Source: Leucothrix arctica (GTDB lineage Bacteria > Pseudomonadota > Gammaproteobacteria > Thiotrichales > Thiotrichaceae). Taken from it: a stretch of DNA of 64,000 bases. The translations under genes and the position numbers were made by a program. Each line of letters begins with the position of its first letter. Position 1 is the stretch's first letter. The notes under the pieces were generated by a model. That model saw only the letters and a list, made by a program, of their open reading frames with translations, was not told where the DNA came from and searched no databases. The DNA lies in NCBI RefSeq assembly GCF_003172895.1, contig NZ_QGKL01000042.1:434001-498000 (forward strand), given 5' to 3'. Below, piece by piece: positions 1 through 64,000 of the stretch.

Positions 1-713
1 GTCGGTAGACCTTTAGAGCGTGCAGTGTCAACGTATGGCTTGTGTAACTCATCCATCATAGTGGCACGCATAATACGAATCTGACTCGCAGTACCTGCAG
101 TACCAACAACAATCACTGGTATCCAAATATGCTTAAGTGCGTCGTACAGCTTATCCATACTCCATGGCGCATTTATATACTCTGGTGAAAACAAACCGGA
201 GAAGGGCGAGCCGAACCAGTTTAGCGAGAGGTACATTAGGAGTAGCGCTAACAGGAAGTTAGGAATAGCTAAACCAAGAAAGCCTAAAAAACTCACTACA
301 TAATCAAATAGTGTGTATGGCTTCATCGCCGAAAGGATACCAGTGAAGAATGCTGTTGTTAGTGTGAAGATCAATGTAACAAATGTGATTAAGAAGGTTA
401 AACCTAACTTACCCCAAATTAAGTCACTAACCGGCTTCTGATGCTGGAATGAATAACCGAAGTCACCACTTGGGAAGCCACTTATCCATTTGAAATAGTT
501 AACGGCCATATTGTCACTGATATCAAGCTCTGCCTGAATACTTGCTCTTAGCGCGTCAACGTCAGTAATTGAACCATCAATGATTAGTCGTTCAGAGATA
601 TAGGCATCAACAAAGTCACCAGGCGGAAGCTGGATAAGAATGAATGAGATAATGGATATTATTATGAGCGTCGGTATAGATATCAGACAGCGTCGTAAGA
701 TGTAGAGCAGCAC
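1..713 (-). CDS. ABC transporter permease, DppB/OppB type (C-terminus beyond window edge)
   Basis: Inner-membrane permease subunit of a peptide/nickel-type (DppB/OppB, PepT family) ABC importer. Reading the minus strand from a GTG at 713 gives an open frame running off the left edge (237 codons seen). It starts with a hydrophobic segment (residues about 5-27) followed by the PPGDF motif typical of this family. Further membrane segments follow at roughly residues 105-130, 140-165 and 200-220. The last visible residues, YVDTARSKGLP, are the EAA-type loop that contacts the ATPase. An AAGGAG ribosome site lies 5 nt upstream of the GTG, which supports this start. The partner permease and ATPases should lie to the left of the window. 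The substrate cannot be told from the sequence. Confidence 0.9.
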   Translation of the reverse strand, partial: MLLYILRRCLISIPTLIIISIISFILIQLPPGDFVDAYISERLIIDGSITDVDALRASIQAELDISDNMAVNYFKWISGFPSGDFGYSFQHQKPVSDLIWGKLGLTFLITFVTLIFTLTTAFFTGILSAMKPYTLFDYVVSFLGFLGLAIPNFLLALLLMYLSLNWFGSPFSGLFSPEYINAPWSMDKLYDALKHIWIPVIVVGTAGTASQIRIMRATMMDELHKPYVDTARSKGLP

Positions 714-745
714 AACTTCTCCTTAATGATTAATAAAGAGGTGCA

Positions 746-841
746 TTAGTACTCCCAGCCTTGGGGGGTATTCATATCAGGGTCGATATGTGCTTCCTCT
801 TTCCTCCTTGTAAAAACTACCGTTTTTAACGGCTGAACCAT
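746..841 (-). CDS. possible 31-aa ORF upstream of the ABC permease
   Basis: A short frame from ATG 841 to TAA 746 ends 33 nt before the permease start. The predicted peptide is basic in the middle (FTRRKEEAHIDPD) and ends in MNTPQGWEY. The ending looks protein-like because it is acidic/aromatic and stops just before the next gene. However, the ATG has no clear ribosome site, and a strong AAGGAGG lies inside the frame, about 30 nt before an internal ATG (775). It may be a small protein, a leader, or chance. I do not recognise a family. Confidence 0.3.
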   Translation of the reverse strand: MVQPLKTVVFTRRKEEAHIDPDMNTPQGWEY

Positions 842-903
842 TGGTTATTTTAAACCAGCCAGTTCATATGTTTTTTTTGGGCAATTACTCAAATCAAACA
901 AGT

Positions 904-932
904 ACTATAAAAACCACTAACTTGTAATACAA
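904..932 (-). promoter_or_regulatory. candidate sigma70 promoter for the ABC operon
   Basis: On the minus strand TTGTAT and TATAGT are separated by 17 nt. The -10 hexamer matches the consensus at five of six positions; the -35 is weak. It points toward the small frame and the permease. This is a motif match only. Confidence 0.3.
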
Positions 933-1147
933 GATTACTTACTTGATAAGTATATCGGTATATCAATTAACGTAAAAGAAAGCCGATACAAATACAATTG
1001 CCCTATAAAGATGTCTTGTTTTAGCAGCTATGTCAACTAAACATTGAGAAAAATCAAATTTAAAATCAACACATAAGTCGCTAATCCGCTAAATAGATTT
1101 CTTCGATGTTGTAATACTAATTTCAGTAACTATCCTTCACATAACCT

Positions 1148-1189
1148 TTTTAAACGTGGAATATGCTAATTAACATTCCACGTTTAAAA
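1148..1189. repeat. perfect 15-bp inverted repeat with 12-nt loop
   Basis: The arms 1148-1162 and 1175-1189 (TTTTAAACGTGGAAT and its complement) pair perfectly around a 12-nt spacer. The stem is AT-rich and lacks a run of T beyond the arm, so it is a poor fit to a classic terminator. It could be a regulator binding palindrome, a bidirectional terminator or a mobile repeat remnant. Confidence 0.6.
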
Positions 1190-1398
1190 GCCTTTATGGG
1201 TGAATTTTAAACACCTACTGAGAGTGTAATGCTAACTATTTGTAAGTCAACTTATAATTATGAATACCCAGCGTCATACTTGAGTATTTGATAGGATGTA
1301 TTATTTATCTGTAGGCTTCTGATGAGAACTTTGATGCAAAATATTATTCAGGCTAATAAAATCAACCTCAGAACTCCTATTCACTAAGACACATATTT

Positions 1399-1773
1399 AT
1401 GACCTGCTACTGCCAATCCAATAAGTCTTTTTTTGACTGCTGCGAGCCTTACCTCCGTGGAGAAGCAGCACCGACTGCCGAAGCCCTCATGCGCTCTCGC
1501 TACAGTGCTTATGTGCTAGACAAAGGAAATTACCTTTATAAAAGCTGGAGCCAAAGCACCCGTCCCAGTAAAAAGTCACTAAAGCAGGGCGAACCGATGC
1601 AGTGGCAATCATTAGAAATAATAAATACTGAAGCAGGTGGAGCCCTAGATACTGAAGGTGTTGTTGAATTTAAAGCGAGTTATTTAGTGGATGAAAAAAC
1701 TGAAACGCTTCATGAAGTTAGCCGTTTTATTAAAGAAAATAACCGTTGGGTTTATTTAGATGGTAATTATTAA
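1399..1773 (+). CDS. YchJ-family protein with N-terminal SEC-C zinc motif
   Basis: This 124-aa protein has the YchJ (UPF0225) layout. An N-terminal SEC-C type metal motif (CYCQSNKSFFDCC, residues 3-15) is followed by the YchJ middle domain, starting around ALMRSRYSAYV (residues 29-39), an NTF2-like fold in known structures. The length is a little below E. coli YchJ (152 aa), which carries a second SEC-C motif at its C-terminus. That motif is absent here, since the protein stops at YLDGNY. Function is unknown in this family beyond metal binding. It stands alone between two intergenic regions. Confidence 0.85.
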   Translation: MTCYCQSNKSFFDCCEPYLRGEAAPTAEALMRSRYSAYVLDKGNYLYKSWSQSTRPSKKSLKQGEPMQWQSLEIINTEAGGALDTEGVVEFKASYLVDEKTETLHEVSRFIKENNRWVYLDGNY

Positions 1774-1783
1774 GTTTTGGGGG

Positions 1784-1813
1784 TTGACCAAAAACATCGC
1801 TTTGAATTATTGT
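1784..1813 (+). promoter_or_regulatory. candidate promoter of the ilvBN leader transcript
   Basis: TTGACC (1784-1789) and TATTGT (1808-1813) are 18 nt apart and would start transcription near 1820, about 28 nt before the leader peptide start. The -35 matches five of six positions and the -10 four of six. The placement fits an attenuated amino-acid operon, but this is a motif-only call. Confidence 0.45.
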
Positions 1814-1847
1814 AGCCAAACTGAATAATAAATCGCACTGACAACTA

Positions 1848-1952
1848 ATGACTAATCTTCGCCACACAAACCTAGTAACGAACTCAACACTGCTTGTCGC
1901 TGTGCTGATCGTCGTGGTGCCTGTCGTCGTAGATTACGAGAAAATGTCGTAG
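1848..1952 (+). CDS. ivbL: IvbL-type leader peptide of the ilvBN operon
   Basis: A 34-codon frame ends just before the antiterminator hairpin. Its middle reads LLVAVLIVVVPVVV, and in total it holds nine Val, five Leu and one Ile codons. This is the composition expected of a branched-chain attenuator leader; E. coli IvbL, which controls ilvBN, is likewise Val/Leu-rich. The stop codon (1950-1952) abuts the hairpin region. A ribosome that finishes translation would therefore cover the antiterminator 5' arm at 1954-1964. The start has only a weak ribosome site, so the exact start codon is less sure than the frame. Confidence 0.85.
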   Translation: MTNLRHTNLVTNSTLLVAVLIVVVPVVVDYEKMS

Positions 1953-1953
1953 C

Positions 1954-2012
1954 GGTTTATTAGAGAAACAAATTCTAAAAACCCTTCGGCGAAAGCTAAA
2001 GGGTTTTTTTTT
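1954..2012 (+). promoter_or_regulatory. ilvBN transcription attenuator (antiterminator and terminator)
   Basis: Two mutually exclusive hairpins can be read. The terminator pairs 1977-1986 with 1999-2008 and runs into nine T residues (2004-2012). The antiterminator pairs GGTTT-A-TTAGA (1954-1964, one bulged A) with 1974-1983 and uses up most of the terminator 5' arm. Ribosomes stalled on the Val/Leu codons upstream would leave 1954-1964 free and permit read-through. Ribosomes reaching the stop would block it and favour termination. Pairings are read directly; the mechanism is the known one for ilv operons. Confidence 0.85.
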
Positions 2013-2040
2013 GCCTATTTAAAAGACTAGAGAGTAAACA

Positions 2041-3747
2041 ATGTCCGATACAGCGAATAGCCCCCAACCTGAGGCACCACAAACGTTTTCTGGTGCTCAA
2101 ATCATCATCAAGTTACTTGAACGCCAAGGAATCACTCAGATCGCGGGTGTCCCAGGTGGCGCAAGTCTTCCGATGTATGATGCCATAGCAGGTAGTTCAA
2201 TCAAGCATATCCTAGCCCGTCACGAGCAAGGTGCAGGCTTTATGATGCAGGGGATGGCGCGTGTCACAGGTGATGCTCAGGTATGTTTCGCTAGCTCAGG
2301 GCCGGGTGCAACTAACTTGATCACAGCGGTTGCTGATGCTCAGTTAGACTCTATTCCGCTAATCGCGATCACGGGTCAAGTACCGCAACACCTTATTGGC
2401 ACTGACGCATTCCAAGAGATTGATACTTTTGGTCTTATGCTTCCGATTACAAAACACAACTGGTTAGTTAAGTCAGCAGAAGAGTTGCTAACAGTGATTC
2501 CAGAAGCGTTCCGCATTGCGCTTTCTGGTCGCCCAGGTCCAGTATCGATTGATGTACCTAAAGATGTTCAGAACGAGATCATCGAAATCAAAGAATGGCC
2601 AGCCATTGGTGTACCGAGTGCAGCACCTAAGTTTGACGAAAAAGAAGTTGAAGCAATGCTGACTCAAATTCGTGCGGCGAAGAAGCCAGTACTCATGATT
2701 GGTGGTGGTATTGTTTACTCTGGCGCATCTGAAAAACTGCGTGAGTTTGCAGAAAAAATGGATATTCCAGCGGTTCAAACGTTTATGGGCTTGGGTGTGT
2801 TGCCCGACGACCATTACTTGTCACTTGGCATGTTAGGAATGCACGGCGCACGTTGTACTAACTACATGTTAGAAGAGTGCGACATGCTGATTGGTTTGGG
2901 TGTACGTTTTGATGACCGTGCTACGGGTAAAATCTCAGCTTTCTGCCCGAACGCTGAAATCATCCATGTTGATATCGACAAGAGTGAAATTGGTAAGCTA
3001 AAGAACCCAACACTGTCTATTCTTGCTGATGTAAACGAAGTGCTTGAAATAGCTAACCGCAACCTTGAAACAATGGAACGTCCTGCTTGGCGTCAACGTG
3101 TTGATGAATTAAAAGCAGCACACCCATTAGTATTAGATGGTCAGGATGATCTATTCCGTCCGTACGGTGCTATCAAAGCCGTTGCAGATATTCTGGATGA
3201 TACAGCGAACATCACGACTGACGTTGGTCAGCACCAAATGTGGGTTGCACAGGCTTATCCATTCAACCGTCCTCGCCAGTGGGTGAGTTCAGGTGGTTTA
3301 GGAACAATGGGCTTTGGTCTACCCGCAGCGATTGGTATGGCGTTGGCGCAACCAGAGCGCAAAAGTATTTGTTTCTCAGGCGATGGTAGCTTGATGATGA
3401 ATATTCAAGAATTTGCGACAGCAGCAGAAGAGGGCTTGGACGTTAAAGTTATCTTACTTAACAACGGACACCTAGGCTTGGTTCGCCAGCAGCAGACGTT
3501 GTTTTACGATGATAACTTGAGTGCCGTTAAGTACCAACAACGCACAAACTTCACCATGGCAGCTGAGTCAATGGGTGTTAAAGGGGTTGATTTAGCAACG
3601 TCAGAGAACCCACTTGAAGACTTAAGAGCAGCGCTACTAGAAACAGGCCCGTGCTTGATCAACATCCCGATTGCAGCAAGTGAAATGGTATACCCGATGG
3701 TTGCTCCAGGTGGCGCAAATGCAGATATGATTGGAGGAGAAGCATAA
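2041..3747 (+). CDS. ilvB: acetolactate synthase I, large catalytic subunit
   Basis: Thiamine-diphosphate enzyme that joins pyruvate with pyruvate or 2-ketobutyrate, the first common step of valine, leucine and isoleucine synthesis. The 568-aa chain has the three usual domains. The N-terminal pyrimidine-binding domain carries the catalytic Glu62 (RHEQGAG). A central FAD-binding region follows. The C-terminal ThDP domain carries GDGS followed about 26 residues later by NN (LLNNGHLG). Length is normal for IlvB/IlvG/IlvI. The small subunit that follows resembles IlvN and the leader resembles IvbL, so I call it ilvB rather than ilvG or ilvI. Start ATG 2041 follows GAGAG closely. Its stop overlaps the ilvN start by one base. 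Confidence 0.95.
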   Translation: MSDTANSPQPEAPQTFSGAQIIIKLLERQGITQIAGVPGGASLPMYDAIAGSSIKHILARHEQGAGFMMQGMARVTGDAQVCFASSGPGATNLITAVADAQLDSIPLIAITGQVPQHLIGTDAFQEIDTFGLMLPITKHNWLVKSAEELLTVIPEAFRIALSGRPGPVSIDVPKDVQNEIIEIKEWPAIGVPSAAPKFDEKEVEAMLTQIRAAKKPVLMIGGGIVYSGASEKLREFAEKMDIPAVQTFMGLGVLPDDHYLSLGMLGMHGARCTNYMLEECDMLIGLGVRFDDRATGKISAFCPNAEIIHVDIDKSEIGKLKNPTLSILADVNEVLEIANRNLETMERPAWRQRVDELKAAHPLVLDGQDDLFRPYGAIKAVADILDDTANITTDVGQHQMWVAQAYPFNRPRQWVSSGGLGTMGFGLPAAIGMALAQPERKSICFSGDGSLMMNIQEFATAAEEGLDVKVILLNNGHLGLVRQQQTLFYDDNLSAVKYQQRTNFTMAAESMGVKGVDLATSENPLEDLRAALLETGPCLINIPIAASEMVYPMVAPGGANADMIGGEA

Positions 3748-4061
3748 TGGCTATTCAAAATATTCGTGAGTGTTCGGTACTACGACTGACTGTCAACAAC
3801 CATCCAGGTGTGATGTCTCAAGTGTGTGGTTTGTTTTCTCGTCGCTCTTATAACCTTGAGGGTGTGATGGTTCGCCCGATTGTAGACACTGACGGTAAGT
3901 TAAGCCGCATGTGGTTACTTCTGGATGAGCCAGACAAAGTTGCACAGATCATGCTGCAAACTGAAAAGCTAGAAGACGTGCTAGATATTGAACGTCACAC
4001 GTTTAACGACAGTGTCTTTGATAAGGCGAGTAGCTTCTTTAGAGAAGAGTCGGACAACTAA
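3747..4061 (+). CDS. ilvN: acetolactate synthase I, regulatory subunit
   Basis: A 104-aa small subunit with a single ACT domain, seen in LTVNNHPGVMSQVCGLFSRR (residues 14-33), the part that binds valine for feedback inhibition. It is close in length to E. coli IlvN (96 aa) and much shorter than IlvH (about 163 aa), and its C-terminus KASSFFREE is IlvN-like. ATG and the ilvB TAA share one base (TAATG), so translation is coupled. A GGAGGAG site lies in the end of ilvB. Confidence 0.93.
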   Translation: MAIQNIRECSVLRLTVNNHPGVMSQVCGLFSRRSYNLEGVMVRPIVDTDGKLSRMWLLLDEPDKVAQIMLQTEKLEDVLDIERHTFNDSVFDKASSFFREESDN

Positions 4062-4066
4062 GCACT

Positions 4067-4927
4067 ATGCAGCAAAGCCCAAATAAGTTTCTATTAATAG
4101 CGATGATCATGCTCGCTATGATTTGTATCCCTTTGGGCGATACCGCTGGAAAACTAATGATGCAAGCTGGCGCTGAACCACACTTTGTGGTTTGGAGCCG
4201 CTTGCTGATTGGTGCTTTGCTTTTACTCCCCATCAGTCGCATAAACACTAGAGAGTTACCGCAAATACTTCACTGGCGTTTGTTATTACGCGCAGGGATA
4301 TTTTTGCTGCCGCTATCGTGTATTTTAATTGCTTTAAAGACTGAAGATATTGCTAACGTCTTTGGCGCTTTTTTCCTTGGCCCTATCGTGGCTTACTTTG
4401 TAGCAGCAGTAGTACTTAAAGAAAAAATAACGTTACTTAGGTCAGCACTATTACTGATCGGTTTTGGTGGCGTATTACTGGTCGTAAAACCAGGCTTTGG
4501 AATGACGACAGGCCTTATGTTTGCTGTTGCGGCAGGAATATTTTACGGACTGTACATGGTCGCAAACCGCTGGGTTGCCAGTTACTACCGACCTAGACTT
4601 ATTCTGATTTCAACATTACTTATTGGTAGCGTGGTGATGGCACCGTTTGGCATAACTAGCATTCCTGAGTTAACGCCTTCGATGCTTGGCCTTATTGTAC
4701 TTAGCGCCGCTGCGTCAGCCTCTGGTAATCTAATGATCATTGAAGCTAGTAGAAGATTACCTGCGAGCATCGTCGCTCCGTTTATTTACACCCAGCTATT
4801 AGCCGCAACCGCCTTTGGTTATTTTGTGTTTGGCACCTTGCCAGACATGATCAGTTTAATCGGTTTATTAGTGATCATCGCGTCAGGTTACTTAGCCTTT
4901 TTCGTTGCCAGTAAAGAGCGTAAGTAA
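4067..4927 (+). CDS. EamA/DMT-family transporter
   Basis: A 286-aa inner-membrane protein with about ten hydrophobic segments arranged as two EamA repeats of five. The start of the first (IPLGDTAGKLMMQAGAEPHF) and the charged VVLKEKITLL at the end of that repeat are typical of the drug/metabolite transporter superfamily. It starts 5 nt after ilvN stops and runs in the same direction, so it is probably cotranscribed under the ilv attenuator. That makes export of an amino acid or related metabolite plausible, but the substrate is an inference. It converges with leuE across about 30 nt. Confidence 0.85.
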   Translation: MQQSPNKFLLIAMIMLAMICIPLGDTAGKLMMQAGAEPHFVVWSRLLIGALLLLPISRINTRELPQILHWRLLLRAGIFLLPLSCILIALKTEDIANVFGAFFLGPIVAYFVAAVVLKEKITLLRSALLLIGFGGVLLVVKPGFGMTTGLMFAVAAGIFYGLYMVANRWVASYYRPRLILISTLLIGSVVMAPFGITSIPELTPSMLGLIVLSAAASASGNLMIIEASRRLPASIVAPFIYTQLLAATAFGYFVFGTLPDMISLIGLLVIIASGYLAFFVASKERK

Positions 4928-4958
4928 CCAGCACAAATAACAGTCGTCAGCAAAAACG

Positions 4959-5627
4959 CTAGCTAGCCATCGTTGCTGTCGCCAACTTCACCGCAAAACC
5001 CATAAATGCCGCACCCGTCGCAGCTGATGTCGCTGCACTCAAACGACGACGTTTTCTAAACGACGCGGCAAGGTAGTTTCCACTATAGATAACGGTCGCC
5101 AAATAAATCGCACTAAAGAACTGCAACGTCACAGCTAACACCAAAAAAGGCACTGTAGGCTGCGCATAACTTGGATCTACAAACTGCACAAAGAACGAAA
5201 TGAAAAACAGGATCGCCTTAGGGTTTAGCAAACTCACAATCAGCGCCTTGCTAAAAGGAGCCCGCTTAGAAATCTCTTTCTGCACTTCATTTTCAAGAGT
5301 TTCTGGAAGCGCATGGCGTAGCTTCCATGACTTGATCGCTGATGAAAACAAACGATAACCAATATAACTAAGGTAAGCCGCCCCCGCATATTGAACGACT
5401 TGGAAAAGCAATGGATAGGTATTAAGCAAGGTCACCGCACCCGCTGCCGTTGCCAACATTAGGATCGAATCCCCAACAAACACCCCACAAGCCGCATACC
5501 AACCCAACCTCACCCCTTTCTGTGCCGAAATAGCCAATACGTACAACGAATTAGGGCCGGGCAGTAACACGATCAAAATCGTGCCTATGACATAAGTCAT
5601 GTAATTTATAACGCCATAGTCTTCCAT
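4959..5627 (-). CDS. leuE: LysE/RhtB-family exporter, LeuE-like
   Basis: A 222-aa membrane exporter with the LysE/RhtB signature near the N-terminus (LLPGPNSLYVL, residues about 21-31). The start MEDYGVINYMTYVIGT and the stretch LLNPKAILFFISFFVQFVD resemble E. coli LeuE (YeaS), which exports leucine and related amino acids. About six hydrophobic segments can be seen. It is convergent with the ilvBN-linked DMT gene, a reasonable position for an overflow valve next to branched-chain synthesis. Closeness to LeuE rather than another RhtB paralogue is judged by eye. Confidence 0.8.
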   Translation of the reverse strand: MEDYGVINYMTYVIGTILIVLLPGPNSLYVLAISAQKGVRLGWYAACGVFVGDSILMLATAAGAVTLLNTYPLLFQVVQYAGAAYLSYIGYRLFSSAIKSWKLRHALPETLENEVQKEISKRAPFSKALIVSLLNPKAILFFISFFVQFVDPSYAQPTVPFLVLAVTLQFFSAIYLATVIYSGNYLAASFRKRRRLSAATSAATGAAFMGFAVKLATATMAS

Positions 5628-5895
5628 TCTGATATCACTCTTAATCTATATAGGCTGACTATCTGACTTTTTAGTGCTTAAATCAATAAAATTGCTTAGT
5701 GGAACCGTATTTAAGTACATTAATTTCTCTTAATTAATCCGCTATTTTCTCTTACAAAAACACACAAATACGGCTCACTAAATAGTTGACTCTACCTACC
5801 AACAAGCCTAAGTTAATTGATAATATCAACTAACTACATTTAAAGTTTTTTATAGTAAAAACCTACACTAAATATGCCCGATTGGAGCAACAATC

Positions 5896-7104
5896 TTGAA
5901 AAAAGTACAACACGTGCTCGGGAAGACTGGAACACTAATTTTCTTAGTCGTCATCAGCGCGTTCCCACCACTGACAACCGACCTATACCTTCCTGCACTA
6001 CCAAAGATGGTAGTAATATTTAATACCAACCAAACAATGGTCAACTTGACGCTCATTGTTTACTTCGTCATTTACGCCTTTGGTTTATTATTTTGGGGAC
6101 CGTTGAGCGACAAATTTGGACGTAAGCCAATCTTGCTGACAGGCACAGTCATCTACACCGCAGCCAGCCTGTTATGTGCCATGGTAAGTAGCGTCGAGTT
6201 TTTGATCGGTGCACGAATCATTCAAGCACTTGGTGGGAGTGCTGTTACCGTCGTCGCCACAGCAATCGTCAAAGACCTTTATAATGGCCGTGAACGCGAG
6301 AAAGTCATGGCAACCATCATGTCACTTGTGATTATCGCGCCTATGGTCGCTCCCATACTGGGTGCTTTTTTACTTAAAATTGCTACTTGGCCCATGATAT
6401 TTGTGGCACTTGCGGTGTTTGGAACGATCTCGATTATATTAGCGCTATGCTACGAAGAGACCTTAGAAACTCGTTATACCGGCTCAGTAATACGTGCTTG
6501 GGGACGCTTAGGCACTGTCGCTAAGAACCCGCACTTCCTCTCTTTATTGATTATCTTCTCCATTACACCCATGGCGTTGATGGCATTCCTAGCGTCAGGC
6601 TCATACATCTATGTTAATGGCTTTGGTTTTACCGAGCAGCAGTTTAGTTACGCCTTTTCATTCAATGCCTTATTTGCTTTCTTTGGGCCTACTATCTATA
6701 TGCAAGTCTCTAAGCGTATACACGTGCAAAGTATTATCACCTTCTTCTATGCCGTATTAATCGTGTGCGGCGTGCTGACTTACACGATTGGTCACTTATC
6801 ACCATGGATATTTGCGCTAGTCGTAGGGCCAGCAACATTAGCGGTAATAGCCACTCGTGTGCCTGGCACTAACTTGATGCTAGATCAGCAGAAAGAGGAT
6901 ACCGGCTCAGCCGTTGCAATCATCCAATTTTCAGGAATGATGTGTGGGGCAATCGGTATGTTCCTGGTGTCACTAAGGCCTGAAGAGCTGATCAAAGACT
7001 TAGCCATTATCCAGTTCGTGGTGGGTGTGATAGCTTCAGTGTTGTGGTTTTACGCTAAGAAGCGTCACTACGTCATCGATAACCTAATCAAGCACGCCAA
7101 ATAG
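5896..7104 (+). CDS. Bcr/CflA-family multidrug efflux MFS transporter
   Basis: A 402-aa major-facilitator protein with 12 hydrophobic segments. The N-terminal TTDLYLPALP and the loop motif GPLSDKFGRKPILL (motif A) are characteristic of the DHA1 Bcr/CflA family, which exports bicyclomycin, chloramphenicol and other compounds by proton antiport. Motif C occurs as the PMVAPILGAFLL region. It is monocistronic, preceded by a 270-bp AT-rich spacer shared with divergent leuE. The real substrate is unknown. Confidence 0.88.
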   Translation: MKKVQHVLGKTGTLIFLVVISAFPPLTTDLYLPALPKMVVIFNTNQTMVNLTLIVYFVIYAFGLLFWGPLSDKFGRKPILLTGTVIYTAASLLCAMVSSVEFLIGARIIQALGGSAVTVVATAIVKDLYNGREREKVMATIMSLVIIAPMVAPILGAFLLKIATWPMIFVALAVFGTISIILALCYEETLETRYTGSVIRAWGRLGTVAKNPHFLSLLIIFSITPMALMAFLASGSYIYVNGFGFTEQQFSYAFSFNALFAFFGPTIYMQVSKRIHVQSIITFFYAVLIVCGVLTYTIGHLSPWIFALVVGPATLAVIATRVPGTNLMLDQQKEDTGSAVAIIQFSGMMCGAIGMFLVSLRPEELIKDLAIIQFVVGVIASVLWFYAKKRHYVIDNLIKHAK

Positions 7105-7230
7105 AATAGGGCTGAAGTGCACCATTAGTCGCTAGCACGGTAGGCTTTTGGTGCTTAACCTTGAAAAACACCTTTACTGACAAGATGTTAAGAGAACTAG
7201 CACAATACTTGTGCGTAATTGGATAGTTCC

Positions 7231-8052
7231 ATGCCTGATGTTTCGTTTTTACTATTAGCTGCCATTATTATCGCGGCAATTGCAGCCTTCGCGATACCTG
7301 CCTATAAGCTCCGCAAAGTAGTCGAAGAGCCATTCCCAGCAGAGTGGAGAGTCATTCTTAAACGTAACTTTCCGGTGTATCGCTTATTGCCCACTGACTT
7401 ACAGCTACAGCTTAAAAAGCTCATCAAGCAGTTTATCTACGAGAAGAGCTTTACCGGTTGTGCGGGACAAGAGATCACTGACGAAGTTAAAGTGACTATT
7501 GCGGCTTCTGCCTGCATCTTACTGCTAAACCGTCATAGCGATACCTATGCAGGTCTTAACTATATTTTTGTCTACCCGACCGCTTTTGTTGCTAAACGGG
7601 AAATCGTAAACTCAGCAGGTTTAGTGATTGAAAAGCCAAAAGGGTTACTCGGCGAGTCATGGAGTAACGGCAAGGTCATCCTATCTTGGGAAGACGTAGT
7701 GCGTGGTAATCGTAACTTTACCGATGGTTCAAATGTTGCCATCCATGAGTTTGCCCACCAGTTAGACCATGAGTCAGGTGCCACTAATGGCGCGCCATTT
7801 ATAGGTGATAGCAAACGCTCTGAAAACTGGGCGGCTGTCTTTAGTAATGAATTTCGTAAGCTTCAACAAGCCGCACAGCGTCGCGATGAAACCGTGATTA
7901 ATTACTATGGTGCGACTGAGCCAGCAGAGTTCTTTGCGGTAGTGACGGAAACGTTTTTTGAAAAACCCCGTGAAATGAGGGCAAATCATCCCGCCTTATT
8001 TGAACAGCTTAAAAGTTACTACCAAGTAGACCCAAGCGACTGGATCGCTTAA
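7231..8052 (+). CDS. mtfA: zinc-dependent peptidase of the MtfA family
   Basis: A 273-aa MtfA-like metallopeptidase. In E. coli MtfA binds the regulator Mlc and so affects ptsG expression. The gluzincin motif HEFAHQLD (His172-Glu-Phe-Ala-His176) is present, with EPAEFFAVVTETFFE downstream, which supplies the third ligand region. Unlike E. coli MtfA there is an N-terminal hydrophobic segment (residues about 6-24), suggesting membrane anchoring. A TTG lies four codons upstream in frame, but ATG 7231 is the more likely start; no strong ribosome site is visible for either. It stands apart from its neighbours. Confidence 0.85.
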   Translation: MPDVSFLLLAAIIIAAIAAFAIPAYKLRKVVEEPFPAEWRVILKRNFPVYRLLPTDLQLQLKKLIKQFIYEKSFTGCAGQEITDEVKVTIAASACILLLNRHSDTYAGLNYIFVYPTAFVAKREIVNSAGLVIEKPKGLLGESWSNGKVILSWEDVVRGNRNFTDGSNVAIHEFAHQLDHESGATNGAPFIGDSKRSENWAAVFSNEFRKLQQAAQRRDETVINYYGATEPAEFFAVVTETFFEKPREMRANHPALFEQLKSYYQVDPSDWIA

Positions 8053-8108
8053 ATATGCGCTAAACAAAGGATGAGTCATAGACTTTAGTCTTAATCGCAT
8101 TAAACAAC

Positions 8109-8153
8109 TTGACGATCAAATACTTTATTATCTAATATGGAGATATCTATATC
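8109..8153 (+). promoter_or_regulatory. candidate promoter and operator of the sulfur cluster
   Basis: TTGACG (8109-8114) and TAATAT (8133-8138) are 18 nt apart. The palindrome GATAT-CT-ATATC at 8142-8153 overlaps the expected transcription start, the usual place for a repressor site. Sulfide-responsive ArsR-type regulators such as BigR act on similar operons elsewhere, but no such regulator gene is in this window. Motif reading only. Confidence 0.4.
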
Positions 8154-8186
8154 AGTAAATGAAATATTCGTTAAGGAAGAAGCAAA

Positions 8187-9071
8187 ATGACACGTCAAAC
8201 AGTACTAAAACCAGAAGTGTTTGAGTTCTTAGAACCATCATCATGCACTTTTTCTTACATCGTCAAAGATCCAACCTCTAACAAGTGCGCAGTTGTTGAT
8301 TCTGTTTTGGACTTTGACTATCCGTCAGGCACGGTTTCTTACCAAAGCGCCAATAAAATAATCGCCGCGATTCGTGAAAAAGAACTCGATGTCGTTTGGT
8401 TGCTTGAGACTCATGTCCATGCTGATCACTTGTCAGCAGCACCGTACATACAAGATGCTGTGGGTGGAAAGATTGCCATCAGCAAGCACATAACAACAGT
8501 ACAAGAAGTGTTCGGTAAGTTGTTTAACGAAGGAACAGAGTTCCAACGTACAGGCGAGCAATTCGACAAACTGTTAGACGACGACGAAACTTACACTGTA
8601 GGCGCATTACAAGGTCAAGCCCTTTACACACCGGGCCATACGCCTGCTTGTGTTGCACATGTCATTGGCGATGCAGCCTTTGTTGGCGACACAATGTTTA
8701 TGCCAGACATCGGTACTGCACGTACTGACTTCCCAGGCGGTGACGCACGCACACTTTACCACTCGATTCAGCGCGTACTGAGCTTGCCTGAAGACACACG
8801 TCTTTTCCTATGTCACGACTACCCACCAGAAGGGCGTGGATTCACTTTTGAGTCATCGGTTCATGACCAGAAGATGTCTAACATTCACGTGAAAGATGGC
8901 ATCTCTGAAGATGACTTTGTTGTGATGCGTGAAGCACGTGATAAAGAATCTGGTATGCCCCGCTTAATCTTTCCCTCATTGCAGGTTAATATGCGCGCAG
9001 GTCACTTTCCTGAACCTGCTACCGAAGATGCTGTTTACTTAAAAGTACCGGTGTCAGGTTTGAAAAAATAA
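8187..9071 (+). CDS. persulfide dioxygenase-like metallo-beta-lactamase-fold protein
   Basis: A 294-aa MBL-fold enzyme of the ETHE1/Blh group, which oxidises glutathione persulfide to sulfite with a mononuclear iron. The metal motif THVHADHLSA (His76, His78, Asp80, His81) is followed by further ligands in YTPGHTPACV and FVGDTMFMPDIGTARTDFPGG. The last string is typical of persulfide dioxygenases and Blh, not glyoxalase II. AAGGAAG precedes the ATG. It is the first gene of a cluster including a DUF442-SQR protein, as seen in other sulfide-oxidising bacteria. Cytoplasmic, with no signal peptide. Confidence 0.9.
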   Translation: MTRQTVLKPEVFEFLEPSSCTFSYIVKDPTSNKCAVVDSVLDFDYPSGTVSYQSANKIIAAIREKELDVVWLLETHVHADHLSAAPYIQDAVGGKIAISKHITTVQEVFGKLFNEGTEFQRTGEQFDKLLDDDETYTVGALQGQALYTPGHTPACVAHVIGDAAFVGDTMFMPDIGTARTDFPGGDARTLYHSIQRVLSLPEDTRLFLCHDYPPEGRGFTFESSVHDQKMSNIHVKDGISEDDFVVMREARDKESGMPRLIFPSLQVNMRAGHFPEPATEDAVYLKVPVSGLKK

Positions 9072-9099
9072 ATAGCACAACCATCCACGGGACGATTAT

Positions 9100-10680
9100 A
9101 TGAATATGAAAGTAGAAAACGATCAGTTAAGCATTTCAGGTCAAATCAATGTAGACGCATTGGCAGGCCTAAAAGAACAGGGTGTAGAAGTCCTTATCTG
9201 TAATCGTCCCGATGGTGAAGAAGCCGATCAGCCTAGTTTTGAAGAGATCAAAGCCGCTGCTGCTGAGATAGGTATTGAAGCACACCACATTCCTTATGCA
9301 CCGGGTGCATTTACAGATGCTGATCGTAAGAATTTTGCGGCTGTATTGGACGGTGGAAAGAGAACACATGCTTATTGTCGTACGGGTGGCCGTGTGGGTG
9401 GAATCGTTAAAGCTATTGAAGATGCAAAGTCTGCGACAGACACTAAAAGTGACAGTGGTTCAGAGTCTTATGATGTGGTCATCATTGGTGCTGGTTCAGC
9501 GGGTATTTCAACCGCAGCAAGTCTACACAAACGTAATGCATCCGCTAGCATTGCGCTAATCGACCCTTCAGAAGATCACTACTACCAGCCAGGTTGGACA
9601 ATGGTCGGTGGCGGTGTATTTGGCGCTGAAACAACTCACAAGAAAATGCAGGATGTGATTCCAAGTTTTACTAAGTGGATCAAAGATTCTGTCGCTTTAT
9701 TTAACCCTGCTGAAAACACAGTGACACTAACCAGTGGCAAAGTAGTTAGCTATAAGCACCTAGTGGTTGCACCGGGTCTAAAACTAAACTGGGCAGGTAT
9801 TGAAGGTCTTGAAGAGACACTGGGTAAGAACGGCGTCACATCAAACTACCAGTTTGGTTTAGCGTCTTACACTTGGAAATTAGTCCAAGAACTTAAAGGT
9901 GGTAAGGCGTTATTTACACAACCACCTATGCCAATCAAATGCGCAGGTGCACCGCAGAAAGCACTATACCTTTCTGCATCAGAATGGTTTAGCTCTGGGC
10001 GCCTAAAAGATATTGATATTAGCTTCTACAATGCCGGTGGTGTTTTATTCGGTGTGGCTGACTATGTTCCAGCACTGATGGAATACATGGATAAGTACAA
10101 AGTTGATCTTCAGTTTAACAACACACTGTTCAAAATTGACGGTGAGTCAAAGACAGCTTGGTTTAAAACGAAGAACGACGCTGGCGAAGAGACAATTGTT
10201 GAGAGCAAGTTCGACATGATTCACGTTTGCCCACCACAGTGTGCGCCAGACTTTATCAGCAGTAGTGAGTTAGCAGACGCAGCAGGTTGGTTAGACGTTG
10301 ACCCTGCATCGCTACAGCATAAGAAATTCCCAAATGTTTGGGGCGCGGGTGACGTAATGAATACGACTAACGCTAAGACGATGGCTGCAGCACGTAAACA
10401 AGCACCTGTTGTTGCTCAAAACATTACTGAAGCGATGGCTGGAAAAAGCGGCACTGCTGCTTATGACGGTTATGGCTCATGCCCACTAACGGTTGAAAAA
10501 GGTAAGGTTGTCCTTGCTGAATTTACTTACGGTGGAAAGGTTAATCCTACATTCCCTGACTGGGTTAATGATGGCACTAAGCCAACAAAACTCGCATGGA
10601 CCTTGAAAGCAAACGTATTGCCGACCATTTATTGGAACGCAATGTTGAAAGGCCACGAATGGTTCGCCGGCCCTAAATAA
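9100..10680 (+). CDS. DUF442 sulfurtransferase-like domain fused to sulfide:quinone oxidoreductase
   Basis: A 526-aa two-domain protein. Residues 1-105 are a DUF442/TIGR01244 (Blh phosphatase-like) domain with the cysteine loop AYCRTGGR (Cys93, Arg98). Residues 124-526 are an SQR-type flavoprotein. It has the FAD-binding VVIIGAGSAG (127-136), Cys281 in IKCAGAPQKA, Cys377/Cys381 in HVCPPQCAP, and Cys461. SQR oxidises sulfide and passes electrons to quinone; the sulfane sulfur would go to an acceptor that the attached domain or the neighbouring dioxygenase handles. A low-complexity linker (SATDTKSDSGSES) joins the halves. The fusion is in one uninterrupted frame. Confidence 0.88.
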   Translation: MNMKVENDQLSISGQINVDALAGLKEQGVEVLICNRPDGEEADQPSFEEIKAAAAEIGIEAHHIPYAPGAFTDADRKNFAAVLDGGKRTHAYCRTGGRVGGIVKAIEDAKSATDTKSDSGSESYDVVIIGAGSAGISTAASLHKRNASASIALIDPSEDHYYQPGWTMVGGGVFGAETTHKKMQDVIPSFTKWIKDSVALFNPAENTVTLTSGKVVSYKHLVVAPGLKLNWAGIEGLEETLGKNGVTSNYQFGLASYTWKLVQELKGGKALFTQPPMPIKCAGAPQKALYLSASEWFSSGRLKDIDISFYNAGGVLFGVADYVPALMEYMDKYKVDLQFNNTLFKIDGESKTAWFKTKNDAGEETIVESKFDMIHVCPPQCAPDFISSSELADAAGWLDVDPASLQHKKFPNVWGAGDVMNTTNAKTMAAARKQAPVVAQNITEAMAGKSGTAAYDGYGSCPLTVEKGKVVLAEFTYGGKVNPTFPDWVNDGTKPTKLAWTLKANVLPTIYWNAMLKGHEWFAGPK

Positions 10681-10696
10681 CTAAGAAAATTCGCGT

Positions 10697-12415
10697 ATGG
10701 AAAAACTAAGTCGATTTGTCCCATTGCTGGGGCAAATCAGCACCTATGATCGTGCCAAATTTAGCAGCGACCTCATTGCAGCAACTGTTGTAACGATCAT
10801 GCTGATACCGCAGTCACTGGCTTACGCTATGTTAGCCGGTCTCCCTGCAGAATTAGGTCTATACGCGAGTATATTTCCGCTGTTGGCTTACGCTTTGTTT
10901 GGCTCATGCAAAACATTAGCCGTAGGCCCAGTGGCGATTGCCTCATTAATGACGGCTTCAGCCTTAGGAAAAGTCACCGCGCTCGGCATCATCGGTTATG
11001 TAGAAGGTGCAATGCTGTTGGCGCTACTGTCAGGTATCTTCCTGCTACTGCTGGGTGTCTTTAGGCTTGGTTTTATCTCCAACTTTTTATCGCACCCTGT
11101 CGTTGTTGGCTTCATCACGGCTTCAGGCTTAGTGATAGCTCTGAGTCAGTTTAAACACATCTTAGGTATCAAAGCAGAAGGTCATAACTTTGTTGAAATT
11201 GTTTACTCAACGATAAGTAACCTCACACAATTTAATACATACACTCTCATTATCGGTGTTTGCTCAGTCCTATTTTTGTTTTGGGCTAGGCAAGGCTCCG
11301 CTAAGTTACTAGAACGATTTGGAATAAGTAAAAGCTTAGCATTTTCACTCTCCAAAGCTGCACCCGTTGTCGGTGTAGCAGTCACGACGTTAGTCGTTTC
11401 ACAGTTCGGTTTAGACAAACAAGGCGTCGCTATTGTAGGAACAATCCCTACCGGCATGCCGTCACTCGTCCTACCTAGTTTCTCGTGGGCAGCAGTGGAA
11501 GCACTATTTGTACCGGCCGTTCTGATTTCGATCATTGGGTATGTTGAGTCAGTCTCTGTTGGCAGAACACTATCTGCCAAGAAACGTGAGCGCATAGACG
11601 GCAACCAAGAGCTTATCGCCTTAGGTGCTGCAAACATCGCATCCGGTATGTCAGGTGCATTCCCAGTGACAGGAGGTTTTGCTCGCTCAGTGGTTAACTA
11701 TGATGCGGGTGCAGAAACGCAGTTTGCGGCTATCTTTACTGCCGTTGGTATTTCATTAGCAGCGTTGTTCTTAACACCACTATTGCACTACCTACCCATC
11801 GCAATGCTAGCCGCGACCATTATTGTTGCCGTGTTGTCATTGGTTGATTTCTCAATCTTTAAGCGAGCTTGGGACTTTTCAAAGAGTGACTTTGCAGCGG
11901 TCTCAATTACGGTATTTTTGACCTTATTAATGGGTGTAGAGATTGGTGTTGCCAGCGGTATTATTGCTTCAATACTGTTATTGCTTCATCACACGTCTAA
12001 GCCGCACATTGCAGAAGTAGGACTACTACCTAACTCTGAGCATTTTAGAAATATTTTGCATTTTGATGTGGAGTGTCACCCTTCAGTACTGTCTTTACGG
12101 GTCGACGAAAGCCTATTGTTTTCAAACGTGAGTTATTTGGAAGAATACATTTCAGACTTAATCACCAAACGTCCAGATGCTAAAGCAGTCATTTTAGACT
12201 GTGCCGCGATCAACACAATCGATTTAAGCGCGGTAGAAATGCTGGAAGCACTGAATCATCGACTATCCCACCAGAACATAGCCTTACACCTGTCGGAAGT
12301 CAAAGTACCTGTACAGCGCCTTTTAAAGCGCTCAGGTTTGTTAGAAGAACTGACTGGCGAGATGCATTTAAGCCAGTACGACGCGTATCAATCTTTGGTA
12401 AAACATTATGAGTAA
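10697..12415 (+). CDS. SulP-family anion permease with STAS domain
   Basis: A 572-aa SLC26/SulP transporter. The N-terminal membrane part has the family motif AGLPAELGLYASIFPLLAYA (residues about 48-67) and 10-12 hydrophobic segments. The C-terminal cytoplasmic STAS domain spans about residues 450-560 (AVILDCAAINTIDLSAVEML). SulP proteins move sulfate, bicarbonate or other anions. Between an SQR gene and YeeE/TauE genes, sulfate or another sulfur oxyanion is the likeliest load. Its last 8 nt overlap the next gene, indicating coupled translation. Confidence 0.9.
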   Translation: MEKLSRFVPLLGQISTYDRAKFSSDLIAATVVTIMLIPQSLAYAMLAGLPAELGLYASIFPLLAYALFGSCKTLAVGPVAIASLMTASALGKVTALGIIGYVEGAMLLALLSGIFLLLLGVFRLGFISNFLSHPVVVGFITASGLVIALSQFKHILGIKAEGHNFVEIVYSTISNLTQFNTYTLIIGVCSVLFLFWARQGSAKLLERFGISKSLAFSLSKAAPVVGVAVTTLVVSQFGLDKQGVAIVGTIPTGMPSLVLPSFSWAAVEALFVPAVLISIIGYVESVSVGRTLSAKKRERIDGNQELIALGAANIASGMSGAFPVTGGFARSVVNYDAGAETQFAAIFTAVGISLAALFLTPLLHYLPIAMLAATIIVAVLSLVDFSIFKRAWDFSKSDFAAVSITVFLTLLMGVEIGVASGIIASILLLLHHTSKPHIAEVGLLPNSEHFRNILHFDVECHPSVLSLRVDESLLFSNVSYLEEYISDLITKRPDAKAVILDCAAINTIDLSAVEMLEALNHRLSHQNIALHLSEVKVPVQRLLKRSGLLEELTGEMHLSQYDAYQSLVKHYE

Positions 12416-12818
12416 CTTTTTCTACCCAATTTTAGGTGGGGTGCTGATCGGCTTGTCCGCAACACTACTACTGCTTTTGCTAGGCCGCATTGCGGGTATT
12501 AGCGGCATTGTCTGGGCAGCCATTACTGAAACAGGACAACGCACATGGCGTCTGATCTTTTTAGGCGGCGTAATCTTTGGTGGTTCACTGTTTCACTGGG
12601 TATCGGGCGTGCCTATTCCAGAAGGTAACGACAACTGGCTGCTAGCGATTATCGCTGGCCTGATTGTTGGTGTCGGTGTGAAGCTAGGAAGTGGTTGCAC
12701 GAGTGGTCATGGTGTCTGTGGAATAGGGCGTTTATCAATGCGCTCACTCACGGCAACAATCACCTTTATGGTAGCGGGAATCGTGACGGTTGCTGTTGTT
12801 AATACGGTTACGGGTTAA
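12408..12818 (+). CDS. YeeE/YedE-family sulfur transport protein, first half
   Basis: A 136-aa membrane protein with about four hydrophobic segments and the hallmark GSGCTSGHGVCG (around residues 95-106). Its conserved cysteine lies in the thiosulfate channel of the YeeE/TsuA family. Full-length YeeE proteins are about 350 aa; here the function is split over two adjacent short genes, a known arrangement. Start ATG 12408 lies inside the end of the SulP gene. Confidence 0.87.
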   Translation: MSNFFYPILGGVLIGLSATLLLLLLGRIAGISGIVWAAITETGQRTWRLIFLGGVIFGGSLFHWVSGVPIPEGNDNWLLAIIAGLIVGVGVKLGSGCTSGHGVCGIGRLSMRSLTATITFMVAGIVTVAVVNTVTG

Positions 12819-12827
12819 GGAGTGTTT

Positions 12828-13235
12828 ATGTTTAATATTAGTGCATTAATTTGCGGTTTACTCTTTGGTCTTGGACTTGCGGCATCTGGCATGACCAACC
12901 CTGAGAAAGTCATTGGCTTCCTTGACCTATTTGGTAACTGGGACCCTGATTTGTTGTTTGTGATGGGTAGTGCGGTACTTACAACGGTTATCTCGTTTCG
13001 CTTTGTATTGAAAAAAGACAAGCCATTTTTCGCGCCAATCTTCTCGCTTCCAACAGCAGCAGGTTTGGATAAGCGCCTTCTTACGGGTGCTAGCTTATTT
13101 GGTATCGGTTGGGGCTTATATGGCTACTGTCCTGGGCCAGCAGTTGCGGCACTAGGTTACTTGAAACCAACGGCATTTTTATTCGTAGCAGCGATGCTAT
13201 TAGGCATGTTATTTGTCGAGAGAAAGCTGAAGTAA
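12828..13235 (+). CDS. YeeE/YedE-family (DUF6691) sulfur transport protein, second half
   Basis: A 135-aa membrane protein with four hydrophobic segments and GYCPGPAVAALG (around residues 106-117), the counterpart cysteine motif of the second YeeE half. ATG 12828 is chosen over an in-frame GTG six nt upstream, because the GTG lies inside the AAGGAG ribosome site (12817-12822). With the preceding gene it probably forms one transporter for thiosulfate or another sulfur compound. Confidence 0.87.
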   Translation: MFNISALICGLLFGLGLAASGMTNPEKVIGFLDLFGNWDPDLLFVMGSAVLTTVISFRFVLKKDKPFFAPIFSLPTAAGLDKRLLTGASLFGIGWGLYGYCPGPAVAALGYLKPTAFLFVAAMLLGMLFVERKLK

Positions 13236-13357
13236 TACGTTATGACTATTGTTTGCGATAAACACATCTTAACTATTAAGGTTTAGTGCTGGAACTGTGT
13301 TTATACGTGGGGCATATTAGCACTATTACTAGTTTCTCCATCAGCGACGGACAACAC

Positions 13358-14185
13358 ATGTTAAACGAACTGCTTTCAGCTTGGCCCATCCTTATAGCGC
13401 TTATGGTAACGGGTGTTTTCGCAGGTATTTTGGCAGGGCTACTGGGCGTAGGTGGCGGTATTGTCATCGTACCTGTGTTGTATTTCTTGCTACAGTTTTT
13501 TGATGTATCGCCTACCAGTGCCATAGAAATAGCCGTTGCAACGTCTCTTGCGATAATCGTTCCCACGGCCATTTCTTCGATTAGAGCGCACTACTTTAAA
13601 GGTAATGTCGATTTACCGATTCTGAAATGGTGGTCTGGTTTTATTTTGGTGTTCGCGGTTATTGGCAGCTTGCTCATAACGTACGTTAACGGTGAAAGCC
13701 TGACGCTAATGTTTGGGGTGATTGCGGTTTGTGTGAGTTTAAACCTGTTATTTCGAGCAAGTGCGCCATCACTATTTTCAGAACTTCCTAGTAAGCTATG
13801 GCAGGGAGTTATGGCGTCACTGACAGGCTTGCTCTCAGTGATGATAGGGATTGGCGGTGGGACATTGGGCGTGCCTTTACTGACAAGCTTCAACGTCAAA
13901 ACACATCGAGCAGTAGGGACAGCCGCCGCATTTGGGCTGGTGATAGCCTTACCTGCTGTGATAACGCTATTACTAGTAGGTCAAGCACCTACTGACGCAC
14001 CTTTCGGTAACTTCGGTTTGGTCAACGTACCCGCGTTTCTAGCGATGGTGCCTTTGACGGTAATGTTTGCGCCTGTTGGTGCTCGTATTGGAGCAACGTT
14101 AGATCAGGCGCAGTTGAAGCGGGTGTTTGCGGTGGCGCTGCTTATAACAGGTAGCCGCATGCTATATCAGGTTGCATCACTCTGA
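13358..14185 (+). CDS. TauE/SafE-family sulfite exporter
   Basis: A membrane protein of 275 aa from ATG 13358 (a GTG 24 codons upstream is possible but gives an untypical hydrophilic extension). The glycine-rich AGILAGLLGVGGGIVIVP, repeated in altered form as SVMIGIGGGTLGVPLL, is the TauE/SafE hallmark, and eight or so hydrophobic segments are present. The family exports sulfite or organosulfonates. Following a persulfide dioxygenase (which produces sulfite), sulfite export is the natural reading. The 3' end overlaps mksB by 9 nt on the other strand. Confidence 0.85.
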   Translation: MLNELLSAWPILIALMVTGVFAGILAGLLGVGGGIVIVPVLYFLLQFFDVSPTSAIEIAVATSLAIIVPTAISSIRAHYFKGNVDLPILKWWSGFILVFAVIGSLLITYVNGESLTLMFGVIAVCVSLNLLFRASAPSLFSELPSKLWQGVMASLTGLLSVMIGIGGGTLGVPLLTSFNVKTHRAVGTAAAFGLVIALPAVITLLLVGQAPTDAPFGNFGLVNVPAFLAMVPLTVMFAPVGARIGATLDQAQLKRVFAVALLITGSRMLYQVASL

Positions 14186-16921
14186 TTCAACCCGCTCAAA
14201 AGTAGGCCTAACCAACACCAACTTATCCGACTCACGCGTTTTCTTATGAATCATCAGCTTACCCACCGAGTTATTCTCAAGCTGATAAAGCCGCTTACAA
14301 ATACCACTACCCTTAGGGCTAGCAAAGATCGGAATCAACCCAAGCTTCACCGCAATATCATGAATATTCTGCGCATTCGCATCATCCAAACTATCAATCT
14401 CATCCACATAAAACGGCAGACGAATAGTCTCACCAATCTTCTTCTTACCTGAGATCGCTTGGTTAAGCATCGAGATGAATATAATGGTCTTAACCGTTAT
14501 AGAAGTACCGTTACTTTCAAGGTCAAGACTCTGATATCGCTTCTCTTTTCCATGCGTATCAACCACGATAAGCACCAAGTCATACAGGTCAGCAATGGTG
14601 ATATTCACCTTATCCAACAACGGTTTAATCGACCCCATCAAGTCATCAATAGACGACTCATCAAGACCACCAAACAGAGGCAGGTCGTTTTCCTTCCACT
14701 CTTTGATTTTCTGAACGCGCTGATACCACTCATTTTTGCCAATCACTATCTTGATCGACTGCAAGTTAGAAATCGTCTGACTAGAGAGCAGTTGGTTCAA
14801 GTTGTTTAGGTAGCTATCAATCGCATCCACGCTATCAATAATGCCGCGACAATGTGACGCAAAGCTGGTGAAAATACGCTTCCATTCGTCATTGATGCTT
14901 TTCTCTTGCTCAGGAATCGCTTCCAGCTGGTTGCTTAAGAAGCCAATGGCATCAGTATTGGTCAGTCCCGCAAGGTGTATAAAACGACTACGCAGCTGCT
15001 CAAGGTTTTGCGCAATTGCACTACGGTCTTCACCCAACGCTTCAAACTGCTTACGGTATTCATCGTACAGCGCTTCAAAACTCAGCGTATCGTAGATCAC
15101 TTCCGTTTCGATCCAATCACTATCAGGCGAATGACTTTCAATCCAACGCTTCTGACCTGTTAACACTTCAATCTGTTGACGCGTCGTTTTGATGTTTTCA
15201 GCAAACTGCTTCACCTTCTGACGAATCTCATACGCCTTCTCGTCAAACTCACCCATCTCATGTTTATGCTGAACAATAGCCGCCATGATCTGTTCGCTTT
15301 GCTCAATCCACTTCTGGTAATCAACCTTAGCCGCTTGCCAGTCTGCATGTTTTTTCAACTGTGCGTTAATCGCCGCCAGCGAGACTTTAATCTCATCAAC
15401 ACGCTTCTGTAACGATGCTTGCTCACGAATAGAATTGATCTTTTCGCGCAACTCATTACTTTCAGTGGTCAGCTTATCTACCTGTTTTTGCAAGAATTCA
15501 GGGTTACCCAATTGCTGCAAACCAAGTGCCGATACCGACGATAAATCAACACTCAAACCCGGTAACTTAAATTTGTCACCGTCAGAAACAACCAACTGCT
15601 GACTCAGGAAAGCTTTAAGCGCCGTCGCATCTTCTACTTCAAACTTGTCACTCAGCAAGCTCCACAACTCAACATTGCTCAGCTTATAAAGGGTGCTTAG
15701 CTCACTATCACTCAATACGCTCTTAAGCTGCACATACAGTGTGCTAGACAAGTTATTCAGTTGTAACTGAGTCTTGCTGAGCTTTTCTTGTTTAAATGCT
15801 AGGCTGTTTTCCAAGGCACTTAGGTCGTTATTACGCACGTTAAATAGCTTTTCTTGCAGGCCATCTAGCTCTTGTTCTAGGTTTGCCGCTTTCTGCTTTT
15901 CTAACTCAACCACTATCGTATTGCACTCACGAGTCAAAGCCTCATAGCGCGTAATATCGTTATTGATCACACCTAAGCGCTGATCTTCACGACTAATAGT
16001 GCTTTGCTTATCTTGCTTCGCCAGCGTGATCTCAGGCAAGCGATCTTTAGCGCGTGTCTGCTGGTCTTGGCAAGTCTCTAGCTTCTCATTGAGTAGCTGA
16101 TCTTCCTCTGCAAACAGCTTATTAGCTTTTAGGTGATAACTAACCAACTTACCTTGGCGCTTTTTAAGCTGCTCAGTACGTTCGATTAGGTTTTCAATGG
16201 TCAGCTGGTTATCTTGCAAACGTCTTAACGCATCTTGCTCCTTACGCACTTTCTCATAAGGCTCGCTAAACTCACGCTGCACATTGATCCGTTGTTCTTT
16301 TTCCATCACCGAGTGATTGACCTGTTCAATCTGAGCTTTCAGGTCTTTTATGCTAATGCCTTTAAGTTGTAACAACTGACGGAATAAACGCTTAAACAAA
16401 CGATAATCGCGCGTATCACCAATCAAGCCTAAACCACTTGGGTTTTGCTTTTGGCTAAATGGGCGAAGCAGGGCGCGGTGATGTTTTGACTCTAACTGGC
16501 GACCTAATAACTTGGTACTAAACAGCGGAAACAGGAAGTCAGGTTTCTTCGGCGTCAGCTTGCCGTCGGTATTATCAATGAAGTCATTACTGTCATATTC
16601 ACCATCCAGCAAAAACTTCTCAGGCTGGCTACCAAAGCCCGTCGCACTCAGGCCAAACACCTTCTTGCCCGTCAGCGTGTTTAGCTCAAACAGAATGTAC
16701 GAACCCACCGCAGGGAAGTAATGCTTCCACGTCTCATCCAGCGTGTAACCAAAGTTTATCTCTTTAAAGCTGTCGATATATAAGAACTGTAGCGTATTGA
16801 TAATCGACGTCTTTCCGCGATTATTCAGCGCCACCAAATGCAACGAGTCAGATAAATCGAACTCCGCATACTGGCAGTTCGCAGAGTTAATTAAGATGAT
16901 TTTAGTCGGTTGAAGTTTCAT
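14177..16921 (-). CDS. mksB: condensin-like SMC ATPase MksB
   Basis: A 914-aa SMC-like ATPase. The Walker A is ALNNRGKT (residues 31-38). Long stretches of helical, charged coiled coil run about 185-420 and 465-650, with a hinge-like part between. The ABC signature region is ESNGTS (802-807) and Walker B is RLPFYVDEID (Asp840, Glu841). It is much shorter than MukB (about 1480 aa) and close to Pseudomonas MksB. MksB with MksF (kleisin) and MksE loads on DNA and compacts chromosomes; MksG/JetD-containing relatives (Wadjet) cut plasmids. No MksG/JetD gene is adjacent: the next gene is a convergent exporter. ATG overlaps the mksE TGA. Confidence 0.85.
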   Translation of the reverse strand: MKLQPTKIILINSANCQYAEFDLSDSLHLVALNNRGKTSIINTLQFLYIDSFKEINFGYTLDETWKHYFPAVGSYILFELNTLTGKKVFGLSATGFGSQPEKFLLDGEYDSNDFIDNTDGKLTPKKPDFLFPLFSTKLLGRQLESKHHRALLRPFSQKQNPSGLGLIGDTRDYRLFKRLFRQLLQLKGISIKDLKAQIEQVNHSVMEKEQRINVQREFSEPYEKVRKEQDALRRLQDNQLTIENLIERTEQLKKRQGKLVSYHLKANKLFAEEDQLLNEKLETCQDQQTRAKDRLPEITLAKQDKQSTISREDQRLGVINNDITRYEALTRECNTIVVELEKQKAANLEQELDGLQEKLFNVRNNDLSALENSLAFKQEKLSKTQLQLNNLSSTLYVQLKSVLSDSELSTLYKLSNVELWSLLSDKFEVEDATALKAFLSQQLVVSDGDKFKLPGLSVDLSSVSALGLQQLGNPEFLQKQVDKLTTESNELREKINSIREQASLQKRVDEIKVSLAAINAQLKKHADWQAAKVDYQKWIEQSEQIMAAIVQHKHEMGEFDEKAYEIRQKVKQFAENIKTTRQQIEVLTGQKRWIESHSPDSDWIETEVIYDTLSFEALYDEYRKQFEALGEDRSAIAQNLEQLRSRFIHLAGLTNTDAIGFLSNQLEAIPEQEKSINDEWKRIFTSFASHCRGIIDSVDAIDSYLNNLNQLLSSQTISNLQSIKIVIGKNEWYQRVQKIKEWKENDLPLFGGLDESSIDDLMGSIKPLLDKVNITIADLYDLVLIVVDTHGKEKRYQSLDLESNGTSITVKTIIFISMLNQAISGKKKIGETIRLPFYVDEIDSLDDANAQNIHDIAVKLGLIPIFASPKGSGICKRLYQLENNSVGKLMIHKKTRESDKLVLVRPTFERVESE

Positions 16922-17502
16922 GCATCACCTTTGCTTGCGGTCTTAGTCTGCTGTTCCAATATGTCTAAACTCAATTGTAAAAAGCGGTGTGTCGGGGTCA
17001 ATAAGCGTAGGAAGTTATCCGCCTCACGGTACTCAACAAAACCCGAACGATGCATATTATTCAGTAAGCTATGCAGCTGTCGTGTCTCGCCAACTTCCAT
17101 GTTCTGCATGTAGTTGCGGTAACGCTCCGACTTAAAATGCGGCAACTGATCACATTCAAACCCTTGCTCGTCAAATAAGCTCTCGATGATATCTTTACCA
17201 CCTGATGAAATAGACTCCACCATAATCGTCACGAACACCAAGCAACGACGGGAATAGTCATTGGCGCGCTCGTCGTTATCATCTTTAAGGTAGTAGTAAT
17301 CCAGCTCATGAACCAAGGTGTAGCCCAGTGTCGCCAATTCCGTTTGATAGGCTTCAAGGTTGTTATGCAAAAAGTGATACAACTCACCCGTGTGCAGTGA
17401 CAAATGCATACCGCCGACTAAGGCTTGAAACACGTCCTTCTTACCCGGAATGTCGAATACAGACGGTGTCGTCTCTGCGACAGTGCTAAATAGATCAGTC
17501 AT
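16918..17502 (-). CDS. mksE: condensin accessory subunit MksE
   Basis: A 194-aa predicted winged-helix (kite-type) protein, of the size and position of MksE/JetB between the kleisin and the ATPase. It is helical with recognisable winged-helix pieces (NNMHRSGFVEYREADNFLRL near residues 145-165). ATG 17502 is preferred over a GTG three codons earlier, since AAAGG lies 8 nt before the ATG. It overlaps mksF by 8 nt and mksB by 4 nt, so the three proteins are made in a coupled fashion. Assigned mainly from operon context and general fold. Confidence 0.75.
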   Translation of the reverse strand: MTDLFSTVAETTPSVFDIPGKKDVFQALVGGMHLSLHTGELYHFLHNNLEAYQTELATLGYTLVHELDYYYLKDDNDERANDYSRRCLVFVTIMVESISSGGKDIIESLFDEQGFECDQLPHFKSERYRNYMQNMEVGETRQLHSLLNNMHRSGFVEYREADNFLRLLTPTHRFLQLSLDILEQQTKTASKGDA

Positions 17503-18721
17503 CCGTGTCACCTTTGTAAATGCTTATACCTTGCCAAGTCTCATCGCCGAGTTGGTAGTTTTGTAGGTCGTTTGTAATCGTAATATTGTGTCGCTTTTGA
17601 TGCAGGCAAACCACCGTGACTGCGCGTAGCACTTCATTGGCCGTCAGCGAGTCATGGGCTTGTAAAAAGTACTCAACGACATTGGTTTTTGCAGGCATCT
17701 CGTCCAGCAACTTGAGCACCGCTTCTGTTTCTAATGGCGACTGCGCTGAACTCATCGCGTCATCTAGCATAATGCTGTCAGGCTCTGTCTGTAGCGACCA
17801 GATATCCGCCAGAAACCCTCGCGCGCCACCCATGGTGATGTGTCGTTCACGTCGTAACAAACGGCCAAATGGGAAAGAGGGCAGCTCGCTGAACTTGCCT
17901 TGTTCTAGTTGATTGAAAATGACATTCGCCGCATCAACCAGTTTTGATTCTTGAGTGAGCTTTTCACGCAGGGGGGTCAGCTCCTGCTGCGCTTCGTTTA
18001 AGTCGTGTCGTGTTTGCTCGTTTAGCTGGGCACGTCTGGCACGGCTTTGTAGAAACAGTTGGCGTAGCTCAGTTTGTCCGCTAAAGCGCGCTTCGCCGAT
18101 CTCTAACATTTGTTTCAAACTATCCATAATCGTACCGAACGATCCCGACGGTGAAATCATTTCACGTAACGGCTCAAGGTACTCATCCCACAGGCGATTG
18201 GCTTCGGATAGTCGCTCGCGGTAGCTGAGGTTTTCGTCGTTTGACTTGAGCTTACGAACATCGTTGATCACGCCTAAACGGTTTTGCGAAGACTTCTGAG
18301 CAATGTTATCTAACTCACGGCCTAGCTTGTTTAAATTGCGAAGCGTGAGTGCAGTCGAGTCATCTTCATAAGCGCGTTTGAGGTCGTCAATACGTTGCTG
18401 TAATGCACTGATGTAGCCTTGGATGATCGCTGAGTTAACAGGTTGCGATTCTTGGTAGAGATACTCCAAAAACTCACGGTACGGCAGGGCTAAGATGAAA
18501 CGCGGGTTGTAGTCGTTGGTTTCAACAATGATGCGGTAGTTGAGCAGTTGTTGGAATATGTAACCGCTGTCTGGGCCAGCGCTGTTTTTGGTCGCGTCGA
18601 TGCGTTCCAGTAGTTCAGGCTCGGTGAAGCCTTGCTCGTAGTGGAACAATACGTCTGCTAGCTCGAAGTATTCGCTGAGTTTGTTAACCCGTTCTTTGGG
18701 CTTGTAGTAGCGGAAACCCAT
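17495..18721 (-). CDS. mksF: condensin kleisin-like subunit MksF
   Basis: A 408-aa protein beginning with a winged-helix-like region (LADVLFHYEQGFTEPELLER, residues about 22-41), followed by long helices (100-280) and a C-terminal winged-helix-like region. This is the build of MksF/JetA kleisins. It is first in the F-E-B order known for mks operons. Its start lies 92 nt downstream of the AT-rich Detocs-like operon in the same direction, and its codon usage and GC content are like the chromosomal genes, unlike that operon. Confidence 0.75.
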   Translation of the reverse strand: MGFRYYKPKERVNKLSEYFELADVLFHYEQGFTEPELLERIDATKNSAGPDSGYIFQQLLNYRIIVETNDYNPRFILALPYREFLEYLYQESQPVNSAIIQGYISALQQRIDDLKRAYEDDSTALTLRNLNKLGRELDNIAQKSSQNRLGVINDVRKLKSNDENLSYRERLSEANRLWDEYLEPLREMISPSGSFGTIMDSLKQMLEIGEARFSGQTELRQLFLQSRARRAQLNEQTRHDLNEAQQELTPLREKLTQESKLVDAANVIFNQLEQGKFSELPSFPFGRLLRRERHITMGGARGFLADIWSLQTEPDSIMLDDAMSSAQSPLETEAVLKLLDEMPAKTNVVEYFLQAHDSLTANEVLRAVTVVCLHQKRHNITITNDLQNYQLGDETWQGISIYKGDTDD

Positions 18722-18812
18722 TAGTGATTTACCCTGTTGGCCAATGGCTCGACTCTTGTTTTTTGTTGGGTTGTGATATAAAAAAGAATATTGTGTACTT
18801 GATAAATTTCAA

Positions 18813-19997
18813 CTATGGTTTATTAATTATGAAAATTACGATAAGCAATATTATAATTGAGATATTTTTAGTGCTCAACCATGATATTACACTATTAATA
18901 AAGTTTGGACACCAACTCCCTTCTCTGGAATTAAATGGTTTTATTTCTGATTTAATCAATACTGGTGAGAAGATTCTAGAAAAATAATCATCAACATTTT
19001 CATATAAATTATGCCCAGAGTCATAAAACCTATTTATAAAATCTGTTCCAGCAAGACCTTTAAAACCAACTCGACCAGCCATTCCTGCTCCAGGAATAAA
19101 CATATGACTTAAAATTAATATTTTATCTTTTGTACCGCATTCGTTTATAATATTATTAATGGAGATCTTTTTTCTTATTTTATGCCAAGGGAAATCTGAA
19201 GGTAAAACACTACTCATTAATATGACTTTATCAACTTTGATTGAACAATTTGATGATAATGACTTTAGGAAGTAACCAATAATATATGTACCAAAACTAT
19301 GACCAATGAAGTTAACACTATTATTAGGATAGTCTTTCAGTAGGTCTATAATTTGTTCGGAAAACTTATTTACTTCTTTGTTTCTAGTAAATGGTAAGAA
19401 AAATCTTACCAAGTCAAAAAAACCAAAATTATAGGAAAAATAGAAAATCTTTTCTTTATGGTGTTCAATAACATCCGTTCTTAGTTTTTCTTGCCAGTTG
19501 CCATCAGTCCTAATTCCATGAACACTGATCAAAACTGACTTACTTGACGATGAACTATTATTATATTTCTTTTTACTTCCAGCCATCCATTGAATATGCT
19601 TACCTAGACTCTCTTTCCATTCAGAGTGAAGAGGGCTATAAAAGTTAATTGAGAAGTTGAATGATTTAAAAATACCAGAGTATTCATGTAATAATTTTTG
19701 ATGTTGAGTAATAGCATAAACCGTGTCTGGTCTATTGAATTCACCCTCAGTATCATGATCTAAAGTATTGAGCAGAGTTATACCGCCGTCAGTTATAGGA
19801 TTACCGTTATCTCTATTGGGTATATTAAGATCTAGAATTAACAAGTTTACTTCGAATCTCTCTAAATAATCTAGTGCGCTTTCTATAGATTCAACACTTT
19901 TAATGTTAGAAAGCAAGCCACTCAAACTATTAATGTAATTGATTATATCATCACGCTTGTTAATGTTATCTTCAACAAATAAAATATTAAATGCCAC
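18813..19997 (-). CDS. receiver domain fused to alpha/beta-hydrolase effector, DtcC-like
   Basis: A 394-aa two-domain protein. Residues 1-135 form a response-regulator receiver with acidic pair Glu9/Asp10 and phospho-acceptor Asp56 in LLILDLNIP. The usual KP motif of strand 5 is not evident. A Ser-rich linker (148-153) leads to an alpha/beta-hydrolase (154-345). It has the oxyanion motif SVHGIRTDGNW, nucleophile elbow GHSFGT (Ser234), candidate acid Asp291 and candidate His329 (DSGHN). Residues about 378-392 form a hydrophobic tail that could insert in the membrane. The start is GTG and overlaps dtcB by 11 nt. In Detocs the third gene joins a receiver to a killing domain, most often a nucleosidase. 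Here a lipase/esterase-like domain takes that place. The hydrolysed substrate is unknown. Confidence 0.8.
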   Translation of the reverse strand: MAFNILFVEDNINKRDDIINYINSLSGLLSNIKSVESIESALDYLERFEVNLLILDLNIPNRDNGNPITDGGITLLNTLDHDTEGEFNRPDTVYAITQHQKLLHEYSGIFKSFNFSINFYSPLHSEWKESLGKHIQWMAGSKKKYNNSSSSSKSVLISVHGIRTDGNWQEKLRTDVIEHHKEKIFYFSYNFGFFDLVRFFLPFTRNKEVNKFSEQIIDLLKDYPNNSVNFIGHSFGTYIIGYFLKSLSSNCSIKVDKVILMSSVLPSDFPWHKIRKKISINNIINECGTKDKILILSHMFIPGAGMAGRVGFKGLAGTDFINRFYDSGHNLYENVDDYFSRIFSPVLIKSEIKPFNSREGSWCPNFINSVISWLSTKNISIIILLIVIFIINKP

Positions 19998-20445
19998 TAG
20001 TTAATTCCTTAGGTATTAGTTTTATAAATTCTTGTTTCCAATTACTGTATCTTGAATCATACATGACAGAACCTAAATATATATTAGAATAGTCATTATC
20101 AAGTGTTGTGTTAATATCTTCTAAAGTAACTAGCTGGCTATTTCTCCCGAAAACATCGAACTGTGTAAACACTATTACAGGAGTAATAATCTCTTCGTAA
20201 TCCATCACGTCTAAGATATCTTTTCCACCTAGCGCTCTCATTCTTCCAGACCCAGACTTCTCACCATTAAATGTAGGTAGAGACATATCAAGAACAATTA
20301 GATCAAAATTTGAATTAATAAGCAGGTCTACAGTTTCGTCGAATGAATAGCTTTCAGTGAATTGAAAGTTATCATAAATAGAAAGAACGTCAAGAACATC
20401 AGTGATTTTCTGAGGTGTGTCATCAGCTATCAGTATTTTATGCAT
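19987..20445 (-). CDS. stand-alone receiver protein, DtcB-like
   Basis: A 152-aa single-domain response regulator with Asp8/Asp9, phospho-acceptor Asp53 (LIVLDMSLP) and the Thr94 position (VIVFTQFD). It has no output domain. Like the receiver of the next protein it lacks a clear KP motif and ends with a related helix: SNWKQEFIK here, SEWKESLGK in the partner. In Detocs the free receiver is thought to act as a phosphate sink that prevents accidental activation of the effector. It overlaps the kinase gene by 8 nt and the effector gene by 11 nt. Confidence 0.8.
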   Translation of the reverse strand: MHKILIADDTPQKITDVLDVLSIYDNFQFTESYSFDETVDLLINSNFDLIVLDMSLPTFNGEKSGSGRMRALGGKDILDVMDYEEIITPVIVFTQFDVFGRNSQLVTLEDINTTLDNDYSNIYLGSVMYDSRYSNWKQEFIKLIPKELTSGI

Positions 20446-23400
20446 TGGTACCTAGTATTATATCAGTATTGCAGTTAAATCTAACGAAAAACATATCGTT
20501 TACAGTTTCTACTATCACTTCGGACGATTGACCAATATCCTTGTTGAGTATTTTTTTAACCTTACATACGCCGCTTCCTTTGTCCTGATTTGCATACTTC
20601 TCGAATTCTGTTAGCCTTATTGATTGAATTTCTTGGGCTCTTATTTTTAAATGGCTGATTTTGCTTTTATTGCAGGTGTTAGATATATTGAAGTTTATGA
20701 TGTTGTTTTCAATATTAACTATAACATTTATTTCTAAGTTATTTCTCAAGCTAGCATGTTCGAATGAATTAGTTATTAATAAGCTGAAAATATCAAAAAA
20801 ATTCGGGATTAAATCACCGCGTATTAAACAATTATGATGAACCTTATTATTTAATTTTGCTGTAGTCTCTGGAAAGTAGTTTGATATATTATCAAAAACA
20901 ATCTTTACTATTGTATCTAGTGACAAGGGGTGTTTACTAGTCTTTTTATAATCAAACCAAGTTGTTAATTCATCTATACTTGCGCTAAACTCAATTTTTG
21001 TTTTTGAAATATGACGATGTAGGTGAGTGTCATTCCCTCTGATGTTTGACATAAGTTTATCAAAACATTTAGAAGTATTTTCTTTAAAGTCTTCAGATAT
21101 TCTTTCTTTAGCCTCATCAAGGCATTTGTCTAGCATTTCATCAAGCTGTTTAAAACTAAATTCTATAAACTCTTCAACCGATGTGCTTGTATTTAGACAG
21201 TCTAAAAACAAATCAAGTTGCTCATAATCAAATCCAAAGTTGAAAATTTTATTTTCATCTAAAAATTCACCAGTGTTTACATGAATCCAGCTTTTCGCTT
21301 CTGTGATTAAAGAGTCCATGCTTTTTGTAAAAACTACTAATGCTGTATTTATTTCTTTTAGCGACTCCTTTGTGCGTAACGAGTAGTGATTTTTCCAAAA
21401 ATCATTATCTTCATATTCCCCATCGCTATTTTTTTCACATGAAAGATTATTAGCTTTTATTGGGCTCCAAAGGTGGTTAACCATGCCACCATGTCTTATA
21501 TTTAAATTTAAATAATTATCAAGACCATAAGATTTATTGACTGCATATTCATCGCGTATGTGAAGAAACATTAAGCCAAGTCTTTTTAGTTTTTCATCAA
21601 CGATATAGAAGTAGTTATCATCTTCATCACTATCTCTATCTCTAATGTGGCTATCTCTAATGTGGCTTTCTTCCAGTCGATGCACACCTTTTAACCCCTC
21701 TTTTAATGACTTGTAATCACTGCTAATGCCACTTATTATTATTGGTTTAAGTTTATCCTTGTCAATTATAACTTTACCATTACCAATTTCCCCACGTACC
21801 ATTTCACCCAAATATGACTTTGATATTTCGGAGAGTTTTTTAATTATGGATTTGTTTTTTATAGAATAAGAAATATTATAGTTAATAAGACTTCTGAGTA
21901 ATTTAATGCGAAATAATATTACATCATCTTGACCATTAAAGAACCTAATTAAGCCATCTAGTACATCTTCTGTAAGTATTTCTTCTACAAAAAAACTTAG
22001 CTTTTCATTATATGGAAAGTCATTGAAATTGTAATTGCTTGTAATTTTCATTTTTCTAAAATACTGATTACAGCATAATGATATCTTTTGTAAAAACTCT
22101 CCGTTTCTTTGGTTGTGGAAATGATAAACGATGGCGAGATTAATTAATGAGTTTTCATCTAATACCTTTATTGATTTAGCACATTTATCTATTATGTACT
22201 CAAGGGGTAGCCTGTATCTTCCATCGTTAGATAAAAGTTTTTCGGCTGAAAATCCGAGTAATTTCTCATAATCTCCCATATTACATAAGCATCGTATAGA
22301 TCTTAAGAGAGCATGGTCGTGAATTTGTTTATCCGCATTAGAAATAGAATTATAACAATCTAAGGACTTAGGATAAGAGTTATTATAATAATGCGTATCT
22401 GCTATTGCTTTAGAAAGTCTATCATCATCAACACTTATACTCTTAAATTCAGATGTGATTAGTCTTTTTCCTGTTGACTCTCTTCCAGTTTCTTTCCAAA
22501 AATCTAACCATATCTCATCATAAACTGGTTTGGAATCAATATAACAACAACTACCAAAGTCTGATGAAAATGGATTAATGAAAGTTGATAAATTTTCAGA
22601 ATAATCGTAGAGGTAGTTAATATCAGAGTCATCTTTTCCCTCTCCATATTTTTTCAAAGATCCTGTTAGGATAAATGACCAGTCGTTATATGAATGAGAT
22701 AAGGCAATCTTTCTGAATACATCTAAGTCTAGTTTATCATATTTCCCTGAATTGAATTTTTTGAAATACTCTAATACTTCTCCAACAAGTCCCTCTAAGC
22801 TATAATCTATATCAACTCTAGATACGCACTTAGATAGTAGTTCTAATATAATTAGGTTAGATGGGTCTTCATGTACTAGTTTTTTTAGAATATCAGAACA
22901 CTCTTCATATTTACCTTGGTAATAGAGTTTGCAAGCATCTAAAAAGCTAATGTTATTTTTTGTTATTCTTGATGGTTTTTTAAAGCCACTCTTATAACAA
23001 ATGAAATCAATATTTTCGTCATTAATTTTTTTTGATATTCCCTCTAAAAAAAAGGCTGCTTCTTTCTTGTGTTTTTTTGATATATGTCTAATTAGCCTTA
23101 TGCAATTAGTATAGTAATCAAATATAGGTAGAGTTTGAAGCCTAGCTAAAATAACCTGTGGATTTTTTATATCCATGCTTGGGCTATAAAGATTTAAAAA
23201 CTCTACCTCTTTATATTCATTGAGACCTATTTTTTTCATTTCTTCCATATTGCTTTCAATTAAGAAGGTGTATCTGGAAGCTGTTATACTTGGGTTTATT
23301 TTGGTAATTATATTTGATAAGTAGTTTTCAGAATGCTCATTACCAACTGGGTTTATATCCAAATAATCATTAAATATGTGATTGTTTGTATCATTCCTGT

Positions 23401-23887
23401 GAGTTAATAGTTCTGCTTCAGTACCCCATACACTTAAACCATACTTATTTTTAAAATTAGAAATTATTTTTTTAGCTTCTTCAGTGTACCCTAGTAGATA
23501 TTTTTTTTCGAACTCCTGTCTTAGGTATATATACTCATTAATTTCATTTGAATAAGCATTGATTAGATCAATAGCCCATTCTAGACTTGACATTAAGTCT
23601 ATTTCTTTAGCGCTATAATCTAATATCACATGGCTTTTTCTTCTGCTTATGCTACATAAAGCTATTTCTCTTAAGTCTTTATGATTAAAAATATATTTTC
23701 TTCTTTGTGACTTGTTCCTGCTTTTTTCAATTCTTAATTTATTTAAAAATAAAATAGATTTTTTATTTCTTTCTGTTTCATTTTTTATATAGGTGATCTT
23801 TCTAAGGTCATCTAACTCTTTTGACGAGACTGGAGTGAACTTTTTACCGGATTTAACTCTTTTCTTTTTTAATTTGTTTCTAGGCAT
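20438..23887 (-). CDS. large GHKL sensor histidine kinase, DtcA-like
   Basis: A 1149-aa cytoplasmic kinase with no membrane segment. The first 80 residues are very basic (MPRNKLKKKRVKSGKKF). Residues about 100-720 are helical and repeat-like, including TPR-like stretches such as ACKLYYQGKYEECSDILKKL and DTHYYNNSYPKSLDCYNSI. A variable acidic linker follows (SHIRDSHIRDRDSDEDD). A helical dimerisation region precedes the GHKL ATPase domain and contains HLHRHI (955-960), a candidate phospho-acceptor. The ATPase domain has the N box LLITNSFEHA (Asn1040) and a G box DKGSGVCKV (1102-1110). A long sensor with a C-terminal kinase, followed by two receiver genes, is the Detocs DtcA layout. Coding is strikingly AT-rich, suggesting horizontal origin. 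Confidence 0.8.
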   Translation of the reverse strand: MPRNKLKKKRVKSGKKFTPVSSKELDDLRKITYIKNETERNKKSILFLNKLRIEKSRNKSQRRKYIFNHKDLREIALCSISRRKSHVILDYSAKEIDLMSSLEWAIDLINAYSNEINEYIYLRQEFEKKYLLGYTEEAKKIISNFKNKYGLSVWGTEAELLTHRNDTNNHIFNDYLDINPVGNEHSENYLSNIITKINPSITASRYTFLIESNMEEMKKIGLNEYKEVEFLNLYSPSMDIKNPQVILARLQTLPIFDYYTNCIRLIRHISKKHKKEAAFFLEGISKKINDENIDFICYKSGFKKPSRITKNNISFLDACKLYYQGKYEECSDILKKLVHEDPSNLIILELLSKCVSRVDIDYSLEGLVGEVLEYFKKFNSGKYDKLDLDVFRKIALSHSYNDWSFILTGSLKKYGEGKDDSDINYLYDYSENLSTFINPFSSDFGSCCYIDSKPVYDEIWLDFWKETGRESTGKRLITSEFKSISVDDDRLSKAIADTHYYNNSYPKSLDCYNSISNADKQIHDHALLRSIRCLCNMGDYEKLLGFSAEKLLSNDGRYRLPLEYIIDKCAKSIKVLDENSLINLAIVYHFHNQRNGEFLQKISLCCNQYFRKMKITSNYNFNDFPYNEKLSFFVEEILTEDVLDGLIRFFNGQDDVILFRIKLLRSLINYNISYSIKNKSIIKKLSEISKSYLGEMVRGEIGNGKVIIDKDKLKPIIISGISSDYKSLKEGLKGVHRLEESHIRDSHIRDRDSDEDDNYFYIVDEKLKRLGLMFLHIRDEYAVNKSYGLDNYLNLNIRHGGMVNHLWSPIKANNLSCEKNSDGEYEDNDFWKNHYSLRTKESLKEINTALVVFTKSMDSLITEAKSWIHVNTGEFLDENKIFNFGFDYEQLDLFLDCLNTSTSVEEFIEFSFKQLDEMLDKCLDEAKERISEDFKENTSKCFDKLMSNIRGNDTHLHRHISKTKIEFSASIDELTTWFDYKKTSKHPLSLDTIVKIVFDNISNYFPETTAKLNNKVHHNCLIRGDLIPNFFDIFSLLITNSFEHASLRNNLEINVIVNIENNIINFNISNTCNKSKISHLKIRAQEIQSIRLTEFEKYANQDKGSGVCKVKKILNKDIGQSSEVIVETVNDMFFVRFNCNTDIILGTNA

Positions 23888-24089
23888 AAGTTTTCCAATT
23901 AGCAGAGTTTTTTTGCATATTCTTGCAATCTATATATATATTGATTATTCTAACATAGTTATGCATGAAGATTAAACATAACTACCTTACTGGCTATTCA
24001 GAGATAAGCAAAGGAAAAGTGTTGGGAGCAAACACAGTCTTTATCTAATCATTAGCATTTTTAGGATATTTTCTAAGGCTTTGGCACTG

Positions 24090-24527
24090 TTATCTACCGC
24101 CTAAAACCTGCAACAACACCGGTATAGGATGCTGTATCTTCACATCACTAAAACGCTTCACCTGACAACGGCAAGAGTAACCCGTTGCCAATAGCTGAGA
24201 AGTATCCTCAGCCTCACTAATCGCAGTTTTCCAGCTTTGTTCGTAGATAGTTTTCGATGTTTCTACGTTACGTGCCTCGTGACCATACGTTCCCGCCATA
24301 CCACAACAGCCTAACGCCTTTGTTTTGAGCGTGACGCCAAGCTGCTTAAACACTTGCTGCCATTCCCCTACAGATGAAGACACATTGGTTTTCTCGGTAC
24401 AGTGTGGAAGTAGGGTAAAGCTTCGCTCATCCTTAAGCTGTATCAGCCTCTCTTGAATGAATTGCACCTGTGATAAATAAGCTTCGTCGACGTACTTCGC
24501 GTATCCCAATATGAGTATGGATTTCAT
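24090..24527 (-). pseudogene. C-terminal fragment of a YdiJ-like FAD/Fe-S oxidoreductase
   Basis: A 145-aa frame with LPHCTEKT, LGCCGMAGTYGHE and TGYSCRCQVKR matches the cysteine-rich C-terminal domain of YdiJ-type FAD-linked oxidases/D-2-hydroxyglutarate dehydrogenases, which are about 1000 aa long. The FAD-binding and ferredoxin parts are missing. Upstream in frame there is a stop within 30 nt, and no related sequence is seen toward the methyltransferase. The ATG has no clear ribosome site. I read it as the remnant of a deleted or interrupted gene at the edge of the accessory region. A free-standing CCG-type protein is a weaker alternative. Confidence 0.65.
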
Positions 24528-24733
24528 CAGGAGTTTTCTAAGCGAGACTATTCATAGTAGAGAACGAAACTGCAATAGCTTCTAGGTTACTAATGATTTA
24601 AAGGTGATATTTTCTCTGTATTGGCTTACATTGACCTTTATGCGCACCTTAGTTTAGTGAAGTCATGGAAGGCTAGAATTTCTCTTGGGCGCAACTGGTA
24701 AATAGTCTTTTTGTTTAAATAAGCGAGCTAATT

Positions 24734-25492
24734 ATGACAAATCAAAAAAGTCTCATTGAATTTTGGGATGTGCAATTGAGAAGAATATGGGATGAGGGTT
24801 ATGCAGAAAAATTATCAGATTACTTACGATCACTAGATGTTAAGACCATTTTAGATTGTGCGGGTGGTTCAGGGTATCCAGCGATTGAATTTAAAAAAAT
24901 GAATTGGGATATCTCTTACTCAGATGGTGTTGAGGGGACTGTTGATTTCTTCAAGAAAAAGATGATAGGTGCCGAAGTTGATATCCCTTGTTTTTACTCT
25001 AAGTGGGAAGACTTAGATGGTAATAGACCTGAGACTTATGATGCAGTCCTGTGTAGAGGAAATTCTTTCATCTCAATTAATTCTTATATAGATGAGGTAC
25101 TCGACCCTCCGTCCTTTGAAGAAAGTTATGACAATATGAAAAAAGCGGTAAAGGCCTTTCATAACTCGCTTTCCCCTGGCGGTGTTCTTTACATAGATAT
25201 ACCTGTCAAAGAGGTTGCCAAGCCTGAAAAACCTTACTCTAGAGTAGATACAGACAATAAGACATTTGAAGACAAAATATCAGGTAGCTATGACCCACTC
25301 ACAAAAATTAGAGAGCTAGTAATTGATTCTCACAACTTAATTACTGGAGAAAAGGTTTATTATAAAACCTACCAATATCCAATCAGCAAGGAAGAGCTAT
25401 ACAAGCTTTTGGACGAAGCTGGCTTTAGCAAGGTTTTACAATCTCCAGTAGATGAGCCTCAGTACATGGATGCATTTGTTGCGTTTAAGTGA
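24734..25492 (+). CDS. class I SAM-dependent methyltransferase
   Basis: A 252-aa methyltransferase with Rossmann motif I ILDCAGGSGYPAIEF (residues about 39-53), an acidic end of strand 2 (YSDGVEGTVDFF), motif IV-like YDAVLCRGNSF and motif V/VI LSPGGVLYIDIP. The general look is that of small-molecule (glycine/sarcosine-like) N-methyltransferases. The substrate is not predictable. It stands alone and is somewhat AT-rich. Its position next to the truncated ydiJ and the Detocs-like operon suggests acquired DNA. Confidence 0.8.
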   Translation: MTNQKSLIEFWDVQLRRIWDEGYAEKLSDYLRSLDVKTILDCAGGSGYPAIEFKKMNWDISYSDGVEGTVDFFKKKMIGAEVDIPCFYSKWEDLDGNRPETYDAVLCRGNSFISINSYIDEVLDPPSFEESYDNMKKAVKAFHNSLSPGGVLYIDIPVKEVAKPEKPYSRVDTDNKTFEDKISGSYDPLTKIRELVIDSHNLITGEKVYYKTYQYPISKEELYKLLDEAGFSKVLQSPVDEPQYMDAFVAFK

Positions 25493-25510
25493 TAAGTCTT
25501 TGCTCAATCT

Positions 25511-25558
25511 GGGAGGAACAACATGGCACATTTTCAGCACAAGTCGCTTTGCCAATAA
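25511..25558 (+). pseudogene. duplicated 5' fragment of the GlyGly-CTERM gene
   Basis: The bases around ATG 25523 encode MAHFQHKSLCQ and then stop. They closely match the ribosome-site and start region of the gene at 27044 (MAHFNRKPLYT): the strings ACAACATGGCACATTTT and GTCGCTTTG/GCCGCTTTA align with a few changes. This looks like the vestige of a paralogue or of a duplication/deletion event. It is too short to be a gene. Confidence 0.55.
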
Positions 25559-25561
25559 CAG

Positions 25562-25864
25562 TTATTCAGAAGCTTTGAGTTTCATCATTTTATGATATAA
25601 AGCAACAGGCGTTAGCATATCGTCAAGTGTTCCACCTAAGTCTAAATGCTCACGCACCCATACAGGCATTCGTCCTCGTCCTGACCAGACATTACTTCCT
25701 TTCTTGTATTTCTGTATGGGTATGCCACTCGCGCTTTTGTAGCATTGCTTATAAAGTTCAGAAAGTTCATCTACGCCTAAGTGTTTGTTTTTTATGTAGA
25801 TGCTATTAGTTATGTCGTTATTATTTTGATTGCTTGATGATTGAGGTCTATTGCTTTCTCGCAT
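25562..25864 (-). CDS. short H-NS-family DNA-binding protein
   Basis: A 100-aa protein whose C-terminal half holds the H-NS DNA-binding motif VWSGRGRMPVWV (residues 59-70, AT-hook-like loop Gly62-Arg63-Gly64-Arg65), followed by LDLGGTLDDML. The N-terminal dimerisation coiled coil of full H-NS (about 135 aa) is missing. It is replaced by a 20-residue polar tail (SSSNQNNNDITNS) and a short helix. It could act as a modulator or a partial competitor of full-length H-NS. Its location beside AT-rich acquired DNA fits a silencing role, which is inference. Confidence 0.8.
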   Translation of the reverse strand: MRESNRPQSSSNQNNNDITNSIYIKNKHLGVDELSELYKQCYKSASGIPIQKYKKGSNVWSGRGRMPVWVREHLDLGGTLDDMLTPVALYHKMMKLKASE

Positions 25865-26111
25865 GTCATTACTCCAGGCTGGTGTTGTCAGTTATTTTTA
25901 TTTTCAATATATCGAGAGCCGTAGGGCCTTATATTTATTGATTAGATATAGTGATGGGGCAAATAAAAATAAAGTTGCTTACAAGTAGGAGTAGGAGTCG
26001 CAATGAAAGATGTTCAGTCTCTCTGATAAAAACAGATGAAAGGTAAATTTGTGGGTAGCTGCTTTGATTCAAAGCAGTAAAACTTTATAAGGCTTAATTA
26101 CACGTTAGACC

Positions 26112-26801
26112 CTACAGCGGCTTCAGGAGTTTTATTAACGACTTAATATCTTGCTGAAGTAAAGCTTGTCGTTGCTTCGATTCCAACAAGTGCTTATTCA
26201 ATTTCTTGATTCTTAGATCCATTTCCTTCTCGACTAAATACGACTTTAATGCGAAAGCTGCACCCAATGCACATATCAATGCGGCCAAGTAAAAGCTGAG
26301 TATTTCAGTAACCGAAAACGAAAAGTTGAGACTTTTAAACACGCCAAGAAACATGGCGGTCGGCCATGTAATACACGAAACACATCCCACTAAGGTAATA
26401 ATATTAGCTTGTTTTAAACTTATCGTATTAATCAAAACCTTGTTTTTGTTGTTCACAATCACCGGAATAACGTACTGATGGAGGTAATAGCCATTAATAG
26501 ACAGAATAATCACAATTGTTAGCTTTGCCCATATTTTGTGGTTTAATAACAGTTCGGGTTGAAAAAAAATATAGAAAACTAAAAACGACAGCCCAGACAG
26601 CCAAAGAATCACGAGCCCTACACTGACTACTTTAGAAACAAACTTTATTATCTGAATATTTTCTTTAGTGATCGGGTATTTGTACATTTTCCTAAGAATA
26701 TACAGATCCAGTATCCACGCACCACCTACACCAAATGCTAAGCCAGAAAGGTGCCCGAATATAATCAATGATTTAAGGTTACTGACAAGAAAAGAATCCA
26801 T
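26112..26801 (-). CDS. integral membrane protein of unknown function
   Basis: A 229-aa protein with about six hydrophobic segments: residues 10-32, 48-75, 85-110, 130-155, 158-182, and a start near the N-terminus. It ends in a basic, helical cytoplasmic tail (KSYLVEKEMDLRIKKLNKHL). FGHLSGLAFGVGGAWILD near the N-terminus resembles small heme/copper-type membrane proteins of the DUF2214/CopD sort, but I cannot assign a family. Flanked on both sides by 240-bp AT-rich gaps. Monocistronic. Confidence 0.6.
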   Translation of the reverse strand: MDSFLVSNLKSLIIFGHLSGLAFGVGGAWILDLYILRKMYKYPITKENIQIIKFVSKVVSVGLVILWLSGLSFLVFYIFFQPELLLNHKIWAKLTIVIILSINGYYLHQYVIPVIVNNKNKVLINTISLKQANIITLVGCVSCITWPTAMFLGVFKSLNFSFSVTEILSFYLAALICALGAAFALKSYLVEKEMDLRIKKLNKHLLESKQRQALLQQDIKSLIKLLKPL

Positions 26802-27043
26802 ATTTAATTCAACTTTTAACAGAATGGTTCATTCAATTGATGCTAGAGCAGCGCTACGAAAAGTGTCAATGGCTATATGACAAAGTCCATTCTTCGGCTG
26901 TTGAAGCGGTCTGAAGCCCTTTCATCCCACTCGTCTGAACACATATCGCGCAACTCGCTCCGCTAAGTAATCAACCATTAGCTATGCACACAAACCCTTC
27001 GTAAGCTTCCAGACATAATATTTACTTAAGTCCTGGAGACAAC

Positions 27044-28162
27044 ATGGCACATTTTAACCGCAAGCCGCTTTATACATTCATGCTTACATCTTGTATGTTG
27101 TTGGCCGCAAACAGTCATGCTGACAGTACTTTTGACGCTCCACAACTGCTTGCAAAAAGCCTAAATACATCAGTCATCGCAGATACGGTTGAGAACACTA
27201 TCTCGCTATCAACTGCACAAGACACAGACACTTCATTTCTAGAGATCGTCAGTCAACCGTCAAATGGTGTGTTAACACTCTCTGGGTCAGACTCAAGCGT
27301 TCAGTACACGCCAGACAGTGGCTTCGTGGGTAGTGACTCTTATAGTTATCGTGTCAGTAACGAGATAGAAACGAGTAACACGGCAACAGTGACAGTGGAT
27401 GTGGTTGCGGCAAGCCCCGTCAATGCTATCTCTAACTATACTGCCAGCAATGCTGTGAGTGTTAACGGTGACATTTCAGACTGGTCAAATTTAAACTTGT
27501 TTGATTACGATGCTATCGATGTGCCGTTTGGTGCAACTGACCGTATCGACTTAAGACGTGCAGGGATCTCTCATACTGACGACACGACTTATATCGTTTA
27601 TGAAAACCGCAACACGGTAGATCCTGACAATACCAGTGACGGTATTTTGGTATGGGGTTGGCAGGCTTATTTAGACACAGACAACAACCCAAGCTCAGGC
27701 TTTAAACTCAATGATGAAGTCGGTGCAGACTACTTAGCAGAAGGTAAGGCTTTGTATAGATATACGGGTAACGGTAAGACGTGGTCTTGGACTTGGGTAG
27801 GCGACACTAACCCTCAGTTTGACACTAACATCGTCGAGCTAAGCTTTGACCGTAGTTTGTTAGGCAGCCACAGTAATGTGAAAGTCGCGTTTGTAGGTAA
27901 TAACAAAGCCTATGGCGGTACCAGCGTTGATTTTTACCCTGAAGAGAGTGGCTTTGCTTATTCCTTTGGTGACAGCTTTGTGGGTGTGGTGACTGAGGTG
28001 GTTGTAGAGCAGGGAACAGCGACGTCTTCTGATGCCAATAATCCGTTTGATACAACAACTAGCACTACAAACAGTAGCCACTCTAGCAGTGGCGGCGGCA
28101 GTGTTTCATGGTTGTTCTTAATGCTCTCATCGCTATTGGTTTTTCGCCGCTTTCGGGCTTAA
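27044..28162 (+). CDS. secreted protein with GlyGly-CTERM sorting tail
   Basis: A 372-aa exported protein. It has a signal peptide (residues 1-26, ending NSHA) and a tandem cadherin/Ig-like module around residues 50-115 (QPSNGVLTL...YTPDSGFVGSDSYSYRV). An all-beta domain follows (about 135-320), with Asp-rich segments such as YLDTDNNPSSGF. The C-terminal tail SSGGGSVSWLFLMLSSLL ends in RRFRA, which is the GlyGly-CTERM signal processed by rhombosortase in type II secreting bacteria. No rhombosortase gene is in the window. Function may be adhesion or carbohydrate binding. Confidence 0.8.
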   Translation: MAHFNRKPLYTFMLTSCMLLAANSHADSTFDAPQLLAKSLNTSVIADTVENTISLSTAQDTDTSFLEIVSQPSNGVLTLSGSDSSVQYTPDSGFVGSDSYSYRVSNEIETSNTATVTVDVVAASPVNAISNYTASNAVSVNGDISDWSNLNLFDYDAIDVPFGATDRIDLRRAGISHTDDTTYIVYENRNTVDPDNTSDGILVWGWQAYLDTDNNPSSGFKLNDEVGADYLAEGKALYRYTGNGKTWSWTWVGDTNPQFDTNIVELSFDRSLLGSHSNVKVAFVGNNKAYGGTSVDFYPEESGFAYSFGDSFVGVVTEVVVEQGTATSSDANNPFDTTTSTTNSSHSSSGGGSVSWLFLMLSSLLVFRRFRA

Positions 28163-28192
28163 AGTCAAAGGCTTATGTAAAAAATAGCTACT

Positions 28193-29098
28193 TTATGTCA
28201 ACAGATGATCTTTTGGTTTGAGTTCATCTGGTGGCTGCCTATCTAGCGCTTCACAGACTGATATTTCAATGTTTCTACACATTGCATCCAACGGCAAGCC
28301 ATTTTGAACATTCATAAAAGGCCTTTCAAGTTCGTCAGTGACGGCTTGTAAACCAAAGAATACATAGGCTACTACGGCTGTAAATACAGGTGCGAACCAA
28401 GATGCCGCCTCGATTAATGCAAATGGTAATAAAAATAAATAAAGGTATGTGGTTCGACCTACCAATAGCGAATAAACAAAAGGTAGTGGGGTAGACTTAA
28501 TGCGCTCACAGCCCGCTTGTGCTTCTGCGAATGAGGCTAGCGTCTGTGAAATAGTTAAGAGCCCATAACCACTAATTTTACCTTTTTGCTCAAGGTCTTT
28601 AATTTTCTCTGCAATAACGTTTAATGAAGCATCTGCTGGGTTTTTCTTAGAAAGCAAGGTATCTGCTGCTTGCTCACCGACCCATGGCAGTATCTCTTTA
28701 CGGACATTAATATTGCGAAGTGCGCCACGGTGTAAGTGAGCATATGCAATGGTATAGGACAGTAGGCTTTCACGCGCCTCACCTTTGCCAACGAAGATGT
28801 TTAAGTGGCGGCCTAAATTTCGAACATCTGCGATTAACACGCCCCAAAGCTTACGAGCTTCCCACCATCTATCGTATGCAGCGTTATTACGAAACCCAAG
28901 AAATAAGGATAGCGCAACGCCAAAAACACCCATGACTTGAATTGAAATATGGGGCAGTTTGATAACATAAGTGTCTAACAGTATGACCATCACAGACAGT
29001 GATGTAAGGGTAATAATTTTGCTTATTATTTTTGGTACAACCGACCCTTTGCTCGAAAAAAACAGCTGCATGATTGACGGCGATTCTTTTATTATCAT
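28193..29098 (-). CDS. bestrophin-family anion channel protein
   Basis: A 301-aa membrane protein of the bestrophin/UPF0187 (YneE) family. Characteristic parts are FLGFRNNAAYDRWWEARKLW (residues about 66-85) and the C-terminal ELERPFMNVQNGLPLDAMC. Bacterial bestrophins form pentameric channels for anions or sodium. Four membrane segments can be seen. It converges with the preceding secreted-protein gene over only 30 nt. A divergent 190-bp gap separates it from cysK. Confidence 0.88.
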   Translation of the reverse strand: MIIKESPSIMQLFFSSKGSVVPKIISKIITLTSLSVMVILLDTYVIKLPHISIQVMGVFGVALSLFLGFRNNAAYDRWWEARKLWGVLIADVRNLGRHLNIFVGKGEARESLLSYTIAYAHLHRGALRNINVRKEILPWVGEQAADTLLSKKNPADASLNVIAEKIKDLEQKGKISGYGLLTISQTLASFAEAQAGCERIKSTPLPFVYSLLVGRTTYLYLFLLPFALIEAASWFAPVFTAVVAYVFFGLQAVTDELERPFMNVQNGLPLDAMCRNIEISVCEALDRQPPDELKPKDHLLT

Positions 29099-29289
29099 TT
29101 TTAACCCTTACTCACCAACACGATTGAGAGTTAGTCGTGTATATCAAATTGCAATGAGTTGATTATCACTAGCTGTTGGTTATTTAGCAACTGATGACTT
29201 TTACATTGTTGATTACCCTGTCTATATGGCACTATTACCGGATCATAAAATACATAGGAGATAGGTAGTCATCGCTACCAGCTATTACC

Positions 29290-30204
29290 ATGAAATATAA
29301 CAACATATTAGATACCATCGGTAACACGCCACATGTTCGTATCAACAAATTATTTCGTGATGACCTTGAAGTTTGGATGAAAGTTGAGCGTTTCAATCCG
29401 GGTGGAAGCATCAAAGATCGTATTGGTTTAGCGATGATTGAAGCCGCTGAAAAGTCTGGCGAGCTAAAAGAAGGTACAGTCATTATCGAGCCTACCTCTG
29501 GTAATACCGGTGTTGGTTTGGCACAGGCAGCTGCGGTAAAGGGTTACCGTTTAATTTTGACTATGCCTGAGTCTATGTCTATTGAGCGTCGTCGCTTGTT
29601 GTTAGCACTTGGTGCTGAGCTTGAGCTTACGCCAAAAGAGAACGGTATGGGTGGCGCAATTGCTAAGGCAACTGAGCTTGCTGGCGAGATTGAGAACAGC
29701 TGGATTCCTCAGCAGTTCAACAACCCTGAGAACTCAAAGATTCACCGTGAGACGACGGCTCAAGAGATCTTAGCTGACTTCCCAGAAGGTTTGGATTACA
29801 TGGTAACGGGTGTTGGTACAGGTGGTCACATTACAGGTTGTGCGGAAGTACTTAAGCCTGCGATGCCTAACTTAAAAGTGCTAGCGGTTGAGCCAAGTAA
29901 GTCACCTGTTATCAGTGGTGGCGAGAAAGGTTTACACCGCCTACAAGGTATCGGTGCTGGTTTCATCCCGGGTGTTTTAAACACTGAGCTTTTGGATGGC
30001 ACTGTTCAAGTAGAAGACGAAGCATCATTTGAAATGACGCGTCGTTGTGCAAAAGAAGAAGGTATCTTGGTCGGTATTTCTTCAGGCGCGAGCTTGGCAG
30101 CGGTTAAGTCGATGGAAGCTGACATTCCTGCAGGTAGCAAAGTATTGGTGTTTAGTTATGACACGGGTGAGCGTTACTTATCAATCGAAGACTTATTTGT
30201 TTAA
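29290..30204 (+). CDS. cysK: cysteine synthase (O-acetylserine sulfhydrylase)
   Basis: A 304-aa pyridoxal-phosphate enzyme making cysteine from O-acetylserine and sulfide. The PLP lysine lies in NPGGSIKDR (Lys42), the phosphate-binding loop is TSGNTG, and GTGGHITG and the C-terminal ISSGASLAA are present. Features favour CysK over the thiosulfate-using CysM, though the two are close; E. coli CysK is 323 aa. It sits apart from the sulfide oxidation cluster. Confidence 0.88.
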
Positions 30205-30218
30205 GTAGTCGATGATTG

Positions 30219-30245
30219 AGGAAGTATGGGGTCTCCATGCTTCCT
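30219..30245 (+). terminator. probable terminator after cysK
   Basis: AGGAAGTATGG (30219-30229) pairs with CCATGCTTCCT (30235-30245), with one G-T pair, around a 5-nt loop. It sits 15 nt after the cysK stop. The T run that follows is short, so it may be a weak terminator. Confidence 0.6.
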
Positions 30246-30377
30246 TAGTCAGTTTCATTCAATTATTCACTCTTCTTACACAATCTTTACAAAAACCTAA
30301 CACCTCCTTACAAACTTACGCTCTGATTTTTGGTCTAATACTGGTTATCATTTGATGACAGGAGTAAATCAGAAACC

Positions 30378-31580
30378 ATGAATACTATAAAAAAAATTAT
30401 ATTAGGTAGTATCACACTCGGCATAGCAGGCATCGCTTCTGCAGAAACAGCCCCTCAACGACCACAACGCCAAGGCCCACCACCACAAGCTATTGAAGCA
30501 TGTAACAACAAAGCTGTAGGTACTCAGTGTAGTTTCACCGCTAGGCGTGGCGATGTACAAGGACAGTGCGCACAAACACCTAGAGGTCAAACGACCTGTC
30601 GACCAGAAGGCAGACAACAAGGGAATCGACGGGGTGCTAATGGTGACAACAATGCTCGACGTCAAGGTGGCCGTGATGGTAACCAGCAAGCGCGTCGTCA
30701 AAATGCTGGAAATGGGAATCAGCAAGGTCAACGTCGTCCGGGTCGCTCTCATTCAATACTAACGAGTGCGCCACTCAAGTTAATACCTTCTACCGCAGCA
30801 CCTATCGCTGCTAATAAAGTGTCAGTCACTGTATCAGGCGCTCAGCGAACGATTACTGCCAATGGTATTGCGAAGCATAAAACAGGTGCATTTCCTAACG
30901 GACATAACCCACACGGCATTGCTGAGCAGAAACATGTTTATAGCGTGCCACTCAATCCACAACTAGCCGCTAACAAGACTGATATTCGCATTGGTAAAGT
31001 GGGCATTGCAGTCAACGGTGTATTAATCGAACCTGCGACGGCAGAAGTGTATAAAGAAGCACGTGATTGGCGCTACGAAGCACTGTCAGGTGCGGTGCCA
31101 TTGGGTATTGACTCTAACTACGCACACGTTCAACCCGGTGGTAATTACCACTATCACGGTTTGCCAACAGACCTAATGAGAAGTTTAGGGGTTCACCAAA
31201 GCAAGCACTCGCCATTAATTGGTTGGGCAGCTGACGGTTTCCCTATTTACGCACTGTTTGGTTATAAGAACGCTAAAAATATTGGCGGTGGCATTCAACG
31301 TGAGTCATCAAGCTATCGTTTAAAAGGCACTCAACGCCCCGGTGGTAACCTACCAACAGGTAAGCCTGATGGTACGTTTGCACAGGACTATGCCTATGTT
31401 GCTGGTGCAGGAACGCTAGATGAATGTAATGGTAAAATGACGGCCACACCAGAGTCACCGAATGGAACTTACGCGTACTTCATTACCGATACTTTCCCTG
31501 TTATCCCTCGTTGCTTGAAGGGTACTCCGTCAAGTGACTTTACACGCCGTGTAGCTGTCGCTGGCGGCGCTCGCTTCTAA
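30378..31580 (+). CDS. secreted YHYH-domain protein
   Basis: A 400-aa exported protein with a signal peptide (residues 1-22, cleaved near ASA-E). An Arg/Gln/Gly-rich low-complexity part (about 60-125) follows, with an alternating charged composition. The C-terminal domain has the YHYH motif (NYHYHGLPTDL) and HSPLIGWAADGFPIYALFGY. YHYH-domain proteins are secreted and of unknown biochemistry. It precedes a sulfatase by 20 nt on the same strand, suggesting joint expression and possibly a joint periplasmic role. Confidence 0.82.
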   Translation: MNTIKKIILGSITLGIAGIASAETAPQRPQRQGPPPQAIEACNNKAVGTQCSFTARRGDVQGQCAQTPRGQTTCRPEGRQQGNRRGANGDNNARRQGGRDGNQQARRQNAGNGNQQGQRRPGRSHSILTSAPLKLIPSTAAPIAANKVSVTVSGAQRTITANGIAKHKTGAFPNGHNPHGIAEQKHVYSVPLNPQLAANKTDIRIGKVGIAVNGVLIEPATAEVYKEARDWRYEALSGAVPLGIDSNYAHVQPGGNYHYHGLPTDLMRSLGVHQSKHSPLIGWAADGFPIYALFGYKNAKNIGGGIQRESSSYRLKGTQRPGGNLPTGKPDGTFAQDYAYVAGAGTLDECNGKMTATPESPNGTYAYFITDTFPVIPRCLKGTPSSDFTRRVAVAGGARF

Positions 31581-31600
31581 CAATATTTAAGGGGATTTCT

Positions 31601-32896
31601 ATGCGTTTACATCATTTTATTGCTGCCACGGTTCTAACCACTTGTTCAGTGGTATCCCATGCGGCGACTGTAAAGCCCAACATCCTGCTAATCATTGCCG
31701 ATGATATGGGGCTGGATGCGTCTCACTGTTACAACGTCGGTAAAAACCAAGCGAACATGCCTAACATCGAAAAGATGTGTGCAACTGGTATGGTGTTTGA
31801 AAAGACCTATGCGGCACCTGTTTGCACACCGACTCGCTCGACAATCATGTCGGGTATGTATGGTTTTAGAACGGGCGTTGGTTCAGCCATTTCTCGAACG
31901 AATGGAAATGGCCTTAGTGGTGACACGGTTAGCTTATTTGATCGACTAGATAAGACTGACTACGCAAAGGCGATCATTGGCAAATGGCACCTTGCTAGCT
32001 CACGAACTGACATTAATCACCCCTCTGAACTGGGTGTAGACGACTATTACGGTTTGATTTCAGGCGGAGTGCCAGACTATTACCAATGGACGTCAGTCAG
32101 AAATGGCGTTGCTAATCAGGAGAACGGTTACGCGACAACGGTATTCACTGACCATGCGGTTGACTGGATTGCAAAGCAACAAGAGAACCCGTGGTTCCTT
32201 TGGCTTGCATATAACGCGCCACACACGCCATTTCATGTGCCGCCAAACTCGCTAACAACGGCTAACTTAGTGGATGACGCTGCTGAAATCAGAAGTAACC
32301 CATTACCTTATTACAATGCTGCACTTGAAGCGCTGGATACAGAAATAGGGCGTTTACTCTCAACGATGAAGCCTAAGGTTCGAGATAATACTGTGATCAT
32401 CTTTATTGGGGATAATGGGACACCGGGACAGGTTGCTAGAAGTTTCTATGGGCGCGGTCGCGTCAAAGGCAGCATCTTTGACGGCGGTACTCATGTACCG
32501 ATGGTGGTGACTGGCCCAGGTGTCACTAAAGGTCGCTCCAATACTTTGGTTAATACAACGGACCTTCACGCAACAATTGCAGGTTTAGCGGGTGTGACGG
32601 TTAACAGCCCTGATACGCATAACCTTATTCCTGTATTTGCAGGTCAATCAGGTAAGCGCGATTTTGTTTATGTTGAGCACTTCTCTGACGCTGAAGCAAG
32701 ACGTGCTGATGTTCATGGCTGGGCGATACGTGATGACCGTTACAAGCTGGTTGCGGCTAAAGGTGAGCCACAAATGTTGTTTGATCTAGATAATGATCCA
32801 CAAGAGCGAACTAACTTATTAGTTGGGTATACTAGTCCTGAAATTAGTGCGGTGATTGCTAAGTTGACGTCAGCCCATGTGGCGCTTAAGAAATAA
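31601..32896 (+). CDS. secreted arylsulfatase-type sulfatase
   Basis: A 431-aa sulfatase with a signal peptide (residues 1-21), the metal ligands Asp34/Asp35 (IADDMG) and the formylglycine motif CTPTR (Cys75-Arg79). The latter fits C-x-P-x-R, so an anaerobic or FGE-type maturase is needed (none in the window). IGDNGTPG and GKWHL are further family motifs. It probably removes sulfate from polysaccharides or sulfate esters outside the cytoplasm. AAGGGGA lies ahead of ATG. Confidence 0.9.
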   Translation: MRLHHFIAATVLTTCSVVSHAATVKPNILLIIADDMGLDASHCYNVGKNQANMPNIEKMCATGMVFEKTYAAPVCTPTRSTIMSGMYGFRTGVGSAISRTNGNGLSGDTVSLFDRLDKTDYAKAIIGKWHLASSRTDINHPSELGVDDYYGLISGGVPDYYQWTSVRNGVANQENGYATTVFTDHAVDWIAKQQENPWFLWLAYNAPHTPFHVPPNSLTTANLVDDAAEIRSNPLPYYNAALEALDTEIGRLLSTMKPKVRDNTVIIFIGDNGTPGQVARSFYGRGRVKGSIFDGGTHVPMVVTGPGVTKGRSNTLVNTTDLHATIAGLAGVTVNSPDTHNLIPVFAGQSGKRDFVYVEHFSDAEARRADVHGWAIRDDRYKLVAAKGEPQMLFDLDNDPQERTNLLVGYTSPEISAVIAKLTSAHVALKK

Positions 32897-32921
32897 CAAT
32901 AACTTAGTTAGTTGAGCTATG

Positions 32922-32955
32922 GGCAGTGGGTTTTAATTTACTCACTGCCTTTTTT
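32922..32955 (+). terminator. intrinsic terminator after the sulfatase gene
   Basis: GGCAGTGGG (32922-32930) pairs with CTCACTGCC (32941-32949), one G-T, around a 10-nt AT loop, followed by TTTTTTG. It lies 26 nt after the sulfatase stop codon. Confidence 0.8.
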
Positions 32956-33066
32956 GTTGTCGCATTAAGTTAGATCAACACTAATATCAGCGACTTATTT
33001 AAAATAGACAATATAGTTTTACAGTGGCTTCTGTTAGTCTGCCTCCACGACTAAAAGGGGCAGACT

Positions 33067-33603
33067 GTGGCGATTAAACCAACGATTTATAAAGCACGTA
33101 TTTCACTCTCAGACTTGGAGCGTGACTATTATGATTCCATCAGTTTGACTATTGCACAGCACCCATCTGAGACTCTAGAGCGCATGATGGTTCGTGTACT
33201 CGCTTACTGCATAAACGCCCAAGAAGGCTTAGAGCTAACCAAGGGGTTAGATGAGGTCGAAGAACCTGATCTATGGGTGCGTACGATGGATGAGCAAACC
33301 AAACTTTGGATTGATGTTGGTGAGCCTGCGCCTGACCGCGTTAAGAAGGCATCACATCGCGCTCAAGCAGTTAAGGTTTATAGCTTTAACACGAAGTCAG
33401 ATGTTTGGTGGTCGCAAGGTGAGAGCAAGTTTACGGGGCTTAAAGCGTCGTATTACCGTTTTCCTTGGGACAGTATTGAAGCATTAGCGGGTTTAGTTAA
33501 GCGTACGATGGACTTGTCTGTGACGATTACTGGTGATTCTGCTTATATTGCGGGTGATAACGGTGAAGTTGAAGTGTCTTGGGAAGTGTTGCATACCGTT
33601 TAA
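33067..33603 (+). CDS. yaeQ: YaeQ family protein
   Basis: A 178-aa protein matching YaeQ over its whole length: MAIKPTIYKARISLSDLERD at the start, PSETLERMMVRVLAYC, the central WIDVGEP, and a C-terminal half with VYSFNTKSDVWW. YaeQ has a PD-(D/E)XK nuclease-like fold, and E. coli YaeQ overexpression compensates for loss of RfaH; its role is otherwise unknown. Start is GTG at 33067, preceded by AAAAGGGG. It is followed by a shared hairpin terminator and an oppositely oriented gene. Confidence 0.92.
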   Translation: MAIKPTIYKARISLSDLERDYYDSISLTIAQHPSETLERMMVRVLAYCINAQEGLELTKGLDEVEEPDLWVRTMDEQTKLWIDVGEPAPDRVKKASHRAQAVKVYSFNTKSDVWWSQGESKFTGLKASYYRFPWDSIEALAGLVKRTMDLSVTITGDSAYIAGDNGEVEVSWEVLHTV

Positions 33604-33632
33604 AGATACAAAGACTGTTAGTACAAGCAAAA

Positions 33633-33660
33633 ACGCAATACCAAGCTACTGGTATTGCGT
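33633..33660. terminator. hairpin between convergent genes, likely bidirectional terminator
   Basis: ACGCAATACCA (33633-33643) pairs perfectly with TGGTATTGCGT (33650-33660) around a 6-nt loop. Flanking A and T runs are moderate. It lies between the ends of yaeQ and the acidic exported protein. Confidence 0.7.
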
Positions 33661-33692
33661 CATTTAACGTCCTCCATTCACAACGATAATTT

Positions 33693-34055
33693 TTAGCCTT
33701 CGCTGTTCTCAATGGTGATTTCTGTTTCATCCATCATCACATCATCTGAATCCATCTCAGAAGGCATATCCAAATCCATTGGAGCCTCATCAAATGCTGG
33801 CTCAGCGTTGTCTTCTTCCATCACCATGGTGTTTACTGACACACACTCATCAACGTAAGCAGCTAGCTCTTCACCCGTCATCTCACTTTCAATACCGATA
33901 TCATTGCAGTCTTCTGTAATCAGATTGAGTTCGTCTTGACTCATTTCATAATTGACTGGCGCTTCATAACCTTCTGTATCCACTGCAGATGCAACTGATG
34001 CGAAAGAGCAGGTTAGTGCGACTGCTAGTACAGAGATAAAAAGTCTGTTTTTCAT
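33693..34055 (-). CDS. small acidic exported protein
   Basis: A 120-aa protein with a signal peptide (residues 1-24, SVASA-V) and a very acidic mature part rich in Glu, Asp and Met (MEEDNAEPAF, MDLDMPSEMDSDD). Two cysteines (about 50 and 70) could form a disulfide. Such sequence could bind cations or be disordered. I recognise no family. It is monocistronic. Confidence 0.65.
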   Translation of the reverse strand: MKNRLFISVLAVALTCSFASVASAVDTEGYEAPVNYEMSQDELNLITEDCNDIGIESEMTGEELAAYVDECVSVNTMVMEEDNAEPAFDEAPMDLDMPSEMDSDDVMMDETEITIENSEG

Positions 34056-34238
34056 TTTTATGCATTCCTGATTTGTAGGTAGGTTTTTGTTCTAGTGAGT
34101 GAATTTATACGCCCTAAATTAACATCCCTCCAACAATAAAAAATCGTCGTTACGATCAGAAAAAACGATTAATATCTGTTGAAACTAAATACATATTTCT
34201 AGCTTCAAACATCTTGTAAAACCTTATTTGGAAACGGT

Positions 34239-35096
34239 ATGGATATCGCTCACTTAAAGACATTTTTAGAGATTTATCGGATTAGACATTTTGGTAAGTC
34301 AGCTGAAATATTATGTATAACGCAGTCGGCAGCCAGTGCCAGAATAAAACTGCTTGAGGAACGACTCGGCGTTAAGCTATTTACCAGAGATCGGCATGCG
34401 ATCGAACCGACGCCCGCTGGACATCGTTTTCACAAATACGCTGAGATGACAGTCAGCGGCTGGGAACAAGCACGCCTCATGATCGCGCTACCTGAGCGAT
34501 ACAATAATTCATTGTCCATAGGTTACCTGCCAGATGCTTGGCATTTGTTCCTTAAAAACTGGATGGATGATATTCAACGAAGTACCCCAGACACTGCGCT
34601 CAATATGACTATTCATGCGGGACAAAATGTTCAGGAGTTGATACTCGGCAGCGCCTTGGACATAGGCTTTGTATTTGAACCCATAAATTCACCACGCCTA
34701 ACGAGTGTCAAAATCACGTCACTGTTATTGCAGTTGTTCTCAAATCAGCCAGATACATTATTGGCTGACGCGGTGTCTGATGGTTACATCATGGTTGATT
34801 GGGGGGCACGTTTTGAATACGAACACTCAAAAGCATTTCCATACTTTCCTGGCGCGTCGTTACGAACAAACTATGGGGTGATGGCATTGGACTTAATGAG
34901 AGAGGGTAAACGCTCTGCTTACTTGCCCGATCAGGTAGTGGGCAATAATGTTGATCATCAAGCGCTGTATCTAGTGGATGGCGCGCCAACGTTTGAGAGG
35001 CACTTATACGCAGTGTATCGTTCGGGGAGTGATTCGTTGACACTCATAGAGACACTGATCGATCAGATCATTCAGCTTAGCGAAGAGGGCGCATAA
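34239..35096 (+). CDS. LysR-family regulator, HdfR-like
   Basis: A 285-aa LysR regulator. The N-terminal winged helix (MDIAHLKTFLEIYRIRHFGK, then ITQSAASARIKLLEERLGVK) resembles HdfR of E. coli, a flagellar gene regulator. The effector domain follows from about residue 88. There is no clear target next to it, since LysR genes are often divergent from what they control and the gene upstream is the small acidic protein (183-bp gap). Target and ligand are unknown. Confidence 0.82.
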   Translation: MDIAHLKTFLEIYRIRHFGKSAEILCITQSAASARIKLLEERLGVKLFTRDRHAIEPTPAGHRFHKYAEMTVSGWEQARLMIALPERYNNSLSIGYLPDAWHLFLKNWMDDIQRSTPDTALNMTIHAGQNVQELILGSALDIGFVFEPINSPRLTSVKITSLLLQLFSNQPDTLLADAVSDGYIMVDWGARFEYEHSKAFPYFPGASLRTNYGVMALDLMREGKRSAYLPDQVVGNNVDHQALYLVDGAPTFERHLYAVYRSGSDSLTLIETLIDQIIQLSEEGA

Positions 35097-35143
35097 CGGT
35101 AAACTGGCAGACATTGAGTGAGCGCCTGTCAGTCTACAATTTT

Positions 35144-35353
35144 TTAGTCGTAATCAAAATAATCCAAATATCTAGCTCTTAGTTTTGCCTTTTTGAACTC
35201 GATATAATCATCCATACGACGTTTGACTTTTAGACGTCGACTAATCTGTTTTTTCTTTGTCTTGTTTGATTCGTCTTCAGTCTCGTCAAAAATCTCTTCT
35301 TCATCCCAGTCATAATCATTAAAAAACTCATTACCACCGATGCTTTTACTCAT
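35144..35353 (-). CDS. small acidic/basic protein, PA3496-like
   Basis: A 69-aa protein from ATG 35353 (a TTG four codons earlier is possible). It has an acidic first half (DYDWDEEEIFDETEDE), a basic middle (KTKKKQISRRLKVKRR) and a helical end YIEFKKAKLRARYLDYFDYD. The acidic-basic-helix layout is like that of the PA3496 family of small putative envelope-integrity proteins. The match is from general pattern, so moderate confidence. Confidence 0.55.
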   Translation of the reverse strand: MSKSIGGNEFFNDYDWDEEEIFDETEDESNKTKKKQISRRLKVKRRMDDYIEFKKAKLRARYLDYFDYD

Positions 35354-35525
35354 CTCTATCACCAATTCACAATAACTATCAAATAGCTCTGACTCATGCA
35401 GAGGATGAGTATTTTATACCCCTGATTATCTCGGCTATCCAACAATAAATACTGCTTGGTTTAATCGTTTTTAGTGATGGTCAATCATGGATGAAAGTGA
35501 CGCTTTAGGCCTCGTTATTTATTTG

Positions 35526-36242
35526 CTATTTAACAGCCAATAACTGTTCAACAAACTCAGGCACAATACTACTGGCGAGGCCTTTTATTGACTGATCAAA
35601 AGTAGCACTGGTTTCACTGTCATCTAGGTTTAACTCTACCGTTCTTGCACCACATATTTGGGCATGCTTAGAAAATCCAGCAGCGGGATACACTTGGCCA
35701 GATGTCCCAATAGATATAAACAGATCACAGTCTTCTAACATTTGCTGAATTTGATCCATCAGAAACGGCATTTCGCCAAACCAAACGATGTGAGGACGAA
35801 GGTTACCGGCCTTACTACAACATTCACACACGCTACTTTCATCAAGGTCGTTTAACCATTGATAGGAACGAAGCGTATTGTTACAGCGTGCCTTATCCAA
35901 CTGACCGTGCATGTGGATCAAGTTTCTACTTCCCGCACGCTCGTGTAGGTTATCGACGTTTTGAGTTACAACCACTACCTTGCCATCATATTCACGCTCT
36001 AGCTTTGCTAAAGCATGATGTGCAGCGTTCGGATGAACATCTGTATCATGGAGCTGTTTACGTCGCTCATTGTAAAAACGATGTACCAGTGAAGGGTTGG
36101 CAGCAAAACCTTCTGGCGTTGCTACCTCTTCGATACTATGGTTATGCCATAAGCCATCACTGGCGCGAAATGTCTGAATTCCAGACTCGGCAGATATCCC
36201 TGCACCGGTAAGTATCACGATGTTTTGTTGTTTACTGCCCAT
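35526..36242 (-). CDS. cobB: Sir2-family NAD-dependent protein deacylase
   Basis: A 238-aa sirtuin. It has the NAD-binding GAGISAESGIQTFR, the catalytic region TQNVDNLHERAGS followed by the HMHG histidine, and C-terminal ISIGTSGQVYPAAGF. The FYNERR string holds the Tyr/Arg pair of class III sirtuins with desuccinylase activity. Zinc cysteines include CNNT and CECC. ATG 36242 has GGAG upstream and is chosen over an ATG 33 nt earlier. Reverses lysine acylation of metabolic enzymes. Confidence 0.9.
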   Translation of the reverse strand: MGSKQQNIVILTGAGISAESGIQTFRASDGLWHNHSIEEVATPEGFAANPSLVHRFYNERRKQLHDTDVHPNAAHHALAKLEREYDGKVVVVTQNVDNLHERAGSRNLIHMHGQLDKARCNNTLRSYQWLNDLDESSVCECCSKAGNLRPHIVWFGEMPFLMDQIQQMLEDCDLFISIGTSGQVYPAAGFSKHAQICGARTVELNLDDSETSATFDQSIKGLASSIVPEFVEQLLAVK

Positions 36243-36299
36243 TTCGCCGCTCCAGCTTATTTTAAATGGTGACAATCTTTACCGATATACAGCCACCAA

Positions 36300-37532
36300 T
36301 CAATACTTCATATCCTTCTTGTCATAAACCAATCCCTTATCCGCCGACTGCTCTTGAATAGCGTCAAAGATTTGTGAGTCTAATGAGTTCTTTCTACCAC
36401 CCGTTGCCTCAACCTTTTCCTTCAAAAATGCATCACGCTTTTCAGCAAGCTGACGAATCTTAGACTGTAGCTCTTTACGCGCTACCGACTTCTCTTTGAT
36501 ATAACGCTGTTGCTCGATAGGCTTCATCGTTTTCATTGCAGCTGGTAGCTCGTCACTAGCAATACTTTCTAACGCAATATCACCACTAGCGATCGAATCA
36601 ACTAACTCTTTTTCTCCTAAGAAGTTTGTCTTACCGCTACTTGAAGTATTAAAAGTGGCGCGTCTAGCTTGAGAGGCCACACTAGACTCTTTGTAAAGCT
36701 TACTACCTGCTGCTTTCTTAGCTTCTTGTTTCACACGGTCATCAGACGAACCATAATAAACACGCGTTTTGTCGAGCTCATTTGATAACTTAGCTAAGTC
36801 CTTATCAAACGGTGTTGCAATCGCCACCGCATTACCGGAGTTAGACACCTTAAAGAAGTTGCCCTGACCAAGCCCAGCGATATGCTTCCAGTGCTTAGTC
36901 GTGCCATAGTTATTACCACTTTGAATGGCATTAATAATGATGCCTTTATCACTGGCAATACATAGCGTTTCTGGGTACTTCACATCATCCTGATAGTCCA
37001 TATGCGCTGGCGCATCACCCACTAAAAACACCACTTTGTAAGTATTACTATCTTGGTTCCATGACATTTTATGTACTGCGTCATACAACGCGGCATTGAC
37101 ACTTTCTGGGCTATCTCCACCGCCTTGCGCTTTAAAGTCCATGAGCTTGGAGTACATCGAGTCTAGATCTTCTGATAAGTCGACGTTTTGAGTAACATAC
37201 TTATCACCACGGTCACGGTAAGCCACCAAGCCCATTTTAATCTCAGGGGCAGTTTGTGCTTGAGCCATCGTACTGGCGATAGACCAAATCTTTTCTTTAG
37301 CCGCATTAATCAGGCCACTCATGCTGCCCGTTGTATCGAGTACAAACACCACTTCTATTTTAGGCTGTGTAATTACGCTTGGAATTTTAATAGGCGCTAC
37401 TTGCGGCATCACTTGAGGCGCTACAATTCGCTCTACTTCAATTGATTTTGCAGAAGCGCTATTGATACCAGCGCTAAGACCCATGATAGTTAGTGCAGTT
37501 GCGATGCTTTGAGCAATGAGACGAGTTTTCAT
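36300..37532 (-). CDS. exported von Willebrand factor A domain protein
   Basis: A 410-aa protein with a signal peptide (residues 1-28) and a VWA domain (about 58-255) with an intact MIDAS: DTTGS (66-70), a Thr/Ser-rich second loop and FLVGDAPAHMD. The C-terminal 150 residues are helical and charged (QQRYIKEKSVARKELQSKIR). It is divergent, by 183 bp, from an OmpR-type response regulator and kinase, so it is a likely target of that pair. It may sense or stabilise the envelope through metal-dependent adhesion. Confidence 0.85.
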   Translation of the reverse strand: MKTRLIAQSIATALTIMGLSAGINSASAKSIEVERIVAPQVMPQVAPIKIPSVITQPKIEVVFVLDTTGSMSGLINAAKEKIWSIASTMAQAQTAPEIKMGLVAYRDRGDKYVTQNVDLSEDLDSMYSKLMDFKAQGGGDSPESVNAALYDAVHKMSWNQDSNTYKVVFLVGDAPAHMDYQDDVKYPETLCIASDKGIIINAIQSGNNYGTTKHWKHIAGLGQGNFFKVSNSGNAVAIATPFDKDLAKLSNELDKTRVYYGSSDDRVKQEAKKAAGSKLYKESSVASQARRATFNTSSSGKTNFLGEKELVDSIASGDIALESIASDELPAAMKTMKPIEQQRYIKEKSVARKELQSKIRQLAEKRDAFLKEKVEATGGRKNSLDSQIFDAIQEQSADKGLVYDKKDMKY

Positions 37533-37715
37533 AATGATTTCCTGTTCGGTGTGTGTTGTTAAGATGGAGCCAGTTTAGGCAGTCTCACCAACTCTAAATA
37601 GACACACTTATGTAAAAGCTCACCACGGTCTTTTTACAAAAAAGTTACATAGCGATAGGGAACCCTTGTTAGACTAGAATCACTTGATAAGTCACATAAT
37701 AAATAGGCAGTACAC

Positions 37716-38432
37716 ATGACCCAAGCCACGACCGAATCTGCAAAAATACTCATCGTAGAAGACGAACCTGCTATACGTATGGGTTTGATCGACGTGTTTG
37801 TTTATCATGGTTATGAAGTAGATTTCGCTGACAATGGTCATGACGGCTTAGAGAAAGCACTGACTGGCGCGTTTGATCTTATTTTGTTAGATGTGATGTT
37901 GCCGGGTATCGATGGCTTTGAAATTTGTAACCGCATCCGTGAGCAGAGCAAGGATCAAGCGATCATAATGCTAACGGCTAAAAGTAACGATGAAGACATT
38001 ATTCATGGGCTGTCCTTAGGCGCAGATGATTATGTGTCTAAGCCATTTTCTGTGGCTCAGTTGGTGTTACGAGTACAAGCGGTGTTGCGTCGTACCTCGG
38101 TAGAGGCAAAGCTTAGTGAAACTATTACGTTATCAGACACGGCAGAGATTGATTGCCAGAACTTATCCGGCATTTTTAACGGTGTTGAAGTGTCATTCAC
38201 TCGCCGAGAAATAGACTTGTTACGCTACCTTCAAGCGAATGCGGAGCGTCCTGTGTCACGCGATGAGTTACTGCATAAGGTATGGGGCTATGCCGACGAT
38301 TTAAGCCTAGAAACCCGCACGGTAGATATTCATATTGCCAAGCTAAGACGTAAAATAGAGACTAACTCAAGTACCCCTAAATACCTTGTTACTGTGCGTG
38401 GCGCTGGCTATCGCTTATTGAGTGCTAGCTAA
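37716..38432 (+). CDS. OmpR/PhoB-family response regulator
   Basis: A 238-aa regulator. The receiver domain has Asp59 (LILLDVMLPG) and a KPF motif (VSKPFSVAQLV), and the C-terminal winged helix (about 145-235) ends VTVRGAGYRLL. It overlaps in context with the kinase gene, whose ATG lies just after its stop. The promoter region is shared with the divergent VWA gene. Confidence 0.93.
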   Translation: MTQATTESAKILIVEDEPAIRMGLIDVFVYHGYEVDFADNGHDGLEKALTGAFDLILLDVMLPGIDGFEICNRIREQSKDQAIIMLTAKSNDEDIIHGLSLGADDYVSKPFSVAQLVLRVQAVLRRTSVEAKLSETITLSDTAEIDCQNLSGIFNGVEVSFTRREIDLLRYLQANAERPVSRDELLHKVWGYADDLSLETRTVDIHIAKLRRKIETNSSTPKYLVTVRGAGYRLLSAS

Positions 38433-38433
38433 C

Positions 38434-40464
38434 ATGTTTAAGAACCGCTTAAAAACGCTCACACAAAAGAAACTAAGACGCTGGTTGTTACTGTTCTTTT
38501 TTACCTTACTGATACCAACTAGTTTATTGGTACAGCAGTCCTATAGCCGACTTAAGTGGGAAACGTTTCACCAACATCAGCAAATGGCACAAGCATTAAC
38601 TAGCCGCATAGATAACCGACTTATTGAGTTAATCAATAAAGAAGATGAACGCTCGTTTGCTGACTATGCTTTTTTGAATGTTACCGGTGATATAAAAGCT
38701 AATTTTTTGCAACGTTCGCCTTTATCTAGCTACCCTGTCAATACTGAAGTCCCTGGCTTGTTGGGCTATTTTCAGGTGAATGATTTAGGAGTATTAAACA
38801 CTCCTCTAATACCGGATGACTCCGCTGATCGTTACGGGATCAGTGATCAAGAGTTAACTGAGCGTGTCGCCTTGCAGGATAAAATTACCTCAATCTTGGC
38901 GGCCAATAAATTAGTCAATCAACCGCAAACGCCACTTGCTAATGAAATAGGAGATGATATTGCTGAAATATCCTCAAGCATCTCTTCACGAGGTGCAGAG
39001 GCAGAGCAAAAATATCAACCACAAATAGCTTTTGAACAACTCAGCAAGGAACGAGTTAGCTCAAAAAGTTTTAGCAAGCTAGGGCGAGTGGAAGACTTAC
39101 AGCTAGAGCAGGCTTTTAAGGATGAGACTGAAGCATTTGATAAAAAATTAAGCAAAGAAAAAGTCGCTATTAGTGCTAAGCAAGCACCTGTACAAAAACA
39201 AGTGTCAAAAGCACGAAGTGAGAAAATCGCGCTGCCTGAGCTTTCCGCTGGCTACGCTATAAGCTCTGACTCATTATCATCCTCTCGTACTGTTGAAACC
39301 GACGTCGCGTCAGTCGCGCCACAAAAGCTTCGCATCCGTACCTTTGAAAGTGAAATAGACCCTTTTGAATTTAGTCAGCTAGATAGTGGCCACTTTGTGC
39401 TGTTTCGTAAAGTGTGGTTGAACGGCCAACGCTATGTTCAAGGTTTATTGATTGAAGAAAGTGCATTTGTTGATTCACTGATCAATGCGCCTTTCAGTAC
39501 CTCTGCCTTAACGGACATGAGTGACTTGCTGGTCGCTTATCAGGGCAATATCCTAACCTATGCTGCGGATAACCGCTCGACAGCGGGAGAGCAGCTTTAC
39601 CGCGCTAGACTCTCAGCGCCGTTTGGTGAGCTACAGCTTATTTACAGAGTGACTCAGTTACCCGTTGGGGCAGGTGGGCGCGTTGTACTTTGGCTGGGCT
39701 TCATACTAGCGTCCGTGTTACTGGGAGGGTTCTATTTGATGTACCGCTTGGGTTTGGGACAAATAAAACTCGCCAATCAACAGCAAGACTTTGTGTCAGC
39801 AGTCAGTCATGAGTTAAAAACGCCACTGACGTCTATACGTATGTACGGTGAAATGCTCCGTGAAGGCTGGGCGCCTGAGGAAAAGAAGCCTCAGTATTAC
39901 GACTTTATTTTTGATGAAAGTGAGCGCCTTTCAAGACTGATTAATAATGTCTTACAACTAGCCCGTATGACACGCAACGCTCAGCAAGCAGACCTTGTGG
40001 AACATGATGTTGCATATATCAGCCGTGAACTGACATCAAAGGTAAGCACACAGGTGGAGCGCTCAGGGTTTCAACTCACCGTGTTATGTGACGAGTCAGC
40101 ACAACAGCAAGCGCTCATGATAGACATGGACTGGCTCACTCAAGTTGTTATTAATCTTGTTGATAATGCCATTAAGTTCTCTGCTAACTCAGAGCACAAA
40201 GAAGTCGTCTTAAGTTGCACAGAGACCAAAGATAAACGATTAGCCATTACCGTGAGAGACTTTGGACAGGGCATAGACAGCAAGCAAATGAAGCATATAT
40301 TTGAGCTGTTTTATCGTAGTGAAAACGAGCTAACCAGAGAAACGACGGGAACAGGCATTGGTTTATCGTTGGTACAACAGATGGTGACTAATATGGGCGG
40401 GAAGGTGAGCGTTGAGAACACACACCCTGGTGCTGCATTTACCGTGAGCTTTTCACTAATTTAG
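38434..40464 (+). CDS. membrane sensor histidine kinase
   Basis: A 676-aa kinase paired with the preceding regulator. TM1 lies near residues 18-36, and a long periplasmic domain (about 37-415) contains a repetitive charged stretch (residues 170-300). TM2 is near 420-440 (LWLGFILASVLLGGFYLMY). The dimerisation box is SHELKTPLTS (His459). HATPase motifs are NLVDNAIKFS, DFGQGI and GTGIGLSLV. ATG 38434, just past the regulator TAA, is preferred over an overlapping GTG at 38422. The stimulus is unknown; the VWA neighbour suggests envelope state. Confidence 0.9.
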   Translation: MFKNRLKTLTQKKLRRWLLLFFFTLLIPTSLLVQQSYSRLKWETFHQHQQMAQALTSRIDNRLIELINKEDERSFADYAFLNVTGDIKANFLQRSPLSSYPVNTEVPGLLGYFQVNDLGVLNTPLIPDDSADRYGISDQELTERVALQDKITSILAANKLVNQPQTPLANEIGDDIAEISSSISSRGAEAEQKYQPQIAFEQLSKERVSSKSFSKLGRVEDLQLEQAFKDETEAFDKKLSKEKVAISAKQAPVQKQVSKARSEKIALPELSAGYAISSDSLSSSRTVETDVASVAPQKLRIRTFESEIDPFEFSQLDSGHFVLFRKVWLNGQRYVQGLLIEESAFVDSLINAPFSTSALTDMSDLLVAYQGNILTYAADNRSTAGEQLYRARLSAPFGELQLIYRVTQLPVGAGGRVVLWLGFILASVLLGGFYLMYRLGLGQIKLANQQQDFVSAVSHELKTPLTSIRMYGEMLREGWAPEEKKPQYYDFIFDESERLSRLINNVLQLARMTRNAQQADLVEHDVAYISRELTSKVSTQVERSGFQLTVLCDESAQQQALMIDMDWLTQVVINLVDNAIKFSANSEHKEVVLSCTETKDKRLAITVRDFGQGIDSKQMKHIFELFYRSENELTRETTGTGIGLSLVQQMVTNMGGKVSVENTHPGAAFTVSFSLI

Positions 40465-41596
40465 CGAAAGGTTCCTTTGCCTTGATTGGGTTACCACTCC
40501 AAAAGATAACTTTTTGGGAGATCTTTTTAGAGCGATACATGGCTTCATCGACACGCTCAAGTAACAGGTTACTGTTGAAGTTACAGTCTCTGACTAAGCA
40601 AGCCCCAGTGCTGACTTGAAGGTACACAGGGTAGCCTTGAATTGAAAAAGGGTTCTCAATAAGTCGTAAAAAGTGAGAGTAGTACTCATTCACTTCAGAA
40701 AGCTCTTCACTTTCAATAATGCATAAAAACTCATCGCCACCGATTCGACCGACAGTGCCGTATTGGCCTAAGGATTTGTTGGTGACGACTGCTAAGTGTT
40801 TGAGCAAATCATCACCTGCTAGGTGTCCCATCGTATCGTTGGTCGACTTGAACTTATTAATATCAAACGATAATAGCGTAAAAGGTACTTGTTTATCACA
40901 ATGGGATTTGATCAGTTTCATCGTGTAATCGCGACTGTAAAGCCCCGTTAGCGAGTCATGATCTAGCAAGTACTTATGATGTTTTCGCTGCATCCATAAC
41001 GCGAATAGTAGGTAACCGAGGTACAAAATAATTGCTAACGTTGAAAGCAACAGTAACCCAGCGGCTTTGAATACCTTATTTCTAAATATTTTGGCGTAGT
41101 CACTGTTGGTAGATATCAAGTCATGTAGCAAGCTCATGCTGATGGTATTACCAAACTTCTCAGTCTCAACAATCCACTCAATTAAGTGGCGCTTATCCAG
41201 AGGTGCTTCGCCCGATATAATTAGCTCTATCGCTTTTATGTGTGTAAAGGTGGCTTCTAGCAATGTATTTAAATCGTTATGGTTAGCGCGGATAAAAATC
41301 TCATCATTCAATAGGCTTGAATGAGTCACGGAAATACGACTCCACAGTATTTCGTAAGCGAGCCTTAGGTCACTTGCAGACGTTCTATCATGGATATACA
41401 GCTCTGCTTGAAAGTTAACTTTACGCATTTCTTTGTAGAGTTGAAGTACACTCCACGCAGATGTTTGACGGCTCTTTTCACCGTCAACGTAGGTCTGAAG
41501 CGCATTATTTGCGGCAAAGTAGATAGACACCAACAGTACCGGCCCAAGCAGGGCTAGTATTATATTCTGGAATGTGAAGTAGTCAGAGTGCTTCAT
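40439..41596 (-). CDS. membrane-bound diguanylate cyclase (GGDEF)
   Basis: A 385-aa protein with two hydrophobic segments (about 14-33 and 176-198) enclosing a 140-residue periplasmic sensor, then a GGDEF domain with intact GGDEF motif (GRIGGDEFLCI) and DHDSLTGLYSR. It should make cyclic di-GMP. Its 3' end overlaps the kinase gene by 26 nt on the opposite strand. The preceding gene on the same strand (a molybdopterin-fold protein) overlaps by 14 nt, so the pair is an operon: signal input by one, c-di-GMP output by the other. Confidence 0.9.
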   Translation of the reverse strand: MKHSDYFTFQNIILALLGPVLLVSIYFAANNALQTYVDGEKSRQTSAWSVLQLYKEMRKVNFQAELYIHDRTSASDLRLAYEILWSRISVTHSSLLNDEIFIRANHNDLNTLLEATFTHIKAIELIISGEAPLDKRHLIEWIVETEKFGNTISMSLLHDLISTNSDYAKIFRNKVFKAAGLLLLSTLAIILYLGYLLFALWMQRKHHKYLLDHDSLTGLYSRDYTMKLIKSHCDKQVPFTLLSFDINKFKSTNDTMGHLAGDDLLKHLAVVTNKSLGQYGTVGRIGGDEFLCIIESEELSEVNEYYSHFLRLIENPFSIQGYPVYLQVSTGACLVRDCNFNSNLLLERVDEAMYRSKKISQKVIFWSGNPIKAKEPFAKLVKSSR

Positions 41597-42170
41597 CAGT
41601 ACTTAAAATCGTAATGTCAAAAAGTTGCCATATCATCAAGGCTGAAAGATTCTTTTGGTGAATGTTGTATTTGTCATGATCTACCATTACCCATAAAGGG
41701 CCTTTATCTCGAACAGATAGTCGCTCGCCATTAATGCTGTGCGCAACAATCGGCTTGTATTGTTTGAGCTCAGTAAAATCAATCATTACGCTGTAATCAT
41801 TTAACGCTTTCAAAATGAATGTCGTTGCGCCTTTACACGCTAGGTCTAAAATATCTTCCAATAATGGACCACGAAAAGTTTCTGCAACGGCCGACCATTC
41901 ATGTAGCGTCGTAAACTCATACTGAGGTAAAGCTAATAATTGTGCTTCAGTCAGTAGAACCCCTTTGTTTTTGCAATTACTACTTTCAGCCACATTCACA
42001 GTTAATAATGTGTCGTCTTGTCTAACCAGTCGCTCTGCTGGAATATCTCGAGGCCTTGATATTGGTCGATCTTGCTCGCTTATAACAAAGCTGGTCAAAG
42101 CAACCCCAATTACAATAAGCACAGTCGTGACTAATAACACTAAGTAATAGTGTGAAGGAGTTAGTTTCAT
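41583..42170 (-). CDS. exported molybdopterin-binding (SUOX-like) fold protein
   Basis: A 195-aa protein with an N-terminal membrane anchor (residues 8-30) and a periplasmic part. FRGPLLEDILDLA, ALNDYSVMIDF, and NGERLSVRDKGPLWVMV are the signature of the oxidoreductase molybdopterin-binding (sulfite oxidase-like) fold. The conserved ligand cysteine is not evident, so it is probably a sensory or scaffold version lacking cofactor. It is upstream of and overlapping with a GGDEF gene, a pairing seen elsewhere. Confidence 0.72.
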   Translation of the reverse strand: MKLTPSHYYLVLLVTTVLIVIGVALTSFVISEQDRPISRPRDIPAERLVRQDDTLLTVNVAESSNCKNKGVLLTEAQLLALPQYEFTTLHEWSAVAETFRGPLLEDILDLACKGATTFILKALNDYSVMIDFTELKQYKPIVAHSINGERLSVRDKGPLWVMVDHDKYNIHQKNLSALMIWQLFDITILSTDEAL

Positions 42171-42311
42171 TACGTTTAAAAAGTATCTATAACTTCAGGA
42201 AGTTGGGTTCAGTGTCGTCTAAACCTACATTTCCTATCCTGCCTACTTTTTCTCAAGTGTGCAAGATGCTACTCTTGCTCCTCTCTACTTTTTCTATCCA
42301 GATTGATCATT

Positions 42312-43718
42312 ATGACTGTTAAAACTCGTTTTGCTCCTAGTCCTACCGGCGACCTTCACATCGGTGGCGCGCGTACTGCTTTATATAGCTGGCTTCATGC
42401 TCGCAAAGAAGGCGGTACTTTTTTGCTGCGTATCGAAGACACGGACCGTGAGCGTTCAACGCAAGCGTCGCTTGATGCGATCTTAGAGGGTATGGCGTGG
42501 TTAGGTCTGGATTATGATGAAGGTCCGATTTTTCAAACAGATCGCTTTGATCGTTATGCTGAAGTGATTCAGCAGCTAATGGATAGCGGTCATGCTTACT
42601 ATTGCTACTGCTCTCGAGAAGAGCTAGATGCGATGCGTGAGAAGCAGTGGGCTAACAAAGAAAAACCTCGCTATGACGGTCGCTGTCGTCACCGTACAGA
42701 GCCAGTAGCAGGGGTTGAGCCGGTTATTCGTTTCCGCAATCCTGACGAAGGAGATGTGGTTATTAAGGACTTGGTTAAGGGTGACATTGTCATCAATAAC
42801 AGAGAACTAGATGACTTAGTTATTGCTCGCTCTGACGGTACACCAACTTACAATCTAACGGTTGTGGTTGATGACATTGATATGGGAATGACACACGTTA
42901 TCCGTGGTGATGATCACATAAACAATACACCTCGCCAGATCAATATCATGGAAGCGCTAGGGGCAACAATCCCTGCATTTGCTCATGTTCCAATGATCTT
43001 GGGTGATGATGGTAAGCGTCTATCTAAGCGTCATGGCGCTGTTGGTGTCATGCATTATCGTGATGCGGGTTATTTGCCAGAAGCAGTCATTAACTACCTA
43101 ATTCGTTTAGGCTGGTCTCACGGTGATCAAGAAGTTTTCACCATGGAAGAGATGCTTAAGTACTTTAAGTTGAGTGATATCAATGGTGCAGCGTCGACGT
43201 TTAATACTGAAAAACTGAACTGGATGAACCAGCAGTACTTTAAGTCTCTACCTGCTGAAACGATTGCGGGTCACTTACAGTGGCACATTGAAAAGCAAGG
43301 CTTAGATATCAGTAAGGGCCCATCATTAACCGATGTTATTGAAGGCCAACGTGACCGTGCGAAGAACTTAGTCGATTTTGTCGAGAGCAGTCGTTATTTC
43401 TTTGAAGACTTCGACAGTTACGATGAGAAAGCACAGAAGAAACAATTTAAAGCAGGCGTTGACGCTACTTTGCAATTCATTCACGACAAGCTAAGCGCGC
43501 TGCCTGAGTGGAACCCTGAGGCAATTGACGCAGTCATTAAAGCTTCTTGTGAAGAACTAGAGCTTGGTATGGGTAAAGTAGGGCCGCCATTACGTTTGGC
43601 CGTTGCTGGAACACCTATGTCACCTAGCTTAGATGTGACGTTAAATCTTGTTGGTAGAGAGCGTACGTTGGCACGTATCGAGAAGGCGATCGCTGTTATT
43701 GGTGGTATGACTGAATAA
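42312..43718 (+). CDS. gltX: glutamyl-tRNA synthetase
   Basis: A 468-aa class I synthetase. It has the HIGH motif as [14 protein letters not shown] and the KMSKS motif as KRLSKRHG, plus FAPSPTG at the N-terminus and [13 protein letters not shown]. Length is typical. ATG 42312 is preferred over a TTG three codons earlier. It charges tRNA-Glu; a terminator follows. Confidence 0.96.
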
Positions 43719-43741
43719 CTAGTTAGCTCCTTAGTTATCAT

Positions 43742-43768
43742 AAAAGGCACTATTTATAGTGCCTTTTT
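43742..43768 (+). terminator. intrinsic terminator after gltX
   Basis: AAAAGGCACTA (43742-43752) pairs perfectly with TAGTGCCTTTT (43757-43767) around a 4-nt loop and ends in T residues. It is 23 nt after the gltX stop. Confidence 0.85.
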
Positions 43769-43874
43769 AATGTCTGCTTAGTAATTTTGGTCGATGAAAA
43801 CCATATTGGCTTATTATTACCATCATTGTTAGTATGCATATAATCAAAATAAAGACGTTAAATTAGGGCTATCT

Positions 43875-45482
43875 ATGATCAGTAAATTATCTTGTGTCAT
43901 TCTCACGCTAAGCACAGCAACGTTAATTTCTTGCGGTGGCGGTGGTGGCAGCGACAGTCCTAGCGTAGCTGCAGATAATGAAAGTGATAATTCTTCAGTA
44001 ATAGATACTACTTGGACAGAAAATGTCTTTGTAGATGATACTAGCTTTAAGAACAAATGTGAAAACCCACGGACTGGTCAAGACAGTAGTGGAGTTAACT
44101 ATGCTGATACAACTGGTTCAACCTTAGAAGAGCAACATTGGTTAAGATCGTGGAGTAATGACACTTACCTTTGGTATAACGAGATAACTGACCAAAATCC
44201 CGCTGACTTCGATACACCCCAAACTTACTTTGAAGTACTTAAGACATTACAAACAACGGATTCTGGACAGCTAAGAGATCGTTTTCACTACTCGCAAGCG
44301 ACAGAAAGTGCAGACCAAACAACCTCAGGTAGTGGTGATGTCGGTTATGGCATGGATATCACTTCTGATGGCTCATACCCAAGGAACGTTTACGTATCTC
44401 TTGTTGAGCTAAACTCGCCAGCGGCTCACGCTAACATCACCCGTGGTGCAGAGATTCTATTTGTTGACGGTGTGAATGTAAGAACAAGCGCAGAAGTCGA
44501 TGCAATCATCGATGGACTTTTCCCTGACGAGGTTGAAGAAGAGCACACCTTTGTAATCCAAGCACCTGGTGACTCAGAAACACGCACTGTCGTTCTCCAA
44601 GCTGATGCTATCACTATCGAGCCGGTACATAACACAAAGGTTCTTGAAACAGATACGGGCAAGGTTGGTTATTTAACATTTAATACATTCGGCTCATATA
44701 CTGCTGAGAAAGCGTTGTTTGATGCGTTTACAACCTTTAAAGACCAAGAAGTCAGCGACCTAGTTATTGACCTACGTTATAACGGTGGCGGCTTTTTAGT
44801 TACATCAGCACAACTTGCCTATATGGTTGCTGGCTCTGAGCTAAGTGATGAAAAAATATTTGAAAAACTGACATTTAACGATAAGTACCCTAATACAAGC
44901 CCAACAACGGGTAACACGGTTACACCTTACCCATTCATAGATGTTGCGATTGGTTTTTCCGTGGAACAAAACACGCAGTTACCAGCGCTAGATCTAAACC
45001 GTGTCTTTATCTTATCTAGTGAATCTACTTGCTCGGCGAGTGAGTCACTTATTAATGGTCTTTTAGGTATCGACGTAGAAGTCGTACTTATTGGAGGAAC
45101 GACCTGTGGTAAGCCATATGGTTTTACTCCGACTGATAACTGTGGCATTACATATTACACAGTCCAATTCAAAGGTGAGAATGACAAAGGGTTTGGTGAC
45201 TACGCGGATGGCTTCTCACCAAGTAACACCACAAGTGCAGGTAGTGAACTGGTAACAGGTTGTCAGGTTGAGGACGACTTAAACCACCTGTTAGGTGACG
45301 AAAACGAAGCGATGCTTCAAGCAGCACTAAACTACAGAGAAACGGGGTCTTGCCCACCTGTTGTTGCGAGCCGAGTGCAGTCTGACACCTATAACGCATC
45401 ATTAGACTTACGTAATGACCCTCGTTTGATCGAGCGGAAGTTCTTTAAAGAAATGCGTTTAGATACTGGCTTAAGCAAATAA
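43875..45482 (+). CDS. S41-family peptidase lipoprotein with PDZ domain
   Basis: A 535-aa lipoprotein with lipobox LISC (Cys20) and a Gly-rich linker. A PDZ-like part lies about 155-240 (SPAAHANITRGAEILFVDG) and an S41 domain about 255-430. The catalytic pattern is STCSASES (Ser387) with Lys413 in TTCGKPYG, as in C-terminal processing peptidases. Its disulfide-rich ending suggests an outer-membrane location. The next gene (14 nt away) is another lipoprotein. Confidence 0.87.
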   Translation: MISKLSCVILTLSTATLISCGGGGGSDSPSVAADNESDNSSVIDTTWTENVFVDDTSFKNKCENPRTGQDSSGVNYADTTGSTLEEQHWLRSWSNDTYLWYNEITDQNPADFDTPQTYFEVLKTLQTTDSGQLRDRFHYSQATESADQTTSGSGDVGYGMDITSDGSYPRNVYVSLVELNSPAAHANITRGAEILFVDGVNVRTSAEVDAIIDGLFPDEVEEEHTFVIQAPGDSETRTVVLQADAITIEPVHNTKVLETDTGKVGYLTFNTFGSYTAEKALFDAFTTFKDQEVSDLVIDLRYNGGGFLVTSAQLAYMVAGSELSDEKIFEKLTFNDKYPNTSPTTGNTVTPYPFIDVAIGFSVEQNTQLPALDLNRVFILSSESTCSASESLINGLLGIDVEVVLIGGTTCGKPYGFTPTDNCGITYYTVQFKGENDKGFGDYADGFSPSNTTSAGSELVTGCQVEDDLNHLLGDENEAMLQAALNYRETGSCPPVVASRVQSDTYNASLDLRNDPRLIERKFFKEMRLDTGLSK

Positions 45483-45495
45483 CAGGAGAATAGAC

Positions 45496-45909
45496 GTGCA
45501 GCATTATTTAAAAATGGTGGCGAGTGCAAGTGTTGGGCTACTGTTAGTTGCTTGTGGCACTACAAATACTTCAGCGCCTCAGGCAAATAAACCTAGCAGT
45601 ACTCAGCAGGCGGCCGTATTAACTCAGCCATCAACTCAAGCGCGATTGGCTATTAACAAAGCTATTAGTGTTGCGTTAAACGGGACTAAGGTTTCAGTGG
45701 CAAAGAATGCATTTGTGAACAGCAGTCAGTTAACGCTGCAGCGAAATACGCAAGATCCGAGAGGAATGAAGGGCTTGAACGGACGACTGTTAGGCGCTCC
45801 GGTGTTGCATCATTTTTCTATGGTAAAACAGAATGGTAGTTGCTACCTGATAGATAAACGCACAAGCAAACGCCACTTGTTAAGTGGCGTTAACTGCAAG
45901 TCTGTTTAG
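45496..45909 (+). CDS. small predicted lipoprotein
   Basis: A 137-aa protein with lipobox LLVACG (Cys20), a Ser/Gln/Ala-rich spacer and a basic C-terminal part (SKRHLLSGVNCK). Start is GTG 45496, with AGGAG 8 nt upstream; an ATG six codons later is an alternative but would shorten the signal. It follows the S41 peptidase on the same strand. A perfect hairpin (45869-45878 with 45882-45891) lies within the last codons. I recognise no family. Confidence 0.68.
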   Translation: MQHYLKMVASASVGLLLVACGTTNTSAPQANKPSSTQQAAVLTQPSTQARLAINKAISVALNGTKVSVAKNAFVNSSQLTLQRNTQDPRGMKGLNGRLLGAPVLHHFSMVKQNGSCYLIDKRTSKRHLLSGVNCKSV

Positions 45910-45912
45910 CGC

Positions 45913-46551
45913 TTAAACTCGCTTTAATAACTCTTGGGCTTCACGCTGCATTTTTCCGCGTTCAAACAACAGCTTCCAGCGTGTACCGCCTGCTTGGTTC
46001 CACAATAAAGCTGCGCGAATACCTGCTAATAACAGGGTTCGCATTTTCGCTGCATTTTCAGTATTGCCAAGGTGTGCCTGATCACCACGGATCATAATAC
46101 GAGGGCCGATAGTGCTGACTGTTTGCGAGTACAACTCGGCTAAACGAGCCACCATATTAGTATGCGTAGGGCCAAAAAACTCTAACTGCTTCTGCGCATC
46201 GCTAATGCCATCAATTACCTTTTTAAACACTTCAGGTCTATTTGACAGTTTCTTTTGAAGCGCCAGAACGTTAATTGCGTACTGTGTTGCATCAAGCTGC
46301 TTTGTTTTACCTTCAGGTAAATTACGACCGCTACCAAGCTGGTTTACAAGCGTGTTTAAACCGGGCTCTATCTGATCCAAGCCACCATAGAGTGCCTCAG
46401 CGTTTATGGCATCATCAATCAGAATGCTTTTTACGCAAGACTCAAATAATGCTTCGTCACAACGGCCAGTTGTCGCCAGTTGAATGACACCATCAATACA
46501 CTGAAAAAGTGCAGCTATAGCAATGGTGCGATTTCTATTTGAATTTTCCAA
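45913..46551 (-). CDS. hflD: high-frequency lysogenization protein HflD
   Basis: A 212-aa cytoplasmic/peripheral protein matching HflD in size and sequence (SRG-type ends, TNMVARLAELYSQTVSTIGPRIMIRG, AAKMRTLLLAGIRAALLW). In E. coli HflD interacts with phage lambda CII. As usual in this class it follows mnmA on the same strand, with a 60-nt gap. Confidence 0.93.
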   Translation of the reverse strand: MENSNRNRTIAIAALFQCIDGVIQLATTGRCDEALFESCVKSILIDDAINAEALYGGLDQIEPGLNTLVNQLGSGRNLPEGKTKQLDATQYAINVLALQKKLSNRPEVFKKVIDGISDAQKQLEFFGPTHTNMVARLAELYSQTVSTIGPRIMIRGDQAHLGNTENAAKMRTLLLAGIRAALLWNQAGGTRWKLLFERGKMQREAQELLKRV

Positions 46552-46610
46552 TATATTACTTCTGTTTAATTAGTGATTTTAAAGGATGCTTAATGTGAGC
46601 AGATAATAGC

Positions 46611-47753
<1,143 letters not shown>

Positions 47754-47857
47754 CTACCGTAACATTTATTAAAAAACATCAATCCATATAAATAGCTGGA
47801 AATTCAACAGCCATCATCATGTATAATGCCATTTTTTAAAAAGTCTTAAGGTTAGCC

Positions 47858-47932
47858 ATGAGCACTATTAAAATGACTAAAAACCGCGACAATGCATCAG
47901 CATACAACCTTGAGACATTAACTCATGCCTAA
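47858..47932 (+). CDS. 24-aa upstream ORF overlapping the mnmH start
   Basis: ATG 47858 opens a frame of 24 codons (MSTIKMTKNRDNASAYNLET, then LTHA) that stops at 47932, overlapping the mnmH ATG (47925) by 8 nt in another frame. It has AAGG 6 nt upstream of its ATG, while mnmH itself has no good ribosome site, so mnmH translation may depend on it. A TATAAT hexamer lies at 47822-47827; no good -35 is seen. Confidence 0.45.
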   Translation: MSTIKMTKNRDNASAYNLETLTHA

Positions 47933-49037
47933 TACTTTAGAAGCACAAGAATACCGTCGTTTATTTCTTGAAGACGTACCTATGATTGATTTGCGAGCGC
48001 CCATTGAGTTTGTTCAAGGTGCCTTTGCAACATCAACAAGCTTGCCTCTAATGAGTGACGATGAGCGAGAAGCGGTCGGTACTTGTTATAAAGAAGAAGG
48101 GCAAGATGCCGCTATCAAACTCGGTCACTCACTTGTAAGCGGTGACTTAAAGGCTGAACGTGTTGCGGCTTGGAAAGCGTTTATTGACCAAAACCCATCA
48201 GGTGTTCTGTATTGCTTTCGTGGTGGCTTACGCTCTCGAACAACGCAACAGTGGATTATTGATGAGTGTGGTATTGACTATCCTCGTGTGGATGGTGGCT
48301 ATAAAGCTCTTCGTCGTTTCTTAATTGATGAGACAGAGCGTCTGATTGAGAAATTTAATATCGTTGTTTTGAGCGGTCAAAGTGGCACAGGTAAGACACG
48401 TATTCTTAAAAAAATACCGCATTCACTTGATTTGGAAGGCTTGGCTAATCACCGAGGCTCAGCATTTGGTAACACGACGACACCACAGCCGACACAGATA
48501 AATTTTGAAAATGACGTCGCAATTACCTTACTTAAGGCAGAAGCAGCAGGCTATAAAACGATTGTCGTCGAAGATGAAAGTCGTAACGTTGGGTCATTAC
48601 ATGTACCGCCGTCATTACACGCAAAAATGACTGACTCATACATGGTGATGCTGGATGTGTCTGACGAAGATCGGGTTGATATAACCGTCCAAGAATATGC
48701 TAAAGATATTCACCTCGCTTATTGTGAGCAGTTCGGTAAGGACGAAGGTCTTAAAAAGCTTTCTGAGCACTTACAAGGAAGCCTTGCAAAGCTGCAAAAA
48801 CGCCTAGGTGGCGAACGCTTTACACGCATGAAGCAGACGATGGATGATGGTATTACATTATTGTCTGAGTCTAATGATTACTCAGGGTTTGCTGGCATTT
48901 TTGGTGAGTTGTTAATTGATTATTATGACCCTATGTACGCCTATCAACTGTCTAAGAAACAAGATCGCATTAGCTTTACCGGCTCTCGTGAGGAAGTGTT
49001 AAATCACTTGTCAGATGAAGCTAATTTATCTCCTTGA
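47925..49037 (+). CDS. mnmH: tRNA 2-selenouridine synthase
   Basis: A 370-aa protein. An N-terminal rhodanese domain carries the catalytic cysteine in VLYCFRGGLRSRTTQQW, and a P-loop domain follows (VVLSGQSGTGKTRILKKI, residues about 143-160). This is the SelU/MnmH layout. It replaces sulfur by selenium in 2-thiouridine at position 34, acting on the product of MnmA, which is encoded divergently. It needs selenophosphate from SelD, not found here. Confidence 0.95.
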   Translation: MPNTLEAQEYRRLFLEDVPMIDLRAPIEFVQGAFATSTSLPLMSDDEREAVGTCYKEEGQDAAIKLGHSLVSGDLKAERVAAWKAFIDQNPSGVLYCFRGGLRSRTTQQWIIDECGIDYPRVDGGYKALRRFLIDETERLIEKFNIVVLSGQSGTGKTRILKKIPHSLDLEGLANHRGSAFGNTTTPQPTQINFENDVAITLLKAEAAGYKTIVVEDESRNVGSLHVPPSLHAKMTDSYMVMLDVSDEDRVDITVQEYAKDIHLAYCEQFGKDEGLKKLSEHLQGSLAKLQKRLGGERFTRMKQTMDDGITLLSESNDYSGFAGIFGELLIDYYDPMYAYQLSKKQDRISFTGSREEVLNHLSDEANLSP

Positions 49038-49050
49038 TTAATCGTAAGCA

Positions 49051-49515
49051 ATGATTCTTGAGTCACCTTTTAGTGGGTCACTTCGGTTAAACGTTGTGGC
49101 GACTAAACAAACAGCGCTACTCGTTATATTACCGCTGCTATTTATTGGTATATCAGTTGGCTTTTTTAGTCAGTGGCACTGGTTATTCTCTGTTTTAGTG
49201 ACCGCTCTTTTAGGTATGACTGCCTTTTATTTTCTTAAATTTCACTATTGGCAGCAGTGTGCAAAGTCAGTGACTGAGTTTAATCAAGACGAAGAGGGTG
49301 AATGGAGCCTGCTGTGTCCAAACTTACCGCGACAAAACAGCCAAAGCGAGTGGGTATTAGCGGAACTACTTGGCAGTAGCTTTTCTAGCACATGGCTAGT
49401 CGTACTTAACTTCAAGGGTGAAGGGAAGCATTTTACCGTTATCCTCCCCGCAGACAGTTTAGATAGCGATACCTTTCGCCGTCTGCGGGTTAGATTAAAA
49501 GTACTATTTAGTTAG
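49051..49515 (+). CDS. YgfX-like small membrane protein
   Basis: A 154-aa protein with two adjacent hydrophobic segments (about 24-42 and 45-66) and a cytoplasmic beta-rich domain ending in DSLDSDTFRRLRVRLKVLF. That string and the layout resemble the YgfX/CptA group, which is usually paired with SdhE; no SdhE gene is present here. It begins 13 nt after mnmH and is likely cotranscribed. Confidence 0.6.
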   Translation: MILESPFSGSLRLNVVATKQTALLVILPLLFIGISVGFFSQWHWLFSVLVTALLGMTAFYFLKFHYWQQCAKSVTEFNQDEEGEWSLLCPNLPRQNSQSEWVLAELLGSSFSSTWLVVLNFKGEGKHFTVILPADSLDSDTFRRLRVRLKVLFS

Positions 49516-49534
49516 GCTTACTGAGCCTCTCTGA

Positions 49535-51058
49535 TTAAACCGCTTCAGAGCCATCACTTTCCGCAACACCTTTTTCTACGTCAGTACTTTGAGCGCCAAT
49601 GTGTCGGGTGAAAAACATCAGTACACCTAATATCACTAACAACAGCAACGTACCTACCAGCAACGCATAATCTTCTAACTTAAGCAGTGAATACAAAATC
49701 TTGTACAGTCCAGCAAGTAATAAAAAGACTAAAACAGCACGAGATATGCTTTTGACCGCAGAGTAAGCGTATAAACTGATCATGGCACTAATCAGAGTCG
49801 CAGCAGACACGTAGGCAAGAGCAAAACTAACATGCTCCGCGAGTGCCAGTAAGCTTAAGTAAAAGAGACTCAAACCTAGCCCTATAATGCCATATTGAAC
49901 AAAGTGTAAGCGGCGCTTGATGCCTAGCTCAAATATCACAAAGGTGGTGTAGGTCAGTGCAATAAACAAAATGCCGTATTTAATAGTACGTGTAATTTGT
50001 GAATACAAAGACACCGGCTCAAATAAATTCACACCTGCACGAAACTCATGAATATTAAAATTTTGCGTCTCTGCGGTCCAAAGCTGCGGATAATTACGGG
50101 CTAGATTAGGCACCGACCAACTGGCTTCAAATCCTTCATCCGTAATGGTTCTTTCTGACGGTAAGACACTGCCTTGAAAGCTCGGATGCGGCCAGTCAGA
50201 AGTGATTTTGACATCCGTCTGTTTAGCGAAAGGCTCGAAGTAGAAGCCGTTGCTTCCGTTCAAATTAATATCGAGCGAGTAGGAGAATATCTGCTGACTA
50301 TCATTTAACGTTAATGGCGCATGAAAGCCTTGTGTGATTAAGTCGGTAATTTTCGTACCAGGCTCAAAGTCGACTGACTGTTCAGCCCAACGTAGAGGGG
50401 AGACGGTATTAATCGCACGTGTGTCTGATATACCCAAAACGAACCATGCTTTATCCCAGTGAATGGTATCAATATGATTTGAAAGGCTATTGATCTTTGG
50501 ACGTTTAAAGTGGCCTTTAATGTTTAGATCTGCACTGTACACCAAGGCTTTATAGATACTTCGTGCACGCTCGTGACCTTGCAAGTTGGCACTAATATCA
50601 AGGATCTCTGGCAATACGATTGCAGTACGCTGTTCAAAGTGGGTTTTATTGACCTTACGTTCGTTACCATCCTTATCCGTCAATATACTCTCCGTGATAT
50701 ATTTTTCGGTATAAGGAATTAATAAAGCTGGGCCAGACAGCTGTTGTTGCTTACCCCAAGTGTTAGCGATGTCGTTTAATACTGAGTTGTGCAAGGCTGA
50801 ACGATCATTCACGACGTCTTCAACCATATTCAATGGAATAGCCATCAAGAGACTCAGTAACGCGACTAGGGCAAAGCGTGTCACTAAAGACTCACCTAAC
50901 TGACGAAACAAAGGAGCAACTTTACTCCCTCGCGAAGATAGGTTGAGCGTCTCCGGAATAAGCCCCATTTTTTTAGCAAAAAATAGCAGTAACATCAGAC
51001 TGCCGACGACAATTCCAGCTAATATAATGATGCCTAATAGACCAAATATTATTTCCAT
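49535..51058 (-). CDS. creD: cell envelope integrity protein CreD
   Basis: A 507-aa inner-membrane protein. TM segments lie at about 5-28 and 62-78, a large periplasmic domain follows (80-340), and five or six TM segments complete it to residue 490. The family strings RWAEQSVDFEPGTKI and YGIIGLGLSLFYLSLLALAEH support CreD. CreD is a CreBC-controlled factor for envelope stability and colicin E2 tolerance. No creBC genes are adjacent. ATG is weakly preceded by GGAG. Confidence 0.9.
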   Translation of the reverse strand: MEIIFGLLGIIILAGIVVGSLMLLLFFAKKMGLIPETLNLSSRGSKVAPLFRQLGESLVTRFALVALLSLLMAIPLNMVEDVVNDRSALHNSVLNDIANTWGKQQQLSGPALLIPYTEKYITESILTDKDGNERKVNKTHFEQRTAIVLPEILDISANLQGHERARSIYKALVYSADLNIKGHFKRPKINSLSNHIDTIHWDKAWFVLGISDTRAINTVSPLRWAEQSVDFEPGTKITDLITQGFHAPLTLNDSQQIFSYSLDINLNGSNGFYFEPFAKQTDVKITSDWPHPSFQGSVLPSERTITDEGFEASWSVPNLARNYPQLWTAETQNFNIHEFRAGVNLFEPVSLYSQITRTIKYGILFIALTYTTFVIFELGIKRRLHFVQYGIIGLGLSLFYLSLLALAEHVSFALAYVSAATLISAMISLYAYSAVKSISRAVLVFLLLAGLYKILYSLLKLEDYALLVGTLLLLVILGVLMFFTRHIGAQSTDVEKGVAESDGSEAV

Positions 51059-51202
51059 GTGAAAACACTCCTAAGTAATTATTAGGGACAGTTTAAAAGT
51101 CACATATGGTTTAGTAATGGGGGAGGTTTGCAGAAATTGTGCAGATACTACGGAGATATAGGTAGCACAAAATATAGGAAGGAGTTTTGAATATTTCAAA
51201 TG

Positions 51203-51233
51203 AAAAAGCCCCGTAAATAACGAGGCTTTTTTT
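51203..51233 (-). terminator. terminator downstream of grxD
   Basis: Read on the minus strand, AAGCCTCG pairs with CGGGGCTT (one mismatch), flanked by A and T runs on both sides. It is placed after the grxD stop and before creD, so it probably stops grxD transcription; the symmetry makes it bidirectional. Confidence 0.75.
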
Positions 51234-51253
51234 AAATCTTAACGCAAAAGCAC

Positions 51254-51604
51254 TTAGCTTTTATCAGACTCGCCCGTTGGCAAACCTGCTTTAGTGCGTG
51301 CAGCTACAATCGCTGTTGCTAGCTCGCCACTCTCAAACATCTCTAACGTGATATCACAGCCACCAATTAGCTCGCCATCAACATAGATCTGTGGGAATGT
51401 TGGCCAATCAGCAAAACGTGGTAGGTTTTGGAAGATTTCACCGTCTTGAATGATGTCTACATAAGCAAACTCTTCACCGCAAGACATTAGCGCTTGAGCA
51501 GCACGGCTTGAAAAACCACACTGTGGAAGCTTTGGAGAGCCCTTCATGAAAATGATTACTGGGTTCTCTTCAACAGCACTCTTAATTCTATCCATAACAT
51601 CCAT
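51254..51604 (-). CDS. grxD: monothiol glutaredoxin, Grx4 type
   Basis: A 116-aa monothiol glutaredoxin with CGFS active site (PKLPQCGFSSRAAQAL) and the glutathione-binding WPTFPQIYVDGELIGGCD. Grx4 carries [2Fe-2S] clusters. Length is typical (E. coli GrxD 115 aa). It is next to dsbB (same strand, 49-nt gap). Confidence 0.95.
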   Translation of the reverse strand: MDVMDRIKSAVEENPVIIFMKGSPKLPQCGFSSRAAQALMSCGEEFAYVDIIQDGEIFQNLPRFADWPTFPQIYVDGELIGGCDITLEMFESGELATAIVAARTKAGLPTGESDKS

Positions 51605-51653
51605 GGAATATTCCTCTTAACGTAAATCAACAATGGCAGGATTGTAGCACTTC

Positions 51654-52151
51654 TTAACGCCCTTTGATGAGAACTTTAAGGCCGTAAAGCGCAAACATAA
51701 CAAATGCTACTAATGTCCATTCTGGAATGCTTAAACCAAAGGTTCTAAGCTGTACTTCAGCACACTCGCCAGAGCCTTCAAATACTTTACTCAGTACAGA
51801 GGTGAACGGCATGTTATCTAGCCAATATGACAAACCAGGGCCACATGCAGGGACTTTTTCAGGCGGCAAATGTTGCAACCAAATATGGCGAGCAGCAATA
51901 GCGGCACCAGATAATGCTGCGATAATCGTTAACTGACCATAACCACGACGACCAAAACTAGACGAAGGGTTGTGAAGGAAACCGAGTAAGAAGATAACAC
52001 CTAGTACCATCACAGCAACACGCTGGAAAATACACAGTGGGCAAGGGTCTAAATACATAACATATTGCCCGTACAAAGCAACGCCGGTCATCGCTAGGCA
52101 AATCAAGAAGCCGATCAAAAACATCGGACGAATACTGTGTTGATTAGTCAT
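51654..52151 (-). CDS. dsbB: disulfide bond formation protein DsbB
   Basis: A 165-aa membrane protein with four TM segments. Both disulfide pairs are present: CPLC in the first periplasmic loop (DPCPLCIFQR) and VPACGPG...GECAEV in the second. It re-oxidises DsbA and passes electrons to quinone. No dsbA is in the window. Confidence 0.92.
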   Translation of the reverse strand: MTNQHSIRPMFLIGFLICLAMTGVALYGQYVMYLDPCPLCIFQRVAVMVLGVIFLLGFLHNPSSSFGRRGYGQLTIIAALSGAAIAARHIWLQHLPPEKVPACGPGLSYWLDNMPFTSVLSKVFEGSGECAEVQLRTFGLSIPEWTLVAFVMFALYGLKVLIKGR

Positions 52152-52244
52152 ATTTATTTGAGTATCAGTTTGTTTAAAGGTGGGGTTGAACAGGGTTAAG
52201 ACTGTAGACTACAGTTAACACTATTGCCAGTACATGATAAGCCC

Positions 52245-53846
52245 ATGAAATATTTTTTCAGCCTCATTTGCCTTCTGTTTCCATCTATTTCAACCGCCAA
52301 CAGCTACCCAGTTAGTGCTGAGTTTTGCGATGGCTTTCCGCAAGCCAATATAGGAACAATGGAAGGTGTTTGTGTGGGTGTTGTTGCGCAAGAAAGTGAC
52401 ACTATTAAATGGGTGAAGCCACGACGCATTGTGCAAGTAGCGGGCACAAAGCAGTTCATTGTGACGGATATGGGGGGCTGGAAAAGAGGAAAGGGCACTG
52501 TTTGGCTACTTGATACAGCAGATAAACCTGCAACGCTCGTTGCACTGTTAAGTGATTTAAAACTACCCCATGGACTACAAGTCGGTCCAAATGGTCTATT
52601 TTATGTCGGAGAAACTGATCGTATCTTTCGTTTTAGCTTAAAAAACCGAAAAGCAGTGGGCGTTGAAACGGTCATTGAAAACCTACCTGACGCGGTAAAC
52701 CACAGTCACCCATTAAGTCACTTCATCTTTGATCATGACAATAATTTAATCGTTAATATCGGCGCACCAAGCGATCAATGTAAAGAGGATGCACGGGAAG
52801 TGTATTGCTCCTCTGTTAATGACAGTCTAACGACCCACGCGGGACTTAGACGCTATTACTATATAAGTGAAGCAAACTTATGGGGCAGGGATTATGAAGT
52901 GTTAGCCACAGGGCTTCGTAACTCCATGGCACTAGCAAGTCATAAGAGCGGCACTTTACTACAAGCGGAGAACAGCATTGATTTACCCGGGTTGCATAAT
53001 CCATTTGAAGAAATTAATGAGATAGAAGAAGGGCGCTTTTACGGCTGGCCATACTGTTATGACAACCAAAAAATCAACCCACTTTGGCCTACTCATGGTG
53101 GCAAAATCTGTAGTGACCCTAAACAACACAAACAACCGTGGATTGTGCTACCTGCGCATGCTGCACCTTTAGACATGCGCTATTACGACGGTAGTATGTT
53201 TGAGTCGCTAAAGGGAAGCTTGTTGTTGAGCTGGCATGGCTACCGCGCAACGGGGCATCGCTTAGTGAGTTATAAAGTTGACCCAAAAGGTCTTCCGATA
53301 CGCGCTGAGAAAGCACACTACTTCATAGACAAGAGTGAAAGCGAAAATCTCGGCAGAAATGTACCGTTTCTAAAAACACCATACCCTAGCGACATAAAAA
53401 ACATTGCTCAAGCACATGAAGTTATTAGCCAATCAAACTCAGTACCTAACATTAGACCAAGCGGAAGACCTGCAGGTATGACAGTGGCAGAGGATGGTTC
53501 GATTTGGGTGCTCGATGATGTAAACAAAGCATTGTTACGTGTCGCTAAAGGTAAAGCATACAAAGAGGTTAAAGATAAAACGCCAGATACATCACTCGAT
53601 AAATTCTTTGCAAAAGTATCTGACACGAACGCTGCAAAAGTATTATTAAAGCGCTGCCAAGCCTGCCATGACTTATCCTCTACCGTTAAAGACATGAAGG
53701 TACCCACTACATGGCTGGTGAAAAATGATGGTAAACGATTGATCGAAAATCGTGTATTTCACTCACCAATGCGTCCAATGCCACCCAATTCATCGTTACT
53801 AAAAGAAGAAACTGAAGCAATAAAGGAGTGGCTTACACATCTGTAA
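52245..53846 (+). CDS. secreted PQQ-type sugar dehydrogenase with C-terminal cytochrome c site
   Basis: A 533-aa exported protein from ATG 52245 (signal peptide MKYFFSLICLLFPSISTANS); a TTG seven codons earlier is rejected because it would extend the signal. A sorbosone/glucose dehydrogenase-like beta-propeller (about 25-450, GLRNSMALASH, YGWPYCYD, HAAPLDMRYY) is followed by a heme c site CQACH near residue 472. A short helical end with Met (MRPMPPNSS) could serve as the other ligand. Probably periplasmic and electron-donating. Substrate unknown. Confidence 0.8.
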   Translation: MKYFFSLICLLFPSISTANSYPVSAEFCDGFPQANIGTMEGVCVGVVAQESDTIKWVKPRRIVQVAGTKQFIVTDMGGWKRGKGTVWLLDTADKPATLVALLSDLKLPHGLQVGPNGLFYVGETDRIFRFSLKNRKAVGVETVIENLPDAVNHSHPLSHFIFDHDNNLIVNIGAPSDQCKEDAREVYCSSVNDSLTTHAGLRRYYYISEANLWGRDYEVLATGLRNSMALASHKSGTLLQAENSIDLPGLHNPFEEINEIEEGRFYGWPYCYDNQKINPLWPTHGGKICSDPKQHKQPWIVLPAHAAPLDMRYYDGSMFESLKGSLLLSWHGYRATGHRLVSYKVDPKGLPIRAEKAHYFIDKSESENLGRNVPFLKTPYPSDIKNIAQAHEVISQSNSVPNIRPSGRPAGMTVAEDGSIWVLDDVNKALLRVAKGKAYKEVKDKTPDTSLDKFFAKVSDTNAAKVLLKRCQACHDLSSTVKDMKVPTTWLVKNDGKRLIENRVFHSPMRPMPPNSSLLKEETEAIKEWLTHL

Positions 53847-53935
53847 GTTTTTGTAAAAATACTGGCTCAGCGTCTAATTGCATGTAAGAATTATTTCAAA
53901 ATAAAACTTAATCCAATAAAACTCTGGAGGTACTT

Positions 53936-54214
53936 ATGAAACTTCGTTTACCCCATCTTGTACTTTTGATTGCGTTACCTAGCGCTGTGTATGCTGGCTC
54001 ACACGGTTCGTTTACTAAAGAGCTTAGATTTGTAGATGCAAGCTCGGTTGAGCGTGTCGTGCTAAAGCAACCTATGTCTTATGATTTAATTTGGAGCCCA
54101 AATGCTGGAAGGTTTAACGCAGTAAAGGTTATCAAAGGGAAGCCATTAAAAATGGACAAATCACAAGAAGCAAGCCAAACACCCGAAATCAATTATCGGG
54201 CATTGGCTATATAA
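53936..54214 (+). CDS. small exported protein of unknown function
   Basis: A 92-aa protein with a signal peptide (residues 1-20, VYAG) and a short beta-rich mature part (VERVVLKQPMSYDLIWSP). It lacks cysteines and any motif I know. It has GGAGG 7 nt before the ATG, supporting expression. It sits between a dehydrogenase gene and convergent argB. Confidence 0.6.
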   Translation: MKLRLPHLVLLIALPSAVYAGSHGSFTKELRFVDASSVERVVLKQPMSYDLIWSPNAGRFNAVKVIKGKPLKMDKSQEASQTPEINYRALAI

Positions 54215-54238
54215 TTCTTTACTTACTTGGCTAGGTAC

Positions 54239-55171
<933 letters not shown>

Positions 55172-56569
55172 TCAGAAAGGCAAATCAGCCTTTATTCCTG
55201 TATCTCGTAGCAAACGACGGAAAAGAGCTTTGATTGTTTCTAAACGTGGCTCTGACTCTGCTTCGAAGCGAAAGGTTAAATCTGGGCTCGTATTAGAAGT
55301 CCGCATTAAACCCCAACCATCACTGTAGTCCACTCTCATGCCATCAATTAAGCATAAACTAGCACCAGGAAACTCGGCATTATCCATAAGTGCTTCAAGT
55401 TGAGAGACAGATGTAGCGTGACAAGCTTGAGGGATTCGATATTCAGGTGTGCTGAAACTATCAGGGATATTAGCGAAAATCTCAGTACATGACTCTTTAC
55501 GTGAAGATAGTGTCTCTAACAAACGAGCAGCTGCGTATAAACCATCGTCATGACAAGACCAACGATCACGCAAAATGATATGACCGCTAAACTCGCCACC
55601 AAGTATTGCACCCGTTTCGCGAGTCATACGTTTTAGGTGAGAGTGACCGGTAGGACACAATGCAATCGTGCCTCCAGCCGCTTCAACGCTATTTTTTAGT
55701 AGGTAGCTGCACTTTATGTCACAGACTACCGTCGCATTTTTATTTTGCTGCAATATTTGCTCTGCCAACAAAATCATAATGCGATCTGGCCAGAGTATTT
55801 TGCCATTACAATCAACGGCAATGACACGGTCACCATCGCCATCAAACGCGATACCAATGTCTAGCTTGTTATCAATCACTAGCTTTTGTAGTGCTTTAAG
55901 GTTTTCAGGATCAGTCGGGTCTGGCGAGTGATTAGGGAAGTTACCATCCAACTCACAGTAAAGTGGGAATACTTCGCAACCCAGCTGACTAAATAGTGAC
56001 TCAGCGAGTAGGGAAGTCACACCATTTCCACAATCAATCGCAATGCGCAGTGGCTTTTCAAGCTTAACGTCTTTAACTATAGCTGCCGTAAAGTCCGTTA
56101 AAATATCGTCATAAACCGTACACTTCCCCTGTACGTCATTTTTAGCGTAACGCTCTTCTTCAATAGCCTCATATATCGCACGAATTTCATCTTTAGATAG
56201 CGGACAATTATTAACAACCATCTTGATGCCGTTGTAATGGCCGGGATTGTGACTTGCAGTAACGATAACCGCGTCAGGTACGGAAAGCTGTTGAAGTGCG
56301 AAGTAAGCCACAGGTGTGGGGGTTAACCCAAGGTCGATAACATCGCATCCTGAATCGAGTAGCCCTGACAGTAAAAACTGCTTAATTTCAGGGCTACTTA
56401 ATCGACCGTCGCGACCCAATAAAATTTGGTTGCGACCTTGAGCAAGCAGCTTAGAGCCAATCACTAAACCAATATCATAGGCATTCGGTGGAAAGAACTC
56501 TTCGTTTACTTTTCCACGGATATCATAGGCACGAAAAATCTCGGGCTGCATAGGCATTGGCTTTGTCAT
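55172..56569 (-). CDS. algC: phosphomannomutase/phosphoglucomutase, AlgC type
   Basis: A 465-aa alpha-D-phosphohexomutase. The active phosphoserine loop is TASHNP (Ser106). DGDGDR is the metal loop, GGEFSGH the sugar-binding loop, and SNTSPDLTFRFEA the phosphate loop. It interconverts 1- and 6-phosphates of mannose and glucose for cell-surface polysaccharides. The coaBC-dut-algC-argB order is common in Gammaproteobacteria (dfp-dut-algC-argB in pseudomonads). Confidence 0.92.
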   Translation of the reverse strand: MTKPMPMQPEIFRAYDIRGKVNEEFFPPNAYDIGLVIGSKLLAQGRNQILLGRDGRLSSPEIKQFLLSGLLDSGCDVIDLGLTPTPVAYFALQQLSVPDAVIVTASHNPGHYNGIKMVVNNCPLSKDEIRAIYEAIEEERYAKNDVQGKCTVYDDILTDFTAAIVKDVKLEKPLRIAIDCGNGVTSLLAESLFSQLGCEVFPLYCELDGNFPNHSPDPTDPENLKALQKLVIDNKLDIGIAFDGDGDRVIAVDCNGKILWPDRIMILLAEQILQQNKNATVVCDIKCSYLLKNSVEAAGGTIALCPTGHSHLKRMTRETGAILGGEFSGHIILRDRWSCHDDGLYAAARLLETLSSRKESCTEIFANIPDSFSTPEYRIPQACHATSVSQLEALMDNAEFPGASLCLIDGMRVDYSDGWGLMRTSNTSPDLTFRFEAESEPRLETIKALFRRLLRDTGIKADLPF

Positions 56570-56630
56570 TATTTAAATCCTCAGGGGGAAGGATACTGCT
56601 TGTTGTTATAATTATGTTGCAGGCAGTTTT

Positions 56631-57089
56631 TTACTGCTTGCCTGAGTGACCAAAGCCACCCGTTCCTCGATCTGTATTATTAAAGTCTTCAACTGCATTA
56701 AGCTGTACTTGCAAAACAGGTACAAAAACCAATTGAGCAATACGATCGCCAGACTCAATTGTGTATGCAGTGTCACTACGGTTCCAGCAAGATATAAACA
56801 GCTGCCCTTGATAATCAGAGTCAATCAAACCAACTAAGTTACCTAAAACCAAACCGTGCTTATGACCCAAACCAGAACGAGGTAATATCGTTGCGGCAAT
56901 ACTAGGATCACCGATGTGAATAGCGATACCAGTTGGTATCAATTCAGTTTGCCCAGGTTCAATCGTCAAACTGCCGTCTATGCAAGCACGCAAGTCCATA
57001 CCCGCAGAACCATCGGTTGCGTAGTGTGGTAAAGGAATAGAGTCGCCAATGCGAGGGTCTAGAATTTTATAATCTATTAGTGCAGTCAT
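56631..57089 (-). CDS. dut: deoxyuridine 5'-triphosphate nucleotidohydrolase
   Basis: A 152-aa dUTPase with all five motifs: [40 protein letters not shown], and [10 protein letters not shown]. It overlaps coaBC by 4 nt (ATGA). Trimeric; removes dUTP and supplies dUMP. Confidence 0.97.
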
Positions 57090-58321
57090 GATTTGTTCGA
57101 TTGATCCTTAGAATAAAACTGACACACTACATCGAGTATGTCGAAGGCAAGTTGTTGCTTGCTGGTTTCAGGCAATGATATGTGATCACCACCGTCGGTT
57201 AAAATGTCGACCTGATTACTATCTTTATCAAAGCCTTTACCACCGCCAACTTGATTCGCAACAATCATATTTAACTGTTTGCGCTTAAGTTTGCCCATCG
57301 CGTACTCAATGACGTCATTGGTTTCTGCGGCAAAGCCTACGGTAAATAGGTCAGGGTTCGCTTTACTGGTTGTCGCTAAAATATCTGGGTTTTGCTCAAG
57401 CTCTAAATGTAATGAAGAACCTTGCTTTTTCATCTTTTTAGTCGCGACTTCTTTTAAGCGATAGTCTGCAACGGCAGCTGCCGATATAAATATAGTACTT
57501 TTTGACGCTTCTGCACTGACTGCTTTAAGCATCTCTTCAGCCGTTTCAACACGAATACATGAAATTTGGTCGGGGCAATCCAAATTCGTCGGGCCTGATA
57601 CTAAAACAACATCAGCACCCATTTTCTGAGCGGCTTCTGCAATAGCGTATCCCATCTTACCTGAACTGCGGTTTGTAAGGTAACGTACAGGGTCAAGCGG
57701 TTCGCGAGTAGGGCCAGCGGTAATAAGGACTTGATGACCAGCAAGTTTTTGATCCAACTGTTTGTTTTCACTATTGCTAGTAAAATGCGTTGTAACCGCT
57801 TCAAATATTGCTTGTGGCTCCAGCATACGACCATAACCCACATCACCACAGGCTTGTTCACCCGCAGCAGGTCCTAATAAGCTATGACGTGACGCTAGTT
57901 TAGAAACATTTTCTTGGGTAGCAGGGTGAGCCCACATTTGTTGATTCATTGCAGGTGCAATCAGTAAGTCAGCTTTACTTGCTAGGACGACCGTCGTTAA
58001 CAAGTTATCAGCCATACCTACGACAAGTTTTGCCATCGTATTGGCCGTTGCAGGTGCAATCACGATGACATCAGCCCAACGAGCTAACTCGATATGACCC
58101 ATGCCAGCCTCAGCTTCAGGGTCTAATAGTCCGGTATGAACAATGTTCCCCGATAAGGCCTGCATGGTTAATGGTGTAATAAACTCACACGCACCAGCAG
58201 TCATACAGACTCTGACATTGGCCTCGGCCTTTTTAAATAAGCGGACTAATTCGGCAGTTTTATAAGCAGCTATTCCACCACTTATCCCAACAAGTATGTT
58301 TTTATTAGTGAGTATGTTCAT
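57086..58321 (-). CDS. coaBC: bifunctional phosphopantothenoylcysteine decarboxylase/synthetase
   Basis: A 411-aa bifunctional coenzyme A enzyme, from ATG 58321 (an ATG 14 codons upstream is in frame but overlaps the divergent radC). The CoaC half has [32 protein letters not shown] and PAMNQQMW. The CoaB half (from about residue 195) has [20 protein letters not shown] and AAVADYR. Divergent from radC across 35 nt. Confidence 0.95.
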
Positions 58322-58356
58322 ACTGCCATGATAACAAAAATAAGTAGGATAACTCC

Positions 58357-59028
58357 ATGGCAATTACCGACTGGGCTGTAGAAGACCGTCCCCGAGAAAA
58401 ACTACTGGCCCGAGGCCCTGAGTCTTTATCTGACTCTGAGTTGCTAGCAATCTTCTTGCGAACTGGGATCAAGGGTAAAACAGCCGTCGATTTAGCAAGA
58501 GACATTTTAGATGATGCAGGTGGTTTAAGAGAGTTACTATCATCAAGTGAAAGTCAGTTTTGCGAAAGCAAAGGACTCGGACAAGCTAAATACGTACAAC
58601 TAAAGGCGGTGGTTGAAATGAGTCGCCGCTATCTCGAAGAAGATATAAAGCGCGGAGATGCATTAACTGACGTGAGTTCTGTACGGCAGTACCTGCAACA
58701 CCGACTCCGTAGCTACCCCTATGAAGTCTTTGCCTGCTTGTTTTTAGATAACAAACACCGTGTGATTGAATACGAAGAGTTATTTCGCGGAACAATCGAT
58801 AGCGCGAGTGTTCACCCTAGAGAAGTGATTCGTCGGACGATTCACCACAATGCTGCGGCAGTGATATTCGCTCATAATCATCCGAGTGGTGTTGCTGAGC
58901 CTAGTCAAGCTGATCATCGCATTACTGATAAATTGAAAGAAGCGCTGAGCATGCTTGATGTCAGGGTACTTGATCACATCATAGTAGGCGACGAAGTAGT
59001 GTCATTCGCTGAACGAGGCTACTTGTAA
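58357..59028 (+). CDS. radC: RadC-family JAMM domain protein
   Basis: A 223-aa protein with an N-terminal helix-hairpin-helix part ([20 protein letters not shown]) and the JAMM metal motif HNHPSG followed by SQADHRIT. Length is normal. RadC was named for repair, but its role is unclear; related proteins process DNA. Divergent from coaBC as in many genomes. Confidence 0.95.
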
Positions 59029-59048
59029 AGCGCTTGTAATATCTATAC

Positions 59049-59088
59049 AAAAAAGGCCGCTTAATCGGAAGATTAGCGGCCTTTTTTT
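59049..59088. terminator. bidirectional terminator between radC and bamD
   Basis: AAAAGGCCGC-T-TAATC pairs with GATTA-GCGGCC followed by seven T, with one bulged T and a GGAA loop; A runs on the other side make it work in both directions. It lies between convergent radC and bamD. Confidence 0.88.
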
Positions 59089-59107
59089 ATACTCTATTTA
59101 GTTACAC

Positions 59108-59896
59108 TTAGTAGCTGCAACCAAACTTAGTATTTTCAGGGAAGTTAAGCTGAATAATACGCATCGTATCGCTTGCTAGCTTCTCACGCTTTAACGCACG
59201 AGCCGCACAAACCTTAACTTTCAAAGCATCCAAGATCGCTGGTGTGCCTTGATGATGTTTGATTGTGTACTCTGCACGGTTATAAGCAGCAAGGTAAGCA
59301 CCACGCTTCATATAGTGCTTAGCAACATTCGCTTCACTTTCACCCAAACTATTTCGTAAGTAACCCATACGCTTAGCAGCATCTGGTGCGTACTTACTGT
59401 CAGCATGGCGTGTTAGTAGTTTTTGGAAGTCATGGAACGCTTCCTTTTTACGAACAGCGTCTAAGTCAGAGAAGCTACGAGGGAAAACTTTGTCTAAAAT
59501 GCTTCCACCACGGTTAAAGTTGACTAAGCCACGAAGATAAAGCGCATAATCTGTACGGGCACTACGGGGGTACATACGTGAGAAACGATCAATTGTATCT
59601 AGCGCAGTATCAGGCTCATCAAACTTGTAATAAGCATAAGCCGATTCAATCATTGCTTGCTCTGCAAACTTACCCAAAGGATAACGAGCTTCAAGTGTTT
59701 CAAAGTTTTTAATGGCTTCTTCGTACTGACCACTTGCCGAATTCGCACGTCCTTTTTTCAATAAAGACTCAGCGCTTTCGTTTGTTTCCACAGCAGCGGT
59801 CTTAGTTGTATCTTTTTCAGCCTTCTGACTCAACATAGAACATGCACTTAGGCTTATGGCCAAAGATGCGACTGCTAATAGTTTCCATCGTTTCAT
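59108..59896 (-). CDS. bamD: outer membrane protein assembly factor BamD
   Basis: A 262-aa lipoprotein from ATG 59896 (an upstream in-frame ATG 33 codons away would add an untypical lead). The lipobox is LSAC and five TPR-like repeats follow (ESLLKKGRANSASGQYEEAI, DTALDTIDRFSRMYPRS). BamD is the essential TPR lipoprotein of the BAM complex. It is divergent from rluD, as in many gamma-proteobacteria. Confidence 0.95.
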   Translation of the reverse strand: MKRWKLLAVASLAISLSACSMLSQKAEKDTTKTAAVETNESAESLLKKGRANSASGQYEEAIKNFETLEARYPLGKFAEQAMIESAYAYYKFDEPDTALDTIDRFSRMYPRSARTDYALYLRGLVNFNRGGSILDKVFPRSFSDLDAVRKKEAFHDFQKLLTRHADSKYAPDAAKRMGYLRNSLGESEANVAKHYMKRGAYLAAYNRAEYTIKHHQGTPAILDALKVKVCAARALKREKLASDTMRIIQLNFPENTKFGCSY

Positions 59897-60075
59897 AGTT
59901 CTGTGACTCTTAATTATGATTATTGGTGGGAACATGCTTAAAAATCGTGATTGCATAGCCCCTGTCAACTTGTAATTAATAATTATACACCGCAAGTGAA
60001 CCGAATTACGACATGCAGCGGATGATATACCGTATAATCCCTATCATTAAATAGCAAAGTGATTATAGAGCATCA

Positions 60076-61038
60076 ATGTCAGACGTGGAAATTTTTGAAT
60101 ATACCGTACCCGAAGCTTGTTTCAACCAGCGTGTTGACAAGATTTTAGGGGAACTCTGTAATGAGTATTCTCGTAGCCAGCTACAAAAATGGTTGAAAGC
60201 CGGCGACATCTTAGTCGATGGAAAAGTACTTGCGCCTAAAGAAAAGCTTAAAGGTGGCGAGCACATCATCGTTCGAACAACCCCAATCCAACGTTCAGAC
60301 TTTGAGCCTGAAAATATAACATTGGATATCCGTTACGAAGATGAATATTTATTAATTCTCAACAAACCAGCAGGTTTAGTTGTTCACCCAGCGGCAGGTA
60401 ACTGGAGTGGGACATTAATGAATGGGCTTTTAGCGCATAACGACACTCAAAATGAGTTGCCGCGTGCCGGTATCGTTCATCGCTTGGATAAAGACACCAC
60501 TGGCTTGATGATGGTTGCAAAAGACTTGCGCGCACACAACGCACTCGTTGAAGCACTTCAAGCGCGTGAGATCAGTCGTGAATACCAAGCTTTAGTATGT
60601 GGCGAGTTGATTGCTGGTTCGACCATTGAAGGCTTTATGGGTCGCCATCCTCGTGAACGTAAAAAAATGGCTGTTTTAAATGATGGTGGCAAGTGGGCAG
60701 TCACGCACTACCGTATTGAACAACGCATGGTTAAGCACGCTTTATTACGAGTTCACTTAGAAACAGGTCGTACTCATCAGATTCGTGTGCACATGGCATC
60801 TATTCACCGTCCTTTAGTGGGTGATAAGACTTATGGTGGACGGTTACGTATCCCAAGCGGCTTGAGTCAAGAAAAGTGTGATGCACTTAGAAAGTTCCCA
60901 CGACAAGCACTTCATGCTGCAAAGCTGACACTTAACCACCCAATTACAGGTGAAGAATTAAGTGTCGAATGTGAAATGCCAGATGACATGAAAGAACTTT
61001 TAGCTATTCTGTCTAAGCCAGAAGAACAAGAAGCTTAA
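60076..61038 (+). CDS. rluD: 23S rRNA pseudouridine synthase RluD
   Basis: A 320-aa pseudouridine synthase. The S4 RNA-binding domain (residues about 15-75) is followed by the RsuA/RluA catalytic domain with IVHRLDKDTTGLM. It forms pseudouridines 1911/1915/1917 in 23S rRNA. A PgeF gene follows after 3 nt. Confidence 0.96.
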   Translation: MSDVEIFEYTVPEACFNQRVDKILGELCNEYSRSQLQKWLKAGDILVDGKVLAPKEKLKGGEHIIVRTTPIQRSDFEPENITLDIRYEDEYLLILNKPAGLVVHPAAGNWSGTLMNGLLAHNDTQNELPRAGIVHRLDKDTTGLMMVAKDLRAHNALVEALQAREISREYQALVCGELIAGSTIEGFMGRHPRERKKMAVLNDGGKWAVTHYRIEQRMVKHALLRVHLETGRTHQIRVHMASIHRPLVGDKTYGGRLRIPSGLSQEKCDALRKFPRQALHAAKLTLNHPITGEELSVECEMPDDMKELLAILSKPEEQEA

Positions 61039-61041
61039 AGC

Positions 61042-61785
61042 ATGAGTAGAAGTGCTTTCATTTATCCTGATTGGCCTGCACCTGATAATATTAAAGCAGT
61101 AATGACAACCCGTCATGGTGGCGTTAGCTTGCCACCATTCGACGGTCTAAATTTAGGGGATCATGTTGATGATGACCCCGAAGCCGTCCAAACAAACCGC
61201 AAGCAACTCGCAGTCGACCTATCTCTACCGCAACAGCCAGCTTGGCTAAGCCAAGTCCATGGCATTAACGTTGCCAGCTGCAGCAGTGCGAAAAGCACTG
61301 ACGTAGCCGATGCAATAGTAGGCAAACACCAAAACGATGTCTGTAGCATCATGACCGCCGATTGTCTGCCGGTGCTATTTTGCGACAAGCAAGGCACCGT
61401 AATTGCGGCAGCACATGCTGGCTGGCGTGGTTTGGCGTCTGGTGTATTAGAAGCAACCATTGCAGAAATGACCAGTAAACCTCAAGACATCCTGATATGG
61501 ATGGGTGCAGCTATTGGGCCAGATGCTTTTGAAGTGGGTAGTGAAGTAAGAGACGTTTTTATCGCTCAACACTCAGAGTCTACAGAAGCCTTTAAAGCAC
61601 AAGCAAGCGGAAAGTGGCTAGCGGATATCTATAAGTTAGCGCTAATACGCTTTAAGCACTCTAAGATACCAGTAGAAAATGTATACGGGGGAGGTCGCTG
61701 CACCTACAGTGAGGATACAGAGTTTTATTCCTACCGGCGCGAGTCTCGAACCGGTAGGATGGCTTCGTTAATCTGGCGTACTTAG
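61042..61785 (+). CDS. pgeF: PgeF (YfiH) laccase-fold protein
   Basis: A 247-aa YfiH-family protein (polyphenol oxidase/purine nucleoside phosphorylase fold). MTTRHGGVSLPPFDGLNLG, SQVHG, TADCLPVLFCD, HAGWRGLASGVLE and GAAIGPDAFEVG are the family motifs, including the metal ligands. E. coli YfiH is proposed to edit peptidoglycan precursors. Same strand as rluD, the usual pairing. Confidence 0.92.
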   Translation: MSRSAFIYPDWPAPDNIKAVMTTRHGGVSLPPFDGLNLGDHVDDDPEAVQTNRKQLAVDLSLPQQPAWLSQVHGINVASCSSAKSTDVADAIVGKHQNDVCSIMTADCLPVLFCDKQGTVIAAAHAGWRGLASGVLEATIAEMTSKPQDILIWMGAAIGPDAFEVGSEVRDVFIAQHSESTEAFKAQASGKWLADIYKLALIRFKHSKIPVENVYGGGRCTYSEDTEFYSYRRESRTGRMASLIWRT

Positions 61786-61792
61786 CCAGTTA

Positions 61793-62236
61793 TTAGTTAG
61801 CGATTTGTCTTTCTTTAATTTCTTGAGTTGCTTTACAGTCAATGCAAAGCTCAGCCGTTGGGCGAACTTCAAGACGTTGTAAGCCAATCTCAATACCGCA
61901 AGCGTCACAGAAGCCATAGTCATCAGCATCTACGCGAGCAATAGTCTTTTCAATTTTTCTGATAAGTTTACGTTCACGATCACGTGCGCGTAGTTCAAGA
62001 GTGAACTCTTCTTCTTGTGTAGCTCTATCAGCAGGGTCGGAGAAGTTGCTAGCATCTTCTTGCATGTGACCTACAGTACGATTCACTTCCTGGACTAAAG
62101 ACTCACTCCACTTGGCTAAAATAGCTCTAAAGTGTGCTAGTTGGTCATCATTCATGTATTCCTCACCTTCGGTGGAAACATATGGCTCGATGCCGTCAAC
62201 GGGAAGTGCAGATTTGCGAGTAATTTGTGCTGTCAT
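61793..62236 (-). CDS. dksA: RNA polymerase-binding transcription factor DksA
   Basis: A 147-aa DksA from ATG 62236 (an ATG four codons upstream is less typical). A coiled-coil N-terminal part holds the key acidic SNFSDPADRATQEEE tip, and the four-Cys zinc finger is CDACGIEIG...LCIDCK. With ppGpp it tunes rRNA and amino-acid promoters. It sits before the tRNA array, which such regulation would affect. Confidence 0.94.
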   Translation of the reverse strand: MTAQITRKSALPVDGIEPYVSTEGEEYMNDDQLAHFRAILAKWSESLVQEVNRTVGHMQEDASNFSDPADRATQEEEFTLELRARDRERKLIRKIEKTIARVDADDYGFCDACGIEIGLQRLEVRPTAELCIDCKATQEIKERQIAN

Positions 62237-62715
62237 TGCTAAATCCATCTAAGAGTATTGAAGGGGTACTTTATAAACTTTATTGTCCCTTGTAACCTTC
62301 ATCTAAAAAGCCGATAAAAGGCGCGGGGATTATAGCTTATTTTCTTACCACGTAAAGCTTTGATTACTGTGATATTAATTATTGCGATTAAAATCCATTA
62401 ATTTTGTATCACTAACCTAACCATAAAAATCTCAATATGTTCAAAATATTATCAATGGTCTAATAAAACACCATAACGAATATTTGTGTTAACGAACTGA
62501 GTTATTTTGATAAACGACATAGTTGTACTGCTCAATGGCAATTAAAACCACACCAAGAAAGTCATATGAGCGGATTATATTTAAAGTTACTCATATAAGT
62601 ATGACGGGACTCATTTTGACCCGATAGCACCTTAGTGTCACTAACGCTCATTAAAGTTCCAAGATGTGATTTTTATGTTCAACCGAATCTTTTTTAAAAA
62701 AAGTAATATGAGCAG
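62237..62715. other. AT-rich non-coding region between dksA and the tRNA array
   Basis: About 480 bp with no convincing gene. It contains the dksA promoter region near its left end and the tRNA promoter at its right end. I see nothing else of note. Confidence 0.5.
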
Positions 62716-62744
62716 TTGACAGAGTAGGGATGCATTCGTAATAT
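62716..62744 (+). promoter_or_regulatory. strong promoter of the tRNA array
   Basis: TTGACA (62716-62721, perfect -35) and TAATAT (62739-62744) are 17 nt apart. The start would fall near 62751, seven nt before the first tRNA, with C-rich bases just after the -10. That is a stable-RNA pattern of the kind controlled by DksA/ppGpp. Confidence 0.75.
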
Positions 62745-62757
62745 ACGCCACCTCGAC

Positions 62758-62832
62758 GCGGGAATAGCTCAGTGGTAGAGCACAACCTTGCCAAGGTTGG
62801 GGTCGCGAGTTCGAATCTCGTTTCCCGCTCCA
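62758..62832 (+). tRNA. tRNA-Gly (GCC)
   Basis: A full cloverleaf reads out: acceptor GCGGGAA with TTCCCGC, anticodon loop TTGCCAA (anticodon GCC at 62790-62792), T-loop GTTCGAATC, encoded CCA. Identical to the next tRNA-Gly at 62920. Confidence 0.97.
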
Positions 62833-62919
62833 GAGATGATAGGTTTTATGATTTACTTTGAGTTACCACACATAGTAGATACGTATTACAAGAATATATA
62901 TATACCACGTAGTACAGTT

Positions 62920-62994
62920 GCGGGAATAGCTCAGTGGTAGAGCACAACCTTGCCAAGGTTGGGGTCGCGAGTTCGAATCTCGTTTCCCGCTCCA
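62920..62994 (+). tRNA. tRNA-Gly (GCC)
   Basis: Identical 75-nt copy of the first tRNA-Gly. Anticodon GCC at 62952-62954, encoded CCA. Lies 87 nt downstream of the first. Confidence 0.97.
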
Positions 62995-63022
62995 AATTTA
63001 TATCTTTGTTAGGAAGTTTTTT

Positions 63023-63096
63023 GGCTGGATGACAGAGTGGTGATGTAGCGGATTGCAAATCCGTCAACCCCGGTTCGATTCCGGGTCTAGCCTCCA
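63023..63096 (+). tRNA. tRNA-Cys (GCA)
   Basis: Acceptor GGCTGGA pairs with TCTAGCC (one G-T), anticodon loop TTGCAAA gives GCA at 63055-63057, T-arm CCGGTTCGATTCCGG, encoded CCA. Confidence 0.96.
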
Positions 63097-63125
63097 CATA
63101 TAGAGATATTAATTGTATGTCACCT

Positions 63126-63212
63126 GCCCTGGTGGCGAAATTGGTAGACGCAAGGGACTTAAAATCCCTCGCCTTAACGGGCGTGCCGGTTCGATTCCGG
63201 CCCAGGGCACCA
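63126..63212 (+). tRNA. tRNA-Leu (TAA)
   Basis: An 87-nt type II tRNA. Acceptor GCCCTGG with CCAGGGC, anticodon loop CTTAAAA (TAA at 63160-63162), long variable arm CGCCTTAACGGGCG, T-arm GCCGGTTCGATTCCGGC, CCA. Confidence 0.97.
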
Positions 63213-63316
63213 TATTTAGTATGTAGTTCATATACATACGATTTTGTAGAATTCTAATTGATTCCTATTTGGAATAAAATAAGAGTTCTACAGAATAAAT
63301 ACCACGTTTTTTTGTT

Positions 63317-63391
63317 GCGGGAATAGCTCAGTGGTAGAGCATAACCTTGCCAAGGTTGGGGTCGGGAGTTCGAATCTCCTTTCCCGCTCCA
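63317..63391 (+). tRNA. tRNA-Gly (GCC), variant
   Basis: Like the first two but with base changes, including the T-stem (GGGAGTTCGAATCTCC) and AGCATAACC in the D/anticodon junction. Anticodon GCC at 63349-63351; CCA encoded. Confidence 0.96.
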
Positions 63392-63505
63392 TTCTTAATA
63401 AATAATCATATTTCAACAAAACTTGCTTCTGTAGTCTTTACTATAGAGATTTTTTATTGCATATGATTTGACTTAAGTCAGTTTCAAATACCATGTTTTT
63501 TTGTT

Positions 63506-63580
63506 GCGGGAATAGCTCAGTGGTAGAGCACAACCTTGCCAAGGTTGGGGTCGGGAGTTCGAATCTCCTTTCCCGCTCCA
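63506..63580 (+). tRNA. tRNA-Gly (GCC), variant
   Basis: Shares the altered T-stem of the third Gly copy but has AGCACAACC. Anticodon GCC at 63538-63540. The flanking bases before both late copies (TACCACGTTTTTTTGTT and TACCATGTTTTTTTGTT) are nearly identical, indicating tandem duplication. Confidence 0.96.
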
Positions 63581-63944
63581 AGTTCTTTAGCCTCTTTCGT
63601 AGGCTAATTATCCAATATCATGCTAAATTCAATTTTTAATCTCTGCTAAATATCTTCTCAGTTTTACATAATTAGTCTGCCTGCCTGTTCCTTCTTCAAA
63701 CACACTTTATTTGTTATTCCTTTTGGTTAACTCTACTCATTCTAGTTTTGGCTACCTCTAACTCCTTCATTCATAGCACTGCCAACAATCCTCAAAACTT
63801 ACACAAATCATTCACTTCTTAAGCCAGATCACTACATACCTAAGTACTTCCCACACAAAATTACGTATAACACCGAATGGTTTATTAGCTCTGTATCATC
63901 GATTATCAAGTTATTGATTAATAATTTTATGATGGAGAGTTCTC
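63581..63944. other. AT-rich region between tRNA array and next gene
   Basis: About 360 bp with no convincing gene. T-rich stretches lie just after the last tRNA, without a strong hairpin that I can pair. Probably the end of the tRNA transcript and the upstream region of the last gene. Confidence 0.45.
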
Positions 63945-64000
63945 GTGAGTACAAAAAAACCAAACAAAGACTTTAAAAATGCGTATCAAGAGTTGGTTGA
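63945..64000 (+). CDS. start of an unidentified gene, cut by the window edge
   Basis: GTG 63945 opens VSTKKPNKDFKNAYQELV and runs off the edge. GGAGAG lies 8-12 nt upstream. The basic start and AYQELV are reminiscent of small zinc-ribbon DUF1451 (YbeL-like) proteins, but 18 residues are too few to say. Confidence 0.4.
   Translation, partial: MSTKKPNKDFKNAYQELV

Follow-up and report, generated by a model that had tools for sequence, protein, structure and literature searches.

The best-described relatives of the locus considered here are the condensin-like Mks complexes of Pseudomonas and the Mks and Wadjet systems that carry a nuclease. In P. aeruginosa, Smc-ScpAB and MksBEF coexist and both act in chromosome layout and segregation, as described in passages of PMC7485682, and a passage of a review treats this MksBEF as JetABCD minus JetD (PMC10586767). 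Among the papers found on JetD and MksBEF, the phrase 'loss of JetD' occurred only in that review. The relevant part of a study of C. glutamicum identifies MksG as the nuclease of the MksFEBG system and as a protein that binds the kleisin (PMC10123090). The same part also draws mksFEBG operons of four genes for P. aeruginosa PA14 and P. putida KT2440; an operon with a nuclease thus occurs in some strains of Pseudomonas, either in addition to the three-gene type or in its place. No paper joining Leucothrix and condensin was found in our literature search. We examined 64 kb of a Leucothrix genome (the window; positions 434001-498000 of contig C37 in the 4.75-Mb genome G000), which encodes a further Mks complex without a nuclease, apparently independent of that of Pseudomonas.

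The mksFEB operon and its upstream neighbour

An intact, overlapping operon of three genes was detected at window positions 14177-18721 on the minus strand, in the order mksF-mksE-mksB.

17495-18721, minus strand: mksF, kleisin subunit, 408 aa; NCBIfam NF040857 at 2.7e-15 over residues 8-300
16918-17511, minus strand: mksE, KITE subunit, 197 aa from a GTG start; PF21980 at 4.6e-26 and NF040858 at 4.6e-18
14177-16921, minus strand: mksB, SMC-like ATPase, 914 aa; NF040859 at 2.2e-37; head motifs intact

The mksF and mksE genes overlap by 17 bp (8 bp if a possible alternative start of mksE, an in-frame ATG at 17502, is used) and mksE and mksB by 4 bp. These overlaps, together with the Pfam and NCBIfam matches, confirmed the F-E-B operon proposed in the initial annotation. 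The MksE match to PF21980 was above the family cut-off, while MksB and MksF were named by no family in the Pfam scan. All three proteins matched the NCBIfam Mks models, with 128, 66 and 56 bits for MksB, MksE and MksF, and none reached the equivalog cut-off for Pseudomonas-type MksBEF (1900, 400 and 750 bits, respectively). The adjacent kleisin, KITE and SMC genes make up the gene set of the MksBEF superfamily. In the usual naming, MksB is the SMC protein and MksF the kleisin; the NCBIfam labels are swapped, the 926-position SMC model NF040859 being called 'MksF' and the 412-position kleisin model NF040857 'MksB'.

The motifs ALNNRGKT, SNGTSITVK and LPFYVDE of the MksB head, which we take to be Walker A, the C-motif and Walker B, look intact in alignment A2, in agreement with the Walker A and B motifs described earlier. 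PADLOC models gave weak matches to MksB, the best being LmuB of Lamassu (1.1e-6) and the best JetC model reaching 5.4e-4; no PADLOC Jet model matched MksE or MksF. Sequence searches of solved structures detected no match at E values up to 0.1 for MksB or up to 1 for MksE and MksF, and an AlphaFold model of MksF was of low confidence (pLDDT 54) and too poor for use.

The window MksB was 74, 70 and 66% identical to those of three other Leucothrix genomes. L. pacifica (locus L007) was the closest named relative, with 74% identity for MksB and 71% for MksF. Comparison with the congeners indicated purifying selection on all three genes, with pN of 0.17-0.22 against saturated pS of 0.78-0.91. Between the window and L. 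pacifica, two species without the nuclease, pN was 0.17 for mksB, 0.20 for mksE and 0.18 for mksF, and pS was 0.84-0.91, a saturated level from which no dN/dS value can be given. As pN lay far below this saturated pS, the nuclease-less operon is, judged from its sequence, not decaying.

The mks operon lies 91 bp downstream of, and on the same strand as, a candidate defence module, PDC-M60 (18813-23887).

20438-23887, minus strand: PDC-M60 A, PADLOC 2.6e-41
19987-20445, minus strand: PDC-M60 B, PADLOC 2.7e-31
18813-19997, minus strand: PDC-M60 C, PADLOC 1.4e-17

The A protein (1149 aa) had no Pfam match, and its C-terminus resembles a histidine-kinase-type ATPase domain by eye. B is a receiver-domain protein and C combines a receiver with an alpha/beta-hydrolase, both on the basis of Pfam matches below the cut-off. 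Among 63 genomes of the order, M60A was detected in one, that of the window, and among 369 genomes of the class in two, again including that of the window. Klebsiella variicola and Enterobacter hormaechei also have PDC-M60 on conjugative plasmids, and in E. hormaechei an integrase gene adjoins it. The third M60 gene was far more divergent in Sphingobium and Agrobacterium, so the effector part may vary. Elsewhere in the window, six tRNA genes stand in a row (62758-63580, plus strand), four of them tRNA-Gly(gcc).

Nuclease genes in the window, the genus and the genome

The absence of a TOPRIM nuclease gene beside the operon, noted in the initial annotation, was borne out by profile searches. None of the ORFs of at least 70 aa in the 64-kb window matched an iterated MksG profile at E values up to 1e-3. 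The TOPRIM nuclease (JetD or MksG) inside the operon that marks Wadjet was lacking at the window locus and present at one of the four Leucothrix loci.

These four loci were identified from matches to the window MksB at E values up to 1e-3, which occurred in 6 of the 63 genomes of the order; four matches were strong, all in the genus and including the window, and two were weak (7.1e-4 and 9.8e-4). The mks system was present in four of seven genus genomes. Of the three without it, two are 97-100% complete and one is 56% complete. A working assumption that the surroundings of the operon are unrelated in each Leucothrix was dropped, as an mtfA flank was shared by all four loci. Their common layout consists of mksB, a variable slot and a convergent mtfA gene.

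7219-8052, plus strand: mtfA-like M90 peptidase gene, the shared right-hand landmark; product 65-67% identical to the L007, L008 and L009 copies (for L007 over the last 76 residues only; its contig ends shortly past the matched part)
8187-14185, plus strand: sulfur-type cluster in the slot, convergent; MBL-fold, BLH-phosphatase/oxidoreductase fusion, SulP-like, two YeeE/YedE-like and TauE genes (SulP-like and YeeE/YedE-like named from reading the sequences)

PF06167 was found in the L009 copy of the M90 peptidase, and we take this gene to be mtfA. Apart from the sulfur-type cluster of the window, the slot contained glgC in L008 (named from reading its translation), a 243-aa ORF without a Pfam match in L. 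pacifica and mksG in L009. In this last locus, on a MAG contig at the same place as L004 of genome G031, a 296-aa JetD-like gene starts 62 bp after mksB. Its product exceeded the cut-offs of JetD_C (23.7 against 22 bits) and DUF2399 (24.4 against 23.4 bits), matched PADLOC JetD1 at 3.8e-12 and retained the E and DxD residues shared by every sequence of alignment A1, presumably the TOPRIM catalytic residues. Its AlphaFold model (pLDDT 36) was too poor for use. A search with this single protein detected a match in one of the seven genus genomes, its own; three of the seven are 56-69% complete, and the search missed even the contig C6 gene described below and hence is informative on close relatives only.

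Remnants of mksG were sought downstream of mksB in the window, L007 and L008, and no protein match with an E value below 0.05 was detected. The DNA matches there consisted of the mksB end (in L008), the mtfA end and short stretches (13-18 bases) whose E values were at least 0.15. An empty-site comparison based on TauE was set aside; the TauE homologues of G028 and G030 have different neighbours and are uninformative on the ancestral mks site.

Searches were extended to the whole genome, where JetD_C (PF09983) had no match. This model is insensitive, and it was dropped as the sole test for a nuclease because none of six other MksG-type proteins scanned reached its cut-off and it also missed the genome's own gene on contig C6. 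A profile built from eight MksG-like proteins (A1) and the iterated profile were used instead. Profile A1, in which the C6 gene is itself one of the eight rows, gave one match in the genome, on contig C6 and away from the mks locus. The earlier proposal that the nuclease might be encoded elsewhere was upheld to the extent that a TOPRIM (DUF7281) gene exists; this gene is the fourth of an SMC-E-F-G operon of its own.

The second operon comprises genes for a DUF3584 SMC protein, MksE, a kleisin and the TOPRIM protein, in this order, and spans two contigs (C34, 200-2456, locus L139; C6, 190-5402, locus L042). The last gene encodes the TOPRIM protein (284 aa; DUF7281 at 1.2e-49) and has a 4-bp overlap with the kleisin gene. 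One piece of the SMC gene lies near an end of C34 and the other near an end of C6. Both contig ends carry the same 103-aa transposase ORF (PF01527), assumed to belong to an IS3-type element; from this arrangement, an insertion sequence seems to have interrupted the gene. A WYL-type regulator, identified by eye, belongs to this operon. None of the four C6-side proteins had a PADLOC match better than 0.0048. In a congener that lacks the window-type mksB (G028), an operon of this second kind had all four frames open (L077), and in the MksG tree the C6 nuclease fell in a starred group with those of L076 and L077, apart from the L009 nuclease. The two operons of the window's genome are alike in being Muk/Mks-like with KITE and kleisin genes but differ in that the C34/C6 operon has the order SMC-E-F-G, includes a TOPRIM gene, has an SMC gene split at an IS copy and belongs to a different family.

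MksB phylogeny and wider survey

An MksE survey gave 36 places in 34 of 369 genomes, and all 33 genomes other than the window's own were examined. Twenty-six loci with an MksB of the window kind (B profile E value of 1e-50 or better) were read with their flanks, a non-random sample consisting of the window, L007-L009, six window-type loci from the MksE survey, five plasmid matches and loci from 11 further genomes. By profile, a nuclease-like gene was present in 12 loci and none was detected in 14. Nine of these 14 came from one family, f160, which we infer to be Pseudomonadaceae; no nuclease was found next to the operon in any of the nine f160 loci read, and two f160 MksB proteins scanned scored 1991 and 2003 bits, above the equivalog cut-off of 1900. 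Strong matches in seven further f160 genomes (G471, G475, G542, G558, G647, G719 and G753) and the plasmid match H6 lie outside the set read with flanks. One locus of another family (L120 of G538, family f139; 4743-9396) has an F-E-B-like operon without a detected nuclease, followed by a TamA-type gene by eye. Being outside both f160 and Leucothrix, it is a possible third nuclease-less lineage.

Relatives of MksB were detected in 6 of 72,556 plasmid records, and all five whose surroundings were read had a nuclease-like gene. No plasmid relative was detected by DNA similarity, no match to MksF or MksB was found in 50,697 phage records, and none of 10 candidate stretches in viral contigs was confirmed as a relative.

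A phylogeny of MksB was constructed with 27 rows, comprising 24 of the 26 loci, without L114 (f160) and the partial L121, and three out-group rows. The window protein grouped with Mks proteins, including nuclease-bearing ones, and not with an unrelated SMC-like family, as expected from the Mks-type assignment made initially. The Leucothrix proteins formed one clade (100/100), which joined the MksB of a Salinibacter plasmid with an adjacent nuclease-like gene (100/97, with long branches involved), while the f160 proteins and L046 formed a separate clade (100/99). A forced union of Leucothrix with this Pseudomonas-type clade was rejected (p-AU 3.3e-5), for a group that was named after the tree had been seen. 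A second, quick tree, with the partial L121 added but without L050, L108, L111 and the out-group, again grouped Leucothrix with two rows that have a nuclease, Salinibacter and L121, and here too there were long-branch warnings. The order of the window and L007 differed between the two trees, and the deep joins are uncertain because of the long branches. In the MksG tree, the L009 nuclease was nearest to those of Salinibacter and L121, a placement that was not starred (no strong support). Plain identity fails to separate the types, as the window MksB was 21% identical to Pseudomonas-type rows and 20% identical to nuclease-bearing rows from outside Leucothrix in alignment A2.

Proposed role and relation to known systems

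Overall, these results point, with somewhat better than even confidence, to an accessory condensin of the chromosome that descends from a Wadjet-like system. The families suggest a Muk-like Mks complex in which an MksB dimer, the MksF kleisin and the MksE KITE subunit would bind DNA and move it with energy from ATP hydrolysis. The lineage would formerly have possessed a four-subunit, plasmid-restricting system of the MksFEBG or Wadjet kind, and the window species, like two of its three relatives, would have lost the TOPRIM nuclease separately from the MksBEF lineage of Pseudomonas. In its nuclease-free form, the complex would most likely act alongside Smc-ScpAB as an additional, accessory condensin that loops the chromosome and helps to segregate it, as MksBEF does in P. 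aeruginosa. We infer loss rather than gain, loop extrusion and a chromosomal role; the last of these is argued from analogy with the pairing of Smc and MksBEF in P. aeruginosa. ScpA is present in the window's genome (125 bits), which presumably therefore has Smc-ScpAB. MukB is not convincingly present; the sole genome match to its N-terminal family PF04310, a 243-aa ORF at C37:77300 and off the mks locus, was below the cut-off (22.2 against 23 bits).

The position of MksB outside the Pseudomonas clade and the JetD-like gene in the matching slot of one relative suggest that nuclease loss at this locus was probably an event distinct from that in Pseudomonas. One early loss followed by a regain in L009 may be an alternative history; an ancestral nuclease needs three losses, and early loss with regain needs two events. 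The slot beside mtfA holds mksG in one species and unrelated genes in three, with the motor complex intact, and from this we offer the tentative suggestion that one genus has been caught at several stages from a plasmid killer to a nuclease-free organiser of DNA or silencer of foreign circles.

Other readings retain a defensive function. The patchy distribution over the genus looks more like that of an accessory or defence gene than that of a core condensin, and together with the occurrence of relatives on plasmids and the adjoining candidate defence module, it would suit a nuclease-free defence in which small circles or invading DNA would be restrained or silenced by loop extrusion alone, as proposed for Smc5/6. 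However, the plasmid relatives with known surroundings all have a nuclease-like gene, the upstream neighbour varies (in L. pacifica it is a UvrD/Rep-like helicase, named by eye) and we know of no bacterial example of such silencing; we regard this reading as rather unlikely. The C6 TOPRIM protein could alternatively act in trans, so that the window operon would still be a defence system. Such a protein is indeed encoded in the same genome and, with the SMC gene of its own operon split, may lack its own motor. Nevertheless, its separate position in the MksG tree, the overlap with its own kleisin gene and the presence of the whole second operon in a congener without window-type mksB tie it to that operon, and supply in trans is judged unlikely.

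Two further readings carry less weight than the preferred one of an accessory condensin. A Wadjet-like system that no longer has a function and is decaying would be consistent with the missing nuclease and with the visibly broken second operon of the genome, but the three intact frames, the retained head motifs and the strong purifying selection between two nuclease-less species make this very unlikely. Finally, MksFEB and PDC-M60ABC could constitute one six-gene system, with the membrane-anchored alpha/beta hydrolase PDC-M60C replacing the nuclease as effector, as the six genes stand in a row on one strand and no minus-strand terminator-like site is listed between the two modules. Against this, no match to MksB, MksE, MksF or MksG was detected in five other M60 loci (G155 and plasmids of Klebsiella, Enterobacter, Sphingobium and Agrobacterium), M60A was found only in the window's own genome among the 63 of the order, the Mks operon of L. 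pacifica follows a different gene, and mksF has a promoter-like site immediately before it, although such sites were no commoner than in shuffled sequence. PDC-M60 was rejected as a part of the Mks system on the strength of the five M60 loci and, from gene content, looks like an accidental neighbour rather than a partner; the six-gene reading is accordingly given hardly any credence.

In comparison with known systems, the window operon shares with Pseudomonas-type MksBEF (NF040857-NF040859; PMC7485682) the grouping of F, E and B and similar subunit sizes, and differs from it in the 21% identity of MksB, its score of 128 bits against a cut-off of 1900 and its separate clade. Its SMC, kleisin and KITE genes are homologous to those of MksBEFG and Wadjet JetABCD, as represented by C. 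glutamicum MksFEBG, and are arranged in the same order, and a congener has a fourth, JetD-like gene, whereas the window locus is without a nuclease gene, PADLOC models match its MksB weakly and no Jet model matches its MksE or MksF. Among MksB proteins from outside the genus, that of the operon of Salinibacter ruber plasmid pSR76 (L107) stands closest in the tree, and kleisin- and KITE-sized genes precede its gene, but this operon is plasmid-borne, its MksB is approximately 24% identical to that of the window, and mksB is followed by a gene for a 291-aa protein that matches the MksG profile at 2e-80 and DUF7281 with 28.8 bits (cut-off 27). A nuclease-less MksBEF was already known; what the Leucothrix operon adds is an apparently independent loss, alongside a sister species that has a nuclease gene at this locus.
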